64,000 nt of DNA from Prostheceraeus crozeri (lineage: Eukaryota; Platyhelminthes; Polycladida; Euryleptidae), in the NCBI GenBank assembly GCA_907163375.1, contig CAJQUW010008647.1, positions 1 to 64,000 of the forward strand, in the 5' to 3' direction. The notes beneath the pieces are model-generated. The model was not told the DNA's origin and ran no database searches. It saw only the letters and a program-made list of their open reading frames with translations. The translations under genes and the position numbers were made by a program. This document shows, piece by piece, positions 1 to 64,000 of this stretch; position 1 is the stretch's first letter; each line of letters starts with the position of its first letter.

Positions 1-1201
1 ACATTGATCGTCTCAGCTAGTGTTCTTTTGAACGTCAAATCCAAACGAATATTATGAGGCACGTTCGCTTGACGATAGGGTGCACTAATATCGCTGTCAG
101 CAGTCAAATCAAATGCATAAATAGTATATCCACTCTTAAACTCTTTCATAGTCAGTCCGTTGGTGTCATCCGTATTGTAAAAGCCAAAGACATCCATAAA
201 ATCAACATAACTGCGCATAAATTGATCCGAAGCAAAATCTGGTTTGTAGGGTGGACCAGGATGACTCACACCATTTACACGTAAAGCAATTTCACTTAAC
301 TGATTGTGTTTAAAATTGAAAGGATTCTTCTTTATATTACCATTAAATGCATCATTTTCAACCATTGCCACCATGAGGAGCTTCGGTGCTTCCGATGGAA
401 AGAGGCCATCTTTCATGAAACTCTTTTGATCTTTCGGAATTGTAAAGGTGAGAAGCTTTGTATGCTGAACGGGTAAATGGCATTTTGGCGGTTAAGGCCT
501 TCAGCATGCCCTCTAATGACACTTGGATTCGGTACTACTCGACGAATGTAAAGTGCAATATCTTCCACATGAATTCTAAAATTGTCAACTTTAGCAAATG
601 CATTCAGCGCAAATTCAGGCTTATTCAATGTCAGCTTGAGTCGCATGCTGGTATTACAGAGTAAAAACTTTGACTGTCTAAAGAAGTCTAAATTCAGCGG
701 ACCATATAGCTGACATACTCTACTATCTTTAATCATAGCAGATCGCTTTACAAAGCCACTGTTTGTTTCAACATCAAATTTTCCTGCTTCATCTCTGTAC
801 CATCCCATGGCTTCCATATGACTTTTTTGTGCTGCTGGATGAAACTGTGATACATGATTGAAATATGATTTATAGGGATAATCGCTTTGACCACCTTCAA
901 CCTGCTGCTCTCCAATCGTTAGAGAAACATCGCGAAGTAATGTAGTCAATGGTAAATTGTTCAGTCCAACTTTATGTGCATCGTCAATAGCAGTTCCATC
1001 TGCTTGCTGAATTCTAAACCTCAAATCAAGCATCGCATAACTCAAATCTATGTAGTCATCACTACCACCAGGAATAACAAATTCAATGGGGCCAGCATTC
1101 TCAGCTGTTCGAGGATGATAATCTACAATACTTGAACTAAGAATATCTGTCTGTATGGCTTGTTGATCGAACAAACAAAAACCGGAAGTTTTACACTCCA
1201 T
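1..1201 (-). pseudogene. Polinton major capsid protein, frameshifted and partial
   Basis: This is the double jelly-roll major capsid protein that builds the virion shell of Polinton/adintovirus-type elements. The first 262 codons (1201 down to 413) are open and contain the family's early segment, with a GPIEFVIPGGSDDYIDLS stretch near residues 36-54. The frame then stops, but the adjacent frame carries on with capsid-like sequence (PFNFKHNQL and GYTIYAFDLT are visible) to the window edge. A frameshift therefore lies at about 430-470 and the C-terminal part is outside the window. The start codon at 1201 follows the upstream basic-protein gene by 2 bp. Family recognition is by motif and by its position beside the integrase and ATPase. 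Confidence 0.8.
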
Positions 1202-1203
1202 GA

Positions 1204-1659
1204 TTAGAAGTTATAGCAGCGTCGTCGTTTAGCGCCTGATGAATGATTAGAGCCTCTACGACGTTTGCGTGAATGCCTTTTGTCTGAAGATCGCACCTTA
1301 CCAGCTCCGCGATGTTTCCTCCTTCCTTTTTTCATTCGTTTAGGTGATTTCTTTCCTTGAGTAACACCAGCAATGGTCTGCTTCAATGTTTTTAAACCGC
1401 GTTCCTTCCCACGATTCAACAAACTGCTCTTAAAACTTCTACCTCTGGAAAGATCACTAGCAACATCACCAGCAAAGCCAACGGCATTACTTAAAACATT
1501 TCGTTTTAAAGATCTACCGACATTGGATATGAGAGGTGCTACAACAGATTTCAGTGCACCAAGTATGCTACCTCCACGTTGGCGGCGAGCACCGATGTAA
1601 ATTTGTCCTCCACCACTTACGTAGGAGGGTCGTGAATAAAATGAGGCAGTTGGATTCAT
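1204..1659 (-). CDS. basic Gly/Arg-rich virion core-like protein
   Basis: A 151-residue, strongly basic protein. Residues 15-52 hold a Gly-rich stretch followed by an amphipathic segment (RGGSILGALKSVVAPLISN). The C-terminal half is almost wholly Lys/Arg (KSPKRMKKGRRKHRG, then KRHSRKRRRG) and ends in a nuclear-localisation-like KRRR cluster. Such proteins sit beside the capsid gene in Polintons and adenovirus-like elements and are thought to act as DNA-condensing core or membrane-active minor virion proteins. It lies 2 bp upstream of the capsid gene in the same direction. The exact homologue (protein VI-like or pX-like) cannot be settled by eye. Confidence 0.65.
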   Translation of the reverse strand: MNPTASFYSRPSYVSGGGQIYIGARRQRGGSILGALKSVVAPLISNVGRSLKRNVLSNAVGFAGDVASDLSRGRSFKSSLLNRGKERGLKTLKQTIAGVTQGKKSPKRMKKGRRKHRGAGKVRSSDKRHSRKRRRGSNHSSGAKRRRCYNF

Positions 1660-1700
1660 AGCTCAAACCCTAAACATTGTTAGTTACAACTTTGCATGAA

Positions 1701-2921
1701 TCACTGTCGATCACTTAGATGAAAGATGTCGGCACGACGCATCCAAGAGTTCATACTTGAAGGATAACCAGTCCATTTAACAAGACACCATTCTTCACCT
1801 TGCCGTTTTTTACATCGAATGATTTTCTCTACCAAATATGTTTCACTTTCAGTGACTACCTCAATCTCATCGCGGTAAAAGCTACCCTCAATTTCTTCAT
1901 TATCGTAATCTTTCAACTTGTAGGTGGTCGGAGAGTCTTTTTGATTAATCCTTGATACTGTAAATACCTCCTCTGTCCAATTCGGGAGGTACCCTTTAGC
2001 AAAAACACTTTTCACTTTTGAGATACGAACTTTATCGCCAATTTTCACATCACTTTTCACATGAGTGCGTTTACGTTGGAATGATTCGCGCACTTTATCT
2101 ACATTGTCAGCATTTACATCTACTGGTCTGAGTCCAATAGAACGATGGATAGAGTGATTGTAGGCATGGAGTGTATCTTGTAGAACCTTTGTCCAATTTT
2201 GTGTCAAGTTGGCAGTAAAATGTCGCCACAAGCGATTTTTTAATGTGCGATTAAAACGTTCAACGAGTGCAGCTTTATAAGCGCTCTTTACACTAAACAA
2301 CTCAATGTCATGCCTCTCAAATAATCTTGTCACATGCTGATTTTCAAACTCTTTTCCTTGATCACTCTGAATTCTTTTTGGAATGCGACCTTCTCGAAAA
2401 ATTGTTTGGAATGCTTTTGCTACTTCTTTCCCTTCTTTAGTTTTTAAAGGTTGAGCCCACGCATAACGCGAGAAAATATCAATGACGGTTAAAATAAAAT
2501 TATTGCCCGAGTTATGTTTTGAAATGGAGGCAACATCACACAAATCTGCTTGCCACTGTTCATCGATGTCATGAACAATATAATGGCGGGTGCGGTACTT
2601 CTTTTTCGCTTGTTTGTGGAGTGTATAGGTAGCCTGACCCTTTAACCATCGTTTCACTTGTGATTGTGGAAGACCACTCGCTTTTGATAATTTCTTGATA
2701 GATGCAAATCCTGCCGGATGTTTTACATCATAATAGATTGACTTCAAACGTTCAGTCGATGACGGCTGACTCTTTTTCCTCCTTCTCATCTTTTTGTTTT
2801 CTTCCCTTTCTACATTTACAACAACTGCAGCATTTAGCTTTAGCGGTTTTGCGATCGTGTTCACATTGCTTAGGGGTTTCATTATGAGAGCTGGCGCAGC
2901 AAGTGCAAGTGACAACGACAT
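1701..2921 (-). CDS. Polinton integrase with C-terminal chromodomain
   Basis: A retroviral-type (rve, DDE) integrase of up to 406 residues that would insert element DNA and create the 6-bp duplication. Visible blocks: a basic N-terminal linker; an HTH-like zone (SKASGLPQSQVKRWLKG); catalytic core with WQADLCD (first Asp), IQSDQGKEF (second Asp) and AALVERFNRTLKNRLW (catalytic Glu); the conserved YNHSIHRSIG segment; an SH3-like part; and a chromodomain near residues 355-400 (EEWCLVKWTGYP). The ORF is intact. The first Met is uncertain: the first 40 residues overlap a Cys-rich ORF in another frame, so the Met before RRRKKSQ may be the true start. No integrase is present in the complete copy at 46733-62684. 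Confidence 0.9.
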   Translation of the reverse strand: MSLSLALAAPALIMKPLSNVNTIAKPLKLNAAVVVNVEREENKKMRRRKKSQPSSTERLKSIYYDVKHPAGFASIKKLSKASGLPQSQVKRWLKGQATYTLHKQAKKKYRTRHYIVHDIDEQWQADLCDVASISKHNSGNNFILTVIDIFSRYAWAQPLKTKEGKEVAKAFQTIFREGRIPKRIQSDQGKEFENQHVTRLFERHDIELFSVKSAYKAALVERFNRTLKNRLWRHFTANLTQNWTKVLQDTLHAYNHSIHRSIGLRPVDVNADNVDKVRESFQRKRTHVKSDVKIGDKVRISKVKSVFAKGYLPNWTEEVFTVSRINQKDSPTTYKLKDYDNEEIEGSFYRDEIEVVTESETYLVEKIIRCKKRQGEEWCLVKWTGYPSSMNSWMRRADIFHLSDRQ

Positions 2922-2967
2922 TCACCTCTGGCGGCTCATTACATGGCAAGCAACACATCTGCTTCAT
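2752..2967 (-). CDS. small cysteine-rich protein overlapping integrase start
   Basis: A 71-residue ORF that begins 1 bp after the stop of the preceding gene and overlaps the integrase N-terminus in another frame. It has clustered Cys pairs (CCLPC, CTCC, CCSCCKC), a possible metal-binding or disulfide fold, and a charged Lys/Glu tail. Tight packing against its upstream neighbour favours a real gene. It could equally be an artefact of the integrase's low-complexity N-terminal coding region. I do not recognise its family. Confidence 0.4.
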   Translation of the reverse strand: MKQMCCLPCNEPPEVNVVVTCTCCASSHNETPKQCEHDRKTAKAKCCSCCKCRKGRKQKDEKEEKESAVID

Positions 2968-2968
2968 A

Positions 2969-3666
2969 TTAATAGTCTGAGAACATGTATTTCCTAGGAG
3001 GAGCTGTTTTACGTTTTCCTTTTACCAGTTTTAGTGGCGATGTAGATCTACGTCGAGTTCTTCCTCTTGTTTGCTTAGTGAGTGTGGGAGGGGATGTAAC
3101 AGGTGACGTCTTAAACCAATGTGTTGGCATTTTCATCGCCTGAGGCATTGGAGTAGTAGCCACTGTTGAATCAAGTTCTTTCAATGTCTCATTATTTAAA
3201 GCAAATTTTGGCACATTATGCTTTTTCAATAGTTTAAGAAAGTATGACCAACCAGGTGGAACATAGCCCTGACGGCGCTTTCTACGTGTCGCATACTGAA
3301 TCAAGTCCTCATAACGTGAAGCATCAATCACTTTATTTTCATCTGTAATGATTTCTCCTCTATCATTTACATTGAGATGGGGCTCAATACTATTGAAAAG
3401 AGAAGAGATATGGCATGTGCGCGAGATGCTAAAGGTGTAGCAGTCGATACAGAGTCACGCATCTTATTCTTCAAGTTTTTCAATTGCTCAACAGTTTCCG
3501 ATTGTAATAATACAGCACGATGTGGATCTTTGATGTGAACATTTTGCTGATAATCTATTTCTTTCCTATACATTTGATTTGCAAGAGGTTGCTTTACTTG
3601 CTGCATGGCAGTCAATTGTACATATTCATCCTGAGGAATAACAATCATGCGAGAATAAGAACTCAT
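2969..3666 (-). pseudogene. conserved Polinton small protein, broken by one frameshift
   Basis: Two open segments in different frames appear to be one gene. The first (3666 down to 3367, 99 codons) opens with MIVIPQDEYVQL, a start seen in small Polinton proteins encoded near the ATPase. The second (3331 down to 2969, 120 codons; its frame is open back to about 3400) contains YVPPGWSYFLKLLKK and ends in a basic Ser/Thr/Pro-rich tail. The shift lies at about 3370-3400. The first segment overlaps the ATPase stop by 4 bp. Function is unknown; the tail suggests a DNA- or virion-associated role (inference). Confidence 0.6.
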
Positions 3667-4328
3667 AGTTTGTAGATAATCATGGGAGTTTTCAAAATAT
3701 CACTTCGAAATCTAAATTCTTCCGGACACTCTTGCGTAAAGTCAATGAATAAGTAACCGTATGGTTTTTCAGTAGCTGCTTGAAAAATTTCAATTAAGGC
3801 TTTTGATCCTCTGGGTGCAACTTGTCGCGCTAAAATTTCAAATTGACTTTTATCTCGCGGATTCTTGAAAATAGCATAATAGTGTGTATTCAGGTTTCGT
3901 GTACGAGCTTCTTTTCCATCAGGAAACAAATTTTGTGTAATATAGATGATAAAACACCTTTTATGGTGTGCTGCGCGAGTGAACATATCTGTAACATCTT
4001 TTGAATTCTTACTTTCTTTTAATAAATCATCCAATACAACAACATCGTTAGACTGAAGTTTATCCACTGGAATAATTCCTTCATGTCGAATAAAGTTGCG
4101 ACTTTGCAATTCCTGAAACAGCGACGGTTGATAAATACCATAACACCAAATCACTCGATTGATAGGTTCCTTAAACAACTCCCTTCTTTTATCCAATAAA
4201 TTCAGCGTGAAAACAGTTTTACCTGCATGAGATGGACCTGATACAGTCAGAACTTTATCACATTGAAGTCTGAAATCCATTTTATTACTTTGAGACTCAA
4301 CATTTGCATAATTAACGCTTAGAGCCAA
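3663..4328 (-). CDS. FtsK/HerA-type (A32-like) genome packaging ATPase
   Basis: A 221-residue P-loop ATPase that in this family pumps the genome into the capsid. Walker A is GPSHAGKT near residue 31; Walker B is VVVLDDLL near residue 94. It is followed by the sensor-like FIIYITQN segment, with an Arg-rich stretch after it (KEARTRNLN). Length fits Polinton ATPases. The ORF is intact. It overlaps its neighbours by 4 bp downstream and 17 bp upstream, a very compact arrangement. Its absence from the complete copy at 46733-62684 is one reason to regard that copy as lacking a virion module. Confidence 0.9.
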   Translation of the reverse strand: MALSVNYANVESQSNKMDFRLQCDKVLTVSGPSHAGKTVFTLNLLDKRRELFKEPINRVIWCYGIYQPSLFQELQSRNFIRHEGIIPVDKLQSNDVVVLDDLLKESKNSKDVTDMFTRAAHHKRCFIIYITQNLFPDGKEARTRNLNTHYYAIFKNPRDKSQFEILARQVAPRGSKALIEIFQAATEKPYGYLFIDFTQECPEEFRFRSDILKTPMIIYKL

Positions 4329-4668
4329 AGATATTTCCCAATAGGTTGCCCACGGCAGGAGCTATCATTGGAAGTATTGCTGAAAGGAAACCGCCCTTTT
4401 GTGTTAGAGTTTTCCTCTTTCTTTGAAGGGCGACTTTAGGATTGGAGATGAAACGCAATTTCGTAGCATATCGCTTAAGTAACTTTCGTTGTTTTGGCGC
4501 TAATTTCTTCGTCCACAACTTCCTCACATGAGAAATAATTTCACAAATGAATTTATCGTTAGCATGTCGTATAGCATTGTATCGCTGATTTGCTTTCATT
4601 CGTCGGAGAGCTTGAATGGCTGAAGAAAACTTTTGACTTTTACGTTTCGCCATTTTACGTTTCGCCAT
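4312..4668 (-). CDS. small basic protein with C-terminal Gly-rich hydrophobic segment
   Basis: 118 residues. The N-terminal 90 residues are Lys/Arg-rich and begin with a repeated MAKRK. The last 25 residues are GGFLSAILPMIAPAVGNLLG-like and end in a basic SKR. This layout, next to the ATPase, is common in Polintons and adintovirus-like elements, where it is taken to be a membrane-active or minor virion protein. It overlaps the ATPase start by 17 bp. A similar amphipathic Gly-rich segment occurs in the 1204-1659 protein, so the two may share a role. No break is visible. Confidence 0.65.
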   Translation of the reverse strand: MAKRKMAKRKSQKFSSAIQALRRMKANQRYNAIRHANDKFICEIISHVRKLWTKKLAPKQRKLLKRYATKLRFISNPKVALQRKRKTLTQKGGFLSAILPMIAPAVGNLLGNIFGSKR

Positions 4669-4719
4669 TTTCCGTGTTAGTCTTTGCTAAAACCTATCTT
4701 TACCACATTTGCATAGGTA

Positions 4720-5049
4720 CTAACTATTGCGACATAAGTGACACTCGAAATGAGCAATATCACAGTGGTTACATTGGCAAAGTTGAATGCAATTACGTAT
4801 GAAACAGCGTTGACAAAAAGCATGCTTACATCTCTTGAAGATGCGCTTTTCATTTCCATCCTTTCGCTTACATACATCGCAACACATAGTTTCACCGTTA
4901 CTGATGTCTATAGCAAGTCTTTTTGAAGATATGAATTTGCTAGCCTTTTCTAAATAATAGACGCATGTACAGAAGGAATATACTTCGAGAGTGAGCAGAC
5001 ATAGCTCGAAAACCAGTTGTGCCACAATCAAGTACCACTGCATTTTCAA
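4720..5049 (-). CDS. membrane-anchored RING-like zinc protein
   Basis: 109 residues. Residues 5-30 are hydrophobic (WYLIVAQLVFELCLLTLEVY), a likely membrane segment or signal anchor. The C-terminal half has RING-type spacing: CDVC, then CKHAFCQRC, then closely spaced CQCNHC and CHLC. RING proteins of this type may act as E3 ubiquitin ligases; the activity here is inferred only from ligand spacing. It lies between the basic protein and the PolB-N-like gene, in the same direction. No counterpart was found in the other Polinton copy. Confidence 0.55.
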   Translation of the reverse strand: MKMQWYLIVAQLVFELCLLTLEVYSFCTCVYYLEKASKFISSKRLAIDISNGETMCCDVCKRKDGNEKRIFKRCKHAFCQRCFIRNCIQLCQCNHCDIAHFECHLCRNS

Positions 5050-5149
5050 TTTTTCTTTATGGAAAGTTGAATGTGAATATCTGAAATCGCTTCAATCACT
5101 AGACTGCTACCATGATGGTTAAATGCGTTAAGACGTTCAGCAATTTTTA

Positions 5150-5455
5150 TCATATGCCTTTTAAAAATTCTTGGGGGTGATCTACCACTTCCATTGAGTA
5201 AGAAGCAAAATGGAAAGATCGACTTTCCACCTCTTCCTTTCCAAAATGACTAAACTTAATTTTCGCAACTAATCGCGCCATGATAATGCTATCAGAGAAT
5301 GTATTCATTAATTCTAGAAATAGAGTGATAGCATCATCGACCACTGCTTCGATGTCGGTCTCATCTTTATGAAATTTTATCACATAATCTTGAACAGCTC
5401 CTTTTAAACTTTGCCTATGAAAACGTAATGTTCCGCAGTCGTTTGAGAAAGACAT
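5150..5455 (-). CDS. stand-alone homologue of PolB N-terminal domain
   Basis: 101 residues starting with a short leader and the conserved block LRFHRQSLKGAVQDYVIKF. Related ORFs occur at 48425-48868, 57354-57725 and 61427-61825 in copy 2. The block also resembles a stretch of the polymerase between its zinc fingers and exonuclease (LRLIKFSLERLVRDYEL near 50870). I therefore read the family as free-standing relatives of the PolB N-terminal domain (inference). This copy is shorter than its relatives and ends soon after FHFASYSMEVVD, so the C-terminal third may be lost. Function unknown. Confidence 0.55.
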   Translation of the reverse strand: MSFSNDCGTLRFHRQSLKGAVQDYVIKFHKDETDIEAVVDDAITLFLELMNTFSDSIIMARLVAKIKFSHFGKEEVESRSFHFASYSMEVVDHPQEFLKGI

Positions 5456-5539
5456 GATCGCCCTTTATCTAACCCATCCATTGCATGAAAACAACTCTTC
5501 TCATAGTAACATTTATTGAATAATGGTAACAAGCATGCA

Positions 5540-6088
5540 TTATAAATCAATGGTTTGAAAGAGATAAAATAGATACAGCTGGTAACTATCATACAGCGAG
5601 CAATGATAACCATACAGGACTTTGGCAGTGCTGAGGTAAGGAGGAAAGAAGAATTGGTTATGAATGTAGCTACTACAACAAACAGGCAAAATAGGAACAC
5701 ACAAATCCTTAAAACGTTTCGTGACTTCATGATAATGTTGATTCACTCTACTATCCCAAGGCGGGAGCGAAATATCATCAATGATTAGATTGGGAAATAC
5801 TTTCCTCTCCTTACCAGGATTATTACAAAAGATGCGTATAACATTGAAAGCAGCTAACCATCGTTTAAAGTCAATAAGAAGAGCACTTTCACAAGAAAAG
5901 CCATAGTCTTGCAAATATTTCAGATTAAGTCCATGAATGTGTTTTCTCGCCCATTTATCAACATTGGGATCGCAGTTGGCATGTTGATGATAGACACTAA
6001 CAATCTGATATGTCCAATTGTTCATAGCAATAGCACTGAGCTCCTGTACAGGTTCACCCTCACAATCCATAAAAATGATGATAGAAGC
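5540..6088 (-). CDS. DnaQ-like (DEDDh) exonuclease candidate
   Basis: About 180 residues; a splice acceptor (TTTTAG before 6088) suggests the first exon lies upstream. A hydrophobic strand leads into MDCEGEPVQELSAI, which matches exonuclease motif I (D-x-E followed by an E-x-x-x-I helix start). Next comes KHIHGL, like the HGI segment of DnaQ proteins. The end has YHCSLYDSYQLYLFYL, with the H-x4-D of motif III. The Asp of motif II is not evident: an Asn pair in CNNPGKER sits there. Copy 2 has a relative at 57954-58530 with the same motifs I and III. This would be a second proofreading-type nuclease besides the PolB domain (inference). Confidence 0.55.
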   Translation of the reverse strand, partial: ASIIIFMDCEGEPVQELSAIAMNNWTYQIVSVYHQHANCDPNVDKWARKHIHGLNLKYLQDYGFSCESALLIDFKRWLAAFNVIRIFCNNPGKERKVFPNLIIDDISLPPWDSRVNQHYHEVTKRFKDLCVPILPVCCSSYIHNQFFFPPYLSTAKVLYGYHCSLYDSYQLYLFYLFQTIDL

Positions 6089-6122
6089 CTAAAACGGAAA
6101 TTTACACATCTAAGGAAACGTT

Positions 6123-6371
6123 CTATAACATATTACAAAATGAAGAATTACATCGATGCTTTTCACGACAAAATACACAAATGATATGATGGCAACGAAG
6201 AAGTAAAATGTATCTAATAAGACCACGTCTACGACACTCAAAGCACATAAGCGAATTGTCATAGGGTAGAGTTAGGAAAGGACTAGCAATTCTCCTTCTT
6301 TGATTTGCGTTTTGATGTAGCATTCTTCTCCGACTTGCGCTTCGTACCACTGCTGTTAAGGATTTGATCAA
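6123..6371 (-). CDS. small RING-like zinc protein overlapping the upstream gene
   Basis: 82 residues. The C-terminal half reads C-x2-C, RGLIRYI, then CHHIICVFC and two further Cys, a compact zinc-binding pattern. The same arrangement occurs at 59835-60224 in copy 2 (CSECGKRGLVRYI then CNHVVCIFC). In both copies the ORF overlaps the 3' end of the same upstream gene in another frame, which supports it being genuine. The basic N-terminal part (RRRMLHQNANQRRR) lies in the overlap and may not be translated if the true start is internal or spliced. Confidence 0.55.
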   Translation of the reverse strand: MIKSLTAVVRSASRRRMLHQNANQRRRIASPFLTLPYDNSLMCFECRRRGLIRYILLLRCHHIICVFCREKHRCNSSFCNML

Positions 6372-7058
6372 TTATGTCGTCCACGTTGGGTGGTTTCGGA
6401 ATATATAGGATGGATTCCATATGCATGGAGAGAGAGGCTATTTTATTATCCTTGTGTCGACCATAATATAGCCCATTTACTTTGAAAAGGATATCCCAAG
6501 TACCTTCTCCGAGCTCATTACATCTGATGGGTATTGAATGATCTCCATCCTTCTTATAGTAAGTACACCAATGTGATACCGGTAGGCAAATGTGATTACC
6601 ATCCCAAATCTTTCTATAGGGAGTATCCTTGTCATCTCTCGCCTTCCACTCTTGAGCAAGAGGAGTAGGAATGTCCATATTTAATGTCACGTACTCCTCA
6701 ATAATATCAAGTTGGTGGCGAATGTACGGACTCACGGGGATCAGTATGTAGTCCCCATACTGATTGTGCATTATCTTGACATCCGTGGAAGGGAGCATTC
6801 CCGTTTGGAGTACTACGCTATGATCATCATAACGCAAGGTTTGTTTAAATTTACGCTGTAGCGGTGTAGGATTATGTACCTTGGTTGTTTCTTCCACTGG
6901 CCTCAGTTGTAGATGATCTGACCGTAGCGAACCTTGTAACGTTTGACCGCCATTTTGTCCTACTAGTGCAGCAGATGGAGTAGATGCCTGAAAATGAAAA
7001 AAGATTGTATTAAGTTTACGTTCATGGGAGGAGAGGGAGGGAAGTAGCGACTTACCAT
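6283..7058 (-). CDS. spliced early gene, conserved Polinton protein (ssDNA-binding-like?)
   Basis: Two exons are inferred. Exon 1 carries only the ATG (7058-7056), immediately followed by a GTAAGT donor. The intron is 6988-7055 (68 bp) and ends TTTTCAG. Exon 2 is open from 6987 to 6283 and begins with an ASTPSAAL-type peptide. The product of about 235 residues shares blocks with ORFs at 60106-60789 and 56298-56720: a RHQLDIIEEYV helix, then a Gly-x-Tyr/Trp beta segment followed by LYYGRHKDNKIASL. The strand-rich G-x-Y...YxGxH...SL pattern could be an OB-like fold binding single-stranded DNA, but that is speculative. The C-terminus is Lys-rich (KRKSEKNATSKRKSKK). TATA and CCAAT boxes lie upstream. 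Confidence 0.6.
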
Positions 7059-7157
7059 TTTAGTTGGATAATAGAACAGGGAACTAGGGAGAGAGAAAAT
7101 GTGCGTCCGTCACTCGTGTGATTCAACGATGGAATGATTCTCACTGTGGAAGGCTCG

Positions 7158-7206
7158 CTATTTATAAAGAAATGCTTGATTCTCATTGGATGATGATCCT
7201 CATTGG
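7158..7206 (-). promoter_or_regulatory. TATA box with two CCAAT boxes
   Basis: On the minus strand CTTTATAAATAG (7169-7158) lies about 100 bp upstream of the exon-1 ATG at 7058. It is preceded by CCAATGAG boxes at 7189-7185 and 7206-7202. Spacing and order (CCAAT, CCAAT, TATA, start) fit an RNA polymerase II core promoter for the early gene. Confidence 0.65.
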
Positions 7207-8034
7207 ACAATAACATCAAGCTGATTCCAAATCTGGCCTCCGTTTTCCAATCCGATGCTTCGTTTTGAAGCTACAGCCCAAAACGTCCCAAATTCTAACT
7301 CTGTCGTTTTTCGCCAATGTCCCAAAATCTTAAATGGCGTCTCACATCTAAACGAAGACAGATAGGAACAAGCCGATTCTTTCAGTGAATTTGTCTCACT
7401 CTTAGCTTTCAAACGAGCTATCGCACGACAAAATCCGTCCACTGGAAGCCAAAATCGAAGCAAGCTGTCCAGGGGGGGGGACGTCAGCCGAAAATTTTTA
7501 CTCTCCGATTGACTTGAAACTCACCCTACCGATGCAGAATTTCACGCTGAATCCGAATCTGACCTCCGTTTTCTCATCCGACCACTCCTTCCACTCGAAA
7601 CAACCCATTTTACAACCCAACATTCAGCAGATTGCACGAAAAACATCACACACTATAGCCTCAAGACTAATCCCGGCGGTCGCCCACGTCAACCAGGCGG
7701 TCGGACCAACTCACCCGAGTCTCACACTCTGTCGTTGCAGAGGGGGGGGGAGTCAGCGGACATGTTGTGAACGTGAACCCACCTGGCCGGCACACCACGA
7801 CAGACCACAACCTCTGTCGTTCCAGAGGGGGGGGGACGTCAGCGAACATGTTGTGAACGTGAACCCACCTGGCCGGCACACCACGACAGACCACAACCTC
7901 TGTCGTTCCAGAGGGGGGGGGACTCAGACCCGAAGCACCACGGCGGCCGACCACGACACTCTGCCGTGCCAGAGGGGGGGGGACTCAGCGACGGCGGCCA
8001 TCTTGCGCTATCCAGAAGTGGAGTTTTGCTTACT
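7200..8034. repeat. right terminal region of Polinton copy 1
   Basis: The stretch shares blocks with the terminal regions of copies 2 and 3, for example AAATTCTAACTCTGTCG, CACATCTAAACGAAG and CTCTTAGCTTTCAAACGAG, which recur near 62130-62260. It contains long G tracts followed by GACGTCAGC or GACTCAG (CRE/AP-1-like). No gene is evident; the 180-codon plus-strand ORF at 7514-8056 follows the tandem repeat and is not credible. The 6-bp target duplication cannot be checked because the left end is outside the window. Confidence 0.65.
7732..7990. repeat. about 85-bp minisatellite with long G tracts
   Basis: Two nearly identical units of about 85 bp (each GTCGTT[G/C]CAGAGGGGGGG, a GTCAGC box, CATGTTGTGAACGTGAACCC, CCTGGCCGGCACACC) are followed by two partial units that keep the CAG(G)n core. 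The repeat is much more GC-rich than its surroundings. A single related G tract occurs at 7472. The other copies have one or two C/G tracts at the matching place, so the array probably arose inside the terminal repeat of this copy. Confidence 0.8.
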
Positions 8035-8639
8035 ATTACCATTCATCATTGTGTGACCAATAAAAACAGCAGGAAAGATAGTCGATAGCATCTGACGGAA
8101 GCATTTCCAAGAATTAGCGCGCCCAAGAATTTCCTAGAATTGTATCGAAGAATTGGTGAATTTGTAAGCTGATGTGTAAAACAAGGTATTTCAGACCATT
8201 ATCGAGGACTTTTGTCCGGACTGTACATGTAAGTTTATTTGACATACGTGTATATAGAAATCTCAGTAACCTGTTCAATCAGTTCATCGATAAAATTGGT
8301 CGATTGCGTCCACAGTCCTCCCATGGGGCACCATTTTGGCTATCCCAGTAAATTATCCAGCAAGCTGCCTGGCAACTTATGGTAGGAAATCATATGCCAC
8401 AACTACAGCATAAACATGCCCAACTTTTAAACTGATGAAAACAAGGGTAGTCATAGAATCTGCTGCTACCACCATACTAAGCAATTAGGGTTGTGAGCGA
8501 TACATCGGTGCCCTAGCTATTTCTGCTTGCACCTCTTGAGCATGTGCATCGAAATGATTGAACTACGACTAACTTGATGCTTCACTTTATTATTCAAATT
8601 ATTTGCAATAGTAGTTCGTTCGACAGGCCAATCAACATC
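8035..8639. other. no recognisable gene
   Basis: Sequence between the Polinton end and a retrotransposon fragment. I see no long ORF and no clear repeat in it. Confidence 0.5.
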
Positions 8640-9535
8640 GCAATCGGCCGAGGCGTCAAGCAGGACGACCCCATCTCATCCGAGTTTCCTCAATGCCTGC
8701 CTTGAGCACGTGTTTCGTCAGCTCTATTGGGAAGAGACGGCATCAAGATTAATGGACGCTGGCTCAATAACCTGCGCTTCGTCAACGACATCGTATTGGT
8801 CGGCCACTCGGTAGCGGACATACAATGGCGTCTCGTCGAGCTCGGTCTGGCGAGGACTGCCGTCGGTCTGAAGATCAGCATGACCAAGACCAAGTGGATG
8901 TGCAACTATCATGTCGCCAACAACATCATCACTGTTAGGCAGCATACGATCGAACAAGTCAACAGCTGTGTTTTCTCGGTCAGGAACTGACCATAGAACA
9001 TGCGAACGGCCGCGGGGTGGCGCACAGAAGGAAGGCCGCCTGGGTCAGTTGCGCTTCCATCGCGGAGGCGTTCCGCAACAAGAAGATCAATACTAACATC
9101 ATGGCAAACCTGTTCAACAGCTGTGTCACATCGGTTCTCCTCTACGGGTCAGAAACATGGTCGATGATCTCAGCAGGCCGACAGAAACTGGTCGTCACTC
9201 AACGCGCAATCGAACGCCGCATGATTGGTGTCAGATGTTTCGACCGCATCAGCAACGAGCGGCTGTGGACAATGACCGGTGTGGCAAACGTGATCGGCTT
9301 GACCGACAAAGCAAAGAGTAGATGGGCCGGACTCCTCGCTCGACGGAAGGACGATCGGTTGATGTAGTTCACCGCGAGGCCGACAAACTTGCAGATGACG
9401 CGATTCCCTTCGACAAAGATCTGGGACGGGACAGGATGAGACCTGGTCGGGATAGACAATTCTTGGCCGTTCCTTGTAGTCTGCACCGACAGGAACCCGG
9501 CCGCGATGACGGACTGATTTCTGATTTTGTCTGAT
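8640..9535 (+). pseudogene. non-LTR retrotransposon reverse transcriptase, 3' fragment
   Basis: Frames joined by lesions encode the C-terminal part of an RTE-like reverse transcriptase. Visible are the thumb-side palm motif (NLRFVNDIVLVGHS, with Asn replacing the first Asp of the catalytic ADD), the KISMTKTKWMCN block, ALLYGSETW-like VLLYGSETWS, and the terminal RAIERRMIGV and KSRWAGLLARR segments. The 5' part including the endonuclease is missing, typical of 5'-truncated insertion. GC content is higher than the flanks. Frames change near 8985-9017 and after 9367. Clade assignment (RTE versus a relative) is tentative. Confidence 0.8.
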
Positions 9536-9540
9536 TTCAA

Positions 9541-11189
9541 TTATATTGAATTAATTCTATCTTACATCTTTGCTACAACGTAAGAATTCCAGCCTACATT
9601 ATAATTAAGAGAAAATTTTTAAATCTGTGCTTCTTGGTGATTCCAAATCCTTAAATTCTATATCGAGAAAATGAAACTTTGCTAAGTATGCATTTACAGA
9701 TGTCCTCAGGAATGTAAAATCATTTTTTTGCTGTTAGCTGGATGCATAGTCCTACTTATTATAGCTTCTGTTTTGATTTAGTTTTAAAAAAAATCCATAA
9801 GTGATCTGTCAGTGATTAGTGCTTACATGTAGGCCTTCTTCTAGCTGTCGCTGCATGACTCTGGTGTGACTGTGGTCATCTTGCATCAGACATTGCTTGC
9901 ACGAATATTTTCTATTTCATTATCAAAAGTGTTTTCCGACATTGATACTTCTCTCTTGATTCGTGGTGTGTCGGATTAATTGTCGAACGGTTGCTGTTTA
10001 CGAGTATAATGGTTTGGGTTCAAAAATTAGATGCGGTGATATTTGATCTGCTCTTCCTTTACCGATGTGAATAGCCGGAGGGGGATTATGAAGATGACGC
10101 CAACTTTGCATCTCTGAAAGATATGGAGGAATACCTTTATTCAATCAAGCAAGAAATAATACTCACTGACATGCAAATACATGAAATGAGCCCTACAAAT
10201 ACATTATTAAGGTTTCTGATGTCAAATTAATAGCTGCCTTGTCAGGGGGACAAAATAACAGTTTCAACATAATGCATTATGTAGGCAATGCTATACAGCT
10301 GCCTTAAAACCAGCTTTTAAACTGGGCTCTAAAACCGGACTTAGTGCATTGTCTAGACCAGTATTTCTCAAGCTTTTTTCCTCATCGTCCACTTTTTATG
10401 TTAAATCTAATAATCGCCCCCTCGCTGTTCATATTATGCATGGCTGTACGTTCAATGGAAAATACAACGTAATTCGTATACCATAGATTTTATAAATTTT
10501 CATTCTGACCAGGTGTAACTCAATAGTAAGCGCCGAAATCATTTTGTCAATACAATTGACATGTAGGCCTGCAGTCCTTCTTGATAAATGTTTGGCGAAT
10601 AATTTTTAAAAACATACATTCAAATAGTCGTCCTTGTTTTAACTGTCACATGTCGAAGACATGGCATTGATGCTAAATTTTTATTCAGTGCAGGTGATAA
10701 AGGTACTCTTAGATTGTCTTTATTGTTATTTTCTGATATATTTGACTTTCTGACTTAGTTATCCATGTTTACTAGATTAGTCAGTACTTAGATTACTACT
10801 TAGTTATATATTATACTCGTACTTAATTCAGTGTGATCAAATAAGATTGACGACGGAAGGTAAGTGAGGGAATGATTGACAGTGCATTAAACGTTGATAA
10901 GTTTAACGAAACAATTCAGCGGTCTGAAATATGCTGAAAGGAATCCTTGTGCGATCAATATTCTCTGCGCACGGCTTATGATGATAATGAACAGCTATAT
11001 GAATAAATTCATCTACATACGATGATTGGTATATTTGATCAAATCCAATTGTGGAGGCACAGATCACTTCGTTCAAGTTCTTTTATCCTTGGGTGAATGA
11101 ATAACTGTCATTACCATAAGAGTAAAGAATTACATAGAGACCACACTCAATGAAAAAAAATAACACCATCAGATGCAGAATATTCTTTT
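9541..11189. other. no gene found; AT-rich
   Basis: AT-rich DNA without a credible ORF. CAGTATTTCTCAAGC at 10361 resembles one end of a hAT-type element, but no partner end was found. Confidence 0.45.
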
Positions 11190-11950
11190 GACTACTTCGA
11201 ACATGAAGAGTCCGAATAAAATAGTCGCTTGGATGCACTCAACAGTGATTGCTCAGTGAGACTTAATTCATTTACAATGAATGCTTGCAACAGGGTCATA
11301 GGTTTTAACATGTCATCAGGCCATTGTCTAGTTTCCCTAACAACATTACACTTAGCTGTTACAACTTTTCTAGCTTCATCACCTCCTGCTTTTAATAACT
11401 CAATCGGGAAGTTGTCCACCCGGGCCGATTAACGCTGTCAAGTGAATGGGTGGCCTCTCGCATTTCTGAGTCTAGTATATTTGGTTCGTTCTTGCTTGAG
11501 TCCTTCTCATACAGCTCTTCTGTGCGTTCCTTCCATCCTTGCCTGATTCCCTCAAATTCTGTTATGTTTGTTCCAGTCCGACTTTTTAAGATGTCACACT
11601 GAATACATTGTATGCCGGTGATCTCTTGTTCTTCCTCTTCTGTTGTTTTCTTCTCTTGTAAGCATGTCTCGCTGTTTGCATTTCTCCTACACACCTCTTT
11701 GTTTTTCTTTCTTGTCTTTAGAATTCAGCGCTCAGTCCTCTATCATCTTCTGATTTTGCTTTCCTTCATGTCTCTTGTGTTCGATGATTATTGCTTTATC
11801 AGGCAACCACTGTGCTGTCGCATCATTTCCCATTTTCGGAACATTTTTGTCAATAATTTCTTTGACAGTTTCTTTAATATCCGTTCAAAACTCGTTGGAA
11901 GTTTTCTCTTCTGTGTTCAAAGCTTTAAATCAAATGTGTCATAACCTGTT
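11190..11950 (-). pseudogene. non-LTR retrotransposon fragment (RT N-terminal part)
   Basis: On the minus strand the two ORFs at 11694-11392 and 11419-11192 read like the linker and start of a non-LTR reverse transcriptase: a GWKERTEELYEKD block, then DNFPIELLKAGGDEA and TRQWPDDMLKP, which match the usual D-x-I-P-x-E-L-L-K and W-P-x-D-W motifs. Upstream minus-strand sequence to about 11950 has further weak fragments. Several stops and frameshifts are present, and the fragment ends before the catalytic palm. Confidence 0.65.
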
Positions 11951-12005
11951 GTTGCTATCCTCTTTCTGTTCAAACATTGCAGTCATATTGTACTTCCGTG
12001 ATTAG

Positions 12006-14751
12006 CACATTGTGATCTGAATCACAGTCGGCACCGGGTAAGGCTGCAAACCATAGAAATCACGACTTTTCGGTTTGTCTAAGTTAGTGAGACGAGACTG
12101 GACAATGGCGGTTAGTTGATAGTCATTTCATCCGCCAATTTAGACACCGATATGGGTCAATGTCGCAAGATCTTCAGAAGAATTAAATTACTGAATTCCT
12201 GCCACAAGGCCATATATTGCAAATTATTTTATCAAAAATCTTTTATATATAAAGAGAAGGATAGCAATCGTGAATATTTGCAAAATACACTGATAAGATG
12301 CCGGAATATTCCTATTGCCAACCACTGGAAGCTGCCATCGTTTAGGTATCGCTGTCATGAAAGCACAAAGTCCACCACATTCTTCACCACGTTTTTCAAT
12401 GTCCATGAACGTTCTAGTCCCTAATTATTATAGTGTCAGATTTCTATGGTCATAAGCCATAGATGTGGAGTCCATACGGAAACGTTGCGTTGTACTAGTT
12501 GTGTGATGCGAACGTGCAACTTATTAAGCTCACGAAGAATATGTTCTCGAAATTGCAGGTGATTTATTTCACACTGTAAAGCAGGTTTTGAAGTTGCCGA
12601 CACATTTAATAGATTGCTCAATCGAAAAGCGACGATGCAAAATGCTGAAATCAAGGAAGATAAAAATGCATTGTTCTTTAAACCTCAGTTTGACCAATTA
12701 GTAGAGGTGGGGATTCGGGACCCAGATCCAATAGGGTTGAGGAAAAATAATCGGGTTCGGGTTGGGTTCGGGTTGCGTAAAAAATCATTACAGTTTGAGC
12801 ATGTTGTAACTTAATTATGGGTTTTAGGCATCACTGTTACTAATTAGGAATCGTGAAAACTATCTCAATTCTCAATGCAAGCATTCTCTTCTCATCTCGC
12901 ATTCCCTCCGACGATAGCTTAGCTAAGATACACTTGATGGACAAACTTTCCCAAAATGCAAGCAAAAAAAGCAACTTCTTATGATTGGCATAAATTCGAC
13001 TCTTTGTGATCGGGTCGGATTCGGGATGCTTTTAGGCAGTTTCGGGTTCAGGTTGGCAGGCTACATTCGAGTCGGGGAGAGTTCGGGATGTTTCGGGCAG
13101 CGTTGAGGCTTCTTTTTGGGACCACTGCATACCTCTAGTCCAGGTCACACCATTCTTTGATATCACCACGCTACCGCCTTTGTGTTCGCCCACATTACCG
13201 GTTCTGCTCATGATTCCTTCGATGAAGGCTTTGAAGATAGGCCTGCTACATCTTCCTCTCTGCTTACCTACTTCGTCATTTTTAGAGAGCGAATCATCTA
13301 TTGCCTGGCATAATGTGATTTCGTGGCACTTCCATTCTGCGAATCAGTACTAGTTTCCATTACATAGTAAATGGTCAATGCACTATTTATGAAATGAATA
13401 TAAGTACATCATGATTCACGAGTGTAGGCATTGGAAGCAGTATTGAAGCAAGTTTTCTTAGCAAAGTTTTCTCTGATGATAAATGCGCATCTTCGACCAT
13501 TCTAAGCACATGTAATGAAATGCAACGAACTAGCGTCTCAACGATCAATTGCAGGGGGTAAGACTTTCATTTATTGTTATTCTTAGAAACATTATGTTAT
13601 TATTTGCTGATGAAAATTCTGCTGAGATAATGATTGATAGCTATGGAAAAATATACAATGCGAGAATGACAGATTATCGGTCCGAAAATCTGTCAGTGAG
13701 TGTATTTAAGCATAAGAACAATTTGACAGATCAAACCGAGTTTCCCTAATACAAGTTGAGTTCCTGAACATTGTAACAAAATGAGCAATAATAATGAGAA
13801 AACCTTTTGATATGATATCAAAGTCGGATTCTATTTGATTATTGTTGACAGTTTCAATTTATACTTTGCGAATGAGTAATTTCACGAGATTATTCAGTTG
13901 GAAATAACAGCAAAATCTCCATGAAGAAGCTCTAAAGCAAATATTATTGTGCCGCTGTTATTTTGTTCATTATGTGTGATGTCTGATCAGCAGAAATTTG
14001 GCAATGCAATCAGATTTACTACAATTGTGACAGAATATTGCAAATGTAAATGTGGATACAATTGCGACGTCAGGGGTTAACATTCTCTTTCCTGTAGACT
14101 TTCTTTGTGTTTGGATTCCGGGTCACAATGAAGTAAATATTATCATGAAGAGCGCTAGCTGCTCCTGCTATATTAGTACCGCAAAGATTCGATCATGGAG
14201 ATTGGAAAAAGCCACGTGGAATCCCCAATATCCCTTCTCCACTGGAAAATGTGTGTTCGAGATGCCTCTGTGTCAGATACCTTTGCTGCGTCTAACGTTG
14301 ACGACACTTGTATTCTATCATGGACGAGCAGCTGAAAATTCTGAAGAACTGAAAAGACGGACTTGTCACACGCTAGCCTTCGCGCCTTTGTTTGAACTTT
14401 TAGATCTCGAGACCTCACATGTGCCTGGCCCCACAACTGGGTGAACTTCATTGGGTCTAAGATGGTGATTGCCACAGGCGATAAAAGGAAACGGAAGTGG
14501 TTGAAATATAAGCCTTCTCCTCCATTATACGCAGCAATGCTCATGGCACATAATTCCATTGGCAAACTTCCACAAGTTTGACATATTAGGTATTCGACAT
14601 AGTTATTGTCTTGTGCAATTAGTTTGCCATCTGATTTTGTGTTTGTTTCCACTATAACATTATTATAGTAATTAATAAAATACGAGTACATCTAATAATC
14701 AATACATGTACAAATTTAATATGTCCAATATTTTTCCAGATGGGTTCAATG
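12006..14751. other. no gene found; one possible repeat-rich element
   Basis: Short ORFs only, none with a family signature. At about 12705-13132 a TCGGG/GGGTTCGG-rich stretch begins near TAGAGGTGGGGATTCGGGACC and ends near GGGACCACTGCATACCTCTA. These ends are weakly inverted and could bound a non-autonomous DNA element. The remainder is featureless to me. Confidence 0.35.
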
Positions 14752-14923
14752 ATTGAGAAGTCATTATTTCGGATTTCTCCATCTGTTTAATTCCACACTC
14801 CACGGCACAGTAAAATACACGAGATTAAGGTGTGCTGAGAGCCATCGAAATATAGTGTATTTTACTGTACTGTGGAGTGTGGAATTAAACAGATGGGGAA
14901 ATCCGAAATAATGACTTCTCAAT
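14752..14923. repeat. foldback element, near-perfect 172-bp palindrome
   Basis: The left arm begins ATTGAGAAGTCATTATTTCG and the right arm ends with its reverse complement. Arms of about 70 bp match almost base for base around a loop of about 30 bp. It holds no ORF. This is a short MITE-like foldback element, or a recent inverted duplication. Confidence 0.85.
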
Positions 14924-17029
14924 ACAAATTTGTTGATTTTCCATCCATTTGCGGCTTGAAAAATTAATTCATTTGCTAAAAGTGTGATATCATAGCTTTT
15001 TTTGTGCTCCTTTTCAATATCGAAGGAGAATTTGAAAGTTTCAACTATAGATGAATTGCATATATGTGTGACCACTTATTTTGTGCAGCAACACATGCAT
15101 GTACGTACGTGTTTATTGAATGACAACATCAACTTGGCAAAATTGAGTCCGCCAAAGAAAACAGCGGTTCTCAAGCCTTTCTCGTCACGACACATGTTTT
15201 GATCTTTCTGTGTCGGCGGCTACCCACGAGGATAAAACATTAACAGTGTAAATTATTAGCATTCATCTGATAGGTCGTCGAAATTTAAATGCTGATTCAA
15301 TGCAATACAGTATTTTCTGAAAAACAAACCACAAAACGCAGTTTCAATTGCAACATTCAGTCATGTCGAACAGTAAATAAAAACGGGCGAATATCAAGCC
15401 ACAAAAACAAACGATTTTTTGCACTCAAAAAAGCTATTAACGTGGTGAGCGAGAATCAATTCAGGATCACTGCCTTGTTAGTTTCTGATAGCTGCAAAAT
15501 GCCACAATCAAATTGTCTTCAAGGTGATCGTGTGCCAATCGGCTATGGAATTTGTTTTTCAGCAGTAGCACGGTGGAAAATGCTACATCACATAAATATG
15601 CTGTGCCGACCCGAATCAACACCCGAGAGGCGCATTCTTGAAGTTCTACGTGTTTGGAGGACACAGACAACCAAAACTGCTTTATACTTTAAAAGCTTAT
15701 AAAAAGATTTCAGAATTATGAAGCCAAAATTATTCTAGAAACAGTTGAATCCTTAAATTTTGTTAGTAACAGGAGAATTCATTGGGAATTCACGGGGCTT
15801 TTATCATGGGAATTCATGGCGCTTTTATGAGAGAATGTAAAATATATTGAAAACACGTTGAGAGGATATTAGTAGATTTCCAAAAATTGCAAACTGTTGT
15901 GAGTGGGACGGAGGATGCATTGAATTCGAGGCCTCTGAGTTATCCATCTGACTTAGTAGAAGAAGTCATAGCACCTTCTCATTTCTTGATTCTCGAACGC
16001 TGACAAAATTGCTAACTGATGCATAGAAAACTGAAATAGATGTCTGCATTGCACTCAGACGAGATTGCAGTCTTTTACATTACTTTATGGCGAGTGGGAA
16101 AAGGCCTACATCCTCTCCATGCGAGAATAGTAAGAGAGGGGCGTCAATCACTCCAGAGGTAGAACAAACTGCAATTCTAAATGAAAAAAATGTACCCAGA
16201 CTATAATGACGTCTTTGGTGGGATTCATAAATTAATACCAGGCACGGAGGGAGTTAGTCACTCAGTTATTGTGTCGATTTTTGGTATCAAGAGAGCAGAA
16301 GGAGTTCGGAGACCACTTCAACTGGTTTAGAAGGGATTCTGAGTGCAGATGAGTGTGAGAATATTTGTGAGCATGATGTAAACGTTCGGATGAGAGTGGT
16401 GGAAAGTGACCATCAAACGTCCGCATTACAAACATAAACCCCAACATTGTCGTAAGACGTTTCCGTACGATAACTGACCAAAACATATATGAGCCATCTG
16501 CCACGAAATTCCAACTGATAATCAAAAACTAAATTTTTTGAAAAAAATTGAAAAATTGCTATTTATGGTCACCAGATGACTTCGTTGATGAGAACTGATG
16601 GCACCATTGAAAAGAGAATGCGTCAATTGTCCAGTGGTGTAGTAGTGAATCTGGAAGCGGGAAAGATTGAAAGTTCGGCAGCCAGAACAAGTTTTTGCAG
16701 CGAATGAGGCCGAAAATTAATGGTGTGCAGTTTATGTTTACTGAGAATCTGCACGTCTGCTGAGCTCTAACTGATTCCTTTTGTCAGGCAAGATCAATGA
16801 AAAGCACATGTTAATCCAATTGAACGAAGATTGCAGTTTTTGATTAAAATAAAGTTTTTAATTTTTTCTCTTATTACGGTAAAATTATTAGTCTAGAGCC
16901 ATAATTTTAGACATAGGATGTCCTACGTAATTTTCTATGATGTGCATTTGTCATTATCATGCTTCAGATTGACGATGCATGCGAGAATATGTTTAAATGT
17001 GGGTTAAATTCCTCAAAATACTTCTGCAC
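14924..17029. other. no gene found
   Basis: ORFs up to 137 codons are present without recognisable motifs or supporting signals. I cannot assign any function. Confidence 0.4.
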
Positions 17030-17975
17030 GCGAGGCGGAAGAGATCTTTTCGAGAAAATTACAAAATTTCAAAATGGCGGACAGAAAAACCGAAACTGAA
17101 TTCTGGTGCTGGATCAAAAATATTCCCAACCATTTTGTCAGCAGTTTCCTATGTAACGTTTGCCCACTCTCTTCATGAATAATTGTCAAAAAATCATGCG
17201 ACTAACCGAGAAAATTACGAAAATTCAAAATGGTGGATGGAAAAAACCGAAGCTGCATTCTGGGAGTGAATTAAAAAGATTCCTATCTATTTCACAAGCA
17301 GTGTCTTATGTAGTTTCCAAACTTAATTGCTAGAAAATCATACGATTTGCCCTTTTTAAGAAAATGACGGAAATTCAAAATGGCGGGCATGGAACCGAGA
17401 CAGTAGTGTAAGCTCGGCTGATATGCAATATGCATCAACAAGTCTTGCAGGTCCTAATGGGTTCTTAAAATTGCTTGGAAGTGTCATATTCGCTTGTGTA
17501 CAAACCAAAATATGTGATTCTGTGGTCTGCATCAGATGGATCCGACCTCCAAGACTTGTTGTTGATGCATGATATATATCAGCCGAGCGCAGACTGCGGT
17601 TTAGGTTCTATGCCCGCCATTTTGATTTTTTCTTATTTCTCGAAAAGTACAGAGCCGCATTGATATTCCAACAGTAATAACTGAAAAGGGCGTGTCAAGC
17701 TGCATAGAAAGCTGTTGGCGAAATAATTGAAACTTTCGTTTATCTAGCCCCAGAATGCAGTTTCGGTTTCATGTCCGCCATTTTGAATTTCTGTCATTTT
17801 CTTGAAAAGGGCTAATCATATGATTCTCTAGCAATTGTATTTGGAATGACCGGGTATAATTACATAGGAAACTGCTGACAAAATGATTAGAAATATTTTT
17901 GATCCAGCACCAGAATTCAGTTTCGGTTTTTCATTCCGCCACTTTGAAATTTCGTAATTTTCTAGAAAAGGGCTA
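17030..17975. repeat. large foldback element with repeated AAAATGGCGG modules
   Basis: Two arms of roughly 370-400 bp are inverted about a centre near 17490. Each arm is itself built from about three diverged units that carry a TTCAAAATGGCGG (or its complement CCGCCATTTTGAA) core next to AACCGAAACTG-type and CAGCAGTTTCC-type blocks. The arms join at AGCTCGGCTGATATGCA (near 17412) and TATATATCAGCCGAGC (near 17570). No ORF of note. The AAAATGGCGG core resembles a YY1 site. Confidence 0.8.
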
Positions 17976-19007
17976 GTCGTGCGATTTTTAAACCATGATT
18001 TTCGAAATTTTCGTACAAAAATACATCAGAAACCGTCGAGAAATATAATGAGAAATTTTCAAGATAATACTTCTCTCCTGGCACACCGTGCCAGGTAGCA
18101 TTGGGTTACGATGCTTTGAAGCGCAATTTGAATTCAGATCATCATTTAATATTCATTTATGTACAAGAAGCAGATTGAATGTGTAGCAATGGATGATCCC
18201 GTCTTATTTCACAAATTATTTGGCATAGTCGTCGCCTATCCCAAGAGCAAGTTCAAAGTAGAAATATGACATCCGATCTCAGAATTTGAATAATCACGGA
18301 ATCTGCAAATTGTCTGTTTCGCAGAAGCGCACTAAGTCTTCAGAAGTTTGCAAATCAATGACGTCAAATCTGTTAAATTCTGTTAATTACATTAATCATG
18401 AGTTTGAAGAATTCTGAAAGCGCCTTAATTTCGATGACTATCATTCTTTGACAAAAGAAAATCAATCGTAGTGCACAATTACAGAAAAAATGGGAATATA
18501 AAGAAGGGAAGAACATATTCCTATAGAATTGACTCCATCTAAAGATGAGAGATTTCTCATCATTTCATCATCTTATCTTAATTGACTTGGAAAGAAAATT
18601 TACTAAGATTTGATCCTTTTTAGTGTATGTGTTCTGGTAGACGCCGCTTATTACATAGCATCACCAGCATTGTAGACGATCTGAACCACCTATCTTGATT
18701 TTCGGCTTCTTTTGATCATGTGCTTTATTTTCTTATCAAATTCTTATTTTTGAGGAAGGTGCTATCATCATGCATGATGGGGAGCTTGGACATAACAATG
18801 CTGTTTCACTGAGTAAATGGATTTTCAGAGGTTCCTATACGGCTGCAGGCCTATATTTGTTGGTGGTTCGGAAATGCGTGACCGATGGCTGTAAACTAAA
18901 TACGAATTTAGTGATGACCAGTCAGTCACAACAACGATTTCATAATGACAGATGCATATCGAGAAAGCTCAATAGACGTGAGTTTGGTAGTCCGCGCAAT
19001 TCATTAA
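17976..19007. other. no gene found
   Basis: AT-rich sequence with one 82-codon ORF at 18770-19018 lacking any family signature. Nothing else stands out. Confidence 0.4.
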
Positions 19008-19532
19008 GGCCGGTGTAACAGTTTATTTTTACTCCCTGACAAAATTTACTCCCCAGTAAATTTTTCCTAGGAAATTTTTACTCCCCCAGTAAAATTTGCC
19101 TAGGAAATTTTTACTCCCCCCTGACAAAATTTATTCCCCCAGTAAATTTGGCCTAGAATATTCTACTCCCTAGTAAATTTAGCCTATCCGATGCAGTTTG
19201 ACTCGCTGATTTCAAATCTGTCATTGTTATCCTACAAAAACCCAGTTTTTGCTCAGTAAATGCGATTTTACTTTTTTGGAAGTCAGTTTGTGAAGTTAGC
19301 GGAACCATTTTTTGTTACTGACTACTGTTTTCTTCAATTCATGCTAGTCCCATCAATTTGAGGTTCCTAAGAACGAATCTGAAATCAGAATTGTGAAATT
19401 CTATCTCATATCAGAGATATCTAACTCTTTACTGGGGGAGTAAATTTTGTCAGGGGGGAGTAAAAATATCCTAGGAAAAATTTACTGGGGAGTAAATTTT
19501 GGCGGGAGTAAAAATTGACTGGCACACCGGTT
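19008..19532. repeat. foldback element with TTTACTCCCC subrepeats
   Basis: The termini GGCCGGTGTAACAGT (19008) and ACTGGCACACCGGTTC (to 19532) are inverted. Each arm contains four to six direct copies of a module such as AAATTTACTCCCCAGTAAA with CCTAGGAAA spacers, and the two arms are inverted relative to each other. The central 250 bp is unique. It has no coding capacity and is a non-autonomous foldback or MITE-type element. Confidence 0.85.
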
Positions 19533-20376
19533 CATAGTCGTCTGTGTTGCGGTTTGCGCATGTGACGCTGCATCCAAGGGAAGACGGAAATTCCCCGTCA
19601 TCACTAGCACGTGACTCGCATCATCGCCTCGTCCACACATGCGGCTGTCTCCGCCAGTGCCCGTACGCAAAATAAAGCGAGATGGGATACATTCAACTGT
19701 TTCCGTATTGCGCAAGGACTGTAAAGTCATTCCACAAAATTCAAGATGCAAGCATTTGCATTTGAAGTTGTTAGCAGAAAGAAATCGGAGGAGTGAGGAA
19801 CAGATAACAATATCTGCGGGATCCGTTTACAAAGAAAAAAGCGATGATAGAGTTCGACGATTTCTGTATACCAGATACAGAGATACGTAGCATATTTGCT
19901 GTATGTCGGAGTTTCATATCTTATTTAAGTCAACAATGCGATCCGCAATGCGAAGAAACTAAGAATTCCGATGTGATGCGGTCAGTTTTCATTACTTGTT
20001 TAACGAAAATTAATTCATATCAAGTGCTTTCTCCCTGTAATGACGTTGCATCATTGCGACTTGCCGTACTGACGACCATGAATCGGCCTTCACTTTTGTT
20101 ACAATTTCATAGGTTTGAATTTCTCCTCCCATCAAACAGAGTTTGATATAATCACGTTGATAATTCCTATCAGTAGAAGGCTATCTACTCGTATCATGTT
20201 TTGGAGCTTCACATACTGCATTGCTGGGTAAAACTTTTCTCCATAATATTACGATGGAAATTGTATTGTGCACACTACATGTACAAACCCATGCTTACCA
20301 ACATGTCTATAGAAAAGTCACAACGGTAATTTTCATTGAAATCATGAGCAAGATTTACTGATGGTATAGACCACTG
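19533..20376. other. no gene recognised
   Basis: Short ORFs up to 100 codons (19844-20146, plus) without motifs. Nothing assignable. Confidence 0.35.
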
Positions 20377-20815
20377 ATACAGAACTTGGTACTTCTATTC
20401 TTCCCCCCCACATTTTTCAAGTTTTCCAAAATCATCAAATTTCGCCAAAGTTAGTCACATTGGGTTTAGAATAGACTTGATCTGTCACTGAGTGACACTA
20501 CAGCACGACTGAGAAGTCTAACGTGAACCCTGGGATGAAGGATTGGTCCCTTGGATACTCAGTTAGAACACAAGGTACAGCTGTGATCATGAACTTCGTG
20601 TGATTGTTGTCTACAGACAATTGACGAGCAGTTGTCTAATTGTGAGGCTGTAAATGTTCTACAAGTCAGACAAGAGGACTTCTGCACACTCAACGCTATG
20701 CCACGTCAGTGAGAACAGGTAGGAGCAAGAGAAGACCGTTGACGATGCAACACTTCCGGGTGTCAACAACAGAAATGTGGGGGGGGGAAGAATAGAAGTA
20801 CCCAGAACTTTGCCT
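20377..20815. repeat. non-autonomous DNA element with about 30-bp inverted termini
   Basis: The left end reads AGAACTTGGTACTTCTATTC then a C tract; the right end carries the reverse complement (G tract then GAATAGAAGTACCCAGAACT). The interior of about 380 bp has no ORF. It looks like a MITE; its flanking duplication is not obvious. Confidence 0.75.
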
Positions 20816-22829
20816 CAATAGTTTAATTAAATGTGATGTAGATGAGGCATTGTCATGTATTTTCAAAATTTCAAAATTATAATTTGATATCACATTATTA
20901 CTGTCGTGACATTGACTGTGGCCTCAGTCATACTTTTTGTAATTTTGTCTTGACGAGCTCTTCTATTCTGATGTGCAGATTGTGCTACCGATGCGATATA
21001 GAAGTTGAGGCATTTTGGTCACGTGACTTTGTAGATAAGATTCTTCTTGAAGCAAATATCGTCGCTGTTTATAGGACAATCTGCTACTTTACACGAATTC
21101 AGTCATAGCCTACAATAAAAACTTAATCTGTTGTCATTAATTTCGTCGGATTTTCGGGCTGTAATAGCCAACGTACAAAGCTTTCTGAAACTTTTCAGCG
21201 CAACATTAATAAACAATAGATGTTTTAAGCAATGTTATGCATCACGACGCTTTGTTTACATTTTCGTAAGTCTTGACTTTATTTATTCAAAGATCACTGG
21301 ATTGAAATGTCACACAGTGAGTTTCTCATCTGTTCTTCATTTTTTAGTGAGTTCAAAGCTTCAACTTCTTTCTTTGCCGAGTCGAAGAAGCAACGTTTTT
21401 CATATTATTCGCTGTCAGTTTACCTTTTAGACAAAGCGAAATTCGTCTTCTTATCTATATTCGTTTTGATCATGCTTGCGAGCAGCAAGCTTCAATAATG
21501 AATGACATGCAAGTCTATTCGCACGAAAGCCATTGATTTGAAGATATTAAAATGCCTCGAGATTGACGAAGAATTAGGAAATTGAAAAAAATGATAACAT
21601 TATTGAAAGGGCGAATTAGTGGAGAGTAAGAATAAGCTCCTCTCTCAGTTACGCATCTTTTGTCGTAAGGAAATGTAATAATTGAATTTTGATAGGTATT
21701 AGTGATTAGAGAGTGGTTAAACTTACTAAGTGATTGAAGAGTATAATAAGAGTATAATAGAAATGGTATAATGCACATCCCATGCTACATTGTCAGGCAG
21801 CTACAGCAGAAATTCAAGCTTAAGTTTGAATAGATTTAGGCCAGACATTTGAAACATACATTTTGGAAAGAGCCAAATATTACGATCGCCCGCCAAGCAT
21901 AACGCAAATTGATGAAGATAACAGCAGACTACAAGATCCAGAGAATAATTTCGTCACTGGCATGACACTTTCTGCTACAGAGGACGAAATGATGCTCCTT
22001 GTATTCAGTTGTGGTGCTGTATGCAGATGATATCACATTGATTGAGCCAATATTTCGAAATGATAATTCGCAAATTAATTCGCCATGTCTTCAAAGTTGA
22101 ATGAACTGTAACAGAATGTCTCTCAACTCAAGAAAGTCCCAACCTTAGAGTAGGGATATGTAGGTAGAGTGTCGACTCAAAAAAGTATCTGTATACAGTG
22201 AAAATTTTTATATGAGAAGATTCAGTTTCTTGCGGACATTACGTTCCCGTGGTCCAAAAAATTATTTGAGCAGTTCTAAAAATGTAACTCTCCAACAAGT
22301 AATTCTCCAACAAGCTGATTATTAAGGGAATTTCAGGAATTGTATTATTATGAAAATCTTCATGAAAAAGTCGCGATATAATTCATGCTTTCTTGCCTGA
22401 AATTTCAAGTTTTTAATTCAATCTTTACCGGCATGATTTTATGATTCACTAAATTCATGTTTCATTTCTAGAGTCTGAATACTGATGTGGAACCATCTAC
22501 ATCTTTCAAAGTTAAATGAAATAATTGTCTTTGATTATGTGATTTTGCTCTGCCAGTTGCAGGTTGTCTGTGATATGATCACGCTTAAGAAAATGCTCTT
22601 GAGGTTGACCATGAAAGTAATAGGAACCCATCGAATTGCTAATTTAGCAAATATTAAATCTCCAAGGCTGTCATGAGAATCTGTGAGATACCATCATCAT
22701 TCATTCTGCATTACAATCATGATCACTCAATTCCGCTGCAATTTCTGCAAAACTGCAAAAAATTTGCATATCTCACATTTGGTGACAATCACCTTTATCT
22801 CCCTTGAGTTCATTTAATAAAATCGAAAG
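20816..22829. other. no gene recognised
   Basis: Low-GC DNA with ORFs below 100 codons and no motifs. No repeat structure was noted. Confidence 0.4.
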
Positions 22830-23637
22830 TGTATACACATTGGGGATTTGATAAATGCGGAGTTACCACTCTACCTCATATCTACTGTATGGTCCCAGCA
22901 GCATGTTTTCCTCAAAGGATCTGATGTGGACTGTGCCTACACCAATATCAGCGTGGCCAAAGAGGTCAAAATCCTCGGGGTAATTTGGAGCGACAAACTT
23001 GCTTGGTGCTCTCACTTCGACAAGACACTGTAACCTGCTTCACAGCGCCTCTACGTCCTTCGAGTATTAAAGCCATTTGTATCTAGTGATAATTTGCGCA
23101 TGGTGTACAATGCCATTATATTGTCAATCTTATTGTATGCTGCTCCAGTTTTTGTGTGGTTTCCAAAAACTTTAGAACAGACATTTGAATTTTTTCGCAG
23201 AAGAGCTCATAAAATTATATGTGGTCGGAATTGTGAATGTGATTATTTTCCTTCAATTTTATCAATGAGAGAAAAACGTGCACGTGAATTTTTGCTTAAC
23301 TGTGAATCGCTGTGTTCTCATCCACTGCATCCATTTGTACCTAAACGTATGCCAAGATCCGGCCAATTTTGTTTGTCTCTGATCAATAGTTGTGGCAGAC
23401 TCTATTCTTTCTTTCTTTCCATGGACCTCTATTTTAATGAATTCATGCTGATTGTATATTTTCTTTCCCTATATTCTCATGCATTGTTTGAGTGCATGTT
23501 AATATGCTATTTGTATTTTAGATCAAATGTGTTTGCCGTGTCATTGCTCTTTTTTTATACTTGTTTTTGTCTGAAATGTGTTGATTTTCACTTCATAAAT
23601 AAATACTTTACTTCTACTTCTACTTCCTTAAGAAAGG
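22830..23637 (+). pseudogene. 5'-truncated non-LTR retrotransposon, 3' end with microsatellite tail
   Basis: The sequence encodes the last part of a reverse transcriptase: VAKEVKILGVIWSDKLAW (near 22955), then from 23094 an open frame with MVYNAIILSILLYAAPVF, RRRAHKIICGR and LSMREKRAREFLL. The 3' untranslated part is T-rich and ends at a TTACTTCTACTTCTACTTCC tail near 23632, typical of CR1/RTE-type retrotransposons. At least one frameshift separates the two coding parts (about 23030-23060). The insertion is truncated at its 5' end. Confidence 0.8.
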
Positions 23638-25242
23638 TCCAAAATTTGTCTTAGCTATTCCTATCAATGACACTTTCATTGCCGATTTCAACATTAAAAT
23701 CAATTCGCTCACCCGTGGAAAAATGCTCTACATGACCAAGAGGTAGAAAAGAAGCATCCTGGGGCGACCGCACAGAAACAGTGTTGGGTAGTGAGTTGTG
23801 AGTCCCTAACCGCATGGTGCGCACAAAATAGTTGTTAGAGTCTTGTTTCAATCCATGCATGACAACCCTTCTGTGTGCCTTTTGTATGACAGTTTCTATG
23901 GAGAGGAATTCAGTTTTTATCATCAATTGTCTGGTGAATTGAAATTTTAAAAGCGCATCACTGATGTTGACAAAACGTGTACCAATAGCGATAGTTGCTA
24001 CCGATCATAGTCAATGGACACCATAGAAATCCGACAATACAATAATACCGGTATAGTACTAGAATGACCATGGACATTAGAAATTATAAAATAGAACGTC
24101 GTGGACATGTTATGAAACCGGGGTGACGATTATTCGTCTATGTGCTGACTGTTTGCGCAATAAACTGTGTGCTATTTATTACAATGAACCTTTTTCATAA
24201 ACAAGTAAAAGAAAATTGCGGCATGAAAGCATAGATCTATAAAAAGCATATTAACAGACAGAGCTAGTTCCCTTGTTCACGCGTGCCCGCTATGACAGCA
24301 ACCAGATAGCAGAAACACAATTAGCACACAATGAGTGCTATTTTCATTGCCATGCAGTGCATGACAAGAGCTATTGTCATTCTTTTTTCCATGCAGTGGA
24401 CACGGAAGTTTTGCGCAGGCAAGTGGACGCGCTTAAGGAAGTCATCAATGTTCTGCTTTTAGGTGCATGAAAGCGGCACGATTTCTAATCTCATATAAGT
24501 CTGATGACGAAACAAATGTCATCTGCAATGAATTCTCTATTCACAATAGTAACGTCTTGATGTTTACAGACACCAATCTCACCACACCCGGCGGGAACGG
24601 CCATCAAACGAAAAAAAATACGAGGCCTTAAGCACTTGTATTTTTGGAAAGTATACATGTCACAGATATCATGCATGTCAGTCACCAAAATCATCTATGA
24701 GCTATTGCCAAATTATGACGTCATCTTTCAAAATGGCCGTCATGATTATAAAAATAGGCTATATCTCGAAAATGAATGATTTTAAGGCCCATTACTGTAT
24801 TACGAACAGATATAAAGTCGACGATTTCCTCTCATGTGTGACTAGGGATATGCCAATAAGCTACATAATACATGTATATGTCAATAATGACGTTATAGGC
24901 CTTATTCAAAATGGCCGCCATAATTACGAAAATCGGCTGTAACCCGAAAACAAATAAATTTAAGGCCTGAACATCTAAAGCATCTTACATCAATAAATTC
25001 AACACGTTCACTGCCAAGCCAGGAAATGGTTGTTCCTTCCAGTTTGCCAAACCAAACTGAAAATTGAATCATGAAACACAATGTTATTCGGTATCTGTAG
25101 CATCCATTATTATATTTTCTGAACTTATTTTCTAACTTGGCCCACTACGAGTATACTCGTGACTTGCAAATATGAAGAAATGTCCATCTTATTTGCTAAC
25201 TACGAGCATACTCGTAGTGGTAGTAAATTAATTTGCGATGTC
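23638..25242. other. no gene; diffuse CAAAATGGCCG repeats
   Basis: No credible ORF. Two units near 24728 and 24908 share CAAAATGGCCG, CATGATTA/CATAATTA and AATCGGCT/AATAGGCT blocks and a TTTAAGGCC tail. This is a diverged direct repeat of about 180 bp, reminiscent of the modules in the 17030-17975 foldback. At 25148-25222 two ACGAGTATACTCGT-like palindromes stand 50 bp apart. Confidence 0.4.
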
Positions 25243-25470
25243 AAACTGTAACCCAGTGGTTCTTAACCTTTTTGCTCGGATTCCTCCCTAAAAGTTGAAA
25301 GTGTGTTTAATTCCTCCCTCTCAACTAGTAGGCACCTATTCAAGTTCAAAAAAGAAGTCAAAGAAAGCAGTAACAAATATTTTCAAAAGCAGACTTCAGG
25401 CAACCTATCAAGAAGAATCTAAGCAAGCCTACATGTATATGGGAAGTGTTATAAGCATTTCAACAAAAAA

Positions 25471-27240
25471 CTAATGACTGCACTGAGCCTGATGCTTACC
25501 GGACAATTCCTGAATTCGAGGTCTCAAATTCGTGAGTTTTAATCTCAAATCACCGCGTGCGCTGATGTTCAGTCGATTTCTCTTCTTGGTCATCAAATCT
25601 GATACCGCCGAGAAACCGGACTCGACCAGGTACGATGTTGGAAAAGGAAGTAGTAGCGTGTGAGCATTGGCTGATAACATTGGGTACTTTTCAACAGTTT
25701 CCTGAGCGAGCCATGCCATTTGACCTTTAAGCCAAAAAAGGCACATCATTGAAGGGTCTTGCTGCATATCGCTCATTTCATTTCGTAGATATTCATCAAC
25801 CTGAACGACGGAGCACAACATTGGTTGAACCAGCCAGTCTGGGAAATTCATGTTCCTTATATCCTCAAAACGGTTGTTGAAGTCTGAGATCAACATATCC
25901 AAGTGGTTAACAATCGCGAGTAAACAATGGTCACTTATCTCACACTGCTGCATTGTAGTCATACTCTTGAAATCCTGTCTTGATATTTCATCACGGATAA
26001 GTCCAAGACGTGTTATGAAACCCAGTATGTTAGTCCTGGCGTCAAGGAGAGTCTTACATTGACCCTGCAGGGAAAGATTCAAGCTGTTCATCTTACCGAA
26101 AATGTCTGCTAAGTATGCAATGTATGCCCGTCCATTAGGGGTCCATAGTGATTCAAAGTCTTTATAACCATCGAGAAATTTTTCGATCTGATCATAGAGC
26201 TGCCAGAATCTTGCCAAGCAATTCCCTTGCGATAGCCAGCGTATATGGCTGTGTAGCAACAATGTGGCTTGTACATCATTATCGTTGCAGAATTGATTGA
26301 ACAGACGTTCCATTTTAGGATTAGCGTTGATTTTATTGATGCATTTGACGACGCAGTGCATGATATCGGACAATTCTGGTCAAAGATTCTTTGACACTAG
26401 ATTCTCACGATGCAGAACGCAATGAATAGTCTTAATGTTGGCATTGTTGTCCTTCAAGAGTTTCAGGAAACCATTGTTCTTTCCAATCATGGCTGGTGCA
26501 CCATCGGCTGCGCAAGAGGTGATGGAAGTCATGGGAATGTTCCATTTCGCAAGGTAGTCGCTGAGTATGTTGTAGATGTCGAGTGCTGTTGTCGTCGTAG
26601 GGAAATACTTGCATAGCAGCATTTCTTCTTTGAAATCTCCTTCGTCGATGTACCGCACAAATGCCATCAAGATAGTCACTTCTGTTTATAGTTGATTCAT
26701 CAACTTGTACAGAAAAACAGCAGTTACGCAGTTTATGTATTAACTGTTCTTCAATATCACCACCCATTTCATCGATACGCTGCCGGACAGAATCGTTGCT
26801 CAGTGGAATTAGATTCGCATCAGTAACATGCTTCTCCAATACCGTGTTGGCGAATACACGTATAGCCGGCTTCACTAATTCTTCTGCGATTGTGTGGGGC
26901 TTTCCTGATTTAGCGACTAAAAGAGATATTTCGTAGCTGGCTTTCAATGAACGTGCCGCCGTGTCGGTTCTCGATTTATACATAGAAGTGTTTGTATGTC
27001 GAGTTGACTTTCCATACTCATCTTTCAAGTCACAGAAGTATTTAACGGGCTTGTTGCTGTGTTCACTATGACGGGTTGTAAAATGCTATTGCAATTTCGA
27101 CGGTCTCATTGAATCTTTACCATCGTTTGGTGACATAGTAAGCAGAATGGCAAGCGTGCATCATGAGCTGCTGCAATAAAGCCGTATTTGAGATAGTCCA
27201 CTGAATATTGTCCAACTTTGATTTTTTGCTTGGAAGCCAT
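25471..27240 (-). pseudogene. hAT transposase, BED-finger type, frameshifted
   Basis: The start at 27240 opens a BED-like finger (KYGFIAAAHD, then FCLLC). Three main frames follow: 27028-26432 (DESTINRSDYLDGIC with a catalytic Asp), 26679-26380 (SCAADGAPAMIGKNNGF, second catalytic region) and 26373-25471 (a long helical insertion, then the hAT dimerisation region LLPFPTSYLVESGFSAVSD with an RNRLNI tail). These are the features of transposases related to ZBED5/SCAND3/FAM200. Several frameshifts make it inactive. Expected length of about 590 residues fits the family. Confidence 0.88.
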
Positions 27241-27492
27241 AATAACAGTTGTCGCGAGACAGTTAATCATCGATCAATTCTGCAGAATGACATGCCGTAG
27301 CAAGATATACGCTGATGGACTAATGACGAACTGTGATTGGCTGATGACGTTGAAAATAGCAATTGATTAAGCAAATTCACAGAATCATAGAGAATAAATA
27401 AGGAGAGAGGCCTCATGCACCGAGAAAGAATGACGCAGCATCAACTCGCGATTATACCTCAACTCAACAGGAGAATATTCAAGTTTTACACA

Positions 27493-27824
27493 TTAATGCC
27501 TCTAACTTTTGAACCACTAATCCAATTGACCATATTTGAACTACTGATTATTCAGAGCGTGAGCATCATTTCATCTATTCATGTAACATAACTATTCTCA
27601 ATACTAAAAAAGTTAGTCAGCGTGCAAAAATTAGTAAGACAGTAAAAATTGGCAAAATTCCTTGATTTTTATTGTCTTACTAATTTTCGCACGCTGACTA
27701 ACTTTTTTAGTATTGAGAATAGTTAGGTTGCATGAATAGATGAAATGGAGCTCACACCTTGAATCATCAGTAGTTCAAAATTTGGAGTCAATTGGGCGGG
27801 TGGTTAAAAAGTTAGAGGCATTAA
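27493..27824. repeat. 332-bp palindromic MITE inside the hAT element
   Basis: The left arm starts TTAATGCCTCTAAC and the right arm ends GTTAGAGGCATTAA. Arms of about 150 bp match closely around a centre near 27660. The ends carry TTAA, which would fit a piggyBac-like target duplication, although the palindrome makes this ambiguous. Confidence 0.75.
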
Positions 27825-29483
27825 CGCTTTTCCAACAGCCATAACTGCTTGAAGTCAACATCGTAAGTGTAGTCAGCTGGCGTGAGTAATCGTATTTCAC
27901 TGCCATCATTCATCTTCACTTATGAATGGGAATGTGACGCCACTCTTCATTGACTCTCTCTGACCAGAACTCTTCGAGTCTTTGATGTCAGGGCGACTGC
28001 GCAGGCCACAGACAAAGCGTTCAGGTGACAAGCTTGAGCCGCGTAATTGATTCTTCCGGTAATTAAATAATTATTCGAGTGGGACGGTCGTACACAGTAC
28101 ACACAGATAATTGCATATACTGTATATTAGTAGTTTCTAAATCTGTGGTCGTGATGGCTATTACACAGTAGCTGCATTAGCATCCTGAATATTGGGAAAC
28201 GATTAACGAACACTGACGATGATAACTCACATGTGACGATAAATCTACAGATCTTGTTCATCCCAAATACTCCTTCGAACTTCATTCCTCCCCAAATCCT
28301 CCTTTGGACATCATTCCTCCCCTAGCATGTTGAATTCCTCCCCAGGGAGCCACATGGCCCCCGGTTAAGAACCACTGCTGTAACCCTTACAGTAGTAATT
28401 AGGAAATTAGGACAAATTCCTGTCAGCTAGAAATAATGAAATTAAATTAATTAAAACTTTTAGAGATATTAGCTATCATTCCATTGGGATCAGGTTACAC
28501 AACAGTCAGGCAGTTCAAAGTCGATCAACAAGTAAATCTGCGAAGGAATACAACGTGAGCAAACAAACGTGTAGTTACAAAACTATTTGGATTTCAACAT
28601 ATTGCGAAATATGGGTCGCTAAGCATTGGTAATAACATTGGTAATAAATATTGGACGTGGGCAGAAGGAAAGACGAATGAGCATGCGACTATGGCGGAAC
28701 AGACCGCGCGCGGAGACCAAAAACAATCTCATGGCCAATGCAAGCGAGCAGGATCATTGCGAAACCATCATTCAAACAAGCAAGAAGAGGATATATAAAC
28801 GGCGGAGCCGACGACCAAACAACAACGGCATTGAGTGACGACTGCGTTGAAGTGTCATCATTTAACTAACTGCTCTTGATAATTTGTAACTCTGCTCCCT
28901 ATCTCTCGAAGGTGAGACACAGAGTTGCTAACCATCTCTTAATTAAGTTTCCGCTCCCCGTTACGGTGAGACTCGGAAACCTTTTATGCCGTTGTCCAAA
29001 ACTGTGTTTATCTTGGTTAATTGAATCTTACCTTCACCAGTTGTTGTTTTATTCAACATCACCAGCTTGGGGTTGCAGCCGTAGGTTAGTAAATATTGGG
29101 ACCGTAATATTGAGGTACAGTTAAACCTTAATATTACAAAACTACCGCAGTTTTTTTAACGATGACTACGGTGAGAAGTTGAAAAGAAAAAGCTCATGTC
29201 TATCAGATGCTTTGTATCACGCGCATCCAATGACTTCCAAATATGGTGCAGACATCTGTCCTGCGCTTTGTGCTGATGTGTCTTTTGAAGCTTCAAGTGC
29301 TTCGAAATGAATACTTCGAAATCTGCTTGTTGGTCGATAAAATGGCTGTTTCTTGAACTTCTTTGAAGTGGAAACAGCATTTTGAAAAGACACGCTATTC
29401 AACCTCAGCAGTATGATTATACATGTATATTAACGAATTTGGCAATATTGTCGATCGGGACCATAAGGTTATGGAGTTAGCTA

Positions 29484-30475
29484 TAATAAATGTTATATAG
29501 AAAAAGCAACGCCAAGGTTTTCATTAAGTGGCCCGATATATTTTGCCGGCTCTTGTCAAGGTGAACACTGGAGTAAGAGACATGGAAGTTGACAGCAGAA
29601 TTGCAAATATGAACGCAGTTAACAGACGGACAGACATGGACAGTATCTCGTGACATAGATAGCCCACACATTCACGTGGTTAATAAAACGTCTTCTACTG
29701 AAAGGTAGGGAGTATTTACAAACAGAAAAATTAATAAAGAAAATAAAGTAATAAAGAAAATAACAAATAAAGAAATGTATATAAATAAAGAAGAAAAGAA
29801 AAATATATATGTACAAAAACAAATAAAGATAACCAAAAAGAAAAGGAAACAAAGGAAAAAGTTACCAAGGTAAAAGTAAGTTCACAACTGTCTCTTTCTG
29901 CACACACAGATCTGGTTGCACTTTATGAATGAGCAGAGCTTCAGTGACTGCAAGGTGTCCACTTCCTCGACATCTTCTTAAAATCCTGAAGCACGATCTT
30001 GGCGGTCGACTGGGTACACAACTCAACAAGTGACGGGTGATGTTGCTTGATGCTCTCCTCCTTTGTCCCTTCTCGAGCCAGCGTGGAATATGCTCAGCGA
30101 TCCGTTGGGACAATAGACGGTCCGTCCGACCGATGTATTTGCTACCGCAAGTACAGTTGAATTCATAGATGACTTTGGATTCGGCTTCAGGAGGTAAATT
30201 GTCTTTGAGACGCGGGCGCCATAGTGGCTGAGTCACTGAAATCACTTTGAGTTGGACAGTCGGGTAAAGTAGGAGACGTTTTACTAACCACGTGAATGTG
30301 TGGGCTATCTATGTCACGAGATACTGTCCATGTCTGTCCGTCTGTTAACTGCGTTCATATTTGCAATTCTGCTGTCAACTTCCATGTCTCTTACTCCAGT
30401 GTTCACCTTGAGAAGAGCCGGCGAAATATATCGGGCCACTTAATGAAAACCTTGGCGTTGCTTTTTCTATATAAA
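29484..30475. mobile_element. Penelope-like fragment bounded by inverted repeats
   Basis: A segment of about 200 bp at 29484-29690 recurs inverted at 30275-30475 with near identity (TTGGCGTTGCTTTTTCTATATA, CGTGACATAGATAGCCCACACATTCACGTGG). Between them lies a GIY-YIG ORF on the minus strand. Penelope-like elements often carry terminal repeats in inverted or mixed orientation, so this looks like the 3' end of such an element bounded by its pseudo-LTRs. Confidence 0.65.
29862..30245 (-). pseudogene. Penelope-like GIY-YIG endonuclease domain
   Basis: 127 codons. Core motif CTCGSKYIGRTDRLLSQRI (the YIG half of GIY-YIG, preceded by a Cys pair), followed by EHIPRWLEKG and a conserved NITRHLLSC segment. 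This is the C-terminal nuclease that nicks target DNA in Penelope-like retroelements. The reverse transcriptase that should precede it is absent here, so it is a fragment. The frame itself is open. Confidence 0.75.
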
Positions 30476-30631
30476 ATTTCAAGTCAGAATGGTGTATTCA
30501 AATATAATAAATGTAGTAGCATGTCATTGATGATTGCAGTTTCAGTCTGAATATTGAGCTCAAGATGACATTTAAGAATATTCAACCTCATGCATGCGTA
30601 ATGTCAGCAATAAAGAAAATGCTTTTGAATG

Positions 30632-32530
30632 TCAACGAGCAATTTCATTGCTGTAAATTGTACAAACGAGAGGGAAGAAAGATCTGCACCGCCTCACAGT
30701 TCGCCGTTTGAGTAGTATGAATAGTCCTGAACACGATATAACAGGTAGCAGTGAATGCAGACTATGATAAGGACACACAATTTTGCTAAAAAATATTAGG
30801 GACAGTATCTTTCGGCGGAGAGCTAAAGGTGTCAAGCATTGGTTTCGACATTCGGCGCCAAAAATCACTCGATGAAATCGATTTTGTAATTTGTTCGATT
30901 CGATTTTCATCACCTGCTGACAATCCCAAAAACAAACAAAAGTGCAAAATATTCTATAAGGGATCTTGCAAGTGATTCGTACGTAGTTACCAGTTGATGC
31001 TTTGACAAGGATGGCTTCAAAATTCTGAGAGCATACAGTCATCGCGAAGCGTGGGAGATGGTTTCATCGATGTGGTCAGAGAAAGTCCATCTTGAATTAG
31101 ATTTCACTCCCAAGATCTTCAGAGTTTCTACTATTCTCACATCCGAAAAATTAGGTGTAAAGCAGTTCTGAACCTTCTTCACATTCAGGAATTTCGATTT
31201 CTTTATGTTAAAAGGCAGACCGATTTCACTTGATCACTTAAAAATTCGGTTGTGCTCACAATAAATGGTCTCCAAACTCTGAGTCATTCTATCTTTGAAG
31301 ATGCGAAAGCATATTGTCGCATCATCGGCATATTTAACCACTTGCAGCCATGCAAGTCGGCTGCATTTTCGGCCATGCAGTCATCCCCGATTGAGTAAGA
31401 TCACACGGTATTTACAAACATAAGTGGGCCAATGATTGAGCCTTGTGGGATTCCGGAGGTTGCCACTACTGAGTTACTTTTATGTATTCCAACACGAAAG
31501 AACTGCTTGCACTGGTCATGATAAGAAGATATCCATTCAATAAAACCGTCAGGAAAACGTAATGCCATAAGTCTATTGAATATCTGATGGTGTGGAAGCT
31601 TGTCAAAGTCTTTGAAAATCGTAGGCTACAATTACTGCCCCAGCTGTTGAGCAGTCGTTTAAATATCTCGAAACGTGATCCTCGACCATCATCAGTACAC
31701 AAAGAGATGAAGAACCGGGACGGAAACCAAATTGATTTTTATCAAAATGTCTCATGAACACACTTTCCGTTGATTTTAGCAATACTATCTCTAGCAGTTT
31801 TGCGGGTGTTGGCAGTATGCTGATCGGTCTTATGTCGTCTACAGTTGGCTTTGGTACTTTACGAACCGGCGTCACTGCAAAAGTTTTCCAGACATCAGGG
31901 ATTAAACCTTGAGTAATTGAAAATCTAAAAAGGTGAGTTAACGCGGTTGCGATAAAGGGAGCTGCTTCTTTACATTAGGGATGTCAAGCGACGATTTCTT
32001 TACATTTAGAGAAGATGGAACCTCAAGAAGATGGAACATCATTGCTCTTCTCACTGGACAAGTCCATTCATAAAAATCAAAATAATGAGACTGAAAGTCA
32101 GTTGATTCTTTTGCTTGAAAATTTGATTTGAGAGCCTTGCTTATCAATTCATATCCTTTGTCTATGCTGTCACATTGCGAAAATATCTTGTCAATAGGGT
32201 TTCTCTCTCGAATACCAAGGGTAGAGTGTACGGCATTCCTTTGGTGCATAGAACTTTTGTCTTCTGCATCTCATCTAATATTTTCAATTTCAGATGGCTA
32301 TAAATCTCAAAATTACCGATAAGATAAGCGTGCCATCGTGCACTTATCATCGATTTCAATACTGTGGTAATCCATGGCTTGTCTTTTGGTGTCTGAGTTG
32401 AGTGACAAAAGAGACAGGGATACAATTTTCAACCAAATCATTCAAAATGTTGTTAAATAAAGCAACTTTATCATTCAACGATAAATCACTTTCAAAAACT
32501 AAGTCCCAGCTTGCTGTGCTCAATTTATAC
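30632..32530 (-). pseudogene. non-LTR retrotransposon reverse transcriptase (CR1/Jockey-like), decayed
   Basis: Minus-strand fragments in order: a pre-RT linker (TPKDKPWITTVLKSMISAR, near 32370), RT block 1-2 (RPISILPTPAKLLE, near 31830), KNQFGFRPGSSS (near 31750), a VIVAYDFQ strand where the first catalytic Asp is expected (near 31620), and a C-terminal part with NRFHRVIFG and LRRKILSL (near 30850). Many stops and shifts. Penelope sequence adjoins on the left side. Orientation is opposite to the RT at 36309. Confidence 0.7.
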
Positions 32531-33063
32531 AAAAAATTACGAAAATAAGATTACCCGCAATAATGAAAAAACCATAGATTGCTCGGCGCTTCGTCCGTTC
32601 TCTATTGAAGCGTACACGGAACTGAATGAAATGACAGCGTGGACAGTTGCAAAGACCGTCATGACAAATACTCAGGCTGGCTGGCATTACACACAAGATA
32701 CAGAGGACAATAGTAGTTACGCCACAACATCACAGATCAAATAGTGAAGTTTAAGTCAAACACGGAAAGTAGCAGAATCATGAGATGCACAAATCAAAGT
32801 CAAAGTTAATTAATGAAATCGGATTCAATACCATAACAAAAAATGATAGCAATACTGTTAATGCAATGAAATAATACTGCTAACTAAGTACAATACAAAA
32901 ATCGAATAAAATGCAGCAACTGAGTAAAATTATAATACTGAAATATGCAAGGAAAAAAATTGAAATCAAAAATCAAATCAAAAAGGGATACAAACAGAAG
33001 AAGCAAAAAAATGATGAAGTAAATAAAAATAAAAAAGGAAAGTAAGTAAAAAAAGAGAAAATA

Positions 33064-33490
33064 TCACAGAATAGTGGACACGAAAATACGATCTTTCTGG
33101 ACACATAAACTCGACTTTAACTACTTTATGGCAAAACCTTCGGCTATAAAGAGTTCGTACTGAGACCACAGATGTAAAGTCTTCCGTGTAGGCACTAGTT
33201 CTATGAGAACACTGCTGGAGGTGCTTGGTGACACTTGAAGACGGCTTTTTAGTTGAACGAGGTCTCGTAGCACCGTTGGCAAACCATTTGGGCAAATGTT
33301 TCTTGACACGAAGTCGTAAGGCCCTCGTACACTTCCCTAGGTCGGTCCGCAACCACAAAGATAAGAATATACCACATTGTTTTGCTAGAGAAGTGGGATG
33401 GGATCCTTTGGAGCATTCGAACACAGATGAGTAGTCTGTGGAGCATTCGAACACAGATGTGAAAATAAGATTGTCGCAAATCACAAGCCA
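33064..33490 (-). pseudogene. second Penelope-like GIY-YIG fragment
   Basis: The minus-strand ORF shares RVKKHLPKWFANGATRP and SSSVTKHLQQCS with the post-core part of Penelope GIY-YIG domains (compare EHIPRWLEKG and NITRHLLSC at 29862-30245). The Cys/YIG core itself is degraded. It is a different subfamily from the neighbour at 29.9 kb. Confidence 0.6.
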
Positions 33491-33555
33491 TTTGAACGCG
33501 GCTATTTGAATGTCTCACACGCGTTGGTGTCACTGTCTGAGCAATCAATGATCTA

Positions 33556-34966
33556 CAGGGTCATTTTAAAGTAACGCAATTTTTCGTTTGATTACTATGT
33601 GGTCGGAAAATCAGATATCTGCATATCATTTCTATTTTTAGACTAAGCACGTAACCGGATTCTTAAATGCTGCATACTTTGTAGATCAGTTATTTCTATT
33701 TTACCCAACGTGCAAGTCAAATGACTCTTAGCGAGCTGCATAACCGAATTTTGATCGTTCAGTTACACTATGAAATTAGGCGAAGCATTGCTGCTGCTTT
33801 AAGGCGATTCTCGACGATTAAAGACTTAAAAACAAAGTCCGAAGCCCCATCGATACCCACTGTGAGTGCATTAATCGAGAAGTTTCAGACAACAGGCAGT
33901 GTCGCCGATTTGCCAAAATCAGAGACCTCGTGTGAGTGACGAGCACATCGAACATGTTGCCGAACCTGTGGCTACCTCGTTTGGAAGAGCAAGCATTGCT
34001 AAAGTCAGCAAAGACGTTGGCATTAGTCAAACAAGTACTCGAAAGATTTTGAAATGCCATCTACGGATGTATCCATACCGAATTCATTTTGTGCAGCAGT
34101 TGACTTCTTTGGACTGTACAAAGAGATTGAACTTTTTCTCATCAATGTTACGGCAGTTCTCTGAAAACGACCAATTTCATCATAACACCTTATCGACTGA
34201 TGAAGCTCATTTTCATCTCTCCGGTGCGGTTGACTCGTGGAACACACGAATATGGTCAACCAGCAATCCATATGAGATTCAAAAACAGCCACTTCATTCT
34301 GTGAAATTAACTGTTCGGGCTAGATTTACCCACAACGTCTTGCTTCCTCCTTACTTCTTTGGAGATGATGTCGGCAAAACAGTTACGGTTAGCGCCGCGC
34401 GATACCAACAAGTGATCACCGATCATGTGAAACCTCATTTGACTCATAAAAGAATGTTGAAGAAGACATTGATGCAACAGGATGGGGCACCAGCTCACAC
34501 ATCCAACGCCACTTCACACACTGACTCTCAAGTCAGTCTTTCAGGAGCGAATAACCTCCAAGGGATTTTCCACGGAGTGGCCCCCAAGAAGCCCTCAATT
34601 AAATCCGTGTGACTTTTGGCTGTGGGGCTACTGGAAAGCCAATGTGTACATTCCTTCTCCGCTTTCTTTGGAGAAACTCAATCAACGGATACCGGCGACT
34701 ATGAATAGCATTTCCATCGAGATGCTTCAAGCTACTTGCAAGTCAGGTCCTATGAGATTTCAGTACTGTTTTGAAAAGCATGGTAATCACATTAACCAAA
34801 ACTATAACTGATTTGTATGAAACCTCGTTTCTTTTCTGCTGTTACACATATTGTTAGCAAATCCGATGATCTTCGGTTCCCAAAAATGTAAGGTATTACA
34901 TTCACAACTTGTTTTTTAACCATCTCACACTCTTATGGAAAGTTCGATTTCTTTAAAATGATCCTG
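33556..34966 (+). mobile_element. mariner-like DNA transposon, 1.4 kb
   Basis: Inverted termini CAGGGTCATTTTAAAG and CTTTAAAATGATCCTG (one mismatch) are flanked by TA on each side (33554-33555 and 34967-34968). They enclose a degenerate transposase on the plus strand. Length and TA duplication are those of Tc1/mariner superfamily elements. Confidence 0.88.
33721..34811 (+). pseudogene. mariner-like transposase, frameshifted
   Basis: Three overlapping frames. 33721-33939 carries an N-terminal HTH (TVSALIEKFQTTGSVADL). 33899-34612 carries a second HTH (AKVSKDVGISQTSTRKIL) and catalytic motifs LSTDEAHFHLSG and LMQQDGAPAHTS. 34482-34811 has the third motif WPPRSPQLNPCDFWLWGYWK, whose last acidic residue is Asp. 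This gives a DDD-type triad as in insect and nematode mariner relatives. Shifts lie near 33920 and 34500-34590. Confidence 0.85.
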
Positions 34967-34967
34967 T

Positions 34968-35260
34968 ATGTGGTGTAGATGATGCATCCAATGGAGCGGC
35001 AAATGTAATAACATAAGAATCAGATATCGTGCTTGACAATAAAATGTAATCTAGCTCTGCTTCAGCATAGGTAGACTTACAATTGATGTTTACTAGATTT
35101 CAAATTTAACAAAGAGGTCTCACATCAAATCGATTCAAATTTCCACAAATAATAACATCAAAATTGGTGCGATATTCTAATACGCAATCAATTTCATGAG
35201 TAACAAATTCAGTTAATGCATGACGGTCACGCATGGCACGTATAGGTGGAATATTTTGTC
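34968..35260 (-). pseudogene. non-LTR retrotransposon endonuclease remnant
   Basis: Minus-strand translation shows TNFDVIICGNLNRFDV followed by AEAELDYILLSST, matching the GDFN and LDYIL segments of apurinic-type endonucleases of CR1-like elements. It stops exactly at the mariner insertion. It may belong to the same element as the RT at 30632-32530, which has the same orientation. Confidence 0.55.
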
Positions 35261-35559
35261 TTCGTTATGAAACATGGTGGAGATCTTTCATATTCGCTCT
35301 AGACAACATAGATATCTAACAATCCGACCTCTGTGGCTGTCATATGTAAAGCTGGCGATCACTAGCCAAGACGGTAACCAAGAATGATTTAACTATCCTT
35401 CTGTATTGTGCGCATCTCCTATGGGTTAGTGAGGCTGTTAGATACCTGCTAGCCTAACAGTGTTTCTGTGCGGTCGCCCCTGATAAATACCCATGGCATA
35501 CTACACTTACGATGCCCAACAGAAATGATCAAATCGAGGACAAATGAAAACGTGCGTAT

Positions 35560-36300
35560 CAGGGATGCGGAGTCCTATCATTTTGATAGGACTCCGACTC
35601 CGGGGGTTGATAGGACTCCGACTCCGGGTGGCAAGTATATAAGCCTAGTTTTTTTTGAAAAATTAGCTGGTAGCCTACATCATAGATCATTATGGGCTTA
35701 CCTGAACCTATCTTTAGTGATCATTGTATCAATTATCAATCAGTTTCGATGATAGTTGATCAGATGTCGCTTTCAGTTGGATACATGCGACTCGTCTCCT
35801 CCCATCTTCTTGATGTGTGCTTCACACGGTTTTTCTCCAGTCTCTGCCAGGCAGGAAAATCTCCCATCCTTCTCCAAAAAATATGAGTACACTTTCGATT
35901 TTAATATGCGCTTTACAATAGCCATCACACACGATCAACGTGAGGGTAAGAGATAATGTTCTCAAACAAACTAGTATCTCATTTTTGTCTCTGATGTGAC
36001 CTTACGCGCGTAGGTGTGATCGAGGCCAGGAAGCCTTGTCTTCTCTACTAAATCAGCGAGTGAAAGGACAATCCTTTATTCATTGTCACAGTTCATTCCG
36101 TCAACTATTGTAAGCTTTGTATGCAGCAGTGTCTCTGTACTTTTGTTTGACGGAGAAAGTTGACATCAAGACAGTGACAGCTATGAACAAGAATAAATAA
36201 TTTGCCTGTATTATATTATTTCGGGTCTAGTTATAGGCCTCCTTCCTATGTCCTTCCTAGGTCTCACCTCATTTGATAGGACTCCAACTCCGCATCCCTG
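35560..36300. mobile_element. non-autonomous hAT-like element, 741 bp
   Basis: Termini CAGGGATGCGGAGTCCTATCA (left) and TGATAGGACTCCAACTCCGCATCCCTG (right) are inverted. A perfect 8-bp duplication GTGCGTAT flanks them (35552-35559 and 36301-36308). The left part has two further direct GATAGGACTCCGACTCCGG units. No transposase is encoded. It sits inside a Penelope-like RT sequence, whose reading resumes after the duplication. Confidence 0.92.
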
Positions 36301-36308
36301 GTGCGTAT

Positions 36309-37950
36309 CATGGATGCAAACAAATAGTTGAAAAACTAAGGCCACAACCGGTTTGCTCTAATCTGAATTCAAGAACAGTATTGAGAGATTTATACAGCAA
36401 AACGAACTGGATGATGTTGCCTTCAGACAAAGGAACAGAATTTTGCATAATATCGAAAGAAACATACAATGCAGCAGGTGAACAACATCCCAATGATACG
36501 ACCATTTATCAACCTATACCACCTATGACTGCAAAGACTATTGAAAAACGCGTTAATACTGTGTTGAAATCTGTCGCATAAGAAAAACATTACCTATACC
36601 TACATATCGAATAGCTAACGGCTAATTCATCGGTACCCTACTTCTGTCACCTGTTGAAAAGTCTCAAAGAAGGCAATGAAATAGAAACTACAAGACCTAT
36701 CATTTCCAACAGTTCAGCAGCGAAATTGTCATGGTTGTAATCAAACCTCTTCAAGCGAATACTAGGTAAAATTCCCACCAATTTAATAAAATCGAGCTCT
36801 CAATTGATAAAACACATAAAGAAAACCAATCAAGCAGAAAATCATTATCCGTGCAGCTTTGATGCTGCTTGTATGTCTACCTCGATTCCTTTCGCGGACG
36901 CCGTCCATGCTCTGGTTACAAAATTGGAAGATTGTAAAATGTTCAATATTGGAGGAATTACATGTACAACTGACGAAATCGAACATTTACTGCGTGTGAT
37001 TCTACGAAATACATGCATTCATTTCAAAGGAAAGGTGTCTATCCAAATAAAGGGTCTGCCTGTGGGATCATCCTCTTTCAGAATCTTGGCGATCATTTTC
37101 ATGGACAATATAGCCTACAGCATATTGAAACCACTGCACTTAGGCAAATCATAGTGATGTATGATGTCCCTATCTTCATGACATATGTTGACGATTGCTT
37201 CGCTGTTGCCAAAGACAAAAGTCAAGCTATGATATTATTTGAGCTTCTCAACATCAAATTTGAATTACGAGTAGAATTACCCAACGAAGTAAATAGCAGC
37301 CTATGTCTTTTAGACTGCCAAGGGAAAATGATGGTCAAGAACTCTCCTGAATTTTATTGCAAACCTGCAAAGAAGAACATTTTCGTAAATTGTAGATCGA
37401 ACATCCTTCAAACAATATAACTAAATTATGTGGGAAATGAAAAACAACTAATAAATGAGCGTTGTTCCGATAGCACACTGAAAACAAACTTAAGAACTAT
37501 TTTGACAATACCCTCCGTCTTATCAATTAATTTAAAAAAAATATCATTCATATATCTTATGTAATGTATACTGACTACATAAACACCCATAAGATCAACA
37601 AATCTAGATTTCTTAATTTATCATAATCGAAAAATGCATGGGGTAATAAATTACCCCTTTTGGTAAACAACGTTCGAAAAATGTTTTGGCTGAATACGGG
37701 TTAAAAACAATGATGAATGGACCAACAGCAAACAGAAAAGAAGGAAATCAAAAGAAAATCAACATGAAACAAAAACGATGACTTCATACAATTCCGATTC
37801 CATTTATTTCAGAAGAAGTTGACAAACAAATTCGAAGCATGTTTCATCTACAAGATGAAACAGTCCGACTAACCAGAAAGAATAAAACCCTTCGGAATGC
37901 TCTAAAACAGTCGCCACATCAAAATCAGTGCAAATCGCCATAAATCTCAG
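36309..37950 (+). pseudogene. Penelope-like reverse transcriptase, decayed
   Basis: Frames in order on the plus strand: LPSDKGTEFCIISKETYN (N-terminal DKG motif, near 36420), a THLLKSLKEGNEIETTRPIIS-like KxHK/RPI segment (36640-36710), SFDAACMSTSIPFADAV (first catalytic Asp region, near 36860), IQIKGLPVGSS (GxPxGS, near 37045), FMTYVDDCFAVAK (YVDD, near 37175), and a C-terminal EEVDKQIRSMF segment near 37810. At least three frameshifts and several stops. Upstream coding continues before the MITE at 35560. Confidence 0.85.
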
Positions 37951-38502
37951 ACGCGAAGCATATTGCATCAAGAAAATGAAACCTGAAATAAGCGATCGAT
38001 TTGAGCTGAATACATGCAGCTACAGTGATTTTTTTTTCATTGAATACTTATCATCCACCTAATTTCGACTTTGCATTTTTGGTATTCTGTTTTCTGTTTC
38101 TTCTCCTCTTTCATTCAGGTCATAGATTTACCCAATGCTACGTGCTTCATAGCTCTCTTATCTTCTCTCTCTTGCACTTCTGTATAGATCTATCTATTTA
38201 TCTATCTATCTCAATCTTCTATTCAATAGTTTATAAGTGAATCAGTGCAAATTTCAAATTTTGCTTGCTTGCATCGATATTCCTTGAACACTTGCCTCAA
38301 GATAGTTGTTGGTAGCAGTTGAAATATATCACTACCGAAAAATTTTGGCTCTTTCCAAAAGATTTAAAAATTCAAGGGCTTGCCACTGTCCTGAATTAAT
38401 TGTAGTGGAAACATCTGTATTCTCAGCTGTGGGTTAAAACCATGTCTTTTTGCATCTTTGCTCTTTATTTTGACTGCACTGTAAACCAAACTGTGACCAA
38501 TA
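37951..38502. other. no gene; short tetranucleotide repeat
   Basis: AT-rich DNA. TCTATCTATTTATCTATCTATCTC at about 38187-38210 is an imperfect (CTAT)n microsatellite. Nothing else recognised before the Polinton end. Confidence 0.5.
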
Positions 38503-39626
38503 AGTAGTAATCCCATCCCAGACGGAAGGACGGTGTGGTGCAGTGATGAGTCATCGATGAGTCATCATGCTGACTCAGCCCCCCCTCTGGAAGGAAGGAA
38601 GAAGGGAGTGCGCCAAAGATGTGATGGAAGGATGGGTCCGAGAGGAAGAAACAGGTCCCCCCCTCTGGAAGGAAGGAAGGAGTTTTCCAGCAAGGGGTAG
38701 AATCTCTGAAAACGTCAGAGTTGGAAAAAGGCGGGTTTTGGTGGTTTTGGGATGAGAAAAGTCGTTTTTAGACATGAAGGAGGTCTCGGATGTGAAATTA
38801 GAGGGCAGATTCGGAGTCTACGTGAAATATTGGGTCTAGAGACTTGTTTCCAGCTCAATCGGAGAGAAAAAGTTTTGAGGAAGTCCCCCCCTTCCTGTCA
38901 GACTTCCAACTTTGGTGTTAGAGATCGTAGAAAGTCGTGCAATAGTTCATTTGAAAGCTAGGAGTCAGAAAAATTCAGTGGAAGACACGGCTTGTTCCTA
39001 TCTGCCTTCGTTTAGATGTGAGACGCCATTGAAAGTTTGGGACATTGGCGAAAAAACGACAGAGTTAGAATTTTTACGAAAACGGCTCTAGCGGGTAAAC
39101 CAAGCCTCGGACGGGAAAACAGAGACCAGATTTGGAATCAGCCTGCCATTCTACATCTAGAGGGTGAGTTTCAAGTCAATCGGAGAGAAAAAGTTGAAAA
39201 GTTGGATCTCCACATGAGATTTTTTTTTCCTGAAAATGTTAAATTGTGGCCACCTTTGGCGGTCAATAGCGGAGGATTGGAAGTGAATGAAGAGCTCGGG
39301 TTTCTTTTAGGGGCAAGACCTCACTTTGTTCTCTAGAATCCTATCTTTTCATATCTGTGGAAGGTTTCGTTTCTACATGAGAGTCTGTTAAAAATCGAGT
39401 TTTTGCGCATTTTCCAAGATTTTGGAGCTTTTTGAAAAAACGACAAGAGTTTTTTCAGTTCGGCTCCTGGTCACCGTAGAGAGTCGAGGGATGTCGTAAA
39501 TGAAAGGGGAGAGCGAGAAAACATGGCTATCAAAATTTGGAGTCAATCGGAGCACTAGAACCGGAGATAGACGGGTTTAAAGTTTTTGAATGATGGAGAT
39601 TACGTTATCAGCTCATCGCCACAAAC

Positions 39627-39634
39627 TATATAAG
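39627..39634 (+). promoter_or_regulatory. TATA box of the left-end gene, copy 3
   Basis: TATATAAG, 77 bp before the ATG at 39704. The same box at 47215-47222 lies 78 bp before the matching ATG in copy 2, and the sequence between (AAGTGGA, GAATCAGTT-like, GGGTAGGTGAACTCCGGAGC) is conserved. Confidence 0.75.
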
Positions 39635-39703
39635 TGGAAACTCTGCTTGTGGAAATCAGTTCTCCTCCCGACTGGGTTGGGGTAGGTGAACTCCGGAGCT
39701 CTG

Positions 39704-39822
39704 ATGATAGCATTGGAAATCTCCGAAAACCAGGACTTAGAAAATTTCATTGCTGATATCGAGGTCCGGAACGATTTTATCAACTTAACGTGGTGTTTAG
39801 CAATTTACGCTCCTTTACAGGT
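39704..39822 (+). CDS. first coding exon of the left-end Polinton gene, copy 3
   Basis: Opens MIALEISENQ, identical in its first seven residues to the copy-2 exon at 47293. The frame runs to a CAG/GTGAGA splice donor at about 39822. The downstream exon, a coiled-coil segment in copy 2, is not found here. Alternatively, reading begins at a GTG at 39686, but the ATG is the conserved start. Role unknown. Confidence 0.5.
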
Positions 39823-40589
39823 GAGATCATGTACATTACTTTTTATTGATTTGATTCATGCTGTATACGTTACTCGATTACATGAATAAATTACATAATA
39901 AATATTCTGTTCCGGACCTCGTAATATTTAGGATTAAATAAATTAACATAAATCATGTTGGGATTCCGTAAAATAACAAGTTTTTATTAGATTCATGCCG
40001 TTTATTACTCGATATAATAGCTGTATTATACTCCATTGATTCATGATAACATAGTAACCATTGAATTACATATACACCATTGACTGTCCTCTCCTTCCAG
40101 TGTTTTTAATTCTAATGACCATCTGTCATTATTCTATCATTTGTAAATATCATTTTGTATCACCTTATCATCGTATCTCATCATCTCGTTTTTCACTTTT
40201 CATTGTACATTGCATCACCTAACGTGTTTTCTTTGGAAAAATATACGTTCTGATATTCAGATATTCTGATATCAGCTAAGCCGTCACACTTAGAGGTTCG
40301 CCAGGAGATGGCCTTCGTCTCCTGGCCATAAAAGACTCCGAAACTTTAAAGGCTTGTAACTTTGCTTCTACAAGTCCGTTTGACTTGATTCAAAAAAGGT
40401 TCGGTCGCTATTGATTAGACCTATATGGACAGACTACTTATAAAATTTGATAAGTAGTGCTAAAAAGTTGAAAAATTTAAATTCACTATTTTTGGAGGTT
40501 TTCTGGGGTTTTCGACTCTGCTGAAGTCAACTAAAGGATTTGTAATGATGTCTGAGCCAGTCTTACCATGAACCAAGCAGCTTTTCACC

Positions 40590-41060
40590 GAAAGCGAGCA
40601 AGACACGGAGAGTTTTGCTGTAATATTCCACTGACAGGGTGTTCCTTCGGGACGGCGGATGATGCCGTAGTGATAAGTGTGGCAAGGGAGTGTGTCATAT
40701 TTTAGACCGAAACCGCTGGGGCAACTCATGTTGGGCATTTGACACAGTTCTCAACGTAGCACTTTGAACGCCAATCGGTTGAGTCTTAGCTATCTTGTCA
40801 TGGATGGCATCTAAACATCTTCATTGCAAAACGCTGGTGAATCACAGCTTGCTATCCCTCTCTACGGCTTGCTATCAAGCTGATCAAAGCAACGACTTGG
40901 GATGTTTCCTCTTACCAACTCCACCGGTTTTCATGTCTGGCTATCAAGTCATGGACGGTGCAAGTCACGGAGATTTTCGGTGTCATGCTTCCTGTTGGTG
41001 GGCGTTCTTTCGAGACAGCGGTGATATTCCGCCGTTGCCGGTGCTTTATCCACACGCCTC
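40590..41060. repeat. Polinton-associated repeat unit, two tandem copies
   Basis: A unit containing TTGCTATCAAG, then GTTCCTTCGGGA[C/G]GGCG and GACCGAAACC...CTCATGTTGGGC is found at 40590-40750. A diverged tandem copy starts near 40960 (GCGTTCTTTCGAGACAGCGG). The same unit occurs in copy 2 at 49090-49310. ORFs on both strands cross it but their frames are not conserved between copies, so it may be non-coding. Confidence 0.5.
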
Positions 41061-41566
41061 AAACGCAGCCCTCCAGGATTCAAAGGCCATTTTATCGCCG
41101 CTAAAGGTTGGAATATGCACTCGCTGAAGTTGTTTCCATATATCACGCCCGACGTCTCTGCACTTTGCTGTCTTTGAGTCAATGTCTGCATCTTCGCTCG
41201 ACGCTTGGCTTTGACGCCAAATATTTGGCCGCTACACTAAGAATAAACGATTGTCAGATTCGATGTCACTAAGTTCAGACACAATGTCTGAAATAGCCGT
41301 CTCATTCGCTGTTGCTCGATGAACGTCGATTGTATCTTCAATTACCATCTTAAATTCTTCTTCTAGATCCACTACATCATCCCGTAAATTACGCACTTGA
41401 CCTTTGTCTTCGTCTTCAATAGCATCTTGCAATTTGTTTCTCGTTCGCTTCAATCTACTTCCCAGTCTTGATTTGCTACGCCGCAATTCATCCAACTTGC
41501 TTCTATTGTCTTCTGCGTCCGACATTCTATTATGAATCATAAACAACCGCGCTCTGCTACCAATTT
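41060..41566 (-). pseudogene. BEL/Pao-like retrotransposon gag start with primer-binding site
   Basis: On the minus strand an LTR end (...CGGTCGGAACA) is followed by TTGGTAGCAGAGCGCGG (41564-41548), which looks like a primer-binding site. A gag-like ORF from the Met at about 41525 is rich in charged coiled-coil sequence (DEDKGQVRNLRDDVVDLEEE). After a stop near 41232 another frame gives a VHIPTFSGDKMAFESW-type segment, typical of gag in BEL/Pao and related elements. The rest of the element is missing. Confidence 0.6.
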
Positions 41567-41876
41567 GTTCCGACCGATGATAAGACAAGAAAGCACCTGC
41601 ACTGATCAAGAACGAGTTTATTTATAACTTCGATACACTAGTCATGAAGCATTAAACCAACACAAACAAAGCTCATTTCATTCGCTCGAATGTCATCAAT
41701 AGAATTCTACGTCAGAGGGAACCAGTGAACTAAAGGAAACAAAGTCACAATAGATCACTCGTGAATGACGAAGCACTGTCTACAGAACAATCACATTGCT
41801 GACAACATGTTCATATTAAAGAAGAAGCAATTTCAGTTCAATTTCATGAAGTGCAAAATATCATGCAGAAATGATA
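41566..41876 (-). mobile_element. LTR fragment of the BEL/Pao-like element
   Basis: Sequence immediately upstream (minus strand) of the primer-binding site. It ends in ACA and contains a TATAAATAAA polyadenylation-type signal near 41620-41630. It is cut by the IS630-like element at 41877; the outer LTR boundary was not found. Confidence 0.45.
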
Positions 41877-43839
41877 TAGGTTTTCCCGAGCTAGTTCAAT
41901 CATAATGCATACAAGTTCAAGATACGTCAAGCAATTTCAAAGACAGATAGTGGAACCTATTTCAATTATACGTCACTTAAGCTTCAATATTTATGAAAGC
42001 AGGTTCGTGTTAAAGTATTCAAGTTCAAGATAGTGCAACCAATTTCAAAAATAAGGTATGCAGATTCATTGCAGAAATATTTATGATTTAGGAACCCCTT
42101 TCATCTCCAATTTCAAAGGGAAGGTGTTTAGATTTATGTATAGAAATACAAGATATCAATGAAAACCCACTAAATTCGTACAATGAAAACCCATTATATT
42201 CGTATTCAGAACGCAGAGTCAGAAAAGGAGCACTATTTTCATAATCAAGCAATAATGTCGCGACAATTTAGGCACCTGTCGTAAGTAATAAATTTGATTT
42301 TGCATGCGTGCTACCTTCACACCAGAAATGGTTTGGTCTTGTAGGATTTCTTCCACAATGCCTTGTAGAACAGAAATGCGGTGCTCTGAAACAGGTGTGA
42401 GTTGGAACATCTGCAATCCTTCGCACTGTTGCTGCCTCACGCAGCTTCTCGCAACCGCAACGTAATGATGGAAAAGCAGTTTTCAATTGGATTGAGAAAC
42501 GGAGAGTATGGTGGTATTTTCCGCACGTTTGCTACAGAAGAGGAAGCGTCGATGTGGATGGGGGCGTTGTCCATGATCACGAAACAATTCTCCACCGCTT
42601 GTGATTCCAGCACTCGATCCAAATTATCCATGTAGTTACGGAAATCTTGTTTTGTGTTGGCGCCTCGACGAATTTCGTAATAGACGATGCCAACATCCGC
42701 AGCAACTGCCAAACACAGATTGAGATTCCGACCACGTGTGAATTGAAGCTGTCGGACAGCTGGTCGACCCACTTGAGATCTGCCCCTTGTTCTCTTTGTG
42801 TGAAGAGGCTGAAACAGGTCTCGTCCACGAACACAAGGGTAAGATCGGATTCCTCCATGTACCACCTAGCGAACTCCTTTCTTAGCAGCTTCACACGATC
42901 GGAATTTCGTGCACTTGGGCAGTCCTGTAATAAAGAAGAGAGAAAATGATATCTGCATTGAACGATATTTTGCGTGATATTTTTTACTACATACCTGTAA
43001 CTTTTTGGTGGATATCAAACGGCCATCTAGTGCTCTGGCAATGGAGGACTCTGAGAGCAGTATGGGTGCATCTCCTGCTGCCAGCGCCTCCTTCATTGCC
43101 TTCAAGGTCAGGTCCGGCTTCTCTTCAATCATTCGCACACAGCGATCAATAACGGCGTCTTGTCACTTTTATGCTTCTCTCACATCCTCCACGCATCCTT
43201 CTTCCTCATATCTTAAGATGATTGATCTCGCAGTGCTCTCTTATGTTGAGTTCAGCCTTCCAATCAGCTCCATTTTCGTGAGCTTCAAGAAGTAGCTGCT
43301 TTAAATCAATGCTGATCTTCGAGTAACGCCCACGAGGTACACCTGGCCTCGGTCCACGACAGCGGGACAAATTCTGAGAAGCACTCGTGGTGTCATCACT
43401 CCATGTGTCGTCTGTGCTGCTCATGATTGGTATAATGTCAGTTGTCAGGCTACAACGTAGGCTAGTCACACAGGATTCAGATACAGTGTAATAGCTTCAC
43501 AAACTTATATAGTTCTATGATTTATGCAAATAATAGGCTGAAATTGGTTCATTCTTTGATCGCAATCGTTTCCATGAACATATTTCACGCTATCAATGTC
43601 AGATTATCAAAAAGTGATAGAATTTATTGATAATTGAAATTGATTGATTAACAATTGAACCTGCTTTGCTTTTCACGAACATGTGAGCGCTATCACGAAG
43701 TTTTGTGGCGTATCTTGAACTTGTTTGATCTAACATAGAAATCTGTGACGCTTCTTTGAAGTAGCTTGACGTTGATTGAAGCTGCATGCTGTATCTTGAA
43801 GTTGGATGACGTAGAAATGAATTTGTCCGGGAAAACCTG
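41877..43839 (-). mobile_element. IS630/Tc1-superfamily element with long repetitive termini
   Basis: The ends TAGGTTTTCCCG (left) and CGGGAAAACCTG (right) are inverted and each is flanked by TA (41875-41876 and 43840-43841). Terminal regions of about 300 bp contain many diverged copies of a CTTCAAGATACGTCA-like motif in opposite orientations at the two ends. The interior holds a degenerate minus-strand transposase. Total 1963 bp. Confidence 0.8.
42437..43469 (-). pseudogene. IS630-like DDE transposase, frameshifted
   Basis: Four overlapping frames. 43469-43206 has the N-terminal PRGRYSKISIDLKQLLLEA segment. 43138-42866 has an HTH-like region (SESSIARALDGRLIST). 42894-42577 has LTLVFVDETCFSLFT with the first catalytic Asp. 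42865-42437 has CFVIMDNAPIHID (second Asp) and PPYSPFLNPIENCFS (catalytic Glu). The DDE pattern resembles IS630-type transposases in animals. Several shifts make it inactive. Confidence 0.8.
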
Positions 43840-43841
43840 TA

Positions 43842-45881
43842 TATGCTGTAGCTTTGCACATTAGGCATACTGCAGTTCTGCATGCATACCGGAAAATGAT
43901 GTGAATTACGAAAAAAAGTTAAGGTGCTAAGATAGTCTCACTTCTATATTTCAGACGCTGTCAAAAAGCGACATTGGATGGAGCGCGAAGTGGTGAAGAG
44001 ACATATAAAAAATTGCAGAGGGAGTAAAGACGCTACTGTGCCAATAACGTCCGAACAAAAATATATCAGTGACTTATGAATACTTGACTGTTTTATTTAT
44101 CCCGATCAGTAAACCACAAGGTTTACACAGTTAAAAAGAATTCGGTTTTCAGGAAATCAACAAAATTAAATATTGATTGCAGGGAAAAAGATATAAATGT
44201 TAAAGAGATAGAAAATGTTATTTTCTTTGAAAATATGCATACAATTCTTTGAAGAAGAATATTTTTTTCTACACTGTAAACTGTCACCTCCTAAAATCGA
44301 AGAAATCTGCATCCTAAAGCGCGACACACTAGAATTTTAGGAGGTTGCGTGAAATAGAATGCTGACATACTAAAGAGAACAATAACACTAGTGCGCTAGC
44401 CTCCTAAAACGCTTTGCTTTAGTATTTTTTTATTAGTTACGAATAGTGTCTCGCTTCAGTGTACCATGATAATAAGGACTAATATGTATACATGTAGTTA
44501 ATTATCTAATGAATGTATAAGAATTCCGTATCAATCCTACAGAAACATAACTGCAAAATCGTTAAGGATTTTATTCGGGTATTACCATAGAAAATCCTGC
44601 AGGACTTGATCCTTAAAATCCTCAACGAAATTTCTACCGGATTTAAAGGAAAAATCCTTTAGCAGAAGGTTCCATAATACTAAAAGAACTGCCCTACAGG
44701 AATCCCGTAGAAAATAATCAGTCGGGATACCCCTCCAAAAAGTTCTTAGCTATTTTGCCAAAGAAAATGAAAAAATACCCCCCTTATTTTTTTCATTCCG
44801 TGTCCGATAACCGCGTTACACCGTGCGTGGATATCGGACACACGAATTTTTTCTAAGTTATTTTCGAAACTAACTGATTTGTTCCGACTAAGTGCATCTT
44901 GTGACACTTAGCGCAATTTCTCAGACCTCCCCACTCCTGTCCGACAATCGGATGGGTCCGGAAGCCACGCATTTTCACTACTAATAGATTAGTTAGTCAA
45001 CGATTACCGGATAATTTTGCTTCTTGACAATCGTTTTATTGGCTCTTCCTAACCATAGTCAAAACTGTAAGCAGATCAACGTTGACAGTCATTTAAAATT
45101 CGCTTTGACATCGCCAACTGCTGTGAAAGTTAATCAGTGATTTTCATGAATTAGCGTCAGTGATGGATGATATTTGGCGATATGCATTCCGCCATAGTGT
45201 ATTTAGACTGAAATTATAACTACCTTTAAATTAGCGCGATAATGCATTTGTAAATGTTTGGGAAAACAGCATAAAAATCAGAACTCATAAAAAGTCACAA
45301 AGAAGGCATGAAGTCTACTATTCATAAGATTCTACTGCAAATCTGCCATCATAGAAGTACTGCAAGTAGTACATCATGTACAAGTCTGTGAAGTACATTA
45401 TTAATATATTTATTTTCCAATTTTGGTTATTTTGGCTTTTATCAATCACATTTTATCGGACATAGCTCTAGGAGCCCTTCCATCAGTCCTGAGATAAGCA
45501 TAATTCTGCATCAATTAAATCAAACTATTAGACTTGTAAAACACTAGCAAGTCTTATAGAGAGGTGTCCTTAAACTTGAACAATTTTAAGCACACAAATT
45601 CTGTGACAACCCTAAACACCGCGTTTCGCCTTACAAGGGTTTGTCAGTTCGGCTCGAAATGGCCCAGATTAGTTTAGAACATCTACACGTACGTGGAAAT
45701 GACACTCTTTATTATTATCAGTCGACGTCATAGCCAGAATAGATAAACACAGAGCCGTCCGTTATGCAATCCCTTGATCAACCATTCCAGATATTTTAAG
45801 CGCAATTCCGAGCCGTACTGACGAGCCCCTGTAGCGCAGCGTCTACTGCTGCCATGGAATTTATGTGTTTAAATAGTTCTT

Positions 45882-45918
<37 letters not shown>

Positions 45919-46726
45919 GTCCTTCTATTCTATGCCCACACTGTAAATCGCTCAATACCAATGCATACCAAAATATTTTTTTGGTATATTTCTGTATCTA
46001 CTTGTATGCTTTTCGCATGTTATTTCAAGTGTGGAATGCTTTACATGATAAAGGGCATGGAAATTGATAGCAATAAATATCTAGAAAGGAAGTAAATCTC
46101 CATCCAATTTGCAATAGTGGCACAAAAATCGCACGCATTTTCACTTAAATGCTCATGTCAACGGTTAAATCAGTGGGTTAGAATCAATCACATGTGCAAT
46201 TCTAAGCTCTTCATTGGTGGTTCATGCCCCAACTTAGTTCCCCCGGATGTGCCGCGACCTTGAGTCAATTTCCATTCTAGTCAACTTCAGATAAACATGC
46301 TATTTCAATGCTAAAGGCATACCAGCATAATGTTAAAGGAAACCATTAATGATGTCTAAAATATGTTGATTCAAGGCCTTTTGTCAATAAAGATCAGACT
46401 AATGTTACTGCTGTTTTGTAAGTAGTGAGATAATGACATTCAAGAGCCAAACGTACAATGCTGAATTCGATTTTAATACACGTAAGTCTAATGCATTTCA
46501 CAAATAATCAATAAGTCTACAACCATCAACGTTTATGCATTATGTAATTTTGAAATCAAGCATATCATCAATCCGAAATAAAACACATTATAATTCATGA
46601 AAGTAAATGTAGTTATGTTGGTGATATATAAGTAAGTCAACATGGTAGCTGGAAAGCTGTCGCTTCATTGAACAGATGATTATCAACTTAGTTCATGGGG
46701 TTGAGCTAATTATGATTCGTGAGAAT
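43842..46726. other. no gene found; (CTAT)n microsatellite
   Basis: AT-rich, no ORF of note over nearly 3 kb. A perfect CTAT tract occupies about 45882-45917. It is preceded by a short GC-richer stretch (GAGCCCCTGTAGCGCAGCG, near 45825) that could be the 3' end of a short retroelement with a CTAT tail. The last 130 bp flank the complete Polinton. Confidence 0.45.
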
Positions 46727-46732
46727 GTTGTT
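46727..46732. repeat. 6-bp target site duplication (left)
   Basis: GTTGTT directly precedes the AGTAGTAAGCCC terminus. An identical GTTGTT follows the right terminus at 62685-62690. Six-bp duplications are characteristic of Polintons. Confidence 0.9.
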
Positions 46733-47125
46733 AGTAGTAAGCCCGTTCCCACGCGAAGGACAAATGTGCAGCGATGAGTCATCGCTGCTGAGTCATCATG
46801 CTGACTCAGCCCCCCTCCTGTCTGGAAGGTCTTCGCCAAGGATGTGATGGAAAAGATCGGACCGAGTGGAGGAAACTGCTCCCTCCCCCCCCTCCTCTGA
46901 GGTTGTGTGGTGTTGGTTGTTCACGTCTCCGGTGAGGAAAGGGCAGGTGTTGGATGTTTTGGGATAAGAAAGGCCCTGTTTCGGCATGAATAAGTGTCTG
47001 GATGGATAAACGGAGGGCAGATTCGGATTCTACGTGAAAGTTTGGGTTAGGAAGGTTGTTTCCAGCTCAATCGGAAGAAAAAGCGCTACCCCCCCCTCCT
47101 GACAGGCAAGCCAGCAGGCAGACTT
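46733..47125 (+). repeat. left terminal inverted repeat, copy 2
   Basis: About 390 bp matches the right end in inverse order (AGCCCCCC tract, CTTCGCCAAGGATGTGATGGAAAAGATCGG, GGGCAGATTCGGATTCTACGTG, CAGCTCAATCGGA and a second C tract). It contains three AP-1 sites: 46775-46781, 46789-46795 and 46802-46808. Homology ends after the second C tract, where the left copy appears to have lost sequence still present at the right end and in copy 3. Confidence 0.85.
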
Positions 47126-47214
47126 AGATGGAAGGTTTTGGGAAACAGGAGGAAAGTCGACTGCGAGGTAGGAGTGGAAAGACTTGTGACATTTCTCAAC
47201 CGACTTCTCTCGAC

Positions 47215-47222
47215 TATATAAG
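47215..47222 (+). promoter_or_regulatory. TATA box of the left-end gene, copy 2
   Basis: TATATAAG, 78 bp before the conserved ATG at 47293. Sequence and spacing match the copy-3 promoter at 39627. Confidence 0.75.
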
Positions 47223-47292
47223 TGGAGTCTCTACTTGTGGGAATCAGTTCAATCGCCAGTCGAGGTACGGGTAGGTGAACTCCGGAGCTCCG

Positions 47293-47761
47293 ATGATAGC
47301 ATTGGAAATCTCTAAGAACCTGGTTTCTGTAGGAAACCAAGGCAGATTTTTCGATTGCCGAATAAGTAAAAGTGAGAGCGGTTGAGGATACGAATAAAAG
47401 GTTATTAATGATGAATGAGCAGTTGAGGGTGAAGGTGGAAAGCCTTAAGGAGACGAGAGTGGAGTTGGAAAGGTTGAGACAGATGGAGAAAGAATGGATG
47501 GAGGAGGGAAGTGAGCTGTTGAAGAAGGCGATCAAGACTAGCAGTTTGGAGGCGAGCTTGTTGAGGAAGGATGGAGAGATTGAGGAGATGCGAAGTGTGG
47601 TGAAAGAGACAGAGGAGGTGAAAGGAATTAATAAGAGGTTGCTGTCGGAAGTTGATCGGTTGCATGAGCGTGAGAAGTGTCGAAAAAGGAGAGTATATGA
47701 GGCTCATCTTCCCCTCTTTGAAAATAACGTATGTGATGTCCCCACCATCTCCAGCGATTAG
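47293..47761 (+). CDS. left-end gene: MIALEIS exon plus coiled-coil segment
   Basis: A short frame from the ATG at 47293 (MIALEISKN) is followed by a 129-codon frame at 47372-47761. The latter is almost wholly heptad-patterned and charged (LRVKVESLKETRVELERLRQ; SEVDRLHEREK), so it encodes a coiled coil ending in a short non-helical tail. The two frames overlap and are probably joined by splicing, or a shift has occurred; the junction is not certain. The conserved promoter and first exon are shared with copy 3. Function unknown; a structural or regulatory dimer is possible. Confidence 0.5.
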
Positions 47762-48424
47762 AATGAAACACAATTGTGTTACGAGGGGGTTGGAGTTCGC
47801 TGCCTCCACATGACGATAAATATCAATCGAGAGCTTGATGACTTTGTCGTCAGAAAAGTTAGAAAGAAGGTTCCCAGTAAGTCTATTCAATACAATCATT
47901 TCTCCACCCCATCTCATCTCCTACTATTTTCGTTTGAGAGTGTTTGCAGTAGTAGTGTCGGTGGACGGAGAACGCCCCATGAGCCTTCTTAAGGGCTACC
48001 TTCTAATGCAGGTAAAGCGGTCCCAAGCCCGCCACATATCTTCGGATATGGAATGCAGAGGGGAAGAATAAATGATGAAATGGAATGAAATGGGAGGCCA
48101 CCCTTGCACCACATGCAACACTCTGAACGCATAAGTTACTTTACTGTATCGCAGTCGATTGCTGTACAAGTATTGAAGAAAACGTGAGTTAGTAAATCAG
48201 CAGAAAAAACATAGGAAGACATGTGAAGTTCCAAATATACTTACTTCGAAGATTGAACTCAACATGATAAACCATTGATGATTAATACTACCACGAAGTG
48301 CAACAAGTCTACCGTTTATAGAAAAAGAGTAGAGGCTATCAGGAGTTATCAGTAGAGGCTCGTTACCTCTAAAGTATAGTTAGTAAAAAATTGTCATGAA
48401 AAAATACTTTATTTGGTCTTTGAT
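47762..48424. other. no gene recognised
   Basis: Intergenic sequence with only short ORFs. A GGTAAAGCGGTCCCAAGCCCG stretch near 48012 looks like part of a retroelement tail, but nothing around it supports that. Confidence 0.4.
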
Positions 48425-48868
48425 TTATGGACAGCCATCATTGAAACCCGTTTCACTGATAGCAATGACAATATGGTTTATTTTATTCAGAAGCAAATGA
48501 TCGCCGTAACCATGAAAGTTGTCCATCCCAGAAATAATCTTCCGCAGATGTCGTGTATAAAACTCAGAAGCATCAGTAACATATTCTTGTCCATAGGAAC
48601 GAAATTGAAAGTCAACACTTTCCACTTCTTCACCTTCTGGAAAATGAGTGTAATTGACATGTGCAATTAAGTGGGCCTTGATGAGACTGTCTTTGAAATA
48701 AGATATCAACTCCGTAAATATTTCTCGTGTGTAGTCTAAACATGCTTTCAATTCTGTCTCCTCCCTTTGAAACTCAAGGATGTAATCTTGTATTAAACCT
48801 CCGAAGCTCTCTTGATGAAAACGAATCGTGCAATCATCATGTTTCAATGTAATGACTTCAGGTGGCAT
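48425..48868 (-). CDS. stand-alone homologue of PolB N-terminal domain (left copy)
   Basis: 147 residues, intact. Blocks: CTIRFHQESFGGLIQDYILEF (residues 13-33), a helical zone with FTELISYFKDSLIKAHLIA, a strand pair VNYTHFPEGEEVESVDFQF, then EFYTRHLRKIISGMDNF and a final LLLNKINHIVIAI strand. Paralogues with the same order are at 57354-57725, 61427-61825 and 5150-5455. It diverges from the polymerase promoter, about 140 bp away. Predicted to fold like the domain preceding the PolB exonuclease (inference); possible roles are polymerase accessory or DNA binding. Confidence 0.6.
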   Translation of the reverse strand: MPPEVITLKHDDCTIRFHQESFGGLIQDYILEFQREETELKACLDYTREIFTELISYFKDSLIKAHLIAHVNYTHFPEGEEVESVDFQFRSYGQEYVTDASEFYTRHLRKIISGMDNFHGYGDHLLLNKINHIVIAISETGFNDGCP

Positions 48869-49007
48869 GGCTGAGTCTATTGCTAAACATCATTTTTGCC
48901 TAAGACGATTTCAATAACGCGTTTCAAATGTGTGTGCGTGCATCGGGAACTCTAGCTCGTCTGTGATTAGACGAGAGGTCTCATCCATTCACCGCTTAGG
49001 AAAATCT

Positions 49008-49055
49008 TATAAAAGGCAGTGCACCAGTCTGCTCTTCACATTTATCTTTCACAAG
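49008..49055 (+). promoter_or_regulatory. polymerase promoter: TATA box and leader exon
   Basis: TATAAAAG at 49008-49015 is followed about 40 bp later by an AAG/GTGAGT splice donor (exon end 49055). The first coding exon begins after a TTTTCAG acceptor at 49469. The leader would be non-coding. Confidence 0.6.
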
Positions 49056-49089
49056 GTGAGTGTCGGTGAGCTCCTGCTATCAGGTTGTT

Positions 49090-49310
49090 TTGACTTGCTA
49101 TCAAGTTGAATAGTCTCTTGCTATCAAGAGATTCACTTCTGCTCATAAAACATATCATCGCTGTAATACCTCCTTTGCTCAAGCGTTCCTTCGGGAGGGC
49201 GGGTACTGCCGTAGAGGGATAGCGTTGCACGGGTTGTTCGTCGTTTGTTAGACCGAAACCTCTGAGCCGCTGCTCATGTTGGGCGTTCGACTTCATACTC
49301 AACATGACGC
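49090..49310. repeat. copy-2 version of the Polinton-associated repeat unit
   Basis: Lies in the inferred first intron of the polymerase gene. It shares TTGCTATCAAG, GTTCCTTCGGGAGGGCGGG, TTAGACCGAAACC and CTCATGTTGGGCGTTCGAC with 40590-40750. An 87-codon minus-strand ORF crosses it, but the frame is not conserved in copy 3. Confidence 0.5.
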
Positions 49311-49518
49311 TTTCTCTCGCCAGATCAGAGTACTTCAGCCATTCGACAAAGGTTAGTCTTTATGATATGGAGTAGAGTGAAATGTAATTCATTAGATGTA
49401 GCTTCAATTATTGTTCCCATGATAAACGTTGACTAGGCAAATGAAACGATTCTCATCTCTTCTTTTCAGTGATTGAAGTATATACCTACCATTGATCATC
49501 TGCAATCGACTGTCCGTC

Positions 49519-52500
49519 ATGGAATTCGCAAAAATTAAAAACTACCGCATATCTGCTGAGATGGAGATGGCCACCATCGAGCAATGTAAGCATTTGTATC
49601 AAGGATGAGGTTGACTCACTCTATACTAACATCATTAGGGTGGACATCCCATTTAAACGTAAATCAAGACCCGTCAACTCCCCTATTTCATTCATTTTTA
49701 AACCGAATCGAAAATTTCATTGTGGCACTCTGCTTATCTTTGCAGCCATTCTTTTTCAGTGCATGAATGTATTCGTAATGGAGAACCCGTCACCCAAGGA
49801 GAAATCGGGAAGCCTATGAGCGGCTTGGCAAGTGTAAGTATCTTTAACATCACATGTTTAGGCTGTTTCAGATCCTCTGTATCATCCTTGTCTCAATCTC
49901 TAATCACTCTTTCCTGTCTACAGATTTGGCCAAGATGAAGAAATGGGAAGAAGCCGCGAGGCGGAAGTACCGCGAGGAATTTCCGGCGCTACCTTCCCGT
50001 CCATCAACCTCCGCTCAAGGTCCAACTCCTTTCTCGAGCTCGGGCATCGTCATCGCCCAACCTCCACCGCCTGCTCCGCTCCATGTACTAGTCCCCGCTC
50101 CTCGCTGCCACGTCCCTCAAACACCGTAGCCAAGGATCCTACTACCCTCGGCTCGTGTCCCACTCCTACCTCCTCCTCGACCATCGGTGTTGCCGGAGAT
50201 CAATTCATTAGATGGTAAGTAACCGTGATTGGGAAATAGGGGGGATAAGACTCAACTAAAACTCATTTCAAACTTGAAATTATGGTCATGTTACTGATCT
50301 CTTTTTTCTTTTCTCAACAGATCTGGCGACGGTTCTCCTGGACGGCGACGTTCCCTCCCGCCCCATCATCATCCATGCATCGCCACCACCACCTGCAGCA
50401 GCGGCCGAACTCCCTCTCCTCTCCGTTCAGTTGGTGGAGAGATTGCTGGAGGAGCAGGAAATGGAGTTGGAGATAGTGGGAGAGTACAGGGAGATTGAAG
50501 AGGTAGACAAGAGAGAGGAGCTCCGATGGCAGGGACGTGACAAGATCTTCGCCTCAGCCTACAGTTTGAGACGTCACATCGCTGGCAACGCTTACACGGG
50601 AGGATCTCAGCCCCGACCTCAACGACCCAAGTGTGAAGGTTATGGACGCACGTTCAACAACAGCACCAACTTGCAACGTCACATCGAAGGCGGTTCCTGT
50701 GGCAGTGTGAGGCAACCAACGACAACAACAGGTAGTAGACATCCTTCGTCGCACGTCGGCTTTTCCTGTTCTTCGTGTCAGAAGACCTTTCCTACAGAGT
50801 TTGTTCTTTCTTCGCACACACTCTGTCACACAGATTCCACTGAGCTTTACACTGACAACAACGTCACTCTAAGGCTGATCAAGTTTTCCCTTGAGAGGCT
50901 CGTTCGCGACTATGAGTTAGAAAGCTCTGAAGCTGTACAAGATATTTTCCTTTCTTGATGAATAATATAGGCTTAATTCATCAAATGTTGACGAGCTTAG
51001 ATAGATTTTTAATCAAATGTATGTTCTATCTCACTGCTCGTTTCAATAAGGTAGACAGTAGCACGGTAGAAGTAGAGTCCACTGTGACCATTCGGATAGC
51101 CTCTTGTGCTGCTGATCTCATAGGTGATGTAAATGAGTGGATAGAGAGACATGCGACCTATCTCGTCAGCAACTTAAATAAATTTAATGATAGAGATAGG
51201 GGTTTGGTTTTTGATGGGATAGAGAAAGTAGACATTAAAATCAATCTTTTAGAAAATTTGCAAGGGAGCGGTTGTTTCACCCTACCAAAAGCACTGGTTA
51301 GCAAAAAGGATGTCATCAATGTAGATTGTCAGTCCCAGTGTTTCAAGTATGCCATCCTCTCCATTCTTCACTATGATGATATAAGTGTACATCGTGAACG
51401 AATCACTCACTATCGTGAATGGGAGGATGAACTTAAGTTTGACGGGTTAGATGTCAACACATCAGATTTTAGGGACATTATCCAATTTGAAAAATTGAAT
51501 AAAATTAAGATAGTTGTCCATCTCTGGGAAAAAGGTCTGAAGGGCGTTAGGTATAACAACCGCCAAAGTAACTTCGACCGGGTTGTCAATCTCCTCCTAG
51601 TGTATAGCGACAAACACACAGAATGGCATTATTGTGGCATTCCTAAAATTTCAAAGTTTATCGCCACCAAGAAACCTATAGGGATAATTTTTTATTACTA
51701 TGATCGCTGCATACGGCGTTTCACATCTAAACCATTTTTTAAACAGCATTAGGAATGGTGCTCTCGGGCTAAACTTCAAATTGAAGTCATGCCCAAAGAT
51801 AAATTTTATAGATATGAGGAAAACCGCAATGAGCTCAGTCCCATATGTACCATCTATGCGGACATTGAATGTTACATTGAACAAGAAGACTTAAATCATG
51901 AGCCAGCAGCCTGTTATGAAGTATGGCATCCATATTATAGGAATCAAAATAAAATGCATGTGTGGCAGGGCGAGGAGTGCGTTGAAAACTTCCTCAACTT
52001 TTTAGATAGGAAAGCCCGTTTTCATCAATGGTATGAAACGGAGCTGACTAGGAAACCCATGTGCTTCACAGAAGCCGATGAACTCAAATTTGATAGGACC
52101 ACGGAATGTCCCCGCTGCTGTTCATCCTTTGATGATCAGCAACATAAGAAAGTGTGGGACCATTGCAATCTCAGTGGTAAATTTAGGTCTGCCTTCTGCA
52201 GTAAATGTAATATGAAACTTAGGCTCAAAAGGCGAACGCTCCCCGTCATCTTCCACAACTTTAAATGTTATGATGCTTACATCATCATTTGCCATGGATT
52301 CGGTAAAATGAAATTCTGGTCATCCAAAGTGATTACACAAAGTAAGGAAAAATTTATGTACATCACTGCCAAAGTAAAAGTAGCTAAGACGAAGGAGGGG
52401 AAGCCTGTCTTCTATGACATAAAGTTTCTAGATAGCTTTCAATTTATGTCTTCTTCCTTAGCCGCGTTGGCTAATAAATTAGAAACACTTCCCCTCAGTC

Positions 52501-54354
52501 AACATTTAAAGAAAGACTATCCCAACATAAGCGAAAGTCTCATGCGACGGAAAGGGGTGTTTCCTTATGGTTATTTTAGTTCAATGGAGACATTGAAGGA
52601 GACATCCGTTCCGTCCATCGATAAATTTAAAAGTGATTTGACGGGTGAGGACTGTTCGCCGGATGATTATAGGGATGCAGAGCAAGCATGGTTAGAATTT
52701 AGGTGTCGCACTTTTGGTGACTACATGCTTGCCTACTTAAAATTAGACGTCTATCTGTTGGCTGACGTGTTTGAGACTTTTAGGAAAGTCACATTAGAAC
52801 AGGACGCCTTAGACCCCGTCCATTTTGTTAGTCTACGAGGTCTGTCCTATCAGTCAGACTTCAAGATGACAAAAGAGAGAATACATTTACTGCAAGATGC
52901 AGAAATGTACACGTTATTTGAACGTGGTATTAGGGGTGGCTCAACATTAGTTAACAAACTTGTTGTCAGCAGCACCCAAGACATAGGATCGACCACGCAT
53001 TTAATGTACACAGACCAAAATAATTGATATGGGAGTGCATTATCCAAACCTTTGCCACAGTCTGACTTAAAAAATGGGTAGAGCCCTATGACATTGAACA
53101 CATCTCCAATCCAGCACACATCATAGCACTGGGAGATGAGGCCGACATAGGTTATTTATTTGAAGTCGACCTCATCTATCCAGAATGTATTAAGAATAAG
53201 ACAGTTGATTTTCCTCTCGCACCTGAATCTGGCATAGTCAGTCCAGATATGTTCTCTCCCTTTATGGAAGAACACAATAAGCAATATGAGGCGGAAAATG
53301 ACTTAAAATATAAAGCCACTAGGAAGTTGTTGCTCACCCAATTGAACAAGCAGCATTATGCCGTGCACTGTTCCATCCTCAAATGCTATCCAGGTATGGG
53401 GAATCAACTTGACAAAGTCCATCGCGCTATCCAGTTTAGGCAGAAGCCCTTTCTAAATCCGTATATAGAATTCAATAGTAAGAAACGGGCTGAATCCAAG
53501 AATCCTTTCGAAAAGGACTTCTTTAAATTTAAGAATAATGCCCTCTTTGTTAAAACCATGGAGGATGTAAGAAAGCGCATGGACTATCGTATCGTGACTG
53601 ATCCGGAAACGAGTATCAAGTTATGCCGCTCACCGCTGTTTTGTCACCATGATGTCATTTCCGAAGACATCACTGTCACATGTTAAAATCAAAAGTAGAA
53701 CTTTGCAAGCCCATTTATGTAGGACAAGCTGTCTTGGATCACTCCAAGTTAGAAATGTACAAGTTGTTTTACTACAGCTTTAAGACTTGCCCACTGATCC
53801 AACATGTTGAATTTGTAGGAGGCGATACAGACAGCTTCTTCCTGGCTTTGACAACCACTAGCCAAGTCAAGCAGGAAGACATTTTAAGATGTTTAGCACC
53901 CAAGTTTGATAGTTCCAACTATCCTACTGACCATCCGCTTTACTCTACCACAAATAAAGCGAAGCTTGGCTGCTTCAAGGATGAGTGTGCCGGCAAACAG
54001 ATAGAGGAGATGATCTTGCTTCGTCCCAAGATGTAATCAATAAAACTAAATTCCTCAGAGCTTTCTATGAAACGGGCGAAAGGCATCTCGAAGTCAATCG
54101 TTAGGAATATGACACATAAGGACTATCGAGATGCCCTAGATTCACTTAAAATTAAAAAAGTAGAAATAACCATTTTAAAATCACAGTGGCATCAAGTCAG
54201 AACAACGACGTTTAGGAAACGAGGTCTCTCAGCTTGGTGAGACAAGCGACGCTGGATGAGTCCTAACCACTCATTACCGTACGGTCATCCAGACACTCAT
54301 CTACCTCCACCCAAGAGACAGAAACTTTCTCCTCCTCCGTCCGGCGATGTATGA
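49519..54354 (+). pseudogene. protein-primed family B DNA polymerase (Polinton PolB), multi-exon, decayed
   Basis: Coding exons are inferred at 49519-49585, about 49760-49833, 49924-50214 and 50321 onward, with GTAAG donors and CAG acceptors. Domains in order: Pro-rich and acidic N-terminus; C2H2-like fingers (50570-50860); the PolB N-terminal domain; GSGCFTLPKAL and QCFKYAILSILH; exonuclease motifs TIYADIECY (51860), HNFKCYDAY (52256) and LKLDVYLLADVF (52740); IRGGS; palm segments; the YVGQAVLD block and the catalytic GGDTDSFF (53825); a GH-type C-terminus. Lesions: in-frame stops at 50127, 51750, 53025, 54034 and 54237, and frameshifts near 50950, 53070 and 53680. It cannot yield a full-length enzyme as it stands. 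Confidence 0.9.
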
Positions 54355-55025
54355 TGATGTATGCTTCCTCTCTGTTGTGGTTGATGTTTTGCTTTTTCAC
54401 TCCATGGCGTATTCTATGGGGTGTTGTGAGTGAGTGCCTTGTAGCATGCGTCCATATCCTTATCACAACATATCATGACTTGCATATCAACTGTTTTCCT
54501 GACTTTGTTTTGTCCCTGTACAGGTTCTTTCAATGACTTTGTCTTCTCCGGTGATGTGTGCCATAAAAACTTTGTTTTCTACTACCAACAGTATTACCTA
54601 TGTGCGGTGCTATGAAAATCGGCTGTGATGATGAATAACATATCATGTACATACTGTGTCGTTTTCCTTTCACATAAAGTTGGGTTTCAAATAGGTGGGA
54701 CTGACTTGGTAATAATGTCATAAGCATGTCACTGTTTGTAAGATAGGTAAAGTATAAAATATGTTTAGAATCATTTCACTTTTTGTAAAGTTAGAAATAA
54801 AATTGACGTTTGTAAAGTTAGAAATAAAGTTGACGTTTGTAAAGTTTGTACGATAGGTGAAGTATAAAATAAAGTTGGAATCATTTTAGTGTTTGTAAAG
54901 TTGGAGATAAATTTGTTGTTTGTAAAGTTAGAAAGAAAGTTGACATCCTCAAATTTCTAACAAAGTTTCCAACGAATGTAGCATCATGAAAACTTCTTCG
55001 GCTTAGGAAACATCATACTTTTTGC
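54355..55025. repeat. polymerase 3' flank with TTTGTAAAGTTAGAAATAAA tandem repeats
   Basis: At about 54775-54960 a unit of roughly 30-35 bp (GTTTGTAAAGTTAGAAATAA, then GTTGAC) is repeated about five times with variation. It includes AATAAA signals that could serve the converging polymerase and TBP-like transcripts. No gene is found in 54355-55025. Confidence 0.6.
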
Positions 55026-55300
55026 TGACTCATGTCTATAAATAGCTCTGACTCATGAAGTAGTAAAGTGCCATTCAGCTAGATAAGAATCTAATCAGTC
55101 TTGTTCAACTTTTTCACCGACAACTGTGTGGACGTGTCATTCAACATCGATGGCGCCTCGCGTCAGACAGCATGACCTTTTCACCGACAAGTGCATGGGC
55201 ATTATTTCATGTCTATAAATAGCGCTGACTCATCATAAAGCGATAAACCTTGCTGATGACCTTTTCACCGACAAGTGTGTGTGGGTGATAGTTCATTGCG
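55026..55300 (+). promoter_or_regulatory. duplicated TATA/AP-1 modules
   Basis: GTCTATAAATAGCKCTGACTCAT occurs at 55035-55056 and 55212-55233; TATAAATA is followed 5 bp later by the AP-1 site TGACTCA. An additional AP-1 site is at 55026-55032. CCTTTTCACCGACAA recurs at least three times between the modules. No plus-strand ORF follows, so the modules might drive non-coding RNA or act as enhancers. Confidence 0.5.
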
Positions 55301-55327
55301 CTGACTCCTTCAAAACACATCATGTGA

Positions 55328-55866
55328 TTAACACGATTCTATTAACTGTGCCTCATACAGATAACGCATTAAAGATTTAACAATGTCAGCTACTTTACTG
55401 ATATCACGTAAACCAGTCATGATACAATGTCCGGTGAGAAACACTGCAATATTTACAGGATGCCACTTCCGAATCAGAGCAGCAGTAAATAGTTCAGTTT
55501 CATAAAATATACAATGATTGCTGGTTTCAATGTTGGCTACATTCAATAACATCTTCAATTGAACAGACACTACTATATTCTTCAATGTCAGGGGACTGAG
55601 ACGTAGATGAGGCATGAGTGTTCGCATTTTCTTGACGACTTCGTAGCACATGGACTGCATCACGAAATGAGAAAGGTTTTCTAGGACTTGGATTTTGCCG
55701 CAGCGAAAGATTTGAAGAGTTCGAACGTTGCTCATGCGAATGACCAACATTGTGGACGACCGCGATGATACACTGAATCGGGAAGATGGGTATGCAACTG
55801 TTCTAAATCGATGTCTCTTCTGAGATTCATTTCACGCATGGCGTTGATGATGCGGATGGAGAGCAT
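55328..55866 (-). pseudogene. TATA-binding protein (TBP) homologue, one frameshift
   Basis: A start at 55866 opens a frame that shifts near 55745-55750 into the ORF running to 55328, about 180 codons in all, the length of the TBP saddle core. Two repeats are visible. Repeat 1 has VIRMSNVRTLQIFRCGKI, matching the RIREPRTTALIF...GK region. Repeat 2 has KNIVVSVQL, YETELFTAALI and IAVFLTGHCIMTG, matching NMVGS, YEPELFPGLI and LLIFVSGKVVLTG. Three of the four DNA-intercalating Phe positions of TBP are Phe here. It overlaps the upstream ORF by 35 nt. TBP-like genes are known in some large DNA viruses; I know of none described in Polintons. Confidence 0.75.
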
Positions 55867-56161
55867 GATTCACAAATGACATGAGGGTTGAGTGAACTTC
55901 CCTTGTATACTTTTCCCATGAGGGTTTTGGAATCACGATGTAGCAGTGATCATTATGTAGAATCATCTCTTGAATGCGAATAAGTACAATGCCGTCTCCT
56001 GCGTTAATGACACGGCCAGAGTTGGATAGGATAGCGCGATGCAACCTTCGTAGTTGAAAGCGTTCTACAGTTATCTGAAGTTGACGTTTCATATCATGAA
56101 ATGTAACACACTGACTTTTCCATGATACAGAGAGGCATGCTGATAATTTCCACATGATCAT
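55832..56161 (-). CDS. uncharacterised protein upstream of the TBP homologue
   Basis: 109 residues, beta-rich in appearance (GRVINAGDGIVLIRIQEMIL, then HCYIVIPKPSWEKYTREVH). A splice acceptor (CAATCAG) precedes the start. It overlaps the TBP-like start by 35 nt, so the two are probably expressed together. I recognise no family and saw no counterpart in copy 1. Confidence 0.45.
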   Translation of the reverse strand: MIMWKLSACLSVSWKSQCVTFHDMKRQLQITVERFQLRRLHRAILSNSGRVINAGDGIVLIRIQEMILHNDHCYIVIPKPSWEKYTREVHSTLMSFVNHALHPHHQRHA

Positions 56162-56297
56162 TATTCAAACCTGATTGAAGAGTGTAATGCCTAAGAAAGA
56201 AGGAGAGAGTCATGTTCATGTGTGGCATGGTGAGTGTACATTTTCAAGGCCGTGGTCTCATTAAGACCGATGGTGCGTTCTCAGTGTGTGGAGAGTG

Positions 56298-56720
56298 TTA
56301 CTGTAGTTGATCATCATCAACATGGACATCATTCTTAAAGGTTATGGAGACAATATTGGGGTCCAACGTAAAGAACCTTCCGTCCATGCGCGGAACCATG
56401 TAGATGGTTTGAATTTTAATTTCGAGGGAGTAGAATCCTTTTCCCAAAATGGGGAGAGGTTTGCAATTGAGCAAGTCGAATTCGCTGCCCTCCTTTTCAT
56501 GGATGATGAGACAGTGTCTATCCATATGAACATAGATGTATCTTCTTTCCATGATGGGAACTTGTGGTCGCTTCCCATTGTGTCGAACAATTTCTTTGGG
56601 AATCGTGAGATTTTCTTTCAGGAATGTTTCAAGAGTATTGAATTGTAACCGTGTCCAATAGTCTAACGGCACACATACTGCGAGTCCATACTGTGTTGAG
56701 ATAACCTTTAGATAATCCAT
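56298..56720 (-). CDS. paralogue of the conserved early Polinton protein
   Basis: 140 residues. Shares with the genes at 60106 and 6283 an N-terminal VPLDYWTRLQFNTLETFL helix, a KRRYIYVHMD-like central strand and GKGFYSLEIKIQTIYMVPR followed by a DGRFFTLDPNIVSI segment (compare GAGFYSFHIEVPAAYVGP). It lacks the basic C-terminal tail of the others and ends in an acidic DVHVDDDQLQ. A TATA box on the same strand is at about 57030. It may be a diverged duplicate; function unknown. Confidence 0.55.
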   Translation of the reverse strand: MDYLKVISTQYGLAVCVPLDYWTRLQFNTLETFLKENLTIPKEIVRHNGKRPQVPIMERRYIYVHMDRHCLIIHEKEGSEFDLLNCKPLPILGKGFYSLEIKIQTIYMVPRMDGRFFTLDPNIVSITFKNDVHVDDDQLQ

Positions 56721-57027
56721 CCGATGACTTTGGTGATTTTATGGTAACGACTTATCCGTAATGAGTTATCTTTTGATTGAAAGCATTTTACCCGATGCTA
56801 AAGTAAGGGAGTTCAATGTACCCAGTGCGAGAGCAGAGGAGTTGATGGCTTCGAGCAACTGCATGGTTAGCGCAAGGACGGAAATGCTTGCCATGAGCTC
56901 AGTCGTTCGTTTTATAACCAGACCTAGCTCCAATCACATGCGTTTCCCTTTTCATGTTTTCCCTGTCTTTGTTACGTGACAAAGAGTTATCACACGTGAA
57001 CTTTTCACCGCGTGGGTAGAAACCTTC

Positions 57028-57040
57028 CCTATTTATATAC
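57028..57040 (-). promoter_or_regulatory. TATA box for the minus-strand gene cluster
   Basis: TATATAAATAG on the minus strand, about 310 bp upstream of the 56720 start. A short first exon may lie between. The AP-1 tandem repeats at 57066-57304 are directly upstream. Confidence 0.55.
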
Positions 57041-57065
57041 GAAGACCTCACAAAGACTTTAGTGA

Positions 57066-57304
57066 CACACCCCTTCTAGCGAACAAAGACGCATTCATTT
57101 ATTTAACAAAGAGCCTGATAGTAATGCACAAAGCGCAATGACTCATGTTGTGTCACACCCCTTCTAGCGAACAAAGACGCATTCATTTATCTAACAAAGA
57201 GCCTGATAGAAATGCACAAAGCGGAATGACTCATGTTGTGACACGCCCCTTTTCTCGAACAAAGACGCATTCATTTATCGAACAAAGCGCAATGACTCAT
57301 GTTG
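57066..57304. repeat. three tandem repeats, each with an AP-1 site
   Basis: Units of about 70-98 bp share ACACSCCTT, GAACAAAGACGCATTCATTTAT and CAAAGCGSAATGACTCATGTTG. The AP-1 sites are at 57139-57145, 57227-57233 and 57293-57299. The third unit lacks the middle GAGCCTGATAG portion. The position upstream of a minus-strand TATA box suggests an enhancer. Confidence 0.75.
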
Positions 57305-57353
57305 CTCTATACACCATTGCAAAATACTCAGTGAAAAGAAATCTTTATTGCAT

Positions 57354-57725
57354 CTACACAACATGACGACCCTCAAACAAAGTCGTGGATGTAAACACAC
57401 TCAGTTGAATCATGATATGTTTAACAACGTATGCATTTCCTTCCATCGTCTCTTCCATCTTCTCCATAATTGTCTCCATATGTCGTGCATAAAATTGATC
57501 ACTAAGAGTAATCCATTCTGTGCAATAGGATCCAAAACGAAGTGGTTTTTGCAAATAATTCAACTCTATATAAGCAACGAGTCTACCCTTCACATCTTGA
57601 CGTTGTAAACTCTCTATCAGTCTTTTGAAGTGAGGAAGGCTTTCAGTTAGCACTACTTTCATATCATTCACCTTTACTTTAAATGTAAGTTTCCAGTCTT
57701 GTAAAATCGAATCCTTGTTGATCAA
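57354..57725 (-). CDS. stand-alone homologue of PolB N-terminal domain (middle copy)
   Basis: 123 residues. The first block is diverged (DWKLTFKVKVNDMKVVL). Then follow HFKRLIESLQRQDVKGRLVA and a strand, RFGSYCTEWITLSDQFYARHMETI and a terminal IMIQLSVFTS strand, which align with the 61427-61825 protein (DSLMNKDVKGRLVAEIEF; FYQRHMAKI). The most diverged of the three copies in this element. Located between the DnaQ-like gene and the AP-1 repeats, matching the position of 5150-5455 in copy 1. Confidence 0.5.
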   Translation of the reverse strand: MINKDSILQDWKLTFKVKVNDMKVVLTESLPHFKRLIESLQRQDVKGRLVAYIELNYLQKPLRFGSYCTEWITLSDQFYARHMETIMEKMEETMEGNAYVVKHIMIQLSVFTSTTLFEGRHVV

Positions 57726-57953
57726 GTGTCAAATGACACATGTGGTTACTTAATGTACGATGTGCCATCATAAACGTTGTGACTATAGATTTCACATTGC
57801 TTTAATGTCTTCCACTATGAATAAAACAAAAATAACAATCATGTTCCACTGTAACTTTATTCAACATCAATCAAAATTCGCAAAGCAATCAGAGAGTAGT
57901 GAATACAATTCATGAAAAGATAATCACTCATTCACAGAGAGTAAATGTATGTT

Positions 57954-58530
57954 CTAGTTACACCCATGCTGTTGACAATAATATAGATGCAGTTCATGAA
58001 CATCATAGAGACTACAATGCCAGCGTGAAGAGAGTTTTGCAATGTAGGTGGCTTTATTTCTAGTATTACAATGGGATGGTGGTCTGTAAGGGTGATGTCT
58101 ATCACCGAAACATACAGCCATATCAAAAATCATTTCATCTGTTAACTTCTTTTGATCACAATGCATATCATAGTCTTGACTTACACGATCTACCCAACAT
58201 GGAAAATATAAATTATCAATGTGCAATTAAAGTGTTGCTGCTTTTTTTTCAGAATCATTTCCTAATATTTCAACAATATGAAAACCTGACAGTTGATATG
58301 AAAATTGAAATCACTTATCAAATACGTTTCATTCACAGATCCAATATGAATCAAAATAGAAGGATCAAGTCCATGCACATGACGTCGTGACCATTCGTCT
58401 TTGTGTGGAGGACAGTAGGCAAATCTATGATATACGCTCGTACACTAGCAACAGTTTGATCGCTTTCCCTCATTGCAATAGCACTCAACTCCTGCATTGG
58501 TGTCCCCTCACTGTCTATGACGATGACAAC
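57954..58530 (-). pseudogene. DnaQ-like exonuclease candidate, copy 2, broken
   Basis: After a TTGTAG acceptor at 58531 the frame reads VVIVIDSEGTPMQELSAIAM (motif I, D-x-E). A different frame then gives RRHVHGLDPSIL, and the last 90 codons (58226-57954) end in WHCSLYDVHELHLYY (motif III, H-x4-D). It is the counterpart of 5540-6088 in copy 1. At least two frameshifts separate these parts. Motifs I and III agree between copies. Confidence 0.5.
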
Positions 58531-58702
58531 CTACAATATCAAAAAGACTTAGTTACAAGATAATATACTCACTGACATAGATAATGAAACCAAATATCAA
58601 TGACTTGAATGGAAGTTTGTCTCATTTTTTTCTATGGTTTGAGATGATATCTCGCTTTCTATGTATCACCATTGAACTCCATATGATAAGGGAAATGATA
58701 TA

Positions 58703-59854
58703 GGACCATCAAATTTCAAAATTTGATATTGATCACAGTAACAGCTAGAAGTTGAACAGAATCACCACCTACTGCTGACCAGATTTGACTTATGAAATGG
58801 CGCACGATAACTTTACCAGAGAAATGGCAATTGGGATGATGCGTTGTGGGCAAAGTTCTACAACTGTCTCGAGATAATTGAAAATTTCAAGGGTCGTTGT
58901 ATGGAGGTGGTGGTGTCGTTGGAAAGCAGAAGGAAATATGGAAAAGAAGAACGGATCAGGAAGACCAAGGGTATCATCCAAGCGGACAGATGCACGCTTA
59001 ATTTTAGCTGCTAAAAGAAACAGATTTGTGTCCGTCCCGAAGCTAATTGTGTACTGGAAGGTTGCTGGGAACGTTGCCTGTAGCGTTCGAACTGCATATC
59101 GAAGATTGCGAGAAGCTCGTATATAGTCTCGACGACCCGCTGTGAGAATTTCGCTGAGCCTGGAACATCGAAGGAGACGAGTGACGTGGTGTCAAGGTCA
59201 TCAGTCGTGGAGTAACAGTCAGTGGGAACGTGTGCTCTGGACTGATGAATCAAGGTTTACTCTCGATTTCAACGATGGTCGGATCCGTGTTCATCGCTTG
59301 CCAAGTGAACGATTTGCTCCATGTTGCGTCAAAGAACACGACCGGTACGGCGGCGGTAGTTTCATGGTTTGGGCCGGTATCTGGCACAATGGGAAAACAC
59401 CAGCAATCGTAGTGAAAGGAACATTGACAGGACAGCGATATGCCGACGAGATCGTGACACCGGTCGTGGTTCCAGCAGTAACATCGAATCAATTGATTTT
59501 TCAGGATGACAACGCAAGGCCCCATCGCGCTGCAGTGCTCTCTAACAGGATAGCAAGCAGTGGAATCCCAACCTTCGAATGGCCCTCACGTTCTCCCGAC
59601 CTCTCCCCCATCGAGCACTGCTGGGATGAACTTGGTCGCAGAGTGAGGGAGAGGTACAACCACCCACCAGTGTCTTTCAAGATGTTGGCCGACAGACTGA
59701 TCGAGCAGTAAAACCTCTTAGACCTGGCATTCATCCAGCGACTGTGCTCATCCATGCCCTCACGCATCGATGTCTGTTTGGATGCTCGCGGTGGTCACAC
59801 CCGTTTCTAACTTAAGTTGATAAAATCATGAGTATCAAATTAAATGTTTTTGAG
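58703..59854 (+). mobile_element. Tc1-like transposon inside the Polinton
   Basis: Degenerate inverted termini (ATCAAATTTCAAAATTTGATA on the left, TATCAAATTAAATG on the right) are flanked by TA at 58701-58702 and 59855-59856. They enclose a plus-strand Tc1 transposase. Boundaries are approximate because the termini have diverged. The insertion lies between the DnaQ-like gene and the 3' end of the RING-like gene. Confidence 0.65.
58878..59711 (+). pseudogene. Tc1 transposase, frameshifted
   Basis: 58878-59126 encodes paired-like HTH domains (VVVWRWWCRWKAEG; KNGSGRPRVSSKRTD; RTAYRRLREA). 59142-59711 encodes the DDE core with VLWTDESRFTLDF, IFQDDNARPHRAAV and WPSRSPDLSPIEHCWDELGR. The two are separated by a stop near 59126 with no methionine spacing expected, so one lesion splits the gene. 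GC content is higher than the surrounding Polinton genes. Confidence 0.88.
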
Positions 59855-60224
59855 TAAAGCATTCGAGTTCTCCTTCTACAAACAACAAACAAACGTACAG
59901 TACAACCAAGTTTAAGTCATAAGTATTCATATCAGGACTTGTTTCATTCTTTTTGTCACTGAGTATACATTGAGCAGGAACTTTACAAGGATGTCTGTCC
60001 TTTACATAACAAAAGATACATACAACATGATTACAATGTTTTAATTGAATATAACGCACAAGACCGCGTTTTCCACATTCACTACATACTAACTGATTAC
60101 AATACTCAAGATTTCTCTTTGATGGTAACACCATCTGTCTTTGATGCACGACGACGTTTAGGTTTGGTGACAGGTTCTTGACACTCTTTGACATAAGAAT
60201 CAATGACTTTCTCAATGTGATCAA
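59835..60224 (-). CDS. RING-like zinc protein, copy 2
   Basis: 129 codons. The zinc pattern is CSECGKRGLVRYI, then CNHVVCIFC and further Cys, as in 6123-6371. The last residues read into the terminal sequence of the Tc1-like insertion, so the original C-terminus was probably displaced. The first 40 residues overlap the upstream early gene in another frame, and a TAATCAG splice acceptor just before the CSEC region hints that the zinc part is a downstream exon. Confidence 0.5.
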   Translation of the reverse strand: MITLRKSLILMSKSVKNLSPNLNVVVHQRQMVLPSKRNLEYCNQLVCSECGKRGLVRYIQLKHCNHVVCIFCYVKDRHPCKVPAQCILSDKKNETSPDMNTYDLNLVVLYVCLLFVEGELECFTQKHLI

Positions 60225-60789
60225 GACCTGTTAACTCAGGTTGATGATGAATTTGAGCAACACTCAAATTGAGAGAAATCAAATTACCGTCAGATTGATG
60301 AGGTCCCACGTAAGCAGCAGGCACCTCAATATGAAAGGAGTAAAAGCCTGCACCTAGTGTTGACAATTCTGTTTCAACTGAATGTTCAACTGTCACTCCT
60401 GAAGTGACTTTACAATAATTGCTTTGTAAAATATAGCAGCGAGTGCCGCGATACAAAGGTTTATAATAAGAAGTTTTCTTTTCTGGCCACAACTGCAATA
60501 GTTCAGTGGGAATAAGAGCCTTTTGCCTCACAACGTCTTCTAAAATGTCAAGCTGCTGACGCAACCAATTATCAATAGGAATACTCAGGTTTTGACCGCA
60601 ACGATTTACTTGCGTATCCACTTTTGGTAAGTATGCCGCCGGCGTTTGAAGATAGAGTCGAACACCGTTGTAGCGCACTTGTTGTTTGTAGGTAGAATAT
60701 CCTTGAATTACCTTTTCAATTTTCGGATTCCACAGCTCGAGATGATGAGGATTGAGTGATGCAGCAGTAGGAGTAGGATTCATGGCCAT
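60106..60789 (-). CDS. conserved early Polinton protein (ssDNA-binding-like?), copy 2
   Basis: The start is placed at 60789 (AMNPTPTAASL), just after a TTACAG acceptor, parallel to the spliced start in copy 1 (ASTPSAAL). About 227 residues: WLRQQLDILEDVV helix, YKPLYRGTRCYIL strand, GAGFYSFHIEVPAAYVGPHQ, then a SDGNLISLNLSVAQIHH strand and a basic tail (KPKRRRASK). Alignable with 6283-7058 and 56298-56720. A role in binding single-stranded DNA during protein-primed replication is speculative. Confidence 0.6.
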   Translation of the reverse strand: MAMNPTPTAASLNPHHLELWNPKIEKVIQGYSTYKQQVRYNGVRLYLQTPAAYLPKVDTQVNRCGQNLSIPIDNWLRQQLDILEDVVRQKALIPTELLQLWPEKKTSYYKPLYRGTRCYILQSNYCKVTSGVTVEHSVETELSTLGAGFYSFHIEVPAAYVGPHQSDGNLISLNLSVAQIHHQPELTGLDHIEKVIDSYVKECQEPVTKPKRRRASKTDGVTIKEKS

Positions 60790-60909
60790 GGCAGTCTGTA
60801 ACGAAAGAATACCACTAAGTACATTCATGATCATCAGAGAAAAGAAAATTGTTGGCCTAGCAGTGACATATGAGGTGGCCCTTAGGAGGACCTTTTGCTG
60901 CGTTCACAT

Positions 60910-61143
60910 GATTTAAAGCTCATCACCAAAGTCTAAACCTTCGTCATCGTCCAGTAAATTAAATGTCTTGGGCTTAGGACACGAATTAGGTTTCAATTCC
61001 TTCAAGGTCTTGAAGGTAAAGCGTCTAGGTGGTGGAGGCGGTGGTGGTGGTGGCGATGGTTCAACAAAATAGGCTTGTACAATCATCGGCCACACACTCT
61101 CCTGCGTCTCTCTTCTAAAATGTTGGTAAGGTTTAGGCCACAC
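60910..61143 (-). CDS. small polyproline protein
   Basis: 76 residues with nine consecutive prolines near residue 34, flanked by RRETQESVWPMI and RRFTFKTLKELK, and an acidic end (DDDEGLDFGDEL). A GTGAGT donor just upstream (about 61160) suggests splicing may change the N-terminus. A TATA box lies about 140 bp upstream. The acidic tail recalls transcription-activation or partner-binding tails. Family not recognised. Confidence 0.4.
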
Positions 61144-61280
61144 AGTCAGTCATGACACTCACTTGTAAATTTGGAAACAGGATTGAATCAAACAAAATTG
61201 AGACGAAGAATGGTTTGAGCAAGTCACACATGCTATTCAAGTCAAGAGAATGAAATGAAGAGAAAATGGGGAGATGACTG

Positions 61281-61290
61281 CTTTTATAGG
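61281..61290 (-). promoter_or_regulatory. TATA box upstream of the polyproline gene
   Basis: CCTATAAAAG on the minus strand. An inverted CCAAT (ATTGG on the minus strand) lies about 40 bp further upstream near 61323. Confidence 0.5.
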
Positions 61291-61426
61291 CTCCTGCGAA
61301 TCCACACTTGACACTATGAGAGCCAATCAGAGACCTCCGTTTCTCCCCTGACTTCGTTGCGGCTGGGAAAAGGAGGAAAGCGGACGACTGACTCATGATT
61401 GCTTTTCCCAAATCTTGTAGTCAAAT

Positions 61427-61825
61427 CTAGTTTAGCACATTGAGGTGAATATGAATGCATTTTATGCGACATAAGAGCAAGTTGGATCCATGCTCTTGAA
61501 ATGAATCTAGTCGAGAAGCAATTTTCGCCATGTGTCGCTGATAGAAATCTTTTGGATCATGTATCGTCTCTGCAGAATAGGATGCAAAATGAAGCACTAC
61601 ACGTTCGCCCGCATGTTCATCAGTCACTTTCTCAAATTCAATCTCTGCAACTAATCGTCCTTTCACATCTTTATTCATCAAACTGTCCATGAGATGTTGG
61701 AAAACGAAGTAACCTTCAGCGATAGCAAATTCTAAGTCTGCCTTTTCATGATGAAATGAGATGATGTAGTCCCTAATCACACCTCGAAGACTTTGTCGAT
61801 GAAAACGCAGTGAACACAAATTCAT
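61427..61825 (-). CDS. stand-alone homologue of PolB N-terminal domain (right copy)
   Basis: 132 residues, intact: LCSLRFHRQSLRGVIRDYIIS, then EFAIAEGYFVFQHLMDSLMNK, KGRLVAEIEFEKV, VVLHFASYSAETI, FYQRHMAKIASRLDSFQ and a final LLLCRIKCIHIHLNV. Closest in order and length to 48425-48868. Its N-terminal block is nearly identical to that of 5150-5455 in copy 1. It lies near the right end, so members of this family sit at both ends of the element. Confidence 0.6.
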   Translation of the reverse strand: MNLCSLRFHRQSLRGVIRDYIISFHHEKADLEFAIAEGYFVFQHLMDSLMNKDVKGRLVAEIEFEKVTDEHAGERVVLHFASYSAETIHDPKDFYQRHMAKIASRLDSFQEHGSNLLLCRIKCIHIHLNVLN

Positions 61826-62289
61826 TCGTAAACTCTACTGCATCTGTCATCTTTCTTCCTATCACATCTGAGGCATAGCATGAATGGCATAGTTCTAACA
61901 AGATTTTGCAGTCGTTTAGAATGAAACACTGTCTAATGTTGAACGTTTGTCTCGTATTTTCATGAGAAGAGATTGTTTGCTATCGAAGATGTATATGTTT
62001 GCGTATTTATGTCACTCCCACGACCCTCAAAACCCATCTATACAGGTGTAAAATGTCACGCTGATTCCAGATCCTGTCTCAGTTTTTTCATACGATGCTG
62101 CGTTCAAAAGTTAGAGACATTTTCATAAAATTCTAACTCTGTCGTTTTTTCGCGATTTTCTAAAAATCAACATTTCGATCTCACACCTAAACGAAGGAAG
62201 ACTTACACAAATGATGCTTTCCACTGCATTTGGCTCACTCTTAGCTTTCAAACGAGGTATGGCACGACTCTCTACGATCACTCACCCAA
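61826..62289. repeat. right subterminal region, copy 2
   Basis: No gene. From about 62050 it shares AATTCTAACTCTGTCG, CACACCTAAACGAAGG and CTCTTAGCTTTCAAACGAGG with copy 1 (7290-7430) and, inverted, with copy 3 (38900-39080). Confidence 0.6.
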
Positions 62290-62684
62290 GTTGGAAGTTC
62301 GACAGGAGGGAGGGGGGGGGCAGCACTCTTTCTTCCGATTGAGCTGGAAATTACCTTAACGATGTAAAATTGCACGTAGAATCCGAATCTGCCCTCCGTT
62401 TATCCATCCGAACTCTTCTTCATGCCGAAATATGGTCTTTCTCATCCCAAAACGTCCAAAACTTGCACTTTTCAAGATACTTTCACACCTAAACCAACCA
62501 ACACTTGGACATACTTTCCACTCCATCATGGGAGGAACAGTTTCCTCCACTCGTTCCGATCTTTTCCATCACATCCTTGGTGAAGACCTTCCAGACAGGA
62601 AGGGGGGCTGAGTCAGCATGATGACTCAGCAGCGATGACTCATTGCTGCACATTTGTCCTTCGCGTGGGAACGGGCTTACTACT
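62290..62684 (-). repeat. right terminal inverted repeat, copy 2
   Basis: Reverse complement of the left terminus with scattered differences. AP-1 sites are at 62609-62615, 62622-62628 and 62636-62642, mirrored from the left. Ends TTACTACT. Confidence 0.88.
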
Positions 62685-62690
62685 GTTGTT
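62685..62690. repeat. 6-bp target site duplication (right)
   Basis: GTTGTT, identical to 46727-46732. Confidence 0.9.
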
Positions 62691-62799
62691 AGACAAGTAG
62701 CAACGATGACATACGGCATTAGTTTCACAGTAAATCGAGTCTAGATCAGATACTCTGAATACCACGTTATCCATAAGTGTATATGACTGACAAAAGTTA

Positions 62800-64000
62800 G
62801 GGTAAACTCGGTTAATTCGGAGGTATTTTTGCTAAAAAGCAATTTTTCTCAGCTGAACTATATCTAATCTCGCTAAATTTACGTCTAGGGGTATATGAGG
62901 GAACCTTGAATGACTCCAGCACACCAAATTTCTTTTTACAATTATCATTTTCTAGAGTCAGCAAGTAGACGAAATGATTAACAACTCGGCTAATGTGGCG
63001 GTATACTCGGGTAATTCGGAGGTATACTCGGCTAATTCGGTGGTAATATCTAATAGTGTATCTAATGATGTATAAACATTTAGCTAGGTGTTTTTGCCTA
63101 GGTTGCCTGTTAGTTCGCACTTCTAATGTATTGTTCTAAATGTTGGTGCTGGAATAATAACAATAATAATGCTCAAAAATAATAACAGTAATAATAAAAA
63201 TTGAATAGCTTGATCAGCTCAATTCTTGAGACAAAAACACAGAAATCCAAGGAAAAATATATTGACGATCGACAGAACTACTGTACATTATCGTCGACAA
63301 GCACTGCAAACAACAGTATTCAAATGCGTAATCAAATACTTCTCAGCAAAACACTGTTCATGTCCCCATACAGGGCATAGGTGACACTTCACCCACTCAC
63401 GATCAGTTGAAAGAGAATAATTCACGTTACAAATCGGACAAAGGTTCTGGTCAACATCTGATGACAATTTGCACTCGGTCAACACTCGCGCTCTCTGTAC
63501 TCTACGTTTTTTCTTCTCATCACGCGCAGCAACTGTGGGGAGATTGGGCAGGTTAGTAGAAGGGGCGGTGTTTTCGTCAGATGGAGAAACATCGGTCCCA
63601 TCTTTCTCACTAAGCAAAGACAATTCCAGCTTCTCATCATCAATGGCTGTTCTATCTACTGGAAATAAACCAGTGGCCCGAAACCCCGAGAGAATGTTAG
63701 AAAGGCTGAATGATGCCATGTAGGCCTTGGTGACCAATCTGGCAAAATCCAAGCGCGACACAGAGATGCCTATGTTTTCTCTCAAATGATCACTAACAAC
63801 AGATCGCCAATGCGATTTCAATGACTTAAAAATGGAAACATCTAAGGGTTGCAGGATGTGAGTGGTATGAGCAGGAAATGTCATGAGCTCAATTCCATTA
63901 TCCTGAGCCAATTTGATGGCTTCGGGGGTGACATGGCTTGAGTGGGAATCCATCACCACAAGCACTGGACGCTCAGCTGGCAAATGTTCCACAAATCTCC
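62800..64000 (-). mobile_element. pogo-like DNA transposon, partial
   Basis: Begins after a TA with GGGTAAACTCGGTTAATTCGG. Subterminal copies of TACTCGG[C/G]TAATTCGG recur near 63005-63045. The transposase runs off the window on the minus strand. The other end is not visible. Confidence 0.65.
63288..64000 (-). CDS. pogo/Tigger-type transposase with C-terminal PHD-like finger, partial
   Basis: 234 codons of the C-terminal part. VLVVMDSHSSHVTPEA (second catalytic Asp region) is followed by FPAHTTHILQPLDVSIFKSLK, the third catalytic segment of the DDE_1 family, and a SGFRATGLFPVD block. A charged linker then leads to a Cys/His-rich finger, CPICNVNYS then KCHLCPVWGHEQCF and a final CSAC, PHD-like in spacing. 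The N-terminal CENP-B HTH is outside the window. The visible frame is open, so this may be a young copy. Confidence 0.85.
   Translation of the reverse strand, partial: RFVEHLPAERPVLVVMDSHSSHVTPEAIKLAQDNGIELMTFPAHTTHILQPLDVSIFKSLKSHWRSVVSDHLRENIGISVSRLDFARLVTKAYMASFSLSNILSGFRATGLFPVDRTAIDDEKLELSLLSEKDGTDVSPSDENTAPSTNLPNLPTVAARDEKKKRRVQRARVLTECKLSSDVDQNLCPICNVNYSLSTDREWVKCHLCPVWGHEQCFAEKYLITHLNTVVCSACRR

Follow-up and report, generated by a model that had tools for sequence, protein, structure and literature searches.

The window, the whole 64,000-nucleotide stretch of Prostheceraeus crozeri DNA that was analysed, contains a mobile element of 15,952 bp (46733–62684) that ends in inverted repeats and is flanked by a 6-bp target duplication, GTTGTT (Table 1). 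A preliminary description, made from the letters alone, had placed a gene for a TATA-binding protein (TBP) homologue within an element bounded by its own termini and target duplication. These limits were recovered: pairing of the terminal repeats extends as far out as 46733 and 62684, and GTTGTT is present on both sides. The TBP gene lies tail to tail with a broken DNA polymerase B gene and is followed by five genes without assigned function, a layout shared by the family of elements to which this one belongs (family B, described below). One polymerase piece (51753–53027) matched DNA_pol_B_2 with an E value of 1.3e-8, and further pieces were found by phmmer at 53066–54237; we take this polymerase to be of the protein-primed type. 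The polymerase and TBP genes are separated by a repeat-rich stretch, in which CTATAAATAG occurs at 55036–55045 and again at 55213–55222. Close to either end of the element there is a gene of the o174 family (48428–48889 and 61430–61834), the two being related to each other, and a Tc1/mariner-type transposase gene (DDE_3, 6.3e-12) is inserted at 59127–59711. The transposase inside the element, together with a polymerase spread over several frames where the copy L025 has a single frame of 1241 aa, indicates that the window element is a decayed copy.

Table 1. Features of the element in the window, in order of position
Feature	Position	Strand	Basis
Target-site duplication GTTGTT, left	46727..46732		
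Left terminal inverted repeat, starting AGTAGTAAGC	46733..47096	+	terminal repeat pairing
DNA polymerase B, in fragments, convergent with the TBP gene	50931..54240	+	
TBP-like gene, decayed family-B copy	55328..55866	-	Pfam TBP match, frames, identity to L017
Second-frame pieces (Pur-alpha-fold protein and C-terminal tail), broken	55530..56164 (55835-56164, 55530-55802)	-	phmmer to the open copy L017
Initiator-like TCATT; 32 nt separate its A from the T that opens the TATA box	55875..55879	-	
Putative TATA box of the TBP gene, decayed: TATACAAGG (TATAAAAGG in most scanned copies)	55901..55909	-	
o212, family-B gene, no function assigned	56301..56933	-	phmmer
o150, family-B gene, no function assigned	57357..57801	-	phmmer
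o187, family-B gene, no function assigned	57957..58530	-	phmmer
o265, family-B gene, no function assigned	60109..60903	-	phmmer
o174, family-B gene, no function assigned	61430..61979	-	phmmer
Right terminal inverted repeat	62313..62684	-	terminal repeat pairing
Target-site duplication GTTGTT, right	62685..62690		

The TBP-like gene extends on the minus strand from an ATG at 55866–55864 to a TBP-frame stop at 55330–55328, 539 nt in total, which is one nucleotide off a multiple of three. The ATG frame encodes 39 TBP-like residues (ending SVYHRGRPQ) and the remainder up to the stop lies in another frame, with a net length change of a single nucleotide in the first TBP repeat. A core-sized reading with a single frameshift had been claimed for exactly these coordinates, and the frameshift is indeed present; it is, however, damage of the window copy, the whole TBP core being open in 17 of 25 copies (those in L004–L028 plus the window: A 3/3, B 8/15, C 6/7). 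The preliminary description had also quoted motifs from both TBP repeats and proposed a profile search. The motifs were found, and the search showed that the 167-aa translation of 55328–55831 matches the Pfam TBP profile PF00352 in two stretches (E 8.4e-12, 45.2 bits against a cut-off of 22.9). Of the 35 PDB sequences matching this translation at E ≤ 1, all but one are named TBP, TFIID or fusions with it, and the exception bears a locus name. The window copy is 95.5% identical in nucleotide sequence to the open copy L017. We regard 55328–55866 as almost certainly an element-encoded TBP homologue.

The genome (2.05 Gb, 14,165 contigs) was searched with PF00352, and the best 150 of 10,984 first-look candidates were scored. 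Four of these 150 matches, from which the window copy itself is absent, are located in two host genes, TBP (contig 9306) and a gene on contig 3829 that we read as TBPL1-like; at least 146 further TBP matches lie outside these genes, eight of the 146 with one stop inside the match. DNA was taken for 44 of the 146 (L004–L048; two places are present twice and L028 holds two), and BLASTN sorted all 44 and the window into three families, A (3), B (25 plus the window) and C (16). The gene that the preliminary description had proposed to seek in other elements of the same genome is thus present far more often than chance would give, and all 44 copies examined are of the same kind. A COX1 sequence that reads through in genetic code 5, together with the TBPL1-like gene, marks the host as an invertebrate animal. 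Gap-free alignment to the family reference was obtained for 33 of 46 loci rows, a set that includes the references, the window and the two places present twice. The open copies measured encode the TBP core only (173–188 residues from the ATG), and PF00352 matched one open copy per family in two stretches each with 82.6, 81.1 and 75.9 bits (cut-off 22.9). L028 contains two opposite TBP genes with identical translations about 3.5 kb apart (2756–3286 and 6762–7292), and further opposite pairs occur on contigs 2494 and 1944; such pairs are either inverted dimers or assembly effects.

Families A and C, known from stretches of about 10 kb, carry the TBP gene between two large genes without assigned function, PX and PY, and a Ulp1-like protease gene. 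Past the protease come presumed capsid genes, an integrase with a chromodomain and a presumed ATPase, and the polymerase is on the opposite side. The integrases matched rve with E values of 1.5e-13 and 2.2e-12, plus Chromo, and the family A protease matched Peptidase_C48 with 22.9 bits against a cut-off of 20.7, the family C protease falling just under it at 19.3 bits. The capsid and ATPase names are our assumption, given largely by position; no Pfam match was found for the family A major capsid protein (MCP), the family A ATPase or the family C MCP, and no convincing PDB match for the first two. The A and C polymerase pieces are related by phmmer to the window polymerase pieces, one of which matches DNA_pol_B_2; the A and C pieces themselves and the 1241-aa B frame of L025 gave no DNA_pol_B_2-type Pfam match at 0.1. 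The TBP gene belongs to the mobile element, and its carriers in families A and C have integrase, protease and polymerase.

In the window element and 13 other family-B stretches (10 or 3 kb), no phmmer match at E ≤ 1e-5 was obtained for the integrase, protease, capsid or ATPase of the A and C type, in a search that a strongly diverged gene could escape, and no rve was found by Pfam in 19 distinct window ORFs. The term 'Polinton', which had been applied to the window element, therefore suits families A and C, with their integrase, protease and polymerase, better than the window element itself, whose family has no detectable integrase, protease, ATPase or capsid gene. We consider family B a relative of Polintons without detected capsid genes; it may be mobilised by the family A or C integrase. 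The family B layout without capsid matches also implies that TBP is kept where virion genes go undetected.

A search of 5.8 billion proteins with query A1 gave 151 relatives at E ≤ 0.001. All 120 matches listed carry PF00352, and the identity of the relatives listed to the first query sequence is 35–61%. One of them, P0001, differs from the family-B copy L017 at 3 of 179 residues. Several relatives, known from protein sequences alone, come from database entries whose longest contig is 15–17 kb, the size of such elements. A phylogeny against host and viral TBPs, also proposed beforehand, was built from 52 sequences: 39 relatives picked to span the diversity of the 120 listed, four sequences from this genome and nine others. 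The result showed that the 43 element-type rows form one side of a branch with support 100/99, with A, B and C at different places within it, apart from host TBP, TBPL1, archaeal and giant-virus TBPs. This tree was flagged for meeting long branches, those of virus_L051 and the element rows. When L051, P0114 and the TBPL1 row were removed, the remaining 42 element rows still formed one clade (100/100). Scans of IMG/VR with A1, A3 and host TBP gave no relatives of the element TBP, and a scan with cellular TBPs (A6) gave three other TBPs, all outside the element clade in the tree.

The tree bears on the possibility, named in the preliminary description as one that would speak against its claim, that the gene is a processed pseudogene or a recent capture of host TBP or TBPL1. 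A source for such a capture is at hand, as the host genome holds both TBP and TBPL1-like genes (L001/L003 and L002). However, the element clade stands on a long branch separate from both, and the changes F99P and G192A are common to the element TBPs, so that we attach practically no probability to this explanation. The same long branch to other TBPs leaves the origin of the element TBP uncertain. We conclude that the element TBPs constitute a separate lineage of long standing, whose carriers are Polintons and a relative of theirs in which capsid genes were not detected.

The saddle fold, for which a structure prediction had been suggested, was obtained for the family A open copy. An AF2 model, made from a thin alignment (12 rows, three families) and of low confidence at residues 111–124, predicted a TBP saddle, and all 44 Foldseek matches below 0.001 as well as the top 38 VIA rows were TBP; identity to cellular TBPs in the structure alignments was 15–26%. 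Residues were counted over 124 sequences in yeast numbering, with presumed position names (intercalating Phe; TFIIB contacts 186, 188 and 189). Both members of the minor-groove Asn pair are kept, Asn69 in 102 of 103 letters and Asn159 in all 124 sequences. Three of four intercalating Phe had been reported for the window copy, and this is true of the family: Phe116 and Phe207 are present in 124 of 124 sequences and Phe190 in 123, and Phe99 has given way to Pro in 117 of 120 letters, so that the full set of four, a feature of TATA binding, is lacking. Members of the TBP family of the TBPL1 type also lack some intercalating Phe. The host TBPL1-like gene deviates at 116, 190 and 207, with Trp, His and Tyr at three of the intercalating positions, suggesting that the loss of Phe99 limits the claim of TATA binding and not that of family membership; the missing Phe could weaken DNA bending.

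Thr124 is always lost (Leu, Met or Phe instead) and Thr215 always kept in the 124 sequences. Of the TFIIB contacts, Glu188 is present in all 124, Glu186 in 119 (Asp in the other 5) and Leu189 in 110, and the basic-helix residue Lys138 is acidic in 118. The C-terminal half of TBP binds the upstream part of the TATA box and TFIIB, and the basic helix is used by host partners. The counts thus indicate that the C-terminal half is intact and that the N-terminal half and the basic helix are altered. The best reading of this protein, as the preliminary description had proposed, is that it would redirect host RNA polymerase II. It might instead be a competitor or decoy that takes up TATA boxes or TFIIB and holds down transcription of the host: the DNA- and TFIIB-facing residues are kept, the basic helix is acidic, and shutting off host transcription is a known viral strategy. 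We consider a decoy unlikely, as a genome-resident element gains little by shutting down its host, the gene is retained in family B, where capsid genes are not detected, and the protein is a core with no additional inhibitory part.

Selection on the coding sequence was estimated from L015 and L039, two C-type copies that are 85% identical. Simple Nei–Gojobori counts for this one pair, in a model that ignores overlap, gave dN 0.113 and dS 0.415, a ratio of 0.27 that was also found outside the overlap described below; the ratio was 0.65 for the overlapping frame and 1.29 for the third frame, which has many stops. Within-family pN/pS was 0.56 (B, six copies) and 0.38 (C, five copies), less clear than this C–C2 value; copies decay after insertion. 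Purifying selection on the element TBP is thus seen in this single comparison, the one that could be made.

A second frame overlaps the first half of the TBP gene and is open in each of the three families. It runs for 101, 112 and 108 codons without a stop, compared with null means of 7–13, a length that 5000 synonymous shuffles reached once, once and never (p ≤ 0.0002 in every family). Eleven distinct database proteins resemble the second-frame protein, seven of them with the C-terminal motif. The structure model contains a confident Pur-alpha-like domain, with a predicted tail past residue ~100 that overlaps the TBP gene. Compared with proteins of the Pur-alpha/Whirly/MRP fold, the second-frame protein differs in having this extra tail, in giving no Foldseek match below 0.001 among PDB chains or viral models, and in giving no Pfam match above the cut-off. 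The last point would fit a frame that is merely a by-product of codon use in a real TBP gene, with no second gene, as would synonymous conservation, in which no clear difference between inside and outside the overlap was seen between families, a result that neither supports nor rejects extra constraint. In view of the length of the open frames against their null, the database relatives and the confident domain, a by-product is nonetheless very improbable, and we conclude that the frame next to the window TBP is a second gene overlapping the TBP frame. A PC4-like partner, the first guess from sequence, was set aside, as no Pfam match exceeded the cut-off and the fold comparison led to Pur-alpha/Whirly/MRP; no report joining Polintons and PC4 was found in the open literature searched, and the partner may still be PC4. 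Family C has another, shorter copy of the Pur-like domain just upstream, without the tail (L012:4224–4571), and P0130–P0132 are alike.

The overlap has a bearing on a further alternative, in which the element TBP would serve replication or integration by binding at the terminal repeats, or where the polymerase starts, and bending the DNA there. The gene persists in family B, which has a polymerase and terminal repeats and no detected capsid genes, and it overlaps a protein of a single-strand-binding fold type. Replication would not need the TFIIB-contact residues, and these are nearly invariant; we judge this role unlikely, slightly more so than that of a decoy.

A putative promoter of the TBP gene lies inside the overlapping gene. 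The string TATAAAAGG precedes the TBP ATG by 43–44 nt in families B and C and by 46 nt in family A, and TCATT follows it at the same 32-nt spacing as in the window. TATAWAW was present at -60 to -25 in 37 of 47 rows (A 5/5, C 16/16, B 16/26), two places being counted twice and two more B rows having the box displaced by clipping. Among eight stretches scanned, this TATA and initiator pair was the sole one on either strand in L010, L011, L012 and L015, and L009 had one pair besides it. In the family-B copies L017, L020 and L025, pairs also occurred near the o212 start and some 0.4 kb upstream of o265, with two more in L017, so that family B does not show the early/late split. The pair arose in 2.3, 4.1 and 4.1% of synonymous shuffles of the second frame, values from families that are related to one another. 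TATA-like strings without an initiator precede family-A PRO and mCP.

At the protein level, all ten aligned rows that have the tail show, as judged by eye, Tyr-(Lys/Ile) followed ten codons on by Ser-(Phe/Leu). Five rows lack the tail; P0129 and P0131 among them also fit this promoter-trace pattern and the other three do not, so the trace is weak. No shared upstream motif emerged from 13 of 15 element genes (two were dropped because the start motif was not found): the commonest 6-mer occurred in 6 of the 13 stretches, a score that was equalled or beaten by 29 of 300 random sets. What is new here is a Pur-alpha-fold frame that overlaps the first half of TBP and holds a TATA box and an initiator.

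If the element TBP redirects host RNA polymerase II, its gene would be switched on early by host TBP at the TATA and initiator promoter within the overlapping gene. The product would then bind element promoters through its intact C-terminal half and recruit TFIIB and host RNA polymerase II. The altered N-terminal half and acidic helix may shift the site that is read and make the protein less subject to control by host partners of TBP. Targets would be the element genes that lack a TATA and initiator pair (presumably those for capsid, protease and integrase), in the manner of the late switch known from beta- and gammaherpesviruses; in A and C, the other element genes mostly lack the pair. We give this mechanism as a whole slightly better than an even chance. 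A Polinton early-to-late switch, in which the element TBP and the Pur-alpha-fold protein would jointly open the pair-less capsid, protease and integrase genes for RNA polymerase II, is a tentative extension that we hold with less than even confidence.

To our knowledge, the way in which integrated Polintons control their own expression is largely unknown, and a TBP of their own would give them a testable expression switch. If the interpretation is true, a general transcription factor is carried by element families at more than 100 places in one genome, which would add a route to TBP in DNA viruses besides those of mirusviruses and herpesviruses. Coding would also be unusually dense, with TBP repeat 1, a conserved second frame and a promoter in one stretch.

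Families A and C have in common with Polintons/Mavericks and adintoviruses the polymerase, the integrase with rve and chromodomain, and the Ulp1-like protease. The statement in the preliminary description that no TBP had been described in Polintons agrees with the open literature searched, in which none was reported for Polintons, Mavericks or adintoviruses. The element TBP is like cellular TBP in its two repeats, predicted saddle, minor-groove Asn pair, three of four Phe and TFIIB-contact stirrup. It is unlike cellular TBP in having Pro at position 99, Leu, Met or Phe at 124, an acidic 'basic' helix and no N-terminal domain, in being carried by mobile elements and in being overlapped by another frame. 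A TBP is found in 59% of mirusvirus genomes (PMC10132985); it too is virus-encoded, in a different group of eukaryotic DNA viruses. TBP is also described for algal elements whose putative origin is a mirusvirus (PMC10675990). The herpesvirus vTBP (HCMV UL87) recruits host polymerase II to late promoters of the virus with TATT and acts with five other viral factors (PMC7162547). The herpesvirus vTBP would be the nearest working parallel to the element TBP, by analogy, the likeness lying only in the proposed way of working.
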